Shown: one piece after another, positions 1 through 64,000 of the stretch
Position numbering within the stretch: the stretch's first letter is position 1
How the letters are laid out: each line of letters begins with the position of its first letter
From: Sthenelais limicola
Taxonomy: Eukaryota > Annelida > Polychaeta > Phyllodocida > Sigalionidae
DNA: 64,000 nt
Assembly: GCA_942159475.1 (NCBI GenBank)
Contig: OW804099.1
Location: 14,638,999 to 14,702,998 of the forward strand
Reading direction: 5' to 3'
Translations under genes and position numbers: made by a program
Notes under the pieces: generated by a model
Database searches by the model: none
Told to the model about the DNA's origin: nothing
What the model saw: only the letters and a program-made list of their open reading frames with translations

Positions 1-722
1 ATAACAAAATTTTTCAAGAATGTGTGGTACAAGCCGTATAATCATTATCATATATATAATGACCATAAGTACTATTGTATAAACAGTATTAATAATGGTA
101 ACAATGCTATTGTATAATAGAACACTATGGAATATACCTACCCATCATTGATTATGCTACATGGCATGAATAGATCTTTTAGAAATACTACAAGAAAATA
201 CTTGGCAAAAAGAATAAGGGTATGTTTTAAGGTATATGTTTGAGTTAAAAAAAAAAATTGTACTATTTGGCAAATCCCTACACAGGGTATAGAGTATGGG
301 TATTGAGTACTCGTGATTGGAGGGGTGAGCTGATTAGGATAACCAGTGAATGGACAGGCGCTCAACAGAACCCTGAAACACTCTCTGGGGTTGAATAAAC
401 AGATCTCCTCTTCCGATTAGGTGCTTACCCTAAAAACACTGTAAAAATTATAAGAAAGTTATGTAAAAAAACAAGGTTATTTGACGATAAATTGACTCAA
501 GTAATAGTTATGTATGTTTTAAGGGTCTAACTCCTTGAAATAATCGTCCTGTAGTTCTGCGGTTTCTTATATAATACGGCTCGAATTAAATAAGAATCAT
601 GGGAGGTGAAAGACTCGGGTTAGGTAAAGCGAGAAAAGTAATAGAAAGCAAGACAGTTAGTTTATATATGTTAGGGGTTCAAACTTGCTACTCGGGTACT
701 GTAGGGATGAAGGTATATTCTG
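1..722. other. A+T-rich leader of LINE A, noncoding
   Basis: I see no coding region on either strand. The stretch may be LINE A 5' untranslated sequence or flanking genomic DNA. No ORF1-like coiled coil or RNA-binding region precedes the ORF, and no element boundary or target-site duplication is visible, so the 5' end of LINE A cannot be placed and may lie outside the window. Confidence 0.5.
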
Positions 723-3668
723 ATGATTGTAATGGATAGCATAAGTGGGGACAACAATGACTGTAATGATTCTGAACTGTTCAAGGCTCTTAAGGGACTG
801 AAATTTATAACATGGAACGTGAGGAGTATTATACCTAAATTTAATCAAATAGAACAATTTATGGTCGAAAATGAACCGCACCTGGTGGCAATCCAGGAGA
901 CGTGGTTAAATGGGAGAACCTCGGACAGTAACCTTAACTGTAAGGGATATAATATATGTAGACAAGATAGGAAAATGAAAAGAAGGGGTGGAGGTTTAAT
1001 AGCTTATGTACACTCGTCTCTAGAAATAGATATGAAGGGGTTCGATGATCACTGGGAATCTAACAGTGATATAGAAATTCAGGTATTCGGAATAAATAAG
1101 AGCCATGTTAAAAGCAAGGTCATCTTAAATGTATACAGACCTCCACAAGGGAATTTATCGAGAGCTCTAGAAATGCTAGAGAATGTACTCGAAAAAATTA
1201 ACACAACAAAGGAAATTTTAATCATGGGTGATTTCAATTATGATGCCAAGAACTTGGAAAAAGGGAAATCTACAGGGGCAGATTTGTTTAAAAATTTACT
1301 ATTAAAATTCAACCTCCAACAAATAGTTAAAGAAAAAACCAGAATTAGTAATAAGTCGGCTACGACAATAGACCATATATATACAAATGTAAAGAACATT
1401 AGACAAACCGGGACGCTAAATATAAATTTAAGCGACCACCTCCCTGTGTACGTTCAAATAAAGAAAGAAAAGACAAAATACAAGATTGAAACATTTTCGG
1501 CAAGAAATACGAAGTTTTTAGATAAAAAAATATTATGTGAAATTCTAGCAGATATGGACTGGACGGACCTATATTCGAACAGGGATGTAAATGCTAGTTG
1601 GGATATAATGTACAATAAGATAAATACTATACTGGACAGGATGTGTCCAGTAAAGAAATTCAAAAATGTTAGAGCAACTCCAGCCTGGTATGACAAATCC
1701 ATTATTCAGTGTGGGAAAGAAAGGGATAAAGCTTTTAGACTTGCAGTGAGGACAGGGAACGAAGTAGACTGGCAAAAGGCCAGAAAGCTTAGGACTAATG
1801 TCAATACAAAAGTTAAGATGGCTAAGGAAAAGTTTTTAAGGGCACAAATAAACGACAATAGGAACGATCCACACAAATTTTGGGAAATATTAAAACCACT
1901 GGTATCTGAAGATAAAGTTAAAAATAGGAGTGAAATCATAATTGAAAATCAGGGCACAAAATTAAAGGGGAAGGAAGCGTGTGAGGCAATTAACGACTTT
2001 TTTGTAAATGTTGGGCCGGAACTCGCTAAAAAGATTGTAAAGACAAGTAATGGGAATGAAACGACTGAACCAAAATTTATACAGCCAAGAAACCCTTTCA
2101 GTTTCAATAAAATAGACAAAATTAATGTTGAGGTAGCTCTTACAAAAGTAGGAAATTACAAGGCCTCTGGAATAGACTACCTACCCACGAAAATTCTGAA
2201 ACCCGTAATGAAAGCTTTAAGCTCTCAGTTCGCGTACCTATTTAATTTAAGTCTAGACAATAAAGAAATACCAAACGATTTCAAACAAGCGAAGGTAACA
2301 CCGTTATATAAAGAAGGAAATAAGTGCGACCCTAGTAATTACCGTCCCATATCATGCATTAACTTACCAGCCAAGATTTTAGAGAGCTGTGTCCAGACTC
2401 AACTGGCTAATTTTTTTGAAACCAATAATCTTCTAACCGAGAACCAATTTGGCTTTAGGAAAGAAAAATCTATAGTGGAAGCGCACGATAAATTATTAGA
2501 AAAGATTTATTATAACTTAAACAATAAGAAGGCTACAGACCTTATTTTTCTCGACTTTAAAAAAGCCTTTGATACGGTGAATCATGATTTATTACTTAAG
2601 AAACTTGAAAGGTATGGACTGGATGGACAATCAGTAAGTTGGTTAAAAAATTATTTGTCTAATAGATTTCAAAGCGTTGTAGCAAATGGGAGTTGTTCTT
2701 CTCTTAAACCCGTAACCTGTGGTGTTCCGCAAGGGACCTCACTGGGACCATTACTTTTCTGTATATATATAAACGATTTAGATACTGTTGTTGAAGATAG
2801 TCATGTCCAATTATTTGCGGACGATACTGTTTTATATGCAAGTAGACCATTAAATGGGAATAGTATAATTTCCTTACAAGAGGATTTAAAGAGAATCGTT
2901 AATTGGTGTGCGGACAACAAAATATCGCTAAATATAAAAAAATGCAAGAGTCTTACAGTTAGATCCCGTGAGGATACAAAAAATATTACCAATTATGAAA
3001 TTAATGATCAGAAGCTTGACAATGTAACAAATTATAAATACCTTGGTATTGAATTGGATCAGCAACTTAACTTTAATAAATTTATGGTAAAAAAGGTGAA
3101 CACTGTAAGAGCCAAAATAAAAGCTCTCTCCAAACTTTATAGAATATGCAATAAAGAGACACTTTTGATTATTTACAAAACTATGGTATTACCCATAATT
3201 GATTATGGCGATATATTTTATAGTTCTACAGCACAAAACCATCTCAGAAAATTACAAACTTTACAAAATGCAGCTTTGAAGATAGTACTGCACCTACCAA
3301 AACTCTCGAGTACGAAAGATATACACATTGAACTAAATATTCCGAGTCTCCAAACGAGACGCGAAAAACATATTTTGGAGAGGGCCTTCGTTCGCTCAAG
3401 AAAGGAGGAATATGTTGATAATAGGAAAATATGCCTAAGACGACTAGCAAAGGGTAAAAAACTGGTTGTTCCGCACCCGAAGAACGAAATATTTAAAAAA
3501 TCTTACATTTATACTTTACCAAACTTATGGAATAACCTTGAGGACAATATTCAAGATATTCCCTCGAAAAAAGAATTCAGAGGATATCTGAAACAAAGAT
3601 ACCATACTGACTATGATATGTTCTTAAAAACTCAAGATACCATCTCTACGCAAAATGTTGCATATTAA
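723..3668 (+). CDS. LINE A ORF2: APE endonuclease and reverse transcriptase
   Basis: This ORF encodes a 981-residue retrotransposon polyprotein that would nick target DNA and reverse-transcribe its own RNA in place. The N-terminal exonuclease-endonuclease-phosphatase domain (about residues 25-245) shows TWNVRS (30-35), QETWL (58-62), VYRPP (137-141), GDFN (169-172) and SDH (237-239), so the catalytic Asn, Glu, Asp and His positions are all present. The RT domain (about 500-790) shows YRPIS (540), DFKKAFD (611), PQGTSLGPLL (669) and the catalytic FADD (698-701). A C-terminal region with W-containing motifs follows. It has no stop or frameshift and is as long as complete ORF2 proteins of CR1/Jockey-type elements. 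A second ATG lies 9 nt downstream, so the exact start is uncertain. No ORF1 is visible upstream. The clade assignment is by eye only. Confidence 0.9.
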   Translation: MIVMDSISGDNNDCNDSELFKALKGLKFITWNVRSIIPKFNQIEQFMVENEPHLVAIQETWLNGRTSDSNLNCKGYNICRQDRKMKRRGGGLIAYVHSSLEIDMKGFDDHWESNSDIEIQVFGINKSHVKSKVILNVYRPPQGNLSRALEMLENVLEKINTTKEILIMGDFNYDAKNLEKGKSTGADLFKNLLLKFNLQQIVKEKTRISNKSATTIDHIYTNVKNIRQTGTLNINLSDHLPVYVQIKKEKTKYKIETFSARNTKFLDKKILCEILADMDWTDLYSNRDVNASWDIMYNKINTILDRMCPVKKFKNVRATPAWYDKSIIQCGKERDKAFRLAVRTGNEVDWQKARKLRTNVNTKVKMAKEKFLRAQINDNRNDPHKFWEILKPLVSEDKVKNRSEIIIENQGTKLKGKEACEAINDFFVNVGPELAKKIVKTSNGNETTEPKFIQPRNPFSFNKIDKINVEVALTKVGNYKASGIDYLPTKILKPVMKALSSQFAYLFNLSLDNKEIPNDFKQAKVTPLYKEGNKCDPSNYRPISCINLPAKILESCVQTQLANFFETNNLLTENQFGFRKEKSIVEAHDKLLEKIYYNLNNKKATDLIFLDFKKAFDTVNHDLLLKKLERYGLDGQSVSWLKNYLSNRFQSVVANGSCSSLKPVTCGVPQGTSLGPLLFCIYINDLDTVVEDSHVQLFADDTVLYASRPLNGNSIISLQEDLKRIVNWCADNKISLNIKKCKSLTVRSREDTKNITNYEINDQKLDNVTNYKYLGIELDQQLNFNKFMVKKVNTVRAKIKALSKLYRICNKETLLIIYKTMVLPIIDYGDIFYSSTAQNHLRKLQTLQNAALKIVLHLPKLSSTKDIHIELNIPSLQTRREKHILERAFVRSRKEEYVDNRKICLRRLAKGKKLVVPHPKNEIFKKSYIYTLPNLWNNLEDNIQDIPSKKEFRGYLKQRYHTDYDMFLKTQDTISTQNVAY

Positions 3669-4724
3669 GGTCTCAATGGGAGACACATGACCTGTTAGGA
3701 ATGTTACAAGAGTGAGTCATTGAAAGGGAAATCTGTATGTAATAGGGGGGAAAAAACTGGAAATGTATAACCAGGAATAAAACAAGATCGATATAACGAT
3801 TAAGGGAATAGGTAGGGATAGGGGTTAAACGGGATATTAAATGGGACTATCCTTGATAGTAGCATTTAATAATCTAGGAGGGTGGGGTGTGTGGGGTGAG
3901 GAGGGTGGGAGCACGGGGTTCATTTGACTTTATATTAATGGTGAGTTGTATTAATTGTTTATCATCAAAAACTGTGTAAAGTACATCTATCTCTGGCGGT
4001 GATATGACAGTTTTGAGTCGAAGGTAACGAATGTGCACCTCATGAAAGATATTTCGTTATACCACAAACAACGATAACTAGTGGAAATGTTTTGATGTTC
4101 TCATAATATGACTGTTGAACATATAAAAGTTATGTAGTAACCAAGATTGAATTGTATGAAAACTTCAGAGATATGACTAGTAAGCATAATGATACACAGG
4201 TGAATAAAGTATATATTCTTAAGGGTAATTTCTTAAGACGATTAACGTCTACTAAGGAAGGTAAAAGAGAAAGAAAGAGGAATTTAAAGATAGAAAGGCG
4301 CTTTAGTCTGTATAAAAGAGAACACTAATGATTCAAAAGTTAAGTATGCATAAAATTATATGTATAAATTTCAGAAAAAGCACTAATGTAATAGCAAATG
4401 GTGTTTCAGTAAAACATGATATGAAAGCGACGAAGTTATTCTACAAAGCTCAAAATAATCATACTATAGTAAGGATGATGTCACTTTTCTTATAAAAAAA
4501 TATCTGTATTGTCATAATTTAGTATCCAATGAAAGGAAGCATTTGTAATGCAATATTTTATTACGTAAAACTTTGTACTTCATTATAACTGTATTCATTT
4601 ATTGAAGGAGTAACAATTCTGTGGTCAGCCAGGAAAACCTGCGAGTGAGCAGAGGGTTTAACCTGTTCGAATTAAGCTCCTAGAAACCATGTAACTGTAC
4701 TTTATTGATTTGAATAAAAATATT
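3669..4724 (+). other. LINE A 3' untranslated region
   Basis: This is noncoding sequence between the ORF2 stop and the tail. It holds a G-run cluster at 3878-3918. A conserved-looking segment sits near 4620-4690, close to the tail, where LINEs often carry an RT-recognition hairpin; the hairpin role is inference. Confidence 0.6.
3878..3918 (+). other. G-run cluster, possible G-quadruplex in LINE A 3' UTR
   Basis: Six or more runs of three to four G separated by short loops occur within 41 bases on the sense strand of the retrotransposon RNA, enough for an intramolecular G-quadruplex. G-rich 3' UTR segments are known in mammalian L1; equivalence here is inferred. Confidence 0.55.
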
Positions 4725-4741
4725 ATAATAATAATAATAAT

Positions 4742-5894
4742 CTTGACTAACAACAAGATCAGTTCGACCTCCTTATGGTAGTTTAGGATGTATATATAGA
4801 AGCATAAACCCATTATTCATAATAGTGTAATATTGAAACATCTGACTTACTGTTGAAAGGTATTGTCGTCCCACTAAACGCGGAGCATCGACTAAACTTT
4901 GAGACTTAATGTGTGCCTGTTAAAAGTTGGCCAAGATTTATTCCTTATCTTGTGTAGTGATAAGCTTTAATGTTGGTGTCTTGTGCTGCACAGTATTTCT
5001 CATATAAAGCAAGTAAATGAAGCAATATACAAAATATTGAAGAAGATAGAGTTACTGAGACAAACATTTCTGAGACAAGCACTTCCCATATATATAGTAT
5101 ATCCAACACTAACGCACACAATTCCCAAAATTAAATCATGAGGTATCATCTATAAGTTCTCTATGTAAAATCTGAGAAGCATGAATATCAATATACCATA
5201 CACTCTTTAATATTTGTCCACAATTGTGTCCCCCTATGAGGGTTAAGCCATCTGTAATTTAGAGCTAAAGTTTCTTAGATTGACACATGTGTGTAATTTA
5301 CAGATATGCATGGCGCAGCTAGCTGTGAGAGTTAGTGTTGTAGGGGGAAGGGGTTTCTTGACGATATTTAACTTTGATTATGATGTATGCTGGTACAGAA
5401 TGCAAGGCCTGAAACTATTCCCAGGAGTATTAGAATAACATACTAACGATTGACTCATATCAAACATCATTGAATTAATGGTACACACACCAGGGACAAT
5501 AAGTTTGAAGAGATTGATGTTTATCTAATTTAGATTTTTATATTGTGAATCTTGTGGCAGCTGGAGGGACACTACATACATATAGTTCTTACATGAGCTA
5601 TTCACAATACCACAGGACTAGGTTATCCATTGAAATAGGAAAAACATAATACCAAATTATTTAATTAATATTTTAATCCTGTAAGAAACCAAACATTTAT
5701 CTACAACCCTCTTTCATCAACTCTCTAATAAACCCCATCATCAACATTATATCCTCTATAATTATGACCTACCAATATTATATACATAAGTGCTCAAATA
5801 TCACATTCTAATAACATGAGATTATAGTATAGAACAAGGCAGAACATTCATGTATCACTGCTCATGGTAAATGGAATGACATCACCTATGAAGG
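4742..5894. other. anonymous A+T-rich sequence
   Basis: I see no convincing coding region, RNA gene or repeat boundary here. Confidence 0.5.
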
Positions 5895-6106
5895 TCAGGG
5901 CTTCAGAAAATGTGCCTTCACCAATCAAAGGAACAAATCCAAATTTAAGAGAAAAATGAGTTAACAAGAATAACCAAACAAATTTTTCAATCCACCTAAT
6001 ACCAACTATACTCAGATATTACTAGCATTCATCATTTACAATCTAATTTAGCGCAATTACTAATTATGTATAGCGGCCAATTGTACATTTACTACTGCCC
6101 TTACCC
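5895..6106 (-). mobile_element. diverged MITE copy (same family as 18520-18752)
   Basis: It starts with GGTCAGGGCTTCAGAAAATG and ends with a diverged inverted counterpart (ATTGTACATTT...CTTACCC), about 212 bp in all. The interior matches the 18520 copy in order: CCAAATTTAAGA, ATAACCAA, TATACTCAGATAT and a final TGTACATTT. It has no coding capacity and would depend on a transposase elsewhere. Divergence of the ends suggests an old insertion. Confidence 0.65.
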
Positions 6107-6749
6107 TTGACTACCATGGCAAGTGAAGACAATGGTGAAGAGTAAACACAGGAGATACCAGTTATCTGTATGTTGACATTTCCCTCCTCACATTATGCCT
6201 ACAAGCAGTATGTGCTGCACACAGAGCCAACCACTTATATTATCTAGGTCATATAGCATTAGCTTTATAGTATGAATGGATCAATCAAATAGAAAACTAA
6301 CAGGATCCATTTAATAACTTTAATAAAGTTTTGTTAATTATATTTCTGAGTGGCAGCCATCAAATGCAGCTGTAAGCATGATTTAAATTTTTATGTTCAG
6401 AACTATAAGGTCCAACGGATGAATATCAGTAAATCTTTGGTGCACATTTAATACATTTAAATCAGTATGTATATGTATAATTTATTCATTTGTCTATTCA
6501 CAATCATATTTCTGTTCTGATGCCAGGTTTCCAGAGTATGCTAGGGTATGGTACAAAAGAACAGAGAGTATATTTACAGTTTGACTGAGCAGCTGTAATT
6601 TTTAAACTCCATTTCATGATATAAATTATATTGACTTTACTCGCTGTAATCTGCAGGTTTTCACAACTACCACATCATAGTCTTGGATGAGTTTCTCTGT
6701 ATTGATACAATGTCCATGCTATCTGAGGTATAACATTAGGGGTGTGCAA
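6107..6749. other. anonymous A+T-rich sequence
   Basis: I see nothing assignable; no long ORF is present on either strand. Confidence 0.5.
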
Positions 6750-7970
6750 TTAATCATCATCTCTACTTGTATCATTAATGAAGTAAATTACTGGTTTGCA
6801 AGTTTAACTGGGGAATTGAGGATGTCACATGTCTTTAAAATGGGTTAATAAGGCTATGATATAGATGGTAGTCAGGGCGGAAATAAGGATTTCATGGAAA
6901 TCAATTCCTACAGAATCCTATCCTGTCATGTGATTTTCTTTATTTATTGTCTTTTTTAATACTGTAAATGTTTTGCCTAAAATGTAATAAAAGAAAATTG
7001 CACAGGCTGTATAAGTGCAATAATGAGCAATAAATCTACCTTTCTCCTACAGTTGGTTTTCTTAACTTGGGGAACTCATAATGGAAAAAGGTTTATAATT
7101 CTTTGGCATATCATAACGGAACTTGGGGTTCTTATTTAAATGTCCAGTTACTAGCACTTTATTCCATAGTCATTGTGATAAAAGAGAGACAACAGGTTGA
7201 AGAAGTTTAACTGTTAGAGTCGGCTCTACCATACACCTGTATAGGATGAACATCAGTTTAGGACAGCCTTCTCATACACAGACGACACCTTGTGGTGACC
7301 TTGGAGTACTATTCGACGATGAACAAACCGGAAATGGAATTATTGTATGGTTCTCCGATAAGTAATGGTGGAACAGAGAGGACATCTAGTGGTTCAACTG
7401 AACACTACTAGACTTTGAACACACACTGGCAATATGCCAACAATGGTATAGCTATAGCTGGGTGCATTAAAGTTGCATCAAATCATTGATAAGAACATGT
7501 TCTACTAAATTTGTAATATGGAGGTCTTTTAAATCTGAGGCCTATATGGTGTAAATTGAATATTAAGATCATTTTATGTAAGGACCCTAATGATGAAAGA
7601 CAGGAATAATTATGTAGATCTTTAGATACTGTAGATTGTAGGGCTACTAATGAAGGTCTGCACTATGTAGGAGATGGGTCTATAGAGTAACCATGAGTTG
7701 TTGGGAAGACGGGTGAGGAGCGGGGCAGGAGGTGGGTGGCGGTGGGAAGGGGGATGGATCTATAGAGTAAAGAGTTGTAAATTCATGGAGTGGGTGTGTT
7801 GGGAAGACAGGTGTGGAGGGGGGGGGGGGGTGGGAGGCGGGGAGAAGGGGGGGGAGGCATCACAACACACTCACTAAGCCCTTAAATAGGACATAAGAAG
7901 TAGGGGTATGTAAAACAAAATGATTGTTAATAATATGGGACAGATATGCTCCCCCACCCCACCCTGATGT
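6750..7970 (+). repeat. duplicated segment, copy 1 (uninterrupted)
   Basis: It matches 9640-13595 in the same orientation and order: the segment around 6840-6950, the block 7141-7463 (very similar to 12834-13160, including ACAAACCGGAAATGGAATTA), the block around 7590-7680 and the CCCTTAAATA block near 7880. It lacks LINE B and so preserves the empty target site. The left edge is approximate because similarity fades gradually. Confidence 0.8.
7705..7860 (+). other. G-rich low-complexity tract with G-quadruplex potential
   Basis: Many runs of three to more than ten G occur on the + strand, including an uninterrupted poly-G near 7818. The corresponding part of the second duplicate (about 13415-13445) is much shorter, so the tract has expanded or contracted since duplication. 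Confidence 0.7.
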
Positions 7971-8103
7971 CCAAACTACCAAGCATACACATTATAGACT
8001 TCTATTGTTGAATATATTGATAGCACTCTCCCTGGCAGTTCATTGAATGGATAAGGTTACAAGTTCACTGATAATGGTATCTCTCAATGGTAGATATGCT
8101 CCA

Positions 8104-9528
8104 TACCACACAATTGCGAGGATTGTCTATATTAAAGCTGTATTACCCACTAAATTAACTACACAATTGTTAGGATACTCCATATTAAAGCTGTATTACC
8201 TGCTAAATTAACCACACAACTGTGAGAATACCCCATATTAAAGCTGTATTACCTGCTAAATTAACCACACAATAGTGAGGATACTCCATATTAAAGCTGT
8301 ATTACCTGCTAAATTAACCACACAACTGTGAGAATACCCCATATTAAAGGTACATTACCTGCTAAATTAACCACACAACTGTGAGAACCCCCATATTAAA
8401 GGTACATTACCTACTAAATTAACCACACAACTGTGAGAATACCCCATATTAAAGGTACATTACCTGCTAAATTAACCACACAATAGTGAGGATACTCCAT
8501 ATTAAAGCTGTATTACCTGCTAAATTAACCACACAACTGTGAGAATACCCCATATTAAAGGTACATTACCTGCTAAATTAACCACACAACTGTGAGAACC
8601 CCCATATTAAAGGTACATTACCTACTAAATTAACCACACAACTGTGAGAATACCCCATATTAAAGGTACATTACCTGCTAAATTAACCACATAATTGTGA
8701 GGATACTCCATATTAAAGCTGTATTTGTATTACCAGCTAAGTTTAACAACACAATTGTGAGGATACTCCATATTAAAGCTGTATTACCTGCTAAATTAAC
8801 CACACTATTGTGAGGATACTCCATATTAAAGCTGTATTACCTGCTAAATTAACCACACAATTGTAAGGATACTCCATATTAAAGCTGCATTACCTGTTAC
8901 ATTAACCACACAATTGTGAGGATACTCCATATTAATGCGACATTACCTGCTAAATTAACCACACAATTGTGAGGATACTCCATATTAAAGCTGCATTACC
9001 TGCTAAATTAACCACACAATTGTGAGGATACTCCATATTAAAGCTACATTACCCACTAAATTAACCACACAATTGTGAGGATACTCCATATTAAAGCTAC
9101 ATTACCCACTAAATTAACCACACAATTGTAAGGATACTCCATATTAAAGCTGCATTACCTGTTACATTAACCACACAATTGTGAGGATACTCCATATTAA
9201 TGCGACATTACCTACTAAATTAACCACACAACTGTGAGAATACCCCATATTAAAGCTACATTACCCACTAAATTAACCACACGATTGTAAGGATACTCCA
9301 TAATAAAGCTACATTACCCACTAAATTAACCACACGATTGTAAGGATACTCCATAATAAAGCTGCATTACCTGCTAAATTAACCACACAATTGTGAGAAT
9401 ACTCCATATTAAAGCTGTATTACCTGCTAAATTAACCACACAATTGTGAGGATACTCCATATTAAAGCTGCATTATCTGCTAAATAACCACATAATTGTG
9501 AGGATACTCCATGATTGAACTGCATTAC
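8104..9528. repeat. 53-bp minisatellite, about 27 copies
   Basis: The unit is about 53 bp and includes AATTAACCACACAATTGTGA and GGATACTCCATATTAAAGCT. Variants (CTGTGAGAATACCCC; AGGTACATT) are grouped, and a four-unit block of about 211 bp is itself repeated between about 8270 and 8690, which shows local block duplication. The array lies between the two copies of the duplicated segment. Confidence 0.95.
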
Positions 9529-10037
9529 GTCCTTGTTTCGCCCATTCCTGAATCCTTGTCACTGGAGCTGTCATCAGGGCTTAAATCAGTATTAATTTTT
9601 AATTTGTATGCATTGTCTATTCAGAATTTGACAAATTGGGTACATCATTATTCTACCATTGATAATGCTAATAACTCATTTGCAACTTTAATTGAAGAAT
9701 TAAACATATCATGAACAAATCTTTCCCTATAATGTCTCCATAATTCTCCAATTAAATGGATTAATAAGGCCATCACATGGATAAAATGGTAGTCAGTGTT
9801 GTAATAGGGCTTTCATGGAAAGCAATTCCTACAGAATCTTATTCCTTGTCACATGATTCTCTTTATTCATTGTATACCAAGGCTTAATGAATGTAATAAT
9901 TAATGCAGCATACACTAAGGGCTGCAAGAAAACTACTCTGATCCTATTGTATACCATTGGCATTTGCTTTTCTTAACATGGGCAAAACACAATAAAAAAA
10001 TGTCTATTTTTGTATATAATTATTTGGCATATAATAT

Positions 10038-12826
10038 GTTTTTTGTTTTTAAAGATGTTTATTCAGCAAGATGAAATTATGTAGAATGTACACTATTCTC
10101 ATTCAGAGCTGGTTGTTTAGAGAAAAAATTACATAAAAATGTTTAATTACAGCAAAAAAGGTTCTAGTGATATGTAGGACATTAACAGCAAGTGACGCTG
10201 CGATTCACACACAATAAAAACCACCACCAAGGGCATCATCCTATTTGCAACAGTCCTAATAGCATCGTTTCTGACACAAAATAAAGGAAAATTACATTAT
10301 AAGACTTCAAAGAAATATGATAAGGAGAGCTATCACGACTGAAAGGGCATTTCACAAAGCCATACACACGTCCAAGGGAGACATCATATAACAGTTAGAC
10401 ATATCTCACTGAATTTCCTCACAATAGGTTCTCAGGAGTTGGAATTTCCCAGACATTTAAGCTGGTCGAAAAAGCATTTGAGCAAATTTTTCTTATTTGA
10501 TTTTTAAAAAAGGTTTGGTCGTTATTCACCTTGATCTCTCTGGGGAGGGCATTCCAGAAATTTAAAATTCGCCCAAATAAACTCTTTCGAATCGTTTCTT
10601 TATGCCAAGGAACTACTATCAACCTATTTTCCCTCATGTTATATTCATGCTGGGCGATATTCTCCTCAAAAGTGTGACAAATCCGGAATATACTAAAGAA
10701 TTTCTGCAGTCTTCTATAACATAACGGGATAATTCCAATTCTCTGGTGCAAATCAATATTGCTAATTCTATAAGCACCATTCCTAGTTTTTACCCCTATA
10801 CATAAGCGAAGACAATTATTCTGTATCTCTCTGATTACCCAGGTCCAAAATCAAAGAACTAGATTCGAGCACAGGAAGGATGTATGTTTTAAATATAAGT
10901 ACTGCAATACCAACACTAATGTAATGTCTTATTCGCGCCAGCCTTTTATATAGCAAGTTAGCTCTTAAACAGACACCATTAATATGATTCGTCATTGTCA
11001 AACCACTGTCGAGAGTGTACCCCAGATATCTAAAATTTTGAACATTATCAATCTGGACTCCATCATTATATATAAGATAATTATCGTGATTTTTTTTCCT
11101 TGTACCGTAGAACGTCTGTAATTTGGTCTTGGATCTATTAATTGTCAGACCATTATTCACTGTCCAGGTATTAAATCTATTTACATCCTCTTGAACATGG
11201 ACCAAGTCTCTATCAGACCTTATACAATGCAGGAGCACACAATCATCTGCATAAAGTATGATTTTTCCGCTGAAATTTACAGTAGCTACGTCGTTAATGT
11301 ACAAAATAAACAGCAGGGGTCCCAAGATACTGCCTTGGGCCACACCAGCATGTAAAGACAGTTTATCAGACATTTTACCATTAAGACATACCATCTGTTC
11401 TCTGTTTATCGAATATGAGTTTATCAGAGATATTATTCTAGGACCAAAACCCAATCTTTTCAGCTTATACATCAAGATGTTAATATTTATAGAATTAAAC
11501 GCCTTAGATAGGTCGAAATAAGTTGCGATAGTATCTAAACTTCTATCCTTATTTTCAACAACTATCTTCATGAACTCGTACATAGCAGTATCAACACTCT
11601 TTCCCACCCTAAAACCATGCTGGGATGGTGCAAGAATATTTCTATCAGATAAATAGCTCGAAATTTTATCTGATAGGATCTTTTCAAATATCTTGCTAGT
11701 CATAGGGGCTATTGAAATAGGTCTAATATCATTTATACATCTTGAATTTTTTTTCTTTGGTATCAAGGTACAAAGGGAGAGTTTCCAAGATTGAGGAAAG
11801 GATCCACTCCGGCGTATTTTATCTAGTAGCAATGTGAAATTATTGGCACAAGATAGAAGAGCAAGTTTCAAAAACGTTGTGTTTACATCTAGAATTCCAC
11901 TTGACTTGGTTGCATCAATAGTCTGTAGATGTTTCACAACCTCATTCCTGGTGATTTCCTCATCCCACTCAAACATGTCAATATTATCCACAATGTCTTC
12001 ATCATACGCCGAGAGGATATCAACAGAAGATTTCGGCATAATATTACAAAAAAACTGATTGCTATAATTAGCAGCTTCGAGACCAGTCAGTGTATTACCC
12101 GCAGTATCAGTGATGCACTCAATTGAAGTTAGGGAGGGACCCTCAATACCATATATATTTGAGATGTGTGACCAAAATTTCTTATCGTTTCTACTAAAAC
12201 GTTGACATATGTTATTTAAAGCATCCCTTTTTAATCTTACAATCAGTCTCTGAACTTCAATACGCAGGGATCTGGCTAGTTTGAAATCTTCAGCATTTTT
12301 GCTTTTCCTAGCCTTTTTAAAGACTCTGTTTTTCCTTGTGACTAACTGTCGGAGTTCTCTATTATGTACAATATGGCCATTTCTAATCTTAAAGGTTTCA
12401 ACCAGATATAAATCATCCTGAATTTCCTTCAGTTCATTTATTAGATTATTACTGAGGAGATCAAGGTCGGGCTCAGTCCATAGGTCTTCATAAATGTTGG
12501 ATACTCGATCGTTTATAATACCAAAGGACATTCGGGATGTTGCTCTACAGTTAAATGTGGGACTGATACTAGGTGAGCTACGTGACTTCCCTTTTTTTAG
12601 AACAACAAATACGGGGACATGATCGCTTATATTCTCATTGATAGTACCAGTATCAGCAACGTTCTTACAATTAGTAGCAATAAAGTCAATTAGAGTACCT
12701 GTCTCAGACGTAATTTGGGTGGGGTCAGTTATGTGCTGCACCAGTCCGAAGGAGTCCAATAAATTTATAAAACGTCTACTAGATATGGTTGTTCTGTTGT
12801 ATATAGTTATTGGACCATGTTGTTCT
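10038..12826 (-). mobile_element. LINE B: 5'-truncated non-LTR retrotransposon
   Basis: The element reads right to left. It starts inside the endonuclease domain at about 12826 and ends with an AATAAA signal and an A-rich tail at 10038-10060. Both ends are defined by comparison with the empty site at about 7110-7135. 5' truncation is the usual outcome of incomplete target-primed reverse transcription. Confidence 0.85.
10419..12826 (-). pseudogene. LINE B endonuclease/RT ORF, truncated and frameshifted
   Basis: This is the remnant of an endonuclease/RT protein. The upstream piece (about 12826 to 10816) holds the last part of the endonuclease, including DFIATN and NISDHVPVFV, then an RT domain with IRPISIAPM, YFDLSKAFN, GVAQGSILGPLLF and the catalytic YADD at 11242-11253. 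It hits a stop at 10816. The C-terminal region continues in another frame (open from about 10845 to 10419, including WNALPREI), so a single indel near 10845-10855 explains the break. The endonuclease start and GDFN region are missing, so this copy cannot mobilise itself. It differs in sequence from LINEs A and D and represents a third family. Confidence 0.88.
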
Positions 12827-13595
12827 TAACTAAATGTCCAGTTACCAGCACTTTATTCCATATACTACAGTATTTATTGTTACAAAAGACAGGTTGAGGA
12901 AGTTTGACTGCATGAGTCAGCTCTTCCATAGACATATATGGGATCATGATCTGTTTAATCAGGCCTTCTCATACACTGAGGACACCCTGTGGTGACCTTG
13001 GGGTACTAGTCGGTGATGAACAAACCGGAAATGGAATTATTGTATGGTTCTCCAATGAGTAATGGTGGAACAGAGAGGACATCTAGTGGTTTAACTGAAC
13101 ACTACTAGACTTTGAACATGCACTGGCAATACGCCAACAATGGTATAACTATAGCTGGGTTCAGTAAAGTCAAACAATTTATAGATAAGTCCTACTTTTT
13201 CTTCTTTTTTTTCTTTTTCTTCAAGTCCTACTTTATTTTAATGTGAAAATATGTGATCTATATGATGTAAATCTAATATCAATATTATATTGCACAAGGA
13301 TGAAATGAGGAACAGGAATAATTATGTAGATCTTTAGATACTGTGAATTGTAGGGCTACTAAGGAAGGTCTGGACTATGTAGGAGATGGATCTATAGAGT
13401 AACCATGAGTTGTAAATTCATTGGGGAGGGGTGGTGGGTGGCGGTGGACCTTCACTGCATATATTTGATAATCCCTTAAATAAGACACAATATGTAGGGG
13501 TATGTAAAACAATCAAGAAATATACCACATTTAGAGAGATTTAACAAAATGAATGAAAAATATGGGACAGATTTGCTGCCCCCGCCAAACACATA

Positions 13596-15059
13596 TATAT
13601 GGCCATTTCCACCAATTTGACAACATAGGGGTTCACAGACTCGATATCAATAAAATAGCATAAATAATTATTCATTCCCATAAAGTTGCTACTTTTTGGC
13701 AATGTGATAATTCATTGTACTAGGGAAACATTATTTAGGGGCTTTTTACCCTGGAAAATTTATTTTTTCCTTTAAAAAATCTTTTGTTTTGCCTGAAAGT
13801 CACTTTTTTTATGGGCATTATGAAAATATAGTATTGAATTTTTAAGAGCTGTATAATTAATTCCTTGTTTTTTGTTGCTCATGCAGTCATATGACGATAG
13901 TAAAGGTATGAAGATAGTAAAGGACGAAAAAATATTTCCCTAAATATTTCTTTTAGGGCACAAGCATTAGAAAGTATTTTTATTTAGATAAATTTGAGTG
14001 TGGGGTAGGCTATGTCGCCTTACATCAGCACTTTAGATTTAATGTTGAAGAATTCACAACAAAATAAAAAGTATCTATCAAATATAGATTTAGAATATGT
14101 GACATTTAACCTACAAACATCAAAACTATATGAGTAAGAGTTATCATTGAATTCTAGCTTAACAAGTACACAGGGACAAATGGGGGGTGGGAATGGGGGC
14201 CTGTCACCTAACATCAGCAGGGTTGATGGCCCTAGAAGGCAGATTTAAAATAAATTTACTTCTTAGTTGAGTTCTATAATTTGTTTTGACTATTTTTATC
14301 CTATTATTGTGAATATTGATGATTGTTGATAATTTCATGCGTGGTAAATACTACAATAAGGCCTGTGTCGCCTAACATGAACAGATGAACTCCAGTGCAT
14401 ACCTGAGTATTATATATAATAGTATACTCACTGTATATTTGTTGAAATTCTCTTTCAATTAATGTAAAATAATCGTCACAAATCTCAGAGTTTCCAAACC
14501 CCTAATCGTTACCTTTTATGTTACACCACTTGTAACATCACCTCTCTCTCTCTTCCCCAACCTCTCTCTGTCCTCTCTCACCCCCTCTCTCTGTTCTACC
14601 CCTGCCCCCTCCCCACTCTTTGCTCTCTCTTCTATCTAGAACGTCTTAATCTAACCTTTCATTTATCATAATCTCATGAATATAGCATCAATATTTGTGA
14701 TTTTTCAAATTTCAATTTGTGTCCTTAAACACCTTCCCTAGTCAGATAGATATCAAGAGTAATGTTTATGTAATTGTGACAGTCTCTGTGATTTCCAGTC
14801 TTATTGCCCTGTCAGCTAGGACAGGAAATCGCATCTATAGACTGTCACAGTTATTGAACTGCACTTGTATAATTGTATTGCAAGGCGGTACCATATTATG
14901 GTCCTGTTTATATACCTAAGGGTATGGTACTAAATGTGTATTAAGATATTAAGTGCTACAGACACTCTTACAACCATTGACACAAAGTATAAAACATTGC
15001 CTAAATGGTATTACTGTACTTCGCTTCACTATATGCCATACTTAATTGTTAACTATTCC
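13596..15059. other. anonymous sequence with a CT-rich tract
   Basis: No gene is visible. A CT-rich low-complexity tract of CTCTCT runs lies at about 14540-14640. A short motif (GTCGCCTTACATCAGCA and relatives) recurs at about 14012, 14200 and 14365, about 180 bp apart, and may be the trace of a degenerate tandem repeat. Confidence 0.5.
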
Positions 15060-15310
15060 TGCAGAGGCTGAATTTAACTTCGCCTCTATTGACAACACTG
15101 ACATCCTATGTACTGAAAACCGTTCTTATTGTACATAATTATCCTTTTTTTTCTTAATAATTTGTAACATTGTAACTTTTTGAGCAAATGCCAATTCTGA
15201 ATTCGTTATTAGGCATTCATCGGGAGAAATGATAATAATATCATTATTGATTGAACAACCTATTGTATTTTCCATCTATACAAATAAAGAATTCTTAAAA
15301 TGAAATGAAG
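15060..15310 (+). mobile_element. possible LINE or SINE 3' end
   Basis: The stretch ends with AATAAAGAATTCTT followed by short AAATG repeats. A closely similar terminus occurs on the opposite strand at about 59410-59450. Two copies of the same polyadenylation-signal-plus-pentamer tail in unrelated contexts suggest retrotransposed 3' ends. No coding part remains and the 5' edge is a guess. Confidence 0.4.
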
Positions 15311-15671
15311 CAATTAATTTCTTATGTAGTCACATTAATAGTTGTTGAAGATTGCTACCGCAAAGGAATTCTGAAGGACTATCAATCCATTGTCTTCCTT
15401 AATAGGACTTATTTTCAAGTTATATGGGCCTCTTTAAATGATTAGGGAAATATTCTCCCTTTGGGGATATTTTGGTAAAATTGTCTGAAAATTTGACATT
15501 TCAGCTTGATAGACCTACATGGTGAATGTCCAGTCCTAATGGAAACAATATAAAGCAATAGTTATTGCTGTGACACCTGAATTGTGCTGGTGGAGGGGGT
15601 TGCTGGGCAGCCACCTTCTGTTACTTCACTCTATGGTCGGCCATGACACAGAATGGTTGGAAAGAAGTTGT

Positions 15672-16806
15672 GTTTTTTATTTTTTTTTCATTAGGAGTAT
15701 TAATCAGTCAATACACATAAATAACATTATGATACAGACATTGAAACATTATAAACATAGCAAGATAGTGTGTTGAACAGGTAGGGAATAGCCTCAGTCT
15801 TAGTCTAGCTAAGTCTGGTAAATTGGCTATTACCTTACAAATCTTGACCTTTTTCATGTAGTTGTTTAGTGAAAGAGACTATCTAAAGAACTAGGAGATA
15901 GCTAAGGTGATGGATGATGGATGAAGAATAGGAGCACATAAGTACAATTGAATGTATAAGGGTAACAAGCTTTCGGCCTTGGTTAGGGCCTTGAAACGGT
16001 CATACGAGTCTATATTCCTGGTTTCAGGGTCTAAATTGTTCCACAATTTCGCTGTTTTTCGCTGTATACAATTCAAGTCATAGTTCACTGTGTTGGGTTT
16101 TAGAGATAGAAGTACTGGTCCATCCCATTGTCTTGTGTTTCTTCTCTCATTGTTTAAATATCCTTTTTGTTTCTCCTGAAGGCAAAATTTAAAATATGTG
16201 CTTTTCTTCTATCTTCTAGTTTGGGTACATTGGCTAGTCTGTGGATTAACATGGTATCAGTGAGGATGGGAAGCTTTAAAGCTACTTTTATACATTTGTT
16301 CTGAAGGATTTTGAGTGCATTCAATTAATTTACATTACAGCCACTATAGGTAATGTCTCCATAATCAAACAATGGTAGAATATGACTTTTAAAAATTCTT
16401 AGTAGAACATACTGAGGTACAAGCTTTGATATTCTTCTTAACAGATAAAGTGTATGGCTTACAGACCTATGAGTTTGCCTAACAGAGAATTTTAAATGTG
16501 AGTCTAGGGTTATTCCCAGGTACTTATAAATACTCTTCTACATTGTCCAGCAAGGTATTATTTATAGTAATATTTGGTTGGATATTTCCTACTCTTGATC
16601 TTTGTCCCCTAGGGTGCATACACTTTGTCTTGGTTACATTTAAAGTCAGCTTGTTGCTTTGACACCAGTTCCAAAAATTAACAGTATCTTCTTGAACCTT
16701 CAATAATATTGTTGTCATGACAATATATGACAGTATCATCAGCAAATAACTTAATTTTACAATGTCTGAGACTTGTGTTAAGATCTTCTTGTTCTCTGGA
16801 GTCTAG
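15672..16806 (-). mobile_element. LINE C: decayed RT 3' fragment
   Basis: On the minus strand the fragment preserves the RT catalytic motif KLFADDTVIY (ATCATCAGCAAA on the + strand at 16735-16746), then WCQSNKLTLNVTKTK and similarity to the RT C-terminal region, and near 15891-16088 the LINE C-terminal pattern KTAKLWNNLDPETRNI. Several frameshifts and stops separate these pieces. The 3' end is an A-rich tail at about 15672-15690. Sequence upstream of the FADD motif is absent, so it is 5'-truncated and inactive. Confidence 0.8.
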
Positions 16807-16808
16807 GA

Positions 16809-17009
16809 GTGTGGGTTAAACATTCACTACTACAATATATTGACTTACCTCAACTCCTCATGCTCAAGCGGTGCTCTGGTTGTAGCGGTCTACACTTATA
16901 TCCTTTTTGTGCATCCTGTCTAGGAAATGATGCCAACAAAACCAACCTGCAATACAAGTCCTGGTTGGAGGACACCTACACTGCATCCGTGAGGGAATTC
17001 AGTGCTTGA
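16809..17009 (+). other. weak candidate exon or fragment
   Basis: A pyrimidine-rich acceptor-like run (CCTTTTTGTGCATCCTGTCTAG, about 16900-16922) is followed by an open stretch reading NDANKTNLQYKSWLEDTYTA that ends in TGA at 17007-17009. It abuts the 5' truncation point of LINE C. It could be a terminal exon, a pseudogene piece or chance; no upstream exon is seen. Confidence 0.2.
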
Positions 17010-18519
17010 GAGAAGAACTTACAAGCCCTTCAAGTGAAGTCTGGTGAGGCTTCGGCTACTAGCAGTAGAATTATAGATAGATATCTAAATTACTAAATAA
17101 TGCCCAATTGATCCTGTATATGGTCAGTTCATTATGATTAGGGATTTACAAACTAGAGATTGAAAAAAAGCCAAATAATTCCCTCAAAGACCTCGGGATT
17201 AACACATGTTGGGAGAGGAAAACCATAAAACACCAGTTATAATCTTTGTTGAATGTTTTTGTAAAAAAATTGCAGGCCATCATGGAATGTGTGGCCTGCC
17301 AAGCAAGGCATCTTGTTTACAAACAATGTAATCGGAAGAAGCAGAAATTATTCACTGATATTTATTAATTCATATATTATTCATGAGAAAGGTTTGTAAT
17401 CTCCAGTAAATCCTACTCTGAATGGCTTCTTTGAAGCATTGGATTATACCCAAAGCATTTTGTAATGTTCATGTATAATATATGTTCATTTTGACCATGA
17501 GGGTATTGCTCACGGGTGTATATAATTTGTTATTAATTCGGTGTATTATAATAATGGTGTTCGTCCAGGTGTTTATATAGCAGTGAGTTGGTTACACATG
17601 TGTACAAATGTGTAATAGTTTTAGATTGGACGACAGGACTGGGGTCCCGAATAGAAACAATGGAAGATGAGTTAGAGATATGCGTGGGTTTATTCCCATG
17701 AGTGAATTGAATGAATTAGGTAAAGGACATTTTTTAATTATTTACTCATTTATTTATTTCTAGATAGAATGTTCTAACTAAATTATTATCATTATTATTG
17801 AACTTTTATGCATATATACAATAGGAAGAAGGACACTAATCTCACCATCAGGGATCTTCCTGGTGGCCCTTCTTAAATTAAAACCTGACAATAAAGGAGC
17901 ATTCTTTAGATCTGACTCCCAACACAAGAAAACTAGTCATGCAACCTGCCCCTGGCCTAGGCTCGATGTAGTCCTGGCAGTAGAGATGGATTACTTTGTA
18001 CAGCCTAGATATTAGCCTTAGGCAAAACAAAAATATAAAAAAATAGGCGTTTCGATTAACCTCACCTACCTAGGAACCTTACCCAACCTAAAGTTATTTT
18101 GACCATGTCTAATGTTTTCCCCCCAAAAGCTAAGTTAAGCAAGGAAACATGTCTTCTTAATCAAAAAAACATTTAAATGTATATTTCTCTGTTTATTTAT
18201 GATATAGATATTTTTTTCCAGTTCTTAGAAGGTGGTTCGTAACAAAATTACCACCCATCTCTACCAAATTCTCAGCTGTTTCGGAAATAAACCTAATATT
18301 ATTCCTTGGCCTTAAGGCCTTCTAATGATGTTTGTTGCTTGGATGTTAGTATTATTGTGTGTTGAAGTTTGTGCGTGAAAATAAATCCTGCGCAAACCTA
18401 TGATTATTGTATAAACAAGGTGTGGCTTCCGTGCTAGACAAATTCAATCTGCGCGAAAAGGTATCAAAGTATTTAGTGCACTGAAAATTGTCCACGCGAA
18501 TGAAACAGGAGAGTAATTG
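17010..18519. other. anonymous sequence, with a possible LINE 3' tail near 17780-17875
   Basis: No gene is seen. On the minus strand about 17875-17780 reads as a GGGCCACCAGG / CCTGATGGTG hairpin-like segment followed by AATAATGATAATAAT, which resembles a CR1/L2-type 3' end with a microsatellite tail. The rest is unassignable. Confidence 0.35.
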
Positions 18520-18752
18520 GGTCAGATTGTGAGAAAATGTACAATTTATCTTGACAAATCCTCTCAAATAACCCAAATTTAAGACAAAAAGGAGGTTCAA
18601 AATTCAGTTCAACATAACCAAAGAGATAGTTTGAAACAAGGCAATATCAAATATACTCAGATATACCTAATGTTTATCATTTTACAGCCTAAATATGGTG
18701 AATTTACTAAATGTGTAGATCTGAAGATTGTACATTTTCTCACAATCTGACC
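18520..18752 (-). mobile_element. MITE with perfect 26-bp terminal inverted repeats
   Basis: The left end begins GGTCAGATTGTGAGAAAATG and continues for 6 more bases; the right end is its exact reverse complement. The element is 233 bp and noncoding. It is homologous through its interior to the copy at 21228-21466 in opposite orientation, and to copies at 5895 and 59267. No clear target-site duplication is visible. Confidence 0.88.
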
Positions 18753-18769
18753 TCAGTACATGTGAAGTA

Positions 18770-21114
18770 GTAGTAGTATATGTAGGCTGGTATTAGTTGC
18801 AGGATACATATATAGACTCACTGCTATCATGTATTTATTTACAACTAGTAGTATATGTAGGCTGGTATTAGTTGCAGGATACATATATAGACTCACTGCT
18901 ATCATGTATTTATTTACAACTAGTAGTATATGTAGGCTGGTATTAGTTGCAGGATACATATATAGACTCACCGCTATCATGTATTTATTTACAACTAGTA
19001 GTATATGGAGGCTGGTATTAGTTGAAGGATACATATATAGACTCACCGCTATCCTGTATTTATTTACAACTAGTAGTATATGTAGGCTGGTATTAGTTGC
19101 AGGATACATATATAGACTCACTGCTATCATGTATTTATTTACAACTAGTATTATATGGAGGCTGGTATTAGTTGCAGGATACATATATAGACTCACCGCT
19201 ATCATGTATTTATTTACAACTAGTAGTATATGGAGGCTGGTATTAGTTGCAGGATACATATATAGACTCACCGCTATCATGTATTTATTTACAACTAGTA
19301 GTATATGGAGGCTGGTATTAGTTGCAGGATACATATATAGACTCACCGCTATCCTGTATTTATTTACAACTAGTAGTATATGGAGGCTGGTATTAGTTGC
19401 AGGATACATATATAGACTCACTGCTATCAAGTATTTATTTACAACTAGTAGTATATGGAGGCTGGTATTAGTTGCAGGATACATATATAGACTCACCACT
19501 ATCCTGTATTTATTTACAACTAGTAGTATATGGAGGCTGGTATTAGTTGCAGGATACATATATAGACTCACTGCTATCATGTATTTATTTACAACTAGTA
19601 GTATATGGAGGCTGGTATTAGTTGCAGGATACATATACATACTAGACTCACCGCTATTGTGTATTTATTTACAACTAGTAGTATATGGAGGCTGGTATTA
19701 GTTGCAGGATACATATATAGACACACCGCTATCATGTATTTATTTACAACTAGTAGTATATGGAGGCTGGTATTAGTTGCAGGATACATATATAGACTCA
19801 CTGCTATCCTGTATTTATTTACAACTAGTAGTATATGGAGGCTGGTATTAGTTGCAGGATACATATATAGACTCACTGCTATCCTGTATTTATTTACAAC
19901 TAGTAGTATATGGAGGCTGGTATTAGTTGCAGGATACATATATAGACTCACTGCTATCCTGTATTTATTTACAACTAGTAGTATATGGAGGCTGGTATTA
20001 GTTGCAGGATACATATATAGACTCACTGCTATCCTGTATTTATTTACAACTAGTAGTATATGGAGGCTGGTATTAGTTGCAGGATACATATACATACCAG
20101 ACTCACTGCTATCCTGTATTTATTTACAACTAGTAGTATATGGAGGCTGGTATTAGTTGCAGGATACATGTATAGACTCACTGCTATCATGTATTTATTT
20201 ACAACTAGTAGTATATGGAGGCTGGTATTAGTTGCAGGATACATATATAGACTCACTGCTATCATGTATTTATTTACAACTAGTAGTATATGGAGGCTGG
20301 TATTAGTTGCAGGATACATGTATAGACTCACTGCTATCCTGTATTTATTTACAACTAGTAGTATATGGAGGCTGGTATTAGTTGCAGGATACATATATAG
20401 ACTCACCGCTATCATGTATTTATTTACAACTAGTAGTATATGGAGGCTGGTATTAGTTGCAGGATACATATATAGACTCACTGCTATCCTGTATTTATTT
20501 ACAACTAGTAGTATATGGAGGCTGGTATTAGTTGCAGGATACATATAAATACTAGACTCACTGCTATAGTGTATTTATTTACAACTAGTAGTATATGGAG
20601 GCTGGTATTAGTTGCAGGATACATATATAGACTCACTGCTATCATGTATTTATTTACAACTAGTAGTATATGGAGGCTGGTATTAGTTGCAGGATACATA
20701 TATAGACTCACTGCTATCATGTATTTATTTACAACTAGTAGTATATGGAGGCTGGTATTAGTTGCAGGATACATGTATAGACTCACTGCTATCATGTATT
20801 TATTTACAACTAGTAGTATATGGAGGCTGGTATTAGTTGCAGGATACATGTATAGACTCACTGCTATCATGTATTTATTTACAACTAGTAGTATATGGAG
20901 GCTGGTATTAGTTGCAGGATACATATAAATACTAGACTCACCGCTATCACGTATTTATTTACAACTAGTAGTATATGGAGGCTGGTATTAGTTGCAGGAT
21001 ACATATAAATACTAGACTCACCGCTATCATGTATTTATTTACAACTAGTAGTATATGGAGGCTGGTATTAGTTACAGGATACATATATAGACTCACCGCT
21101 ATCCTGTATTTATT
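18770..21114. repeat. 75-bp minisatellite, about 31 copies
   Basis: The unit is 75 bp and includes GTATTTATTTACAACTAGTA and GGCTGGTATTAGTTGCAGGA. Some units carry a 5-bp insertion (ATACATACTAG or ATAAATACTAG in place of ATATAG), giving 80 bp. Because 75 is a multiple of three and one frame per strand lacks stops, the array reads as long repetitive ORFs on both strands that break exactly at the 80-bp units. These are not genes. Confidence 0.97.
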
Positions 21115-21227
21115 TGGATTTAATACCAATTGCTAAACCTTTATGCACTAACATTCTTAGAGTTTGTGAAAAAACTTTGAAAAATATCAGTTTTGTCACT
21201 TATTTTTCTGTGACACATCACTCATAT

Positions 21228-21466
21228 GGGTAAGATTTTCAGAAAATGTACAATTGGCAGCTCTACACATTTAGGAAACTCTGCTAGATTAGGCTGAGAA
21301 ATGATGAGTACAGAATATAATTATCTTAGTACATTTGGCATCGCATTGATTTAAAGTATCAGTTCTCTTATATTAAACTGCATTTTGAAGCTTATTTTTG
21401 TCTTAAATGTTGGTTAGTTGAGAGGATTGGTTAAGGCGAATTGTACATTTTCTGAAAATCTGACCC
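21228..21466 (+). mobile_element. MITE, same family as 18520-18752
   Basis: Terminal inverted repeats of about 29 bp start GGGTAAGATTTTCAGAAAAT on the left and end in the reverse complement of GGGTCAGATTTTCAGAAAAT on the right, with few mismatches. ATAT flanks both ends (21224-21227 and 21467-21470), a possible target duplication. The interior matches the 18520 copy in reverse. Confidence 0.85.
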
Positions 21467-21969
21467 ATATATGTCTGTGCATTTGAATGAATACTAAACT
21501 ATATTATTGAAGAAGTCATTGATTTGTTCTGAAAATGTTTATTTAATAAATCAGGAACATGCTTTTTAATTAATCCAGTTTCTCATCAGTCATCCACGAT
21601 ACATTCCCTCATTTAAATAATTCAGTAAATATTTTACCTTCTTTATTTCACTCCATGATTCACTGTAGACAAGATTAATGTTACCACAGTGTGTCTGACC
21701 CAACACATACAATGTAGTGTAGGTAATTGTTTTATTAATTAGATTTTTAAAATTAAATTAACTGTAATTCATATTTAAATGTAATGTAAATGTCATCTAT
21801 AAGTAAATCATATCCACTGAGGTTCATCTAACAAGTCCATCCTCCAGGTGAAACCACCATCCAGGGCATTGTTAAACACATACAGCGTAATGTCTTTCCT
21901 TTATTTATTAATTCATTTATTAGTTGGATTGTTAATATCATTGAGTTAACTGTATATGTGTAAAGTATA
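21467..21969. other. 3' flank of terminal exon 1
   Basis: This is A+T-rich noncoding sequence directly downstream of the minus-strand stop codon. It contains the candidate polyadenylation signals listed separately and nothing else I can assign. Confidence 0.5.
21900..21909 (-). terminator. candidate polyadenylation signals of terminal exon 1
   Basis: Two overlapping AATAAA hexamers on the minus strand (21905-21900 and 21909-21904) lie about 60-70 nt beyond the stop codon, a plausible distance for a short 3' UTR. The hexamer is common in A+T-rich DNA, so this is suggestive only. Confidence 0.45.
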
Positions 21970-22807
21970 TTACTCAGTGATCCACTCTGGTTGCTCTAAC
22001 AGGTTAATCACATCCTCCAGGTGCTGCTTGTGTTGTTGCTGCTCCTGTAGTGTAGCTCTCACTCTGGTGTACACCAGCTTTATAACCAGAGTGTGGGTGT
22101 GTGAGGGGCTTATCTCAGTGTGGGTGTGTGAGGTGCTTATCTCAGTGTGGCTGTGTGAGGTGCTTATCTCTGTGTGGCTGTGTGAGGGGCTTATCTCAGT
22201 GTGGCTGTGTGAGGGGCTTAACTCAGTGTGGCTGTATGAGGGGCTTATCTCAGTGTGGCTGTGTGAGGGGCTTATCTCAGTGTGGCTGTGTGAGGGGCTT
22301 ATCTCAGCTCCACCTACATGAGGCATGACTGTCCAGCCTGGCTGTGTGGTGATGGAGGAGAGCCAGGAGATGAGCTCTGTACAGGACACCTCTCCATAAT
22401 ATACATCCATTACCCTCAGCTTGTGTGTAAGTGAGGCTATAGTGGCAGGTGTAAGTGAGGTGAGGAGAGGAGAGAGGGAGGCAGAGGAAGGCAGGAACAC
22501 AGCCAGTGTATCCATCCTGTGTGTACTAGATGCGACATGGTTCAGGGTAAGGCTCCAGGTGTCAGCACTGACTGCTGGTCTACCACCACCATACAGGTCT
22601 GTGTTTCTAGCATCCACATGTAGGAATAGCACCCCTCCCTGGCGCCCCCACACAGTGTGTGTATGGAGGAGGCAGGAGGATGAGGGGATGTCCTGGAGGC
22701 ACCAGGCTGTGATACGTGTCTCATTACCTGCAGCCTCCACCTCCACCCAGCGCTGTGTGTCAGGTACAGTAAGCAGTGTCACTGTGCCATCATCAGTATT
22801 GGTGAAC
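21970..22807 (-). CDS. terminal exon 1 of an unrecognised gene family
   Basis: This is an open exon of 838 bp on the minus strand, from a 3' splice site (TTTGCAG, AG at 22809-22808) to TAA at 21972-21970. The first base completes a codon begun in the previous exon (phase 2); the sequence then reads FTNTDDGTVTLLTVPDT. Its core aligns without gaps to exon 2 at 41701-42343: about 73 of 123 residues are identical, including TAWCLQDI, TDLYG, SADxW, SASLSPLL, SLTHKL, YGEV and QPGW. Two copies with conserved frame and splice phase indicate a real protein under constraint. An eight-copy nine-residue repeat is inserted before the C-terminal tail, which resembles that of exon 2 (LVI...EW[IV]T). I see no signal peptide, membrane segment or known catalytic motif, and no function is proposed. 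No ATG start is expected, because this is an internal reading frame. Confidence 0.75.
22090..22305 (-). repeat. 27-bp coding repeat, 8 copies (EISPSHSHT)
   Basis: Eight in-frame copies of a nine-residue unit EISPSHSHT (variants EISPSYSHT, ELSPSHSHT, EISTSHTHT) form a Ser/His/Thr-rich low-complexity insert in exon 1. The paralogous exon 2 has only about nine unrelated residues here. The unit length keeps the frame open. Confidence 0.9.
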
Positions 22808-22832
22808 CTGCAAACATGGAGTAGAGATAGAA
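22808..22832 (-). other. 3' splice site of terminal exon 1
   Basis: Reading the minus strand, a pyrimidine-rich stretch TTCTATCTCTACTCCATGTT leads to TGCAG at the exon border. A branch-point-like TGCTAAT lies about 40 nt upstream. All of this lies within the first 64-bp repeat unit. Confidence 0.7.
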
Positions 22833-24355
22833 GTCAATGTGAGTATATTAGCATACTGAGACTAGACATAGCTGCAAACATGGAGTAGAGATAGAAGTCA
22901 ATGTGGGTATATCAGCATACTGAGACTAGACATAGCTACAAACATGGAGTAGAGATAGAAGTCAATGTGGGTATATTAGCATACTGAGACTAGACATAGC
23001 TACAAACATGGAGTAGAGATAGAAGTCAATGTGAGTATATTAGCATACTGAGACTAGACATAGCTGCAAACATGGAGTAGAGATAGAAGTCAATGTGAGT
23101 ATATTAGCATACTGAGACTAGACATAGCTGCAAACATGGAGTAGAGATAGAAGTCAATGTGGGTATATTAGCATACTGAGACTAGCAATAGCTGCAAACA
23201 TGGAGTAGAGATAGAAGTCAATGTAAGTATATTAGCATACTGAGACTAGACATAGCTGCAAACATGGAGTAGAGATAGAAGTCAATGTGGGTATATTAGC
23301 ATACTGAGACTAGACATAGCTGCAAACGTGGAGTAGAGATAGAAGTCAATGTAAGTATATTAGCATACTGAGACTAGACATAGCTGCAAACATGGAGTAG
23401 AGATAGAAGTCAATGTGGGTATATTAGCATACTGAGACTAGACATAGCTACAAACATGGAGTAGAGATAGAAGTCAATGTGGGTATATTAGCATACTGAG
23501 ACTAGACATAGCTACAAACATGGAGTAGAGATAGAAGTCAATGTGGGTATATTAGCATACTGAGACTAGACATAGCTACAAACATGGAGTAGAGATAGAA
23601 GTCAATGTGGGTATATTAGCATACTGAGACTAGACATAGCTGCAAACATGGAGTAGAGATAGAAGTCAATGTGAGTATATTAGCATACTGAGACTAGACA
23701 TAGCTACAAACATGGAGTAGAGATGGAAGTCAATGTGAGTATATTAGCATACTGAGACTAGACATAGCTACAAACATGGAGTAGAGATAGAAGTCAATGT
23801 AAGTATATTAGCATACTGAGACTAGACATAGCTGCAAACATGGAGTAGAGATAGAAGTCAATGTGGGTATATTAGCATACTGAGACTAGACATAGCTACA
23901 AACATGGAGTAGAGATAGAAGTCAATGTAAGTATATTAGCATACTGAGACTAGACATAGCTGCAAACATGGAGTAGAGATAGAAGTCAATGTAAGTATAT
24001 TAGCATACTGAGACTAGACATAGCTGCAAACATGGAGTAGAGATGGAAGTCAATGTGAGTATATTAGCATACTGAGACTAGACATAGCTACAAACATGGA
24101 GTAGAGATAGAAGTCAATGTGGGTATATTAGCATACTGAGACTAGACATAGCTGCAAACATGGAGTAGAGATAGAAGTCAATGTGAGTATATTAGCATAC
24201 TGAGACTAGACATAGCTGCAAACATGGAGTAGAGATAGAAGTCAATGTAAGTATATTAGCATACTGAGACTAGACATAGCTGCAAACATGGAGTAGAGAT
24301 GGAAGTCAATGTGAGTATATTAGCATACTGAGACTAGACATAGCTGCAAACATGG
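22808..24355. repeat. 64-bp minisatellite, about 24 copies, carrying the 3' splice site
   Basis: The unit is 64 bp and includes CTGCAAACATGGAGTAGAGA and GTATATTAGCATACTGAGAC on the + strand. On the minus, gene-sense strand each unit has a TGCTAAT branch-point-like motif, a pyrimidine-rich tract and TTTGCAG. The copy touching exon 1 supplies the real acceptor; the others are near-identical decoys in the intron. Confidence 0.95.
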
Positions 24356-24506
24356 CTGCAGTAGGACATATATATCAGACGAATAAGACAATAGTAATTG
24401 CCCACCAAGAATTTGTTTTTCAAACACAAACAAAATCAAACAAAATATTGATATACTTTTTAGATTTTCTTCCTGTAAACAGTATGTTATGTTATGTTAT
24501 TATGTG
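24356..24506. other. spacer between the 64-bp and 91-bp arrays
   Basis: This is A+T-rich unique sequence of about 150 bp with a few TATGT repeats near its end. No exon or splice donor is recognised. Confidence 0.5.
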
Positions 24507-27500
24507 CACCTGTACATATGGTAGCACTTACACACACCTCCCACTGCTTTAATATAAGCCAGCCTGGTGCATGTATCCATACATGACATACTCTTGCTCC
24601 ACCTGTACATATGGTAGCACTTACACACACCTCCCACTGCTTTAATATAAGCCAGCCTGGTGCATGTATCCATACATGACATACTCACTCTTGCTGCACC
24701 TGTACATATGGTAGCACTTACACACCTCCCACTGCTTTAATATAAGCCAGCCTGGTGCATGTATCCATACATGACATACTCACTCTTGCTGCACCTGTAC
24801 ATATGGTAGCACTTAAACACACCTCCCACTGCTTTAATATAAGCCAGCCTGGTGCATGTATCCATACATGACATACTCTTGCTGCACCTGTACATATGGT
24901 AGCACTTACACACCTCCCACTGCTTTAATATAAGCCAGCCTGGTGCATGTATCCATACATGACATACTCACTCTTGCTGCACCTGTACATATGGTAGCAC
25001 TTACACACCTCCCACTGCTTTAATATAAGCCAGCCTGGTGCATGTATCCATACATGACATACTCACTCTTGCTGCACCTGTACATATGGTAGCACTTACA
25101 CACACCTCCCACTGCTTTAATATAAGCCAGCCTGGTGCATGTATCCATACATGACATACTCACTCTTGCTGTACCTGTACATATGGTAGAACCTACACAC
25201 CTCCCACTGCTTTAATATAAGCCAGCCTGGTGCATGTATCCATACATGACATACTCACTCTTGCTGTACCTGTACATATGGTAGAACCTACACACCTCCC
25301 ACTGCTTTAATATAAGCCAGCCTGGTGCATGTATCCATACATGACATACTCTTGCTGCACCTGTACATATGGTAGCACTTACACACACCTCCCACTGCTT
25401 TAATATAAGCCAGCCTGGTGCATGTATCCATACATGACATACTCTTGCTGCACCTGTACATATGGTAGCACTTACACACACCTCCCACTGCTTTAATATA
25501 AGCCAGCCTGGTGGATGTATCCATACATGACATACTCTTGCTGTACCTGTACATATGGTAGCACCTACACACCTCCCACTGCTTTAATATAAGCCAGCCT
25601 GGTGCATGTATCCATACATGACATACTCACTCTTGCTGCACCTGTACATATGGTAGCACTTACACACCTCCCACTGCTTTAATATAAGCCAGCCTGGTGG
25701 ATGTATCCATACATGACATACTCTTGCTGCACCTGTACATATGGTAGCACTTATACACACCTCCCACTGCTTTAATATAAGCCAGCCTGGTGCATGTATC
25801 CATACATGACATACTCTTGCTGTACCTGTACATATGGTAGCACTTACACACCTCCCACTGCTTTAATATAAGCCAGCCTGGTGCATGTATCCATACATGA
25901 CATACTCACTCTTGCTGCACCTGTACATATGGTAGCACTTACACACCTCCCACTGCTTTAATATAAGCCAGCCTGGTGCATGTATCCATACATGACATAC
26001 TCTTGCTGCACCTGTACATATGGTAGCACCTACACACCTCCCACTGCTTTAATATAAGCCAGCCTGGTGCATGTAACCATACATGACATACTCTTGCTGC
26101 ACCTGTACATATGGTAGCACCTACACACCTCCCACTGCTTTAATATAAGCCAGCCTGGTGCATGTATCCATACACAACACACTCCTGCTGCACCTGTACA
26201 TATGGTAGCACTTACACACACCTCCCACTGCTTTAATATAAGCCAGCCTGGTGCATGTATCCATACATGACATACTCTTGCTGTACCTGTACATATGGTA
26301 GCACTTACACACACCTCCCACTGCTTTAATATAAGCCAGCCTGGTGCATGTATCCATACATGACATACTCTTGCTGCACCTGTACATATGGTAGCACTTA
26401 CACACCTCCCACTGCTTTAATATAAGCCAGCCTGGTGCATGTATCCATACATGACATACTCACTCTTGCTGTACCTGTACATATGGTAGCACTTACACAC
26501 CTCCCACTGCTTTAATATAAGCCAGCCTGGTGCATGTATCCATACATGACATACTCTTGCTGCACCTATACATATGGTAGCACTTACACACCTCCCACTG
26601 CTTTAATATAAGCCAGCCTGGTGCATGTATCCATACATGACATACTCTTGCTGCACCTTTACATATGGTAGCACTTACACACACCTCCCACTGCTTTGAT
26701 ATAAGCCAGCCTGGTGCATGTATCCATACATGACATACTCACTCTTGCTGCACCTGTACATATGGTAGCACTTACATACCTCCCACTGCTTTAATATAAG
26801 CCAGCCTGGTGCATGTATCCATACATGACATACTCACTCTTGCTGCACCTGTACATATGGTAGCACTTACACACAGCTCCCACTGCCTTAATATAAGCCA
26901 GCCTGGTGGATGTATCCATACATGACATACTCACTCTTGCTGCACCTGTACATATGGTAGCACTTACATACCTCCCACTGCTTTAATATAAGCCAGCCTG
27001 GTGCATGTATCCATACATGACATACTCACTCTTGCTGCACCTGTACATATGGTAGCACTTACACACAGCTCCCACTGCCTTAATATAAGCCAGCCTGGTA
27101 GATGTATCCATACATGACATACTCTTGCTGCACCTGTACATATGGTAGCACTTACACACCTCCCACTGCTTTAATATAAGCCAGCCTGGTGCATGTATCC
27201 ATACATGACATACTCACTCTTGCTGCACCTGTACATATGGTAGCACTTACACACCTCCCACTGCTTTAATATAAGCCAGCCTGGTGCATGTATCCATACA
27301 TGACATACTCACTCTTGCTGCACCTGTACATATGGTAGCACTTACACACACCTCCCACTGCTTTAATATAAGCCAGCCTGGTGCATGTATCCATACATGA
27401 CATACTCTTGCTGCACCTGTACATATGGTAGCACTTACACACACCTCCCACTGCTTTAATATAAGCCAGCCTGGTGCATGTATCCATACATGACATACTC

Positions 27501-30500
27501 TTGCTGCACCTGTACATATGGTAGCACTTACACACACCTCCCACTGCTTTAATATAAGCCAGCCTGGTGCATGTATCCATACATGACATACTCACTCTTG
27601 CTGCACCTGTACATATGGTAGCACTTACACACCTCCCACTGCTTTAATATCAGCCAGCCTGGTGGATGTATCCATACATGACATACTCTTGCTGCACCTG
27701 TACATATGGTAGCACTTACACACCTCCCACTGCTTTAATATAAGCCAGCCTGGTGCATGTATCCATACATGACATACTCTTGCTGCACCTGTACATATGG
27801 TAGCACTTACACACACCTCCCACTGCTTTAATATAAGCCAGCCTGGTGCATGTATCCATACATGACATACTCTTGCTGCACCTGTACATATGGTAGCACT
27901 TAAACACACCTCCCACTGCTTTAATATAGGCCAGCCTGGTGCATGTATCCATACATGACATGCTCTTGCTGCACCTGTACATATGGTAGCACTTACACAC
28001 CTCCCACTGCTTTAATATAAGCCAGCCTGGTGCATGTATCCATACATGACATACTCTTGCTGCACCTGTACATATGGTAGCACTTACACACACCTCCCAC
28101 TGCTTTAATATAAGCCAGCCTGGTGCATGTATCCATGCATGACATACTCTTGCTGCACCTGTACATATGGTAGCACTTACACACACCTCCCACTGCTTTA
28201 ATATAAGCCAGCCTGGTGCATGTATCCATACATGACATACTCTTGCTGCACCTGTACATATGGTAGCACTTACACACCTCCCACTGCTTTAATATAAGCC
28301 AGCCTGGTGCATGTATCCATACATGACATACTCACTCTTGCTGCACCTGTACATATGGTAGCACTTACACACCTCCCACTGTTTTAATATAAGCCAGCCT
28401 GGTGCATGTATCCATACATGACATACTTTTGCTGCACCTGTACATATGGTAGCACTTACACACCTCCCACTGCTTTAATATAAGCCAGCCTGGTGCATGT
28501 AACCATACATGACATACTCTTGCTGCACCTGTACATATGGTAGCACCTACACACCTCCCACTGCTTTAATATAAGCCAGCCTGGTGCATGTATCCATACA
28601 CAACACACTCCTGCTGCACCTGTACATATGGTAGCACTTACACACACCTCCCACTGCTTTAATATAAGCCAGCCTGGTGCATGTATCCATACATGACATA
28701 CTCTTGCTGTACCTGTACATATGGTAGCACTTACACACACCTCCCACTGCTTTAATATAAGCCAGCCTGGTGCATGTATCCATACATGACATACTCTTGC
28801 TGCACCTGTACATATGGTAGCACTTACACACCTCCCACTGCTTTAATATAAGCCAGCCTGGTGCATGTATCCATACATGACATACTCACTCTTGCTGTAC
28901 CTGTACATATGGTAGCACTTACACACCTCCCACTGCTTTAATATAAGCCAGCCTGGTGCATGTATCCATACATGACATACTCTTGCTGCACCTATACATA
29001 TGGTAGCACTTACACACCTCCCACTGCTTTAATATAAGCCAGCCTGGTGCATGTATCCATACATGACATACTCTTGCTGCACCTTTACATATGGTAGCAC
29101 TTACACACACCTCCCACTGCTTTAATATAAGCCAGCCTGGTGCATGTATCCATACATGACATACTCACTCTTGCTGCACCTGTACATATGGTAGCACTTA
29201 CATACCTCCCACTGCTTTAATATAAGCCAGCCTGGTGCATGTATCCATACATGACATACTCACTCTTGCTGCACCTGTACATATGGTAGCACTTACACAC
29301 AGCTCCCACTGCCTTAATATAAGCCAGCCTGGTGGATGTATCCATACATGACATACTCTTGCTGCACCTGTACATAAGGTAGCACTTACACACCTCCCAC
29401 TGCTTTAATATAAGCCAGCCTGGTGCATGTATCCATACATGACATACTCACTCTTGCTGCACCTGTACATATGGTAGCACTTACACACCTCCCACTGCTT
29501 TAATATAAGCCAGCCTGGTGCATGTATCCATACATGACATACTCACTCTTGCTGCACCTGTACATATGGTAGCACTTACACACACCTCCCACTGCTTTAA
29601 TATAAGCCAGCCTGGTGCATGTATCCATACATGACATACTCTTGCTGCACCTGTACATATGGTAGCACTTACACACACCTCCCACTGCTTTAATATAAGC
29701 CAGCCTGGTGCATGTATCCATACATGACATACTCTTGCTGCACCTGTACATATGGTAGCACTTACACACACCTCCCACTGCTTTAATATAAGCCAGCCTG
29801 GTGCATGTATCCATACATGACATACTCACTCTTGCTGTACCTGTACATATGGTAGCACTTACACACCTCCCACTGCTTTAATATAAGCCAGCCTGGTGCA
29901 TGTATCCATACATGACATACTCACTCTTGCTGCACCTGTACATATGGTAGCACCTACACACCTCCCACTGCTTTAATATAAGCCAGCCTGGTGCATGTAT
30001 CCATACATGACATACTCTTGCTGCACCTGTACATATGGTAGCACTTACATACACCTCCCACTGCTTTAATATAAGCCAGCCTGGTGGATGTAACCATACA
30101 TGACATACTCTTGCTGCACCTGTACATATGGTAGCACTTACACACACCTCCCACTGCTTTAATATAAGCCAGCCTGGTGCATGTATCCATACATGACACA
30201 CTCTTGCTGCACCTGTACATATGGTAGCACTTACACACACCTCCCACTGCTTTAATATAAGCCAGCCTGGTGCATGTATCCATACATGACATACTCTTGC
30301 TGCACCTGTACATATGGTAGCACTTACACACACCTCCCACTGCTTTAATATAAGCCAGCCTGGTGCATGTATCCATACATGACATACTCTTGCTGCACCT
30401 GTACATATGGTAGCACTTACACACCTCCCACTGCTTTAATATAAGCCAGCCTGGTGCATGTATCCATACATGACATACTCTTGCTGCACCTGTACATATG

Positions 30501-33500
30501 GTAGCACTTACACACACCTCCCACTGCTTTAATATAAGCCAGCCCGGTGCATGTATCCATACATGACATACTCTTGCTGCACCTGTACATATGGTAGCAC
30601 TTAAACACACCTCCCACTGCTTTAATATAGGCCAGCCTGGTGCATGTATCCATACATGACATGCTCTTGCTGCACCTGTACATATGGTAGCACTTACACA
30701 CCTCCCACTGCTTTAATATAAGCCAGCCTGGTGCATGTATCCATACATGACATACTCTTGCTGCACCTGTACATATGGTAGCACTTACACACACCTCCCA
30801 CTGCTTTAATATAAGCCAGCCTGGTGCATGTATCCATGCATGACATACTCTTGCTGCACCTGTACATATGGTAGCACTTACACACCTCCCACTGCTTTAA
30901 TATAAGCCAGCCTGGTGCATGTATCCATACATGACATACTCTTGCTGCACCTGTACATATGGTAGCACTTACACACCTGCCACTGCTTTAATATAAGCCA
31001 GCCTGGTGCATGTATCCATACATGACATACTCTTGCTGCACCTGTACATATGGTAGCACTTACACACCTCCCACTGCTTTAATATAAGCCAGCCTGGTGC
31101 ATGTATCCATACATGACATACTCTTGCTGCACCTGTACATATGGTAGCACTTACACACCTCCCACTGCTTTAATATAAGCCAGCCTGGTGCATGTATCCA
31201 TACATGACATACTCTTGCTGCACCTGTACATATGGTAGCACTTACACACACCTCCCACTGCTTTAATATAAGCCAGCCTGGTGCATGTATCCATGCATGA
31301 CATACTCTTGCTGCACCTGTACATATGGTAGCACTTACACACCTCCCACTGCTTTAATATAAGCCAGCCTGGTGCATGTATCCATACATGACATACTCTT
31401 GCTGCACCTGTACATATGGTAGCACTTACACACCTCCCACTGCTTTAATATAAGCCAGCCTGGTGCATGTATCCATACATGACATACTCTTGCTGCACCT
31501 GTACATATGGTAGCACTTACACACCTCCCACTGCTTTAATATAAGCCAGCCTGGTGCATGTATCCATACATGACATACTCACTCTTGCTGCACCTGTACA
31601 TATGGTAGCACTTACACACCTCCCACTGCTTTAATATAAGCCAGCCTGGTGCATGTATCCATACATGACATACTCACTCTTGCTGCACCTGTACATATGG
31701 TAGCACTTACACACCTCCCACTGCTATAATATAAGCCAGCCTGGTGCATGTATCCATACATGACATACTCTTGCTGCACCTGTACATATGGTAGCACTTA
31801 CACACACCTCCCACTGCTTTAATATAAGCCAGCCTGGTGCATGTATCCATACATGACATACTCACTCTTCCTGCACCTGTACATATGGTAGCACTTACAC
31901 ACCTCCCACTGCTTTAATATAAGCCAGCCTGGTGCATGTATCCATACATGACATACTCTTGCTGCACCTGTACATATGGTAGCACTTACACACATCTCCC
32001 ACTGCTTTAATATAAGCCAGCCTGGTGCATGTATCCATACATGACATACTCACTCTTGCTGCACCTGTACATATGGTAGCACTTACACACCTCCCACTGC
32101 TTTAATATAAGCCAGCCTGGTGCATGTATCCATACATGACATACTCTTGCTGCACCTGTACATATGGTAGCACCTACACACACCTCCCACTGCTTTAATA
32201 TAAGCCAGCCTGGTGCATGTATCCATACATGACATACTCACTCTTGCTGTACCTGTACATATGGTAGCACTTACACACCTCCCACTGCTATAATATAAGC
32301 CAGCCTGGTGCATGTATCCATGCATGACATACTCTTGCTGCACCTGTACATATGGTAGCACTTACACACACCTCCCACTGCTTTAATATAAGCCAGCCTG
32401 GTGCATGTATCCATACATGACATACTCACTCTTGCTGCACCTGTACATATGGTAGCACTTACACACACCTCCCACTGCTTTAATATAAGCCAGCCTGGTG
32501 CATGTATCCATACATGACATACTCTTGCTGCACCTGTACATATGGTAGCACTTACACACCTCCCACTGCTTTAATATAAGCCAGCCTGGTGCATGTATCC
32601 ATACATGACATACTCTTGCTGCACCTGTACATATGGTAGCACTTACACACACCTCCCACTGCTTTAATATAAGCCAGCCTGGTGCATGTATCCATACATG
32701 ACATACTCTTGCTGCACCTGTACATATGGTAGCACTTACACACACCTCCCACTGCTTTAATATAAGCCAGCCTGGTGCATGTATCCATACATGACATACT
32801 CTTGCTGCACCTGTACATATGGTAGCACTTACACACCTCCCACTGCTTTAATATAAGCCAGCCTGGTGCATGTATCCATACATGATATACTCTTGCTGCA
32901 CCTGTACATATGGTAGCACTTACACACCTCCCACTGCTTTAATATAAGCCAGCCTGGTGCATGTATCCATACATGACATACTCTTGCTGCACCTGTACAT
33001 ATGGTAGCACTTACACACACCTCCCACTGCTTTAATATAAGCCAGCCTGGTGCATGTATCCATACATGACATACTCTTGCTGCACCTGTACATATGGTAG
33101 CACTTACACACACCTCCCACTGCTTTAATATAAGCCAGCCTGGTGCATGTATCCATACATGACATACTCACTCTTGCTGCACCTGTACATATGGTAGCAC
33201 TTACACACCTCCCACTGCTTTAATATAAGCCAGCCTGGTGCATGTATCCATACATGACATACTCTTGCTGCACCTGTACATATGGTAGCACTTACATACA
33301 CCTCCCACTGCTTTAATATAAGCCAGCCTGGTGCATGTATCCATACATGACATACTCTTGCTGCACCTGTACATATGGTAGCACTTACACACACCTCCCA
33401 CTGCTTTAATATAAGCCAGCCTGGTGCATGTATCCATACATGACATACTCTTGCTGCACCTGTACATATGGTAGCACTTACACACCTCCCACTGCTTTAA

Positions 33501-36500
33501 TATAAGCCAGCCTGGTGCATGTATCCATACATGACATACTCACTCTTGCTGTACCTGTACATATGGTAGCACTTACATACACCTCCCACTGCTTTAATAT
33601 AAGCCAGCCTGGTGCATGTATCCATACATGACATACTCTTGCTGCACCTGTACATATGGTAGCACTTACACACACCTCCCACTGCTTTAATATAAGCCAG
33701 CCTGGTGCATGTATCCATACATGACATACTCTTGCTGCACCTGTACATATGGTAGCACTTACACACCTCCCACTGCTTTAATATAAGCCAGCCTGGTGCA
33801 TGTATCCATACATGACATACTCACTCTTGCTGTACCTGTACATATGGTAGCACTTACATACACCTCCCACTGCTTTAATATAAGCGAGCCTGGTGCATGT
33901 ATCCATACATGACATACTCACTCTTGCTGCACCTGTACATATGGTAGCACTTACACACCTCCCACTGCTTTAATATAAGCCAGCCTGGTAGATGTATCCA
34001 TACATGACATACTCTTGCTGCACCTGTACATATGGTAGCACTTACACACCTCCCACTGCTTTAATTTAAGCCAGCCTGGTGCATGTATCCATACATGACA
34101 TACTCTTGCTGTACCTGTACATATGGTAGCACTTACACACCTCCCACTGCTTTAATATAAGCCAGCCTGGTGCATGTATCCATACATGACATACTCACTC
34201 TTGCTGCACCTGTACATATGGTAGCACTTACACACCTCCCACTGCTTTAATATAAGCCAGCCTGGTGCATGTATCCATACATGACATACTCTTGCTGCAC
34301 CTGTACATATGGTAGCACTTACACACACCTCCCACTGCTTTAATATAAGCCAGCCTGGTGCATGTATCCATACATGACATACTCTTGCTGCACCTGTACA
34401 TATGGTAGCACTTACACACACCTCCCACTGCTTTAATATAAGCCAGCCTGGTGCATGTATCCATACATGACATACTCACTCTTGCTGCACCTGTACATAT
34501 GGTAGCACTTACACACCTCCCACTGCTTTAATATAAGCCAGCCTGGTGCATGTATCCATACATGACATACTCTTGCTGCACCTGTACATATGGTAGCACT
34601 TACACACACCTCCCACTGCTTTAATATAAGCCAGCCTGGTGCATGTATCCATACATGACATACTCTTGCTGCACCTGTACATATGGTAGCACTTAAACAC
34701 ACCTCCCACTGCTTTAATATAGGCCAGCCTGGTGCATGTATCCATACATGACATGCTCTTGCTGCACCTGTACATATGGTAGCACTTACACACCTCCCAC
34801 TGCTTTAATATAAGCCAGCCTGGTGCATGTATCCATACATGACATACTCTTGCTGCACCTGTACATATGGTAGCACTTACACACCTCCCACTGCTTTAAT
34901 ATAAGCCAGCCTGGTGCATGTATCCATACATGACATACTCTTGCTGCACCTGTACATATGGTAGCACTTACACACCTCCCACTGCTTTAATATAAGCCAG
35001 CCTGGTGCATGTATCCATGCATGACATACTCTTGCTGCACCTGTACATATGGTAGCACTTACACACCTCCCACTGCTTTAATATAAGCCAGCCTGGTGCA
35101 TGTATCCATACATGACATACTCACTCTTGCTGCACCTGTACATATGGTAGCACTTACACACCTCCCACTGCTATAATATAAGCCAGCCTGGTGCATGTAT
35201 CCATACATGACATACTCTTGCTGCACCTGTACATATGGTAGCACTTACACACACCTCCCACTGCTTTAATATAAGCCAGCCTGGTGCATGTATCCATACA
35301 TGACATACTCACTCTTCCTGCACCTGTACATATGGTAGCACTTACACACCTCCCACTGCTTTAATATAAGCCAGCCTGGTGCATGTATCCATACATGACA
35401 TACTCTTGCTGCACCTGTACATATGGTAGCACTTACACACATCTCCCACTGCTTTAATATAAGCCAGCCTGGTGCATGTATCCATACATGACATACTCAC
35501 TCTTGCTGCACCTGTACATATGGTAGCACTTACACACCTCCCACTGCTTTAATATAAGCCAGCCTGGTGCATGTATCCATACATGACATACTCTTGCTGC
35601 ACCTGTACATATGGTAGCACTTACATACACCTCCCACTGCTTTAATATAAGCCAGCCTGGTGCATGTATCCATACATGACATACTCTTGCTGCACCTGTA
35701 CATATGGTAGCACTTACACACACCTCCCACTGCTTTAATATAAGCCAGCCTGGTGCATGTATCCATACATGACATACTCTTGCTGCACCTGTACATATGG
35801 TAGCACTTACACACACCTCCCACTGCTTTAATATAAGCCAGCCTGGTGCATGTATCCATACATGACATACTCACTCTTGCTGCACCTGTACATATGGTAG
35901 CACTTACACACACCTCCCACTGCTTTAATATAAGCCAGCCTGGTGCATGTATCCATACATGATATACTCTTGCTGCACCTGTACATATGGTAGCACTTAC
36001 ACACCTCCCACTGCTTTAATATAAGCCAGCCTGGTGCATGTATCCATACATGACATACTCACTCTTGCTGCACCTGTACATATGGTAGCACTTACACACA
36101 CCTCCCACTGCTTTAATATAAGCCAGCCTGGTGCATGTATCCATACATGACATACTCTTGCTGCACCTTTACATATGGTAGCACTTACACACCTCCCACT
36201 GCTTTAATATAAGCCAGCCTGGTGCATGTATCCATACATGACATACTCTTGCTGCACCTGTACATATGGTAGCACTTACACACACCTCCCACTGCTTTAA
36301 TATAAGCCAGCCTGGTGCATGTATCCATACATGACATACTCTTGCTGCACCTGTACATATGGTAGCACTTACACACCTCCCACTGCTTTAATATAAGCCA
36401 GCCTGGTGCATGTATCCATACATGACATACTCTTGCTGTACCTGTACATATGGCAGCACTTACACACACCTCCCACTGCTTTAATATAAGCCAGCCTGGT

Positions 36501-39500
36501 GCATGTATCCATACATGACATACTCTTGCTGTACCTGTACATATGGTAGCACTTACACACACCTCCCACTGCTTTAATATAAGCCAGCCTGGTGCATGTA
36601 TCCATACATGACATACTCTTGCTGTACCTGTACATATGGTAGCACTTACACACACCTCCCACTGCTTTAATATAAGCCAGCCTGGTGCATGTATCCATAC
36701 ATGACATACTCACTCTTGCTGTACCTGTACATATGGTAGCACTTACACACCTCCCACTGCTTTAATATAAGCCAGCCTGGTGCATGTATCCATACATGAC
36801 ATACTCTTGCTGCACCTGTACATATGGTAGCACTTACACACACCTCCCACTGCTTTAATTTAAGCCAGCCTGGTGCATGTATCCATACATGACATACTCA
36901 CTCTTGCTGCACCTGTACATATGGTAGCACTTACACACCTCCCACTGCTTTAATATAAGCCAGCCTGGTGCATGTATCCATACATGACATACTCTTGCTG
37001 CACCTGTACATATGGTAGCACTTACATACACCTCCCACTGCTTTAATATAAGCCAGCCTGGTGCATGTATCCATACATGACATACTCTTGCTGCACCTGT
37101 ACATATGGTAGCACTTACATACACCTCCCACTGCTTTAATTTAAGCCAGCCTGGTGCATGTATCCATACATGACATACTCACTCTTGCTGCACCTGTACA
37201 TATGGTAGCACTTACACACCTCCCACTGCTTTAATATAAGCCAGCCTGGTGCATGTATCCATACATGACATACTCTTGCTGCACCTGTACATATGGTAGC
37301 ACTTACACACCTCCCACTGCTTTAATATCAGCCAGCCTGGTGCATGTATCCATACATGACATACTCACTCTTGCTGCACCTGTACATATGGTAGCACTTA
37401 CACACCTCCCACTGCTTTAATATAAGCCAGCCTGGTGCATGTATCCATACATGACATACTCACTCTTGCTGCACCTGTACATATGGTAGCACTTACACAC
37501 CTCCCACTGCTTTAATATAAGCCAGCCTGGTGCATGTATCCATACATGACATACTCTTGCTGTACCTGTACATATGGTAGCACTTACACACCTACCACTG
37601 CTTTAATATAAGCCAGCCTGGTGCATGTATCCATACATGACATACTCTTGCTGCACCTGTACATATGGTAGCACTTACACACACCTCCCACTGCTTTAAT
37701 ATAAGCCAGCCTGGTGCATGTATCCATACATGACATACTCTTGCTGCACCTGTACATATGGTAGCACTTACACACCTCCCACTGCTTTAATATAAGCCAG
37801 CCTGGTGGATGTATCCATACATGACATACTCTTGCTGCACCTGTACATATGGTAGCACTTACACACCTCCCACTGCTTTAATATAAGCTAGCCTGGTGCA
37901 TGTATCCATACATGACATACTCTTGCTGCACCTGTACATATGGTAGCACTTACACACACCTCCCACTGCTTTAATATAAGCCAGCCTGGTGCATGTATCC
38001 ATACATGACATACTCACTCTTGCTGCACCTGTACATATGGTAGCACTTACACACCTCCCACTGCTTTAATATAAGCCAGCCTGATGCATGTATCCATACA
38101 TGACATACTCTTGCTGCACCTGTACATATGGTAGCACTTACACACACCTCCCACTGCTTTAATATAAGCCAGCCTGGTGCATGTATCCATACATGACATA
38201 CTCACTCTTGCTGCACCTGTACATATGGTAGCACTTACACACATCTCCCACTGCTTTAATATAAGCCAGCCTGGTGCATGTATCCATACATGACATACTC
38301 TTGCTGCACCTGTACATATGGTAGCACTTACACACCTCCCACTGCTTTAATATAAGCCAGCCTGGTGCATGTATCCATACATGACATACTCTTGCTGCAC
38401 CTGTACATATGGTAGCACTTACACACACCTCCCACTGCTTTAATATAAGCCAGCCTGGTGCATGTATCCATACATGACATACTCTTGCTGCACCTGTACA
38501 TATGGTAGCACCTACACACCTCCCACTGCTTTAATATAAGCTAGACTGGTGGATGTATCCATACATGACACACTCTTGCTGCACCTGTACATATGGTAGC
38601 ACTTACACACCTCCCACTGCTATAATATAAGCCAGCCTGGTGCATGTATCCATACATGACATACTCTTGCTGCACCTGTACATATGGTAGCACTTACACA
38701 CCTCCCACTGCTTTAATATAAGCCAGCCTGGTGCATGTATCCATACATGACATACTCTTGCTGCACCTGTACATATGGTAGCACTTACACACCTCCCACT
38801 GCTTTAATATAAGCCATCCTGGTGCATGTATCCATACATGACATACTCTTGCTGCACCTGTACATATGGTAGCACTTACACACCTCCCACTGCTTTAATA
38901 TAAGCCAGCCTGGTGCATGTATCCATACATGACATACTCTTGCTGCACCTGTACATATGGTAGCACTTACACACACCTCCCACTGCTTTAATATAAGCCA
39001 GCCTGGTGCATGTATCCATACATGACATACTCACTCTTGCTGCACCTGTACATATGGTAGCACTTACACACCTCCCCCTGCTTTAATATAAGCCAGCCTG
39101 GTGCATGTATCCATACATGACATACTCTTGTTGCACCTGTACATATGGTAGCACCTACACACCTCCCACTGCTTTAATATAAGCCAGCCTGGTGCATGTA
39201 TCCATACATGACATACTCACTCTTGCTGCACCTGTACATATGGTAGCACTTACACACCTCCCACTGCTTTAATATAAGCCAGCCTGGTGCATGTATCCAC
39301 ACATGACATACTCTTGCTGCACCTGTACATATGGTAGCACCTACACACCTCCCACTGCTTTAATATAAGCCAGCCTGGTGCATGTATCCATACATGACAT
39401 ACTCACTCTTGCTGCACCTGTACATATGGTAGCACTTACACACCTCCCACTGCTTTAATATAAGCCAGCCTGGTGCATGTATCCATACATGACATACTCT

Positions 39501-39620
39501 TGCTGCACCTGTACATATGGTAGCACTTACACACCTCCCACTGCTTTAATATAAGCCAGCCTGGTGCATGTATCCATACATGACATACTCTTGCTGCACC
39601 TGTACATATGGTAGCACTTG
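24507..39620. repeat. 91-97-bp minisatellite array, about 160 copies, 15.1 kb
   Basis: The unit is CACCTGTACATATGGTAGCA ... TTAATATAAGCCAGCCTGGT ... CTCTTGCTG, 91 bp, with +2 (ACACAC) and +4 (CTCACTC) length variants. Because 91 is not a multiple of three, the minus strand reads as short overlapping ORFs in all frames; these are artefacts. Rare variants recur at fixed long distances: CACAACACACTCCTG at 26173 and 28599 is 2426 bp apart, and blocks near 31612 and 35059 are 3447 bp apart. This shows duplication of multi-kilobase blocks. On the minus strand most units contain GTGTGTAAGTG, a donor-like motif, and TGTACAGGTG, acceptor-like. Confidence 0.97.
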
Positions 39621-40825
39621 TCAAAGATAGTTGAAGCATAGTATCTGTGCTGCTGTGCCTCAACATAATAATGTAACTGTGTCATTCCATCTGATGCAAT
39701 TGGTTTTACAATTCATTTCTGCTAGGATCTGGCTCCTTTCAAAGTCAGTATTTTCTGAATGTGGATTCTACATATTTATTGACATATTATGTAAATACAT
39801 TTTAGATGTAGGAGGGTGTTGGGCAAGAGATAAGTTAAGGTGTAATAGGACGCATAAGTGTCATGGCGGCAGGGTGTGAATTAATGAAAATTAGTCGCAT
39901 AGTTGTACCAATCTGTGGACCGGAAGTAAATGATCCCCATAGAGTTAGCATTGGGGCGCTAAATAATCACTCTTTACATCGCCCCAGTAATGGTTTGACT
40001 ATTATGAAGGCTATAGTTGAAATTGTTTGCCTCTAAAGATGGATATATGTAAGTTAGAACTCATAAAATTATATGATGGATGAACAAACAGAGATTATTT
40101 ATCTCCTCAATGTTGGTGCTATGGGAGCTTTGCGCGACATGTCCACATGACGTCATGAAACTGCCACAGTTGCGTGACTCAAAAAATCGCTGCCGTGGAC
40201 TACTTACACGCCCTATGCTAAAGCACACAGTTATTCTTATTCTTAAAATCATTAAGAGGCAAAAAATTAAAGTGATGACCATCGTTTTGTTATATAGAAA
40301 GAAAGAAACTATCACATAGTTTACTTAATCCGATCTTCAAAGATATGAACAATGATCTCCTCAAGTCAATATATTCCTTACCTCAGGAGGACACGAGTTC
40401 TACTTTGGGTATAAAACTGACATTTAGCTGATGTAAATATGATAATTCAAACATTGACACCAAGTACCAAGTATTTTATTTATTGATCTGATTTTCTATG
40501 CGTCAGACATCGTTTGCAGGATAATACAGTTATACAGTTTATATTTCAATACTTATAATTTGTCATGTGCCAAAGAAAAATCTCAAAAATTATATAGGAT
40601 CTAAAAATCCATTTTCTCAACTCTTAACTCATTTCTCATTCATGATAAGCCATCCATATAAAACGTCTTTTACAAAGTAATTACTGTAAGGATGAAGGCT
40701 ATCATTCACAAACAGAAATATTGTTAGAGAACATCCATGAACATATTTAAAACAAACCATACATTGCTGATGTAAATGATAGCAATAACTGTTGGTATAT
40801 GGCGGGACCGATCATATTAGCCTAG
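39621..40825. other. unique sequence between arrays
   Basis: I see no supported gene. Overlapping ORFs on both strands near 40061-40319 show no recognisable motif. An inverted-repeat-like pair GGGGCG / CGCCCC occurs near 39954-39985. Confidence 0.5.
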
Positions 40826-41720
40826 TTATATACTTATTATTGTCAGTTAATGTTCCTCATCACTTTGGTCTTATTTCTACATCAGGCTGTCACCCAGTGT
40901 GACACATATACTTGTTAGTGTCAGTTAATGTTAATGGAGGAGCTGACAGCTCTTGTATACAGTATGTCTACATCAGGCTGTCACCCACTGTCACACATAT
41001 ACTTGTTAGTGACAGTTAATATTAATGGAGGAGCTGACAGCTCTTGTATACAGTATATCTACATCAGGCTGTCACCCACTGTCACACATATACTTGTTAA
41101 TGTCAGTTAATGTTAATGGAGGAGCTGACAGCTCTTGTATACAGTATGTCTACATCAGGCTGTCACCCACTGTCACACATATACTTGTTAGTGTTAGTTA
41201 ATGTTAATGGAGGAGCTGACAGCTCTTGTATACAGTATGTCTACATCAGGCTGTCACCCACTGTCACACATATACTTGTTAGTGTCAGTTAATGTTAATG
41301 GAGGAGCTGACAGCTCTTGTATACAGTATGTCTACATCAGGCTGTCACCCACTGTCACACATATACTTGTTAGTGTCAGTTAATGTTAATGGAGGAGCTG
41401 ACAGCTCTTGTATACAGTATGTCTACATCAGGCTGTCACCCACTGTCACACATGTACTTGTTAGTGACAGTTAATGTTAATGGAGGAGCTGACAGCTCTT
41501 GTATACAGTATGTCTACATCAGGCTGTCACCCACTGTCACACATGTACTTGTTAGTGACAGTTAATGTTAATGGAGGAGCTGACAGCTCTTGTATACAGT
41601 ATGTCTACATCAGGCTGTCACCCACTGTCACACATATACTTGTTAGTGTCAGTTAATGTTAATGGAGGAGCTGACAGCTCTTGTATACAGTAGTTCTACA
41701 TCAGGCGGTCACCCACTGTG
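40826..41720. repeat. 91-bp minisatellite overlapping the stop codon of terminal exon 2, about 9-10 copies
   Basis: The unit is 91 bp and includes CAGTTAATGTTAATGGAGGA and CATCAGGCTGTCACCCACTG. The last copy runs into exon 2: its CATCAGGCGGTCACCCACTG at 41699-41718 is the minus-strand code for QWVTA plus the TGA stop. Each unit therefore carries a copy of the last five codons and stop. It is unrelated by eye to the larger 91-bp array despite the same length. Confidence 0.93.
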
Positions 41721-42343
41721 GTTCATACAACAGTTTAGCCTTACGCTGCAGGTGAGCCTCATGGTGCTGAGGTGTGGAGCTGATAGCTCTTGTCAACTTT
41801 AGGCTTATCACTAGAGACTGAGCCTCAGGACTGGTTACTCTAGCATTAGTAGCAGTAGTAGAGACTGACCAGCCTGGCTGTGAGGTGAGGCTGGTGTACC
41901 ATGAGCTGAGCTCACTACACTCCACCTCTCCATAATGAACCACCAGCTTATTCAGCTTGTGTGTGAGTGAGTGTAGAGTGGCATGGGTGAGTGCAGAGAG
42001 GAGAGGAGAGAGGCTGGCTGAGGCAGACAGGTACACTGCTAATATATCCATGCTGTGTGTACTGGATGTGATGTGGTTCATCACCTGCCACCAGGAGTCA
42101 GCACTGACTGGGGGGCGCTCATCACCATATAGGTCTGTGTACCTATCATCCAGGTTCAGGTGTATGTTATTGCCTGTGTGTGACCACACAGCATGAGGGT
42201 GGTGGATGCTGGAGGAGGTGAGAATGTCCTGGAGGCACCAGGCTGTGAACTGTGTACCATTAGCTGCTGCTACCACCAGCATCCTCCTGTGTGTACTAGG
42301 TACAGGTAACAGTGTACAGGTCTCTCCCTCACTGTCTGTGTAC
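41701..42343 (-). CDS. terminal exon 2, paralogue of terminal exon 1
   Basis: This is an open exon of 643 bp on the minus strand, from the acceptor TTTCTACAG (AG at 42345-42344) to TGA at 41703-41701. The first base finishes a codon from the previous exon (phase 2), as in exon 1, and the read begins YTDSEGETCTLLPVPST. The core is ungapped against exon 1, with shared TAWCLQDI, TDLYG, VSAD, SASLSPLL, SLTHKL, HYGEV / YYGEV and SQPGW / TQPGW. Exon 2 lacks the nine-residue repeats. The open frame continues upstream for about 480 bp only because the adjoining minisatellite happens to be open; that part is intron by homology with exon 1. No known domain is recognised, so function is unknown. Confidence 0.75.
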
Positions 42344-42362
42344 CTGTAGAAACAAGACACAC
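42344..42362 (-). other. 3' splice site of terminal exon 2
   Basis: On the minus strand TGTGTCTTGTTTCTACAG precedes the exon. The same TGTCTTGTTTCTACA occurs in the neighbouring repeat units, but there it is followed by T, not G, so only the exon-proximal copy makes an AG at this position. Confidence 0.7.
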
Positions 42363-45300
42363 AGTCTGTACCAGTCCACATATACACATATGTAGAAACA
42401 AGACCCACAGTCAGTACCAGTCCCCATACACACATATGTAGAAACAAGACACAGTCTGTACCAGTTCCCATATACACATATGTAGAAACAAGACACACAG
42501 TCAGTCTGTACCAGTCCCTATATACACACATGTAGAAACAAGACCCACAGTCAGTACCAGTCCCCATACACACATATGTAGAAACAAGACACAGTCTGTA
42601 CCAGTCCCCATATACACATATGTAGAAACAAGACACACAGTCTGTACCAGTCCCCATATACACATATGTAGAAACAAGACACACAGTCTGTACCAGTCCC
42701 CATATACACATATATGTAGAAACAAGACACACAGTCAGTCTGTACCAGTCCCCATATACACATATGTAGAAACAAGACACACAGTCTGTACCAGTCCCCA
42801 TATACACATATGTAGAAACAAGACACACAGTCTGTACCAGTCCCTATATACACATATGTAGAAACAAGACACAGTCTGTACCAGTCCCCATATACACATA
42901 TGTAGAAACAAGACACAGTCAGTCTGTACCAGTCCCTATATACACATATGTAGAAACAAGACACAGTCAGTCTGTACCAGTCCCCATATACACATATGTA
43001 GAAACAAGACACAGTCAGTCTGTACCAGTCCCCATATACACATATGTAGAAACAAGACACAGTCAGTCTGTACCAGTCCCTATATACACATATGTAGAAA
43101 CAAGACACACAGTCTGTACCAGTCCCCATATACACATATGTAGAAACAAGACACACAGTCAGTCTGTACCAGTCCCCATATACACATATGTAGAAACAAG
43201 ACACACAGTCAGTCTGTACCAGTCCACATATACACATATGTAGAAACAAGACACAGTCAGTCTGTACCAGTCCCCATATACACATATGTAGAAACAAGAC
43301 ACACAGTCAGTCTGTACCAGTCCCTATACACATATGTAGAAACAAGACACACAGTCTGTACCAGTCCCTATATACACATATGTAGAAACAAGACACAGTC
43401 AGTCTGTACCAGTCCCCATATACACATATGTAGAAACAAGACACAGTCAGTCTGTACCAGTCCCTATATACACATATGTAGAAACAAGACACACAGTCTG
43501 TACCAGTCCCCATATACACATATGTAGAAACAAGACACACAGTCAGTCTGTACCAGTCCCCATATACACATATGTAGAAAGAAGACACACAGTCAGTCTG
43601 TACCCGTCCCCATATACACATATGTAGAAACAAGACACAGTCTGTACCAGTCCACATATACACATATGTAGAAACAAGACACACAGTCAGTCTGTACCAG
43701 TCCCTATATACACATATGTAGAAACAAGACACACAGTCAGTCTGTACCAGTCCCCATATACACATATGTAGAAACAAGACACACAGTCTGTACCAGTCCC
43801 CATATACACATATGTAGAAACAAGACACAGTCAGTCTGTACCAGTCCCCATATACACATATGTAGAAACAAGACACAGTCAGTCTGTACCAGTCCCTATA
43901 TACACATATGTAGAAACAAGACACACAATCAGTCTGTACCAGTCCACATATACACATATGTAGAAACAAGACACACAGTCTGTACCAGTCCCCATATACA
44001 CATATGTAGAAACAAGACACACAGTCTGTACCAGTCCCCATATACACATATGTAGAAACAAGACACAGTCTGTACCAGTCCCCATATACACATATGTAGA
44101 AACAAGACACAGTCAGTCTGTACCAGTCCCTATATACACATATGTAGAAACAAGACACAGTCAGTCTGTACCAGTCCCTATATACACATATGTAGAAACA
44201 AGACACACAGACAGTCTGTACCAGTCCCCATACACATATGTAGAAACAAGACACACAGTCAGTCTGTACCAGTCCCCTTATACACATATGTAGAAACAAG
44301 ACACAGTCTGTACCAGTCCCCATATACACATATGTAGAAACAAGACACAGTCTGTACCAGTCCCCATATACACATATGTAGAAACAAGACACAGTCAGTC
44401 TGTACCAGTCCCTATATACACATATGTAGAAACAAGACACAGTCAGTCTGTACCAGTCCCCATATACACATATGTAGAAACAAGACACACAGTCAGTCTG
44501 TACCAGTCCCTATATACACATATGTAGAAACAAGACACAGTCAGTCTGTACCAGTCCACATATACACATATGTAGAAACAAGACACACAGTCTGTACCAG
44601 TCCCTATATACACATATGTAGAAACAAGACACAGTCAGTCTGTACCAGTCCCCATATACACATATGTAGAAACAAGACACACAGTCTGTACCAGTCCCTA
44701 TATACACATATGTAGAAACAAGACACACAGTCTGTCTGTACCAGTCCCCATATACACATATGTAGAAACAAGACACAGTCAGTCTGTACCAGTCCACATA
44801 TACACATATGTAGAAACAAGACACAGTCAGTCTGTACCAGTCCCCATATACACATATGTAGAAACAAGACACAGTCAGTCTGTACCAGTCCCTATATACA
44901 CATATGTAGAAACAAGACACAGTCAGTCTGTACCAGTCCACATATACACATATGTAGAAACAAGACACAGTCAGTCTGTACCAGTCCCCATATACACATA
45001 TGTAGAAACAAGACACAGTCAGTCTGTACCAGTCCCTATACACATATGTAGAAACAAGACACACAGTCTGTACCAGTCCCTATATACACATATGTAGAAA
45101 CAAGACATACAGTCTGTACCAGTCCCCATATACACATATGTAGAAACAAGACACACAGTCAGTCTGTACCAGTCCCCATATACACATATGTAGAAAGAAG
45201 ACACACAGTCAGTCTGTACCCGTCCCCATATACACATATGTAGAAACAAGACACAGTCTGTACCAGTCCACATATACACATATGTAGAAACAAGACACAC

Positions 45301-48300
45301 AGTCAGTCTGTACCAGTCCCTATATACACATATGTAGAAACAAGACACACAGTCAGTCTGTACCAGTCCCCATATACACATATGTAGAAACAAGACACAC
45401 AGTCTGTACCAGTCCCCATATACACATATGTAGAAACAAGACACAGTCAGTCTGTACCAGTCCCCATATACACATATGTAGAAACAAGACACAGTCAGTC
45501 TGTACCAGTCCCTATATACACATATGTAGAAACAAGACACACAATCAGTCTGTACCAGTCCACATATACACATATGTAGAAACAAGACACACAGTCTGTA
45601 CCAGTCCCCATATACACATATGTAGAAACAAGACACACAGTCTGTACCAGTCCCCATATACACATATGTAGAAACAAGACACAGTCTGTACCAGTCCCCA
45701 TATACACATATGTAGAAACAAGACACAGTCAGTCTGTACCAGTCCCTATATACACATATGTAGAAACAAGACACAGTCAGTCTGTACCAGTCCCTATATA
45801 CACATATGTAGAAACAAGACACACAGACAGTCTGTACCAGTCCACATACACATATGTAGAAACAAGACACACAGTCAGTCTGTACCAGTCCCCTTATACA
45901 CATATGTAGAAACAAGACACAGTCTGTACCAGTCCCCATATACACATATACATGTAGAAACAAGACACAGTCTGTACCAGTCCCCATATACACATATGTA
46001 GAAACAAGACACAATCAGTCTGTACCAGTCCCTATATACACATATGTAGAAACAAGACACAGTCAGTCTGTACCAGTCCCCATATACACATATGTAGAAA
46101 CAAGACACACAGTCAGTCTGTACCAGTCCCTATATACACATATGTAGAAACAAGACACAGTCAGTCTGTACCAGTCCACATATACACATATGTAGAAACA
46201 AGACACACAGTCTGTACCAGTCCCTATATACACATATGTAGAAACAAGACACAGTCTGTACCAGTCCCCATATACACATATGTAGAAACAAGACACAGTC
46301 AGTCTGTACCAGTCCCTATATACACATATGTAGAAACAAGACACAGTCAGTCTGTACCAGTCCCCATATACACATATGTAGAAACAAGACACAGTCAGTC
46401 TGTACCAGTCCCCATATACACATATGTAGAAACAAGACACAGTCAGTCTGTACCAGTCCCTATATACACATATGTAGAAACAAGACACACAGTCTGTACC
46501 AGTCCCCATATACACATATGTAGAAACAAGACACACAGTCAGTCTGTACCAGTCCCCATATACACATATGTAGAAACAAGACACACAGTCAGTCTGTACC
46601 AGTCCACATATACACATATGTAGAAACAAGACACAGTCAGTCTGTACCAGTCCCCATATACACATATGTAGAAACAAGACACACAGTCAGTCTGTACCAG
46701 TCCCTATACACATATGTAGAAACAAGACACACAGTCTGTACCAGTCCCTATATACACATATGTAGAAACAAGACATACAGTCTGTACCAGTCCCCATATA
46801 CACATATGTAGAAACAAGACACACAGTCAGTCTGTACCAGTCCCCATATACACATATGTAGAAAGAAGACACACAGTCAGTCTGTACCCGTCCCCATATA
46901 CACATATGTAGAAACAAGACACAGTCTGTACCAGTCCACATATACACATATGTAGAAACAAGACACACAGTCAGTCTGTACCAGTCCCTATATACACATA
47001 TGTAGAAACAAGACACACAGTCAGTCTGTACCAGTCCCCATATACACATATGTAGAAACAAGACACACAGTCTGTACCAGTCCCCATATACACATATGTA
47101 GAAACAAGACACAGTCAGTCTGTACCAGTCCCCATATACACATATGTAGAAACAAGACACAGTCAGTCTGTACCAGTCCCTATATACACATATGTAGAAA
47201 CAAGACACACAATCAGTCTGTACCAGTCCACATATACACATATGTAGAAAGAAGACACACAGTCTGTACCAGTCCCCATATACACATATGTAGAAACAAG
47301 ACACACAGTCTGTACCAGTCCCCATATACACATATGTAGAAACAAGACACAGTCTGTACCAGTCCCCATATACACATATGTAGAAACAAGACACAGTCAG
47401 TCTGTACCAGTCCCTATATACACATATGTAGAAACAAGACACAGTCAGTCTGTACCAGTCCCTTTATACACATATGTAGAAACAAGACACACAGACAGTC
47501 TGTACCAGTCCCCATACACATATGTAGAAACAAGACACACAGTCAGTCTGTACCAGTCCCCTTATACACATATGTAGAAACAAGACACAGTCTGTACCAG
47601 TCCCCATATACACATATGTAGAAACAAGACACAGTCTGTACCAGTCCCCATATACACATATATGTAGAAACAAGACACAGTCAGTCTGTACCAGTCCCTA
47701 TATACACATATGTAGAAACAAGACACAGTCAGTCTGTACCAGTCCCCATATACACATATGTAGAAACAAGACACACAGTCAGTCTGTACCAGTCCCTATA
47801 TACACATATGTAGAAACAAGACACAGTCAGTCTGTACCAGTCCACATATACACATATGTAGAAACAAGACACACAGTCTGTACCAGTCCCTATATACACA
47901 TATGTAGAAACAAGACACAGTCAGTCTGTACCAGTCCCCGTATACACATATGTAGAAACAAGACACACAGTCTGTACCAGTCCCTATATACACATATGTA
48001 GAAACAAGACACAGTCAGTCTGTACCAGTCCCCATATACACATATGTAGAAACAAGACACAGTCAGTCTGTACCAGTCCCCATATACACATATGTAGAAA
48101 CAAGACACAGTCTGTACCAGTCCCCATATACACATATGTAGAAACAAGACACAGTCAGTCTGTACCAGTCCCCATATACACATATGTAGAAACAAGACAC
48201 ACAGTCTGTACCAGTCCCTATATACACATATGTAGAAACAAGACACACAGTCTGTCTGTACCAGTCCCCATATACACATATGTAGAAACAAGACACAGTC

Positions 48301-50762
48301 AGTCTGTACCAGTCCCCATATACACATATGTAGAAACAAGACACACAGTCTGTACCAGTCCCTATATACACATATGTAGAAACAAGACACACAGTCTGTC
48401 TGTACCAGTCCCCATATACACATATGTAGAAACAAGACACAGTCAGTCTGTACCAGTCCACATATACACATATGTAGAAACAAGACACAGTCAGTCTGTA
48501 CCAGTCCCCATATACACATATGTAGAAACAAGACACAGTCAGTCTGTACCAGTCCCTATATACACATATGTAGAAACAAGACACACAGTCTGTACCAGTC
48601 CCCATATACACATATGTAGAAACAAGACACACAGTCAGTCTGTACCAGTCCCCATATACACATATGTAGAAACAAGACACACAGTCAGTCTGTACCAGTC
48701 CACATATACACATATGTAGAAACAAGACACAGTCAGTCTGTACCAGTCCCCATATACACATATGTAGAAACAAGACACACAGTCAGTCTGTACCAGTCCC
48801 TATACACATATGTAGAAACAAGACACACAGTCTGTACCAGTCCCTATATACACATATGTAGAAACTAGACATACAGTCTGTACCAGTCCCCATATACACA
48901 TATGTAGAAACAAGACACACAGTCAGTCTGTACCAGTCCCCATATACACATATGTAGAAAGAAGACACACAGTCAGTCTGTACCCGTCCCCATATACACA
49001 TATGTAGAAACAAGACACAGTCTGTACCAGTCCACATATACACATATGTAGAAACAAGACACACAGTCAGTCTGTACCAGTCCCTATATACACATATGTA
49101 GAAACAAGACACACAGTCAGTCTGTACCAGTCCCCATATACACATATGTAGAAACAAGACACACAGTCTGTACCAGTCCCCATATACACATATGTAGAAA
49201 CAAGACACAGTCAGTCTGTACCAGTCCCCATATACACATATGTAGAAACAAGACACAGTCAGTCTGTACCAGTCCCTATATACACATATGTAGAAACAAG
49301 ACACACAATCAGTCTGTACCAGTCCACATATACACATATGTAGAAACAAGACACACAGTCTGTACCAGTCCCCATATACACATATGTAGAAACAAGACAC
49401 ACAGTCTGTACCAGTCCCCATATACACATATGTAGAAACAAGACACAGTCTGTACCAGTCCCTATATACACATATGTAGAAACAAGACACAGTCAGTCTG
49501 TACCAGTCCCTATATACACATATGTAGAAACAAGACACACAGTCTGTACCAGTCCCCATATACACATATGTAGAAACAAGACACAGTCAGTCTGTACCAG
49601 TCCCTATATACACATATGTAGAAACAAGACACAGTCAGTCTGTACCAGTCCCTATATACACATATGTAGAAACAAGACACACAGACAGTCTGTACCAGTC
49701 CCCATACACATATGTAGAAACAAGACACACAGTCAGTCTGTACCAGTCCCCTTATACACATATGTAGAAACAAGACACAGTCTGTACCAGTCCCCATATA
49801 CACATATGTAGAAACAAGACACAGTCTGTACCAGTCCCCATATACACATATGTAGAAACAAGACACAGTCAGTCTGTACCAGTCCCTATATACACATATG
49901 TAGAAACAAGACACAGTCAGTCTGTACCAGTCCCCATATACACATATGTAGAAACAAGACACACAGTCAGTCTGTACCAGTCCCTATATACACATATGTA
50001 GAAACAAGACACAGTCAGTCTGTACCAGTCCACATATACACATATGTAGAAACAAGACACACAGTCTGTACCAGTCCTTATATACACATATGTAGAAACA
50101 AGACACAGTCAGTCTGTACCAGTCCCCATATACACATATGTAGAAACAAGACACACAGTCTGTACCAGTCCCTATATACACATATGTAGAAACAAGACAC
50201 ACAGTCTGTCTGTACCAGTCCCCATATACACATATGTAGAAACAAGACACAGTCAGTCTGTACCAGTCCACATATACACATATGTAGAAACAAGACACAC
50301 AGTCAGTCTGTACCAGTCCCCATATACACATATATGTAGAAACAAGACACAGTCAGTCTGTACCAGTCCCCATATACACATATGTAGAAACAAGACACAG
50401 CCTGTACCAGTCCCCATATACACATATGCAGAAACAAGACACAGTCTGTACCAGTCCCCATATACACATATGTAGGAACAAGACACACAGTCAGTCTGTA
50501 CCAGTCCCCATATACACATATGTAGAAACAAGACACACAGTCAGTCTGTACCAGTCCCCATATACTCATATGTAGAAACAAGACACAGTCAGTCTGTACC
50601 AGTCCACATATACACATATGTAGAAACAAGACACACAGTCTGTACCAGTCCCCATATACACATATGTAGAAACAAGACACAGTCAGTCTGTACCAGTCCC
50701 TATATACACATATGTAGAAACAAGACACAGTCAGTCTGTACCAGTCCCCATGTACACATATG
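42344..50762. repeat. 44-50-bp minisatellite array, about 180 copies, 8.4 kb
   Basis: The unit is GTAGAAACAAGACACAGTCT plus GTACCAGTCC, CCATATACACATAT, 44 bp, with +2 (ACAC) and +4 (AGTCAGTC) variants giving 44, 46, 48 and 50 bp. The marker GAAGACACAC...TACCCGTCCC recurs at 43581, 45197, 46865 and 48961, spacings of 1616, 1668 and 2096 bp, so the array is organised in higher-order blocks. Long minus-strand ORFs (up to 393 codons) are by-products. It occupies the intron side of terminal exon 2. Confidence 0.97.
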
Positions 50763-51529
50763 GTTGATTCTCCCAAATGATGCTCAACGTGTAACCGACC
50801 CCTAACGGTTATGTAACCGACCCCTAACGGTAATTTTTCAAGGGTTGGGAGATGAAAACATATATTTCAACAGCATTTTTTAATGCTGTTAGTCTGTATC
50901 CCTCATATGTTCAATGTGTACCCAATTTTACATATGTACAATATTCTAAGCATTATGGGACTGAAAATGGACTTTTAGGGCCTTTTTCCTGTTGAGAATC
51001 AGGTACTATACATAATCGGATGTGGCTTATACAATGAATTAACTATATTGCTATTTTCATCATATCTAAATAATCTATATATGAGGAATTTTAATCTAAA
51101 AAATAAATTGATTTTGTGTGAAATGAATAGCATCAGCCAGACCAGCCATGAAAAGTAGACTACATAGTCGACTTTAGAGGTCTCTAACTTATTTTTGATC
51201 GGGGTAACATATGATTTTTTTTGTTAATTTGTGGGACATGACCTCAAATAAAAGTCTAAACTCATCTAAACTAATTTGGACTAGACATTTTGTTTTATTC
51301 CATAAAACGTGGTAAATAAACACATTTTCTCATAGGTTCCCATAGTAAAACACTGTATTTGTCAAGTACCTCTACCAAAAAACCAATGGGGTAACATAAT
51401 TTTTTTTTTCATTTATTTGTTTCCTCTGTAGTAAGGAACAATCCCTAAAAGTTTAATGGCAATTGGACTGGGAGGTTTTTTTTCATTGAACTTTAAGTGA
51501 TGAATGATGGCTATACCTTTAATACACTG
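50763..51529. other. A+T-rich sequence between the array and LINE D
   Basis: No gene is seen. It has a 22-bp-period direct repeat (GTAACCGACCCCTAACGGT at 50791-50809 and 50813-50831) and a near-palindrome CAGCATTTTTTAATGCTG near 50871. Its first bases, TATGGTTGATTCTCCCAAA, resemble the terminal repeat of the MITE at 63424, but no matching far end was found. Confidence 0.5.
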
Positions 51530-51803
51530 TCAGTTGGCAGTTGGCTTTCACCATGAGCGGACGTGGATAGAGCGAGCACCGCTGGTAGCATTGACAAGGG
51601 ATTAGCATAGCGCCAAATGTGCCCTCCTTTATATACTACCGACCCAGTGATTTTACGTTTGCACCGTCCAGTTTTCACTGTTTGAATCGAACTCTTTTTA
51701 GATTTTCAAATCATCCTGGACTTCTTTTACCTTCTATACCTGGTCTACGTGGAACTTTTATTAACCTATGTGAATAAGTGATTGTGCTCACATACTCGCC
51801 AGT

Positions 51804-53543
51804 ATGTACCACGGAAATGCAAACCGATCTACGCGATCTAACACAGATCTTGGCTTTATGAACTTATTTCATCTTGAAGAATCACCAGATCATAATATGG
51901 ACTTCTACAACACACAATCTCAGGATTTTTCTAGACGATCTAGTCATATGCCTCCCATTAACAGTCCTCCTGTTGCACCGACCAATACTACGCAGATATC
52001 CTACCCAAGTCAAGGCAATATGATCTCGTCCTCCATAGCTATGTCTCAAGCTGGAACATCGAATGGACCCGCTCAAACTACAACCAGTCAGATAAGTTAT
52101 CAAAATCCTATCTCATCCATTGTACCATTTGCCTCCCTTCCAGCTAATCAATCCCAGCCAAACGAGGATAGATTGGATGTCAAACTAGAGCGTTTCATGG
52201 AAGGAATGACACTTTCAGTTAACTCAATGAAAGAGTCCCTAGACAAACTAATAGAAACAAATTCTATCTATGAAGGGAGATTTGCCTTTATAGCCTCTAA
52301 GATAACAGATGTTAATCGTACATCAAACAGAGTAGAATCTAAATGTGATAACCTGGGTTCTCAAGTTGCAGATATAAATCAACGCCTGCCAGTCGTTGAA
52401 TCGACTCTCTCTCTTTTTGAGAATAGAGTCCAACAACTGGAAGCCCAACATGCCCAACGCTTACAATGGCCTGCTCCCAATACACAAAATACTTCGATTC
52501 CCACTGCTATGAATCCTACTAACAAAAGCCCTTATCCAGCAAACCCCGCAAACCAAGACACTATTCCACCTGCAAATTCGAGAGAACTTAGTTTAATCAT
52601 TAAAGGTATTAAAGAGCCAGCCGATGAAGAAATAGCTGACACCATTAATGCTTTTTTCAATGATCTAAAGCTAACTATAAAATACGTGCAAACAGCTGGC
52701 GCAACTCGACTTGGAGATTTCAATAATGATTTGGCATTGGAAATGGAAAACAGTGCATCAAATATAAAATATGGTAGACCCATTCGACTTACAATGCTCT
52801 CAAACACAAACAAAATAAATCTTTTCAAAGCTTTATCCAGAAATCGTAACAACCCAATCCTACAAGGGATTAGAGCGTTCAATGACTTAACAGAGCACGA
52901 CCAGCTGTTAGAAAAGGAGGCTAGGGCCTTCACAGCTGCGGCCAGGGTATTACATAAGAAAAGAGCGACTGTCAGAGGAACATCAGTAATGATTGAAGGG
53001 GATACCTATGTGGCGGAGAAGTATGATCTCCTTCCACTAGGTATAACACCAATTACAGCTTCGAATTATGACACCCCGGACGGAACATGCTTTCAAGGGC
53101 ATATGAGTCCCCTTTCAAACCTCTACGTGTGTGAAATGGAAATGGACGATACCAGTACTGTCTACTCTGTAGAACAATTATATCAACTGAAGAAGGCGAT
53201 TCACAACAAGGCTGATCCGGATTTGATCGAGAAGCTTAGATCGATTAAAAATCCCTACACAATAAAGCGTTTATCAAAACAAATACCTGTTGTCGATGAT
53301 TGGAAAACACAAGAGAGAGAAGTTCTAAAGGCTTGCGCGAAGGCTAAATTCGATAATCATGCCGAATGTAAGCACTTTCTCATGAGCCTGAAGCCTGGTC
53401 ACATTTACGAGGCAACCTTCGAAGACCCCCACGGTTGCGGCTTCAGACTTGTAGATGCCGAACAGATCACTGCAAAGAACATCCTACCAGGAAGAAACGC
53501 CTTTGGGAAGCTTTTGGAAGAGATTAAGCAAGAGTATACCTGA
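51804..53543 (+). CDS. LINE D ORF1: coiled coil + RNA-binding region + NADAR domain
   Basis: The protein is 579 residues, starting at ATG 51804 in MYHGNANRST. In order it has a Ser/Thr/Pro/Gln-rich N-terminus (1-120), a coiled coil (about 124-217, LDVKLERFM to VQQLEAQ), a linker, an L1-ORF1p-like RRM and C-terminal region (about 260-410, from RELSLIIKGIKEP to RGTSVMIEGDTYV), and a NADAR/YbiA-like domain (about 428-579). The last has FQGHMSPLSNLY (430-441), SVEQLYQLKKA (455-465, with E457 at the YbiA glutamate position), DDW (498-500), AKAKF (512-516), DPHGCGF (541-547, His where relatives usually have Trp) and GRNAFGKLLEEIK (563-575). The coiled-coil and RNA-binding parts would package the element RNA. 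NADAR proteins are N-glycosidases acting on ADP-ribosyl or related adducts; a role here is inference. ORF1 ends 46 nt before the esterase ORF. Confidence 0.87.
   Translation: MYHGNANRSTRSNTDLGFMNLFHLEESPDHNMDFYNTQSQDFSRRSSHMPPINSPPVAPTNTTQISYPSQGNMISSSIAMSQAGTSNGPAQTTTSQISYQNPISSIVPFASLPANQSQPNEDRLDVKLERFMEGMTLSVNSMKESLDKLIETNSIYEGRFAFIASKITDVNRTSNRVESKCDNLGSQVADINQRLPVVESTLSLFENRVQQLEAQHAQRLQWPAPNTQNTSIPTAMNPTNKSPYPANPANQDTIPPANSRELSLIIKGIKEPADEEIADTINAFFNDLKLTIKYVQTAGATRLGDFNNDLALEMENSASNIKYGRPIRLTMLSNTNKINLFKALSRNRNNPILQGIRAFNDLTEHDQLLEKEARAFTAAARVLHKKRATVRGTSVMIEGDTYVAEKYDLLPLGITPITASNYDTPDGTCFQGHMSPLSNLYVCEMEMDDTSTVYSVEQLYQLKKAIHNKADPDLIEKLRSIKNPYTIKRLSKQIPVVDDWKTQEREVLKACAKAKFDNHAECKHFLMSLKPGHIYEATFEDPHGCGFRLVDAEQITAKNILPGRNAFGKLLEEIKQEYT
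53088..53540 (+). other. NADAR/YbiA-like domain in ORF1
   Basis: The segment matches the NADAR pattern (N-glycosidase family of E. coli YbiA) from SPLSN through SVEQxYQxxKA, the DDW turn, AKF and the final GRNxxGKLLEEI block. Spacing of these blocks follows the family. The Trp of the usual WG motif is replaced by His-Gly, so catalytic competence is uncertain. Confidence 0.82.
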
Positions 53544-53589
53544 GTCTAAGTATTACTCTTCTTTTTCCCTTTTGATTCACCAGTTGAAA

Positions 53590-54270
53590 ATGTCTACGTT
53601 TCAAATCCTAATCCTGGGCGATTCTCGAGTTAGTAGGTGGGAAGCAATTGCCAGTCAGCTATCGGCTGAATATAATTGCAACGATCTCCAACTGACATTC
53701 ATATCGATCCCTGGAGGAACGTGTGAATCCATAGCAAATCAAGCGGTTATTCTATTTCATTATCATCAATTCGATGTAATGTATTTCTGTGGTGGCATTA
53801 ACAATTTTTCCAGCAAAATAGGCTATCGAAAAATAACTCCCATCCAGAGGGTAGAAAATTCCCTTGCCAACATGGTTTTTCAAGACATCACCCTAGCTCT
53901 TCCCAAGCTGAGAGCTGTGGCCAAAGTGGTTATAATTTGTGAAATAGTAGGCTTATCTTATGCTATGTATAACAAGCGAGATATAACCTCCCCTGAAGAC
54001 CAGACCGCTATCAACATGGCAATATATGAGATTAATCAACAAATCCGCAAATACAATAGGAAGAACAAGTTAACCACACCAAGCTTTGAAGGACATACCC
54101 ATAAGATACGAAAGGGATTCATCTCACATCGTTATAACTCTACAACTTCCGATGGGATCCACTTTACCCACGACACAAATACTAAATTTGTCAAGAAAAT
54201 TTTCTCTACAATATACCGAAATATCAGACAAACTGTTGACTTTTATCTAAAGGAAACTTCTCACACATAA
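53590..54270 (+). CDS. LINE D SGNH/GDSL esterase-like ORF
   Basis: The protein is 226 residues from ATG at 53590, the first ATG giving MSTFQILILGDSRVSRW; the frame is open 45 codons further upstream, overlapping ORF1, but without supporting similarity. It shows the SGNH hydrolase blocks: GDS at 10-12 (nucleophile Ser12), Gly42 in a GGT turn, GGINN at 68-72 (block III, Asn71) and DGIHF at 188-192 (Asp188, His191). The full triad and oxyanion positions are present. Esterase domains are known in ORF1 proteins of CR1 and L2 LINEs, where lipid or membrane binding has been proposed. Here the module is a separate ORF, 46 nt after ORF1, so it would need reinitiation, shunting or its own RNA. Confidence 0.85.
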   Translation: MSTFQILILGDSRVSRWEAIASQLSAEYNCNDLQLTFISIPGGTCESIANQAVILFHYHQFDVMYFCGGINNFSSKIGYRKITPIQRVENSLANMVFQDITLALPKLRAVAKVVIICEIVGLSYAMYNKRDITSPEDQTAINMAIYEINQQIRKYNRKNKLTTPSFEGHTHKIRKGFISHRYNSTTSDGIHFTHDTNTKFVKKIFSTIYRNIRQTVDFYLKETSHT

Positions 54271-54525
54271 CTGCTCAATCTGTGGCTGGAAATGTTTCCG
54301 TAATTAAAATCAACACCCTTCCCTTAACATTTAACCTATATCTCTTAAATTCTCCGACTCAATTCTCGCAATAGTCTGGTACAAACAGAAAGCATAAAGT
54401 ATGCCTAGACTCTATGTATATATTGCTAATGCACTCTTATGTATCTAAACTTCGCTCAAATGTTATCCGCCCAGCTATGGCTGTCGCTTCGATTCACTTT
54501 TTTTGGACCGTACACTCTAGCTTAA

Positions 54526-54534
54526 TATAAATAG
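54526..54534 (+). promoter_or_regulatory. TATA-like box 1 (TATAAATAG) upstream of ORF2
   Basis: The sequence is TATAAATAGCT, 16 nt downstream of ACCGTACAC. It matches a metazoan TATA box and is repeated 109 bp downstream with the same flanking motif. Whether it drives a separate ORF2 transcript is inference. Confidence 0.4.
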
Positions 54535-54634
54535 CTTTGCATGAATGTTGTCGCTCGAGCTCCTATTGTTTACGTTCATCAACACAGAGGGCGCCTCGGT
54601 TCTCTTTTTTTTTTAACCGTACACCCCAACCTCC

Positions 54635-54643
54635 TATAAATAG
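54635..54643 (+). promoter_or_regulatory. TATA-like box 2 (TATAAATAG) upstream of ORF2
   Basis: This is a second TATAAATAGCT with the same upstream ACCGTACAC and downstream GTTGTC motif. It lies 550 nt before the ORF2 ATG. Confidence 0.4.
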
Positions 54644-55184
54644 CTGTGAACAAACGTTGTCCGATCAGTAGCAGGAGAGCTCTCCTACCATCAACGTCTC
54701 GAACTATAATGTACATAAACACTCTCACACAATCCTATGACTTGTGATTCGGGTATATGTACAGATTTTTTCTTTGTCCTTGCTCTTTCCTTGTATGTTT
54801 TATACTCAAATCACGCATAATGAATTAAAATTGGTCAGCTGATTCTCACCCCACACTCGCCTGCAGTGATTCGGTGATCATTCTGATTAGTTGATGTATT
54901 ATATTTCCATACCGTGTCATTATGTTATTTCTGTTAGATACTTCTAAATGCTTATGTTTATAATGAATGACCATGCAGCTAGCCACTAGGCGCGCTGGCA
55001 AGCTGTATGCACCTAATACTTTGATTACTTCAGCTATTTCAACTTTTAATTCCCTTTTTGCTTCCAGCACCCTCCCCCCCCTCTCACTCTTTCCTCTCCC
55101 GTCCGTAATTTTTATTGGTACTGCCTCTTGGCTGTGCACTTAGCATCCGGCCAAGCTCTACCCGTTAGTCTATACACCTTAATA

Positions 55185-58052
55185 ATGACTCTTAACAATA
55201 AGAAAAATGGCCTTTTCTTTTATTATCTGAACTGTCAGAGTATCAATAATAAAATTGACCTTATCAAACAAAACCTAATATCAATTAAACCGGATTTTAT
55301 CTCTCTTTCGGAGACATGGCTCACTGAATCGACACCTGACCAGCAAATTGCTCTATCAGGCTACAATCTAGTCAGGCAAGATAGAAACTATTGCCTCCCC
55401 AACTCGACTACAGTAAAAAAGGGTGGCGGATTACTATGTTATATTAAACAAGGTCTGCACTATGAAATTATTCCTGAACTGAGCACTTCTGCACCTCATC
55501 TTGAATCGATTACAATTAAGATTAAGCCTATAAACATCAAACCTTTCTTCATAACCTCTGTCTACAGACCCCCATCAGGCTCCATTGACTCATGCCTTGA
55601 ATCCCTCACAAATATACTCTCCCAATGCTGTCTAGGAAATACTGTCCCAGCAGAAAGGATAATCCTCGGGGACTTCAATATAAATATGCTTAAAAATAAC
55701 TGTCCTGATAGAAATAAACTCAAACTTTTCAATCAGCAAAATGGGCTAGCTCAACTTATAAGTGAACCAACAAGATATGCCCTTAGAGGTGACACCTCCA
55801 CATCCAGTCTTATCGATCTGATTTTAACTAATTCAACCAATATCTCTGACAGTGGAACTCTAAACCACAACTTAAGCGATCATGAGGCGATATTCTTTAT
55901 CAGGAAAAAAGCCAAAATCTCTAGAGTTTACAATATGAAACGCAGCAGGAGCTATAGAAATTTTAATTCTAACCTCTTCCAATTGAACCTTCGTCAAAAT
56001 TTTAACTGGCTTAATTTCATATCAATTACTAATCCCGAAGAGTCCTGGGAATTCATCTCAAATGCTATATCAACTACACTTGACAACATGTGCCCAATTA
56101 AAAATATACTAATCAGAGAGAATAATGATCCCTGGATCTCCAGAGAAATACTGGATGCTATTAAATGTAAAAATCTAGCAAGGAAAAAAGCCAAACGCAC
56201 TGGCTCCTCTGAGGATTTGAATGAAGCAAAAAGACTCAGAAAAAGTGTGAATAAGCTACTTCTAAATGCCAAAAAAAATTACATGCACCAGACCCTCTCT
56301 AATGTTAATGACCCTAAGAAATATTGGAAAACAATAAATATGCTTCTTCCCTCTAAAACCACTAGTTCAGAAATAAATCTGAATGATGAGAATGGCTCCC
56401 CCATACCAAAAAATAACCTCCCTAACTATATTAATAACTACTTTGCGCACATTACTTGTAATTTACTAAAAGATATAGCGGACATACCCTGGAGCACAAC
56501 TATACCTAATAGGATCACTGAGATCCACACTATTGTAACCAATGAAATTGAAATGCTTGGCTTAATCTCTAAAATTGATACCTCAAAGTCATCTGCAATT
56601 GACAATGTTCCAAATTCAATAGTCAAAGAAGCCTTTGCTTTATTATTACCAGAAATGACTCACTGCATCAACATGTCCTTCTCTAGCTGTATCTTTCCTA
56701 AAACATGGAAAACAGCTACTGTTGTACCCTTATTTAAAGGAGGTATATCATCACAAGTTAACAACTTTCGTCCTATCTCTCTACTCCCAACCCCCAGTAA
56801 ACTTATAGAGAAAATTGTTCACACCAGAGTTCTTACTTACCTTAACACTAATAATATTCTAGACAATAACCAAGCAGGTTTTCTCCCAGGTAAATCCACA
56901 ATTAACACAATTAGTCGTCTTACTGATGACATAGCCATTTCAATAGAAAAGAAGACCCCTACCCTCCTTACTTTTATCGATTTTAGGAAAGCCTTCGATA
57001 TGGTTGACCATCAAATACTACTCCATAAATTGCTCAATATTGGGATACGTGGCAATCTCCATTCCTGGATAAAATCTTACCTTTCTAACCGCTTCCAAAA
57101 AACAATTGTTAACAACCTACTTTCAGATAAAGCTCAAATAAAATCAGGAGTACCCCAAGGATCTATCCTTGGACCTCTCCTATTTCTTATATTTATAAAT
57201 GACATTGGTCACCATCTCCACCATACTAACTATCTTTTATACGCAGATGACACAGTTCTATATCAATCTGATCTATCCATTACTAGACTGTATCAAAATA
57301 TGCAAACAGACCTTGACTCCTTAGCAAACTGGTGTAAAATAAATAAATTCCTGATAAATGCCTCAAAAACCAAGCTCATGATAGTCAACAAATCAACAAA
57401 TAAAAATCTCCCCCCACCAATAGCTATTACTCTCAACTCTAAACCCCTTGAGACTGTTCACACCTATAAATATCTGGGTGTTCTTTTGGATGACAAACTA
57501 ACATTCCAGCCTCACATAAAAAACATAATTAAAATAATATCACACAAAATATTTCTTTTCTTACGCATCAGACATCTACTAACTGACAAATCTGCTCTCC
57601 TAGTCTTTAAAAGTAAAATACTACCATTTTTTGACTATGGGGATATACTCTATCATGATACGCACCAAGGTAATCTAATGAAGCTGCAAAGGCTACAAAA
57701 CAAAGCTCTTAGAGCAATTCATAAGGTAGATGCCCTGCATCCCACATATGATCTGCACAGGGACTTGAAAGTACCATTTCTTCAAAATAGAAGAGAATTA
57801 CATCTAAGATTATGTGGACACTCTAGAACTAAATCTAAATATTATACCTCCCAAAATGACAACAAAAATACCAGAGCTAATGATGCCCCAATTCTTAAAA
57901 CCTTTTTCTACAAATCTCAATCTGGTAAAAACTCAGTATTTAATAAAGTAGCCAAATCCTGGAATCAACTCCCCCCACGATCAAGAAATATAGGAAACAT
58001 TGAGACCTTCAAGTCCCTTCAGAAAAAATGGCTGCTTGACACTATTACTTGA
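55185..58052 (+). CDS. LINE D ORF2: APE endonuclease and reverse transcriptase
   Basis: The protein is 955 residues from ATG 55185 (MTLNNKKNG); the frame is open slightly further upstream but without an ATG. The endonuclease domain shows NCQS (16-19), SETWL (42-46), VYRPPSG, GDFN (162-165), IDLILTN and SDH (231-233). The RT domain shows FRPISLLP (528), DFRKAFD (599), PQGSILGPLL (657) and the catalytic YADD (686-689). A C-terminal LINE region includes KSWNQLPPRSRNI. No lesion is present. It is moderately similar in motif layout to LINE A ORF2 but clearly a different family. It would perform target nicking and target-primed reverse transcription. Confidence 0.93.
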   Translation: MTLNNKKNGLFFYYLNCQSINNKIDLIKQNLISIKPDFISLSETWLTESTPDQQIALSGYNLVRQDRNYCLPNSTTVKKGGGLLCYIKQGLHYEIIPELSTSAPHLESITIKIKPINIKPFFITSVYRPPSGSIDSCLESLTNILSQCCLGNTVPAERIILGDFNINMLKNNCPDRNKLKLFNQQNGLAQLISEPTRYALRGDTSTSSLIDLILTNSTNISDSGTLNHNLSDHEAIFFIRKKAKISRVYNMKRSRSYRNFNSNLFQLNLRQNFNWLNFISITNPEESWEFISNAISTTLDNMCPIKNILIRENNDPWISREILDAIKCKNLARKKAKRTGSSEDLNEAKRLRKSVNKLLLNAKKNYMHQTLSNVNDPKKYWKTINMLLPSKTTSSEINLNDENGSPIPKNNLPNYINNYFAHITCNLLKDIADIPWSTTIPNRITEIHTIVTNEIEMLGLISKIDTSKSSAIDNVPNSIVKEAFALLLPEMTHCINMSFSSCIFPKTWKTATVVPLFKGGISSQVNNFRPISLLPTPSKLIEKIVHTRVLTYLNTNNILDNNQAGFLPGKSTINTISRLTDDIAISIEKKTPTLLTFIDFRKAFDMVDHQILLHKLLNIGIRGNLHSWIKSYLSNRFQKTIVNNLLSDKAQIKSGVPQGSILGPLLFLIFINDIGHHLHHTNYLLYADDTVLYQSDLSITRLYQNMQTDLDSLANWCKINKFLINASKTKLMIVNKSTNKNLPPPIAITLNSKPLETVHTYKYLGVLLDDKLTFQPHIKNIIKIISHKIFLFLRIRHLLTDKSALLVFKSKILPFFDYGDILYHDTHQGNLMKLQRLQNKALRAIHKVDALHPTYDLHRDLKVPFLQNRRELHLRLCGHSRTKSKYYTSQNDNKNTRANDAPILKTFFYKSQSGKNSVFNKVAKSWNQLPPRSRNIGNIETFKSLQKKWLLDTIT

Positions 58053-58592
58053 TATTAACCTTACCTTGAAAATGTGTCCGGTCCAAACAGATGAGCAACA
58101 TTCTGATACTACCAAACATGTTTGAACCGTACACTTCCCTCTTGTCTAGTCGACTATTTAAGGAAATCATTTCTGTGAAAACTTATACGACCAGATATAC
58201 TCTTAACCTATGGTCGATGAGCAGTAAATCCTAAGAAAACATTGTTATGAAAGGCTTGCAAAATATAAGAGGATCACTCTCATAAGATAGAGGTTAATCC
58301 CTTTGCAAATTTATTACCTGTATATACACCTTTTATGAATCTAACTATCCTAATCTAATGCTAAAACAACATTTATGGGTCACACTCTACATAAGTGGTT
58401 ATCCCATCATTAACAGTAATATTATTACTATTAATATAATTAAACATTCTCACTAAAATTTCCTTGAATCACTCAACGACTATGTACAAATGTATTTATG
58501 TTCTTCAAAAGCTGGGTTACGCCAGAACATCCTACCACCATGGGAGGTGCTGGACCCAGTGGAAATAAAATCTTTAAAAAAAAAAAAAAAAA
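58053..58592 (+). other. LINE D 3' UTR, hairpin and poly(A) tail
   Basis: This is a 3' untranslated stretch ending in GCTGGGTTACG...CCACCATGGGAGG...GGACCCAGTGG, with complementary CTGGGT and ACCCAG arms, then AATAAA and about 19 A residues. The hairpin is a plausible RT-recognition structure. Confidence 0.7.
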
Positions 58593-59266
58593 GAAATTTA
58601 TGTGTGTCTACAGTCCCCATATACACATAATTATCTGCTGTATCACAGAGAAATGAGTCATAAATAAAAAAAAAAGGATCCATTGTATTTGAAAAGATTT
58701 TATTTCACACTAAATATATTTGATAGGATGACATTAGAATTGCCAGTATGTATTTAGTAGACTGTCCTGAAATGTGGTGCATGTATTTATACAAGACTTA
58801 AATTGCTAGCAATGTAGTCCTTCCTACAGAGACTTCTTGTGTATAAAACACTTATGGTTTCTTATATCAGTGTCATGACTTGTGACTCATTTCTCTGTTA
58901 CACATGACATATTTATGTAGAAAGCTTTCATAGTGAAATATAGACTTGTAATGAGAAATTCTGTGATATCAGAGATGTCTTTTCCCTCTGATCTGTGTAC
59001 AAGTGTTCTGTGGACACTTGTACACACTCCTCATTTAGTTCTAGCTTATTGTGTAAAGCATCTATTCTAATTGTTACATCTCATATGATAGCCTTTATTA
59101 GACTTCACAGACAAAGAAATCTTAACCATTTGAACAAAGGCCTACATGTTGAAAAATAATTCACAAGTCACAAATTATTGATATTTTTTTAAAATGACTC
59201 ATTAACAGGATTCCTTGCTCACAATGATGTCATCTGGAGGGATGCTAAGCGCTGCTAGTAGCATAT
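58593..59266. other. anonymous A+T-rich sequence with a stray 44-bp-repeat fragment
   Basis: At 58611-58629 there is CAGTCCCCATATACACATA, identical to part of the unit of the 42344-50762 array. No gene is seen in the rest. Confidence 0.55.
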
Positions 59267-59410
59267 GGGTCAGGTTTTCAGAAAATGTACAGCTCTACAC
59301 ATTTAGTATATTCTGCTAAATTAGGCTGCAATTTGGTCAGGTAGATTCGAGTATATTCGGCATTGGATTGATTCTAGCAATCTGTTTGGTTAGATTGAAC
59401 TGTATTTTGA
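59267..59410 (+). mobile_element. truncated MITE copy (same family as 21228-21466)
   Basis: It starts GGGTCAGGTTTTCAGAAAAT and follows the 21228 copy through CAGCTCTACACATTTAG, CTGCTAAATTAGGCTG and ACTGTATTTTGAA, then stops abruptly at about 59410 where the AAATG-type tail of another element begins on the minus strand. The other half is not found nearby. Confidence 0.7.
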
Positions 59411-59560
59411 ATTTCATTTCATTTCATTTCAAGAATTCTCTATTGCGCTTTGGTGGTATGACAATAAGGTTGTACAACATAGGCAGCTGCCTAAGTAGTT
59501 CTTCCGTTGGATGCCTGAATCTTGATTTACTTTGAAAGGTTTACAGAATTTCAACAAGAA
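59411..59560 (-). mobile_element. possible LINE or SINE 3' end (minus strand)
   Basis: Read on the minus strand the stretch ends AATAGAGAATTCTTG then repeated AAATG, similar to the + strand terminus at 15285-15310. It interrupts the MITE copy at 59267. The upstream limit on the minus strand is unknown. Confidence 0.4.
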
Positions 59561-60686
59561 CACGAAGTAGACAATTAAATAAATTATGAGTATACAATAA
59601 TAGAATCTGTGTTATATGAGATGGTAGTATGAGAGAACAACTTTAAGATACATGAGATTGGTAATGGAATTGAAGAAGATAATAACATAAAGCCGTTAAT
59701 GCACATTGGGCATCTTGCGGCACGGAGTCCTCTAGTAATTCATTTTATCGGCTACATAGTTAACATATTTTAACAAGTTACTGTTGGCATACGGTTTAGT
59801 GACTCTAGGCATGCCGTGGATTACAAGGTTTTAACAATGCCTATTTTATAGTCAATTAGTAACTGGTATCAGTTCAGTTCGTATGTTTTAAGTTTAGCAT
59901 AATAGCAAGCATATAGTGCAAATGTCATTCGTCTGATATCAAAAGCTCTGACTAGAGTCTGTGTTCAGCACTGGGCGAGCTATGGTTTAGATTCAGGTTT
60001 TTATAATATAACATTCGATATCTGCAGACGATATTTCTGAGTAACTCCTAACAGAGTCCATAAGCGTGTATACGTTTAAACATGTACAGGAATACTAACC
60101 GAGTCCATAAGTGGGTATACGTTTAAACATGTACAGGGATACTATTAGATTGGTAGATGGTTCTACCATGTAACAGGAAAAGAGAGAAGTAAGAAAGTGA
60201 GAGCAGGTGTTCTGGTTCTAGTGTGGGTACTATAGTAAGTCTAGAAATTCATAGGGTTAACTTTATTAACTAGAAATTCATAGGGTTAACTTTATTAACT
60301 AGTATGTCAAAACACGGTACTAACATGTGTGTTATATAATAAAGTATACTATTATTTCTCGTTTAGGTATTAAATATTCACACATTTAGGTATTAAATAT
60401 TCAGCACATTTATATGATGATTAATTCCGTTAATGTATGAATTTCACAATAGGTTGTTTTAGCGCTCCACACCTATCGCTCCAATGCTAACCTATGCCTA
60501 AGCTCTTAGGGATGCCTTGGTACTCCTGGTATGCCTTGGTATGCCATCCACAGGAAAAAGAGTTTAAGCACCAGGACTCATGCACGCATATAAACTAACA
60601 TTGTTTTATACTGAAATACAACGCCTACCAGCTATGCCAATTCCCCTATTCACAAAAGTTTTATGGCAGCAAATGTATAGAATCTA
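59561..60686. other. anonymous sequence with three small tandem duplications
   Basis: Direct duplications are visible at about 60053-60144 (GAGTCCATAAG...GTACAGG.ATACTA, two copies of about 47-49 bp), 60240-60300 (CTAGAAATTCATAGGGTTAA, two copies of 29 bp) and 60363-60408 (TTTAGGTATTAAATATTCA, two copies of 23 bp). No gene is seen. Confidence 0.6.
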
Positions 60687-62693
60687 AGGGTTAGACTGGG
60701 GCTATAAGGTGAACCATAGTGACAGGGTTCATACACATGTAGTCATCATAGGTCATACACATAGGTTAGTCAGTTAGACACTGGACAGACTGTGAGTTGC
60801 TCTACTCAGGGTTAGACTGGGGCTATAAGGTGAACCATAGTGACAGGGTTCATACACATGTAGTCATCATAGGTCATACACATAGGTGAGTCAGTTAGAC
60901 ACTGGACAGACTGTGAGTTGCTCTACTCAGGGTTAAACTGGGGCTATAAGGTGAACCATAGTGACAGGGTTCATACACATGTAGTTATCATAGGTCATAC
61001 ACATAGGTTAGTCAGTTAGACACTGGACAGACTGAGTTGTTCTACTCAGGGTTAGACTGGGGCTATAAGGTGAACCATAGTGACAGGGTTCATACACATG
61101 TAGTCATCATAGTTCATACACATAGGTTAGTCAGTTAGACACTGGACAGACTGTGAGTTGTTCTACTCAGGGTTAGACTGGGGCTATAAGGTGAACCATA
61201 GTGACAGGGTTCATACACATGTAGTTATCATAGGTCATACACATAGGTTAGTCAGTTAGACACTGGACAGACTGTGAGTTGTTCTACTCAGGGTTAGACT
61301 GGGGCTATAAGGTGAACCATAGTGACAGGGTTCATACACATGTAGTTATCATAGGTCATACACATAGGTTAGTCAGTTAGACACTGAACAGACTGTGAGT
61401 TGTTCTACTCAGGGTTAGACTGGGGCTATAAGGTGAACCATAGAGACAGGGTTCATACACATGTAGTCATCATACGTCATACACATAGGTTAGTCAGTTA
61501 GACACTGGACAGACTGTGAGTTGCTCTACTCAGGGTTAGACTGGGGCTATAAGGTGAACCATAGTGACAGGGTTCATACACATGTAGTCATCATAGGTCA
61601 TACACATAGGTTAGTCAGTTAGACACTGGACAGACTGAGTTGTTCTACTCAGGGTTAGACTGGGCTATAAGGTGAACCATAGTGACAGGGTTCATATACA
61701 TGTAGTCATCATAGGTCATACACATAGGTTAATCAGTTAGACACTGGACAGACTGTGAGTTGCTCTACTCAGGGTTAGACTGGGGCTATAAGGTGAACCA
61801 TAGTGACAGGGTTCATACACATGTAGTCATCATAGGTCATACACATAGGTTAGTCAGTTAGACACTGGACAGACTGTGAGTTGTTCTACTCAGGGTTAGA
61901 CTGGGGCTATAAGGTGAACCATAGTGACAGGGTTCATACACATGTAGTCATCATAGGTCATACACATAGGTTAGTCAGTTAGACACTGGACAGACTGTGA
62001 GTTGCTCTACTCAGGGTTAGACTGGGGCTATAAGGTGAACCATAGTGACAGGGTTCATACACATGTAGTCATCATAGGTCATACACATAGGTTAGTCAGT
62101 TAGACACTGGACAGACTGTGAGTTGTTCTACTCAGGGTTAGACTGGGGCTATAAGGTGAACCATAGTGACAGGGTTCATACACATGTAGTCATCATAGGT
62201 CATACACATAGGTTAGTCAGTTAGACACTGGACAGACTGTGAGTTGTTCTACTCAGGGTTAGACTGGGGCTATAAGGTGAACCATAGTGACAGGGTTCAT
62301 ACACATGTAGTCATCATAGATCATACACATAGGTTAGTCAGTTAGACACTGGACAGACTGTGAGGTGCTCTACTCAGGTTTAGACTGGGGCTATAAGGTG
62401 AACCATAGTGACAGGGTTCATACACATGTAGTTATCATAGGTCATACACATAGGTTAGTCAGTTAGACACTGGACAGACTGTGAGTTGTTCTACTCAGGG
62501 TTAGACTGGGGCTATAAGGTGAACCATAGTGACAGGGTTCATACACATGTAGTCATCATAGGTCATACACATAGGTTAGTCAGTTAGACACTGGACAGAC
62601 TGTGAGTTGTTCTACTCAGGGTTAGACTGGGGCTATAAGGTGAACCATAGTGACAGGGTTCATACACATGTAGTCATCATAGGTCATACACAT
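60687..62693. repeat. 121-bp minisatellite, about 16.6 copies
   Basis: The unit is 121 bp: AGGGTTAGACTGGGGCTATA, AGGTGAACCATAGTGACAGG, GTTCATACACATGTAGTCAT, then GTCAGTTAGACACTGGACAG. Copies are highly similar with single substitutions and a recurrent 2-bp deletion (GACTGAGTTG). It stops sharply at 62693. Confidence 0.96.
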
Positions 62694-63423
62694 CCCGACG
62701 GGCAAATGAACGCGATTCTACGCGATTTTTAATGCGCAATCATTTCGCCATAGTTCTGTGATGAGTGTGGACGCTTTTCACACAATAATTATTGCGCAAT
62801 GATAACGTGATGGTCGCGCTAAGGATATAACGCAATATTGGTGCAAAAATCAGCAAATTATTATAGCATTTGAGCATGATGTTTTATGTACAATTTTCAC
62901 CTTATTTTTTTGCTTTTATTGGTAGAATAATATCATTCGGAATTACTCATACTTAATTCTACATGGTACAACATCAATTATTTAATGATTTCCATCTGGT
63001 AAGACAGCCGCATTGCTGGGAAGAGCTATTCCTGATTTACTTAAAAACCTGGGTCCCAGTCTACCCTAAAGAAGTATGCAATGATGAGAGGTATTTTGAT
63101 AAAAACATTTTTCCACATCAAACAACTATATTAAACAAATAAACTATTGAGGTATGTCACTTATAAGATAGCTATGTACATGATGTGGAATATCTATAGT
63201 GTATAAATCTATGCCTCAAAGGTGTATTGGCTGCACTTTCATTGTAAAAGAAATTGTAAATGCACCCCAGTTACAAGTTGCGCCACCTGCTGACAATGAA
63301 ATAACAACGCGATTTTTAATGCGCATTATATGCGCAATTTAGAACGCACCATATTTTGAACATCTAGTCATTGAATTTTATATGAAAGAACAGGGTGGAA
63401 TTATTCATCTTTGTTAAATATAT
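62694..63423. other. CpG-richer anonymous sequence
   Basis: The stretch has more CGs than its surroundings near 62694-62830 and 63280-63350. An identical 19-base word ACGCGATTTTTAATGCGCA occurs at both places (about 62722 and 63307), in direct orientation. A MITE-end-like CGGAATTACTCATA lies near 62938. No gene is recognised. Confidence 0.5.
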
Positions 63424-63835
63424 GAGTAATTCTCCCAAACGGGCAGCATTTGATTTCAGAAGGCCATTTTTTTTAGAAAAAAAATAAATTCGTTGAATCT
63501 CTACAACCTATGGTGTACATATAGCAGGGAATATCAGCATGATGCAGGTCAAGTTTGAGAAGGCTGGGGCCAATATTTCGATTCCTACACCTATGATTCA
63601 GATACCTATATTTACCCTATTATTTTGCCTTATTTCGGCCTCACTATGCCCGATTTATCAAATGATTTAGAGTAAAAATGAGATATATTACTCACTAATT
63701 CGTCTAGCAATATTAAATGACAAAATAACAGCTAGGAAATCAATGATGGCCACCGACATAGAACCTGGTCATTCCAAATACAGGTTGTAGAGACCCTAAG
63801 CTGGAAAATCAAATGATGCCCGATTGGAATTACTC
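63424..63835. mobile_element. MITE with imperfect terminal inverted repeats
   Basis: The left end GAGTAATTCTCCCAAACGGG continues CAGCATTTGATTT; the right end is the inverse of GAGTAATTCCAATCGGGCAT continuing CATTTGATTT. It is about 412 bp, noncoding, and flanked by TATAT / ATATA, consistent with insertion at TA. It is unrelated to the GGTCAG-type MITE family. Confidence 0.75.
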
Positions 63836-64000
63836 ATATATATACTTGCCGCGTAACGTTCGTAGAGGGAGAACTATTTAAAATAGAAAGTTATGCTATA
63901 CACCAAACGAACCGCAAGAGTGTCGGCATTGCGGTGCATTTTGAATCATTCAAATCGGATGGGAATTGGTGAGACAATTGCTCTGATAAATGCATCTTTA
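63836..64000. other. window end, unassigned
   Basis: Nothing is recognisable in the last 165 bases. Confidence 0.5.

Follow-up and report, generated by a model that had tools for sequence, protein, structure and literature searches.

The known NADAR (YbiA-family) proteins remove ADP-ribose from guanine (PMC11543638, PMC11125620), and the hydrolysis of guanine-linked ADP-ribose has been reported for a eukaryotic NADAR as well (PMC11543638). The roles of this domain in eukaryotes are largely open (PMC11125620), one exception being nematode SNA-3, a host protein of an RNA-protein complex with three NADAR domains, conserved residues of which are required for SL1 trans-splicing, on a substrate that has yet to be identified (PMC9303266). 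NADAR domains are also found in selfish elements. They occur in eukaryotic RNA viruses, including positive-strand RNA viruses of invertebrates, where they are embedded in polyproteins with the RdRp, and in giant viruses (PMC9503650); among retroelements, Gypsy elements of the brown alga Ectocarpus, which are LTR retrotransposons, have a NADAR at the N-terminus of Pol, and 'divergent hits' to NADAR, with an unclear role, have been noted in ORF1 of several Tx1 LINEs of the oyster Crassostrea gigas (PMC12477816). Furthermore, the type IV (esterase) ORF1 of CR1/L2 elements, such as ZfL2-1, contains an SGNH hydrolase, and none of the esterase ORF1 proteins in RepBase is reported to have a structural RNA-binding domain (PMC3905857). 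The exchange of ORF1 between LINE lineages is well documented (PMC4120745).

Here we analyze LINE D, an element contained in a 64,000-nucleotide stretch of the genome of the annelid Sthenelais limicola (hereafter, the window), in which a NADAR domain forms the end of the ORF1 protein. LINE D resembles the oyster LINEs in having this domain in ORF1, and the Ectocarpus elements and the viruses in having it in a selfish element, but the domain sits in a LINE ORF1 rather than in Pol or an RdRp polyprotein; unlike SNA-3, the protein is not a host protein with three NADAR domains. Given the oyster Tx1 ORF1 proteins with NADAR-like domains, the hint in the sequence-only reading of this DNA that such an architecture is unknown for LINEs was too strong (PMC12477816). 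The oyster elements are classed as Tx1; the passages on them amount to a single sentence, with nothing on residues, selection, copy number or SGNH (PMC12477816). No further report of NADAR/YbiA in retrotransposons or other transposable elements was found by title or abstract opening among the papers listed from the mainly open-access literature. Thus, the LINE NADAR fusion is already known in kind, and what LINE D adds is the first evidence on selection and residues that could be found.

The element and its copies

Comparison of sampled copies places LINE D at about 51532-58592 on the plus strand of the window. All eight copies share the 5' start (window 51531-51538, 95.6-97.8% identity over 131-138 nt), where a 5' leader begins (51532..51803, +), and seven of the eight share the poly(A) end at 58585-58592 (99.1-99.8% identity), which closes the 3' UTR (58053..58592, +), the 3' match being absent in the eighth (L068); the flanks differ at both ends. 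Shared outer ends with different flanks indicate that ORF1 (51804..53543, +; 579 aa and a stop codon), an SGNH-like second ORF and ORF2 (55185..58052, +; 955 aa from this ATG, with the frame opening earlier) belong to one unit, and the high identity of the copies points to recent movement. With an endonuclease and a reverse transcriptase in ORF2 (Pfam Exo_endo_phos_2, E 2.5e-10, and RVT_1, E 2.7e-38), a poly(A) tail and dispersed copies that share their ends, LINE D has the attributes of a LINE. For the window copy, an exact search for a target-site duplication gave only matches to repeat-array sequence, and no clear duplication could be seen by eye in the flanks of the sampled copies. We read LINE D as a recently active three-ORF non-LTR retrotransposon, with the NADAR at the C-terminus of ORF1 as a stable, selected module.

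The 0.86-kb spacer between the SGNH-like ORF and ORF2 includes two direct repeats, each with a TATA sequence, at a distance of 109 nt (54498..54661, +), which we infer might serve as an internal promoter. This spacer also prompted the idea of two nested elements, one with ORF1 and the SGNH-like ORF and the other with ORF2. Such nesting is disfavoured by the outer ends common to the copies (8/8 and 7/8) and by the finding of ORF2 in five of the six downstream stretches, from other families. One of these stretches belongs to a sister family, and five are more distant. The five ORF2 sequences are 41-72% identical to that of LINE D, and their identity to a different LINE, at 711-3668 of the window, is 28-35%; three of them (L077, L080, L081) have an unbroken frame of 953-965 codons, and in two (L079, L082) the frame is broken. 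In the remaining stretch, from a 49%-identity family member (L078), no ORF2 relative was found within 4.3 kb downstream, and this copy may be rearranged or non-autonomous. The ORF2 proteins span 955-974 aa, a search for the CCHC pattern in them was negative, and the solved LINE-1 ORF2 proteins are matched weakly (69-72 bits; 76 for 8c8j), features that presumably fit the CR1/L2/Jockey group better than L1/Tx1.

When the entire assembly (1,130,627,326 bases in 161 contigs, with the window at C6:14638999-14702998) was searched with the NADAR query, there were 4356 first-look candidates, and all 150 that were scored matched, at identities from 100% (four places including the window) down to 45% (E about 3e-37), so that the genome holds at least 150 matches. 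Frame counts were made for 30 loci (L007-L036, including L012 and L018, which overlap and contain the same two NADAR copies): 17 of the 24 loci at 96-100% identity, including two (L029, L030) with an altered C-terminal end, have an ORF1 frame uninterrupted for 568 codons or more, and five of the six loci at 79-82% identity have one of at least 576 codons. The NADAR-ORF1 fusion is present in many copies and in several diverged families of this genome. The in-frame fusion to a LINE ORF1 that had been read from the sequence is supported, as is its recurrence in other copies, so that neither of the outcomes named as refuting the sequence-only reading (no NADAR match or fold, no further copies with the fusion) has come about.

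Could the fusion nevertheless be a chance read-through, an assembly fault or a one-off capture at this locus? No other NADAR copy was found within the window, and third-position GC is higher in the NADAR segment (76/158 codons) than in the rest of ORF1 (139/421), both of which would suit such an accident. However, the 150 genome matches, the shared element ends and dN/dS values far below 1 (see below) refute this explanation, leaving it hardly any probability. The GC difference reaches significance when all codons are counted (P 0.001) but does not when only fourfold sites are (P 0.08), and for this reason a recent foreign origin of the NADAR is not claimed.

Several peculiarities of individual copies and their surroundings should be mentioned. 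At L018/L012, the NADAR and SGNH segment is duplicated in tandem (C1:2407108 and C1:2408372). The match at C4:136822024-136822494 lies within a 1417-aa open frame, far above the usual length of ORF1 and possibly a fusion with another ORF. In the 3' flank of LINE D, a 19-bp stretch (58611-58629) exactly matches the 48-bp minisatellite units of 42345-50762, upstream of the element, as if the array and the insertion site had a common origin; a further LINE D copy lies within a different minisatellite, with CCCTGT... units on both sides (junctions L075, L076). On the minus strand of the window, two visually similar frames (21973-22833 and 41704-42300) are located near tandem repeat arrays, and neither has a Pfam match above the cut-off.

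The NADAR domain of ORF1: identity and selection

Upstream of the NADAR, the ORF1 protein contains a predicted coiled coil (residues about 126-221; 52179..52466, +), suggested by our own heptad scan and by sub-threshold coiled-coil Pfam models, and a conserved block (residues 259-413; 52578..53042, +) with 33 positions invariant in four sequences. We take this block to be a candidate L1-type RRM/CTD; searches for such a domain in ORF1 gave no Pfam match, to RRM or Transposase_22, and none in the PDB, whether with the sequence or with a profile, and the structure model is of low confidence. The weak PDB matches of the ORF1 profile have names that indicate designed or engineered proteins. Neither the full ORF1 nor the NADAR alone had a match in the protein database at E <= 0.001, and no relatives turned up in prokaryote contigs scanned with ORF1 or in viral contigs scanned with NADAR, ORF2 and SGNH.

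The C-terminal segment (residues 434-577; 53103..53534, +) is, as the sequence-only reading had proposed, a NADAR domain: it matches PF08719 with 59.6 bits, above the curated cut-off of 35.1, as do its relatives L057 (52.8 bits) and L058 (71.3 bits), and it has the NADAR/YbiA fold, that of the Phytophthora nicotianae NADAR (8bau) and E. coli YbiA (2b3w). By contrast, the score against TIGR02464, the equivalog model of the riboflavin-intermediate N-glycosidase, is 57.3 bits, below the cut-off of 73.7, and the score against the anti-phage NADAR model likewise stays under its cut-off. Nor does the domain qualify as a DarT1-associated NADAR antitoxin: the catalytic position is Glu, not Asp, in 26 of 26 LINE NADARs, and no linked ADP-ribosyltransferase was detected in the three ORFs scanned. 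The NADAR alignment joined with five phage and plasmid NADARs yielded 6760 matches when used as a query against the protein database, and the viral structure matches of the domain include RNA-virus proteins, namely, Ingleside virus polymerase (rank 8) and Wenling nido-like virus 1 (rank 49). In the NADAR of a Lactobacillus johnsonii plasmid (L001, 268-780), the segment NQITDNN resembles the LINE EQITAKN that precedes the terminal GxN motif; a similar segment is absent from the four phage NADARs aligned with it.

Selection was assessed on 26 LINE NADARs, which are the window copy, five sister copies and 20 others chosen at 45-72% identity, mostly for long open frames, so that their stop-free state is partly a matter of choice. 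Our own Nei-Gojobori script gave a usable synonymous distance for 18 of the 325 pairs, with dN/dS of 0.034-0.326; the nine lowest values are 0.034-0.086, and values above 0.1 are confined to pairs with dS > 1.7, near saturation. Between the window and the five sister copies, for which synonymous sites are near saturation, pN is 0.112-0.141 in NADAR, 0.221-0.235 in the rest of ORF1 and 0.163-0.276 in the SGNH-like ORF, so that, among the three segments compared, constraint is strongest on NADAR. Purifying selection on the domain is strong, and it has diverged in step with ORF2: for the 15 (non-independent) pairs of six sequences, NADAR and ORF2 identities rise together (Pearson 0.81, Spearman 0.56), as would fit one early acquisition followed by common descent. 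An abundant retrotransposon lineage has a NADAR as a fixed part, in which the catalytic-site residues are invariant (see below) and close pairs show dN/dS of about 0.05.

Pocket residues and possible functions

Residues of the pocket are numbered here after 8bau, with an offset of 2, under which the letters of the 13 ligand-region residues given in PMC11543638 are reproduced. The window NADAR keeps E43, K50, K75, D86, W89, E125 and D130 of this structure and differs at six positions (G78->S, R79->K, V81->I, Y84->V, R93->E, W133->H), in addition to being fused to ORF1. The codons of E457 (= E43; 53172..53174, +), K464 (= K50; 53193..53195, +) and E536 (= E125, the YbiA-type catalytic glutamate; 53409..53411, +) encode residues identical in all 26 LINE NADARs, which hence have both the E43/K50 pair, largely conserved across the NADAR superfamily, and the Glu that marks the YbiA subfamily. 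Despite identities of 45-100%, 38 positions are invariant in this set, among them K75, W89 and, in the terminal motif, the N and the second G, and two sequences beyond the 26 (L057, L058) have the same E, K, W and E. The scaffold hypothesis, under which NADAR is a structural or nucleic-acid-binding part of the ORF1 protein with an unused pocket, draws on the C-terminal place of the domain in a presumed RNA packager, but the presence of ligand-pocket residues among the 38 invariant positions and the roughly twofold faster change of the rest of ORF1 render it improbable.

Other contacts have changed. The R93 site, which contacts the pyrophosphate, is K or R in 82/82 bacterial and phage homologues and basic in none of the 26 LINE NADARs (E10, A9, S3, T2, G1, D1); the W133 site is Y in 17, H in seven and F in two; and the adenine-stacking Y84 is not kept. 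The changes at R93 and W133 speak for an altered pocket. The D130 site is itself D in only 3/26, with E or D, by eye, in 26/26 at the adjoining residue 540. In the second NADAR of SNA-3, E, D and W are the residues homologous to critical ones of YbiA (PMC9303266); if, as their spacing suggests, this D and W correspond to the D130 and W133 positions, neither would be kept exactly in the LINEs.

What these changes mean for activity depends on the weight given to the conserved residues. In the E. coli C7 NADAR, substitutions at the counterparts of E43, K50 and E125 abolish rescue from DarT1, but E88A, at the E43 counterpart, has only a minor effect in vitro (PMC11543638), so that the conservation of E43 is not in itself proof of turnover. 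The domain might be a non-catalytic reader of ADP-ribose or nucleotides that guides the particle to chromatin carrying ADP-ribose or to sites of repair, as would suit the changed R93 and W133 positions in all 26 sequences. The invariance of both glutamates and the lysine stands against a reader, although these residues are ligand contacts too, so that binding could explain it; we regard this option as quite unlikely. Taken together, E43, K50 and E125 being kept and the R93 and W133 contacts changed make catalysis likely and the exact ligand uncertain: the LINE D NADAR is probably an active enzyme, and ADP-ribosylated nucleic acid could well be its substrate, an assignment for which our confidence stops just short of an even balance.

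Under the reading that we prefer, with nearly as much doubt as belief and slightly more of the former, the ORF1 protein of LINE D would coat the RNA of the element, as those of other LINEs do, and the NADAR pocket would thereby sit beside LINE RNA and newly made cDNA. There, the domain would hydrolyse N-glycosidic adducts of ADP-ribose that host ADP-ribosyltransferases attach in restriction or repair, guanine being the most likely base, and the template would stay readable for reverse transcription. Invariant E43, K50 and E125 and purifying selection are compatible with such stripping of ADP-ribose marks. Clam CARP-1 is a guanine-specific DNA ADP-ribosyltransferase (PMC11209040), so that guanine ADP-ribose marks can arise in some invertebrates, and the requirement for SNA-3 residues in trans-splicing indicates that a NADAR can serve on an RNP.

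An alternative is that NADAR does not clean guanine in the nucleic acid of LINE D. Its substrates might instead be small molecules or the ends of RNA, be they ADP-ribose derivatives (free or cyclic), RNA that is NAD-capped or has been repaired, or other N-ribosides, or it might take part in RNA processing, as SNA-3 perhaps does. Phage NADARs may target mostly soluble derivatives (PMC9503650), SNA-3 employs the domain in trans-splicing (PMC9303266), and the LINEs have Glu where DarT1-type NADARs have the catalytic Asp (D171 of E. coli C7; PMC11543638). However, a domain fused to a protein that putatively binds RNA and multimerises is more likely to have its substrate on the RNP, and macromolecular targets are favoured for the NADARs of eukaryotic RNA viruses (PMC9503650); we consider this alternative unlikely. 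Counter-defence or template-cleaning remains, we infer, the best reading of the role of NADAR. In its full form, namely, that a whole LINE lineage equipped the protein that packages its RNA with a guanine de-ADP-ribosylase, so that host ADP-ribose marks on foreign or reverse-transcribed nucleic acid are erased inside the particle, it is a speculative proposal with the larger part of the probability against it. If this is true, animals would have a nucleic-acid ADP-ribosylation defence against retrotransposons. A LINE with a NADAR makes the occurrence of nucleic-acid ADP-ribosylation in its hosts, and the target of such marking, directly testable.

The SGNH-like second ORF

The second ORF (53590..54270, +; 226 aa) contains the GDS, GxN and DGxH blocks of SGNH hydrolases (G10-D11-S12, G69xN71, D188-G189xH191), which are identical in 6/6 aligned sequences. 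The sequence-only reading of the NADAR fusion makes no mention of this ORF, which lies between ORF1 and ORF2. A shuffle control of the motif gave 0/20000, for a pattern composed after the sequence had been seen. The window ORF and its L057 relative have no Pfam match above cut-off, and PDB searches gave no match by sequence and no fitting match by profile; the relative L060, 40% identical to the window ORF, matches PF00657 (Lipase_GDSL; E 2.5e-6, 28.2 bits, above 23.6) and falls below the cut-off of PF13472 (28.3 bits vs 32.9). We take the product to be an SGNH hydrolase by this family resemblance, and it would be a separate accessory, lipid- or acyl-directed. An SGNH hydrolase is thus encoded by LINE D as by ZfL2-1-type elements, but in a separate ORF beside the NADAR ORF1 and not, like the esterase, within the ORF1 protein (PMC3905857). 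Next to the esterase, LINE biology thereby gains one more enzyme-like domain, and LINE D seems to carry both.

The two coding segments mostly occur together. In 27 of the 30 loci, the SGNH ORF lies 3' of NADAR, in some cases in pieces, and it is missing in three. When the best 92 of the 150 NADAR matches are paired with the first 93 SGNH matches, SGNH follows on the same strand 487-803 nt downstream (between the lower coordinates) in 80/92 and is missing in 12/92, and 13 of the 93 SGNH matches have no NADAR match upstream. Four SGNH matches at 39-42% identity, for which no NADAR was among the matches listed, were examined upstream: three are preceded by a NADAR ORF1, that of L059 being broken over several frames. 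In the fourth, L060 (1-3101), the SGNH ORF is preceded by an ORF2-like frame of another LINE. In the window, the reading frame of SGNH differs from that of ORF1 and already has an ATG before the ORF1 stop codon, from which it stays open (53455-53589), so that translational coupling of NADAR and SGNH, or their fusion by frameshifting, is possible.
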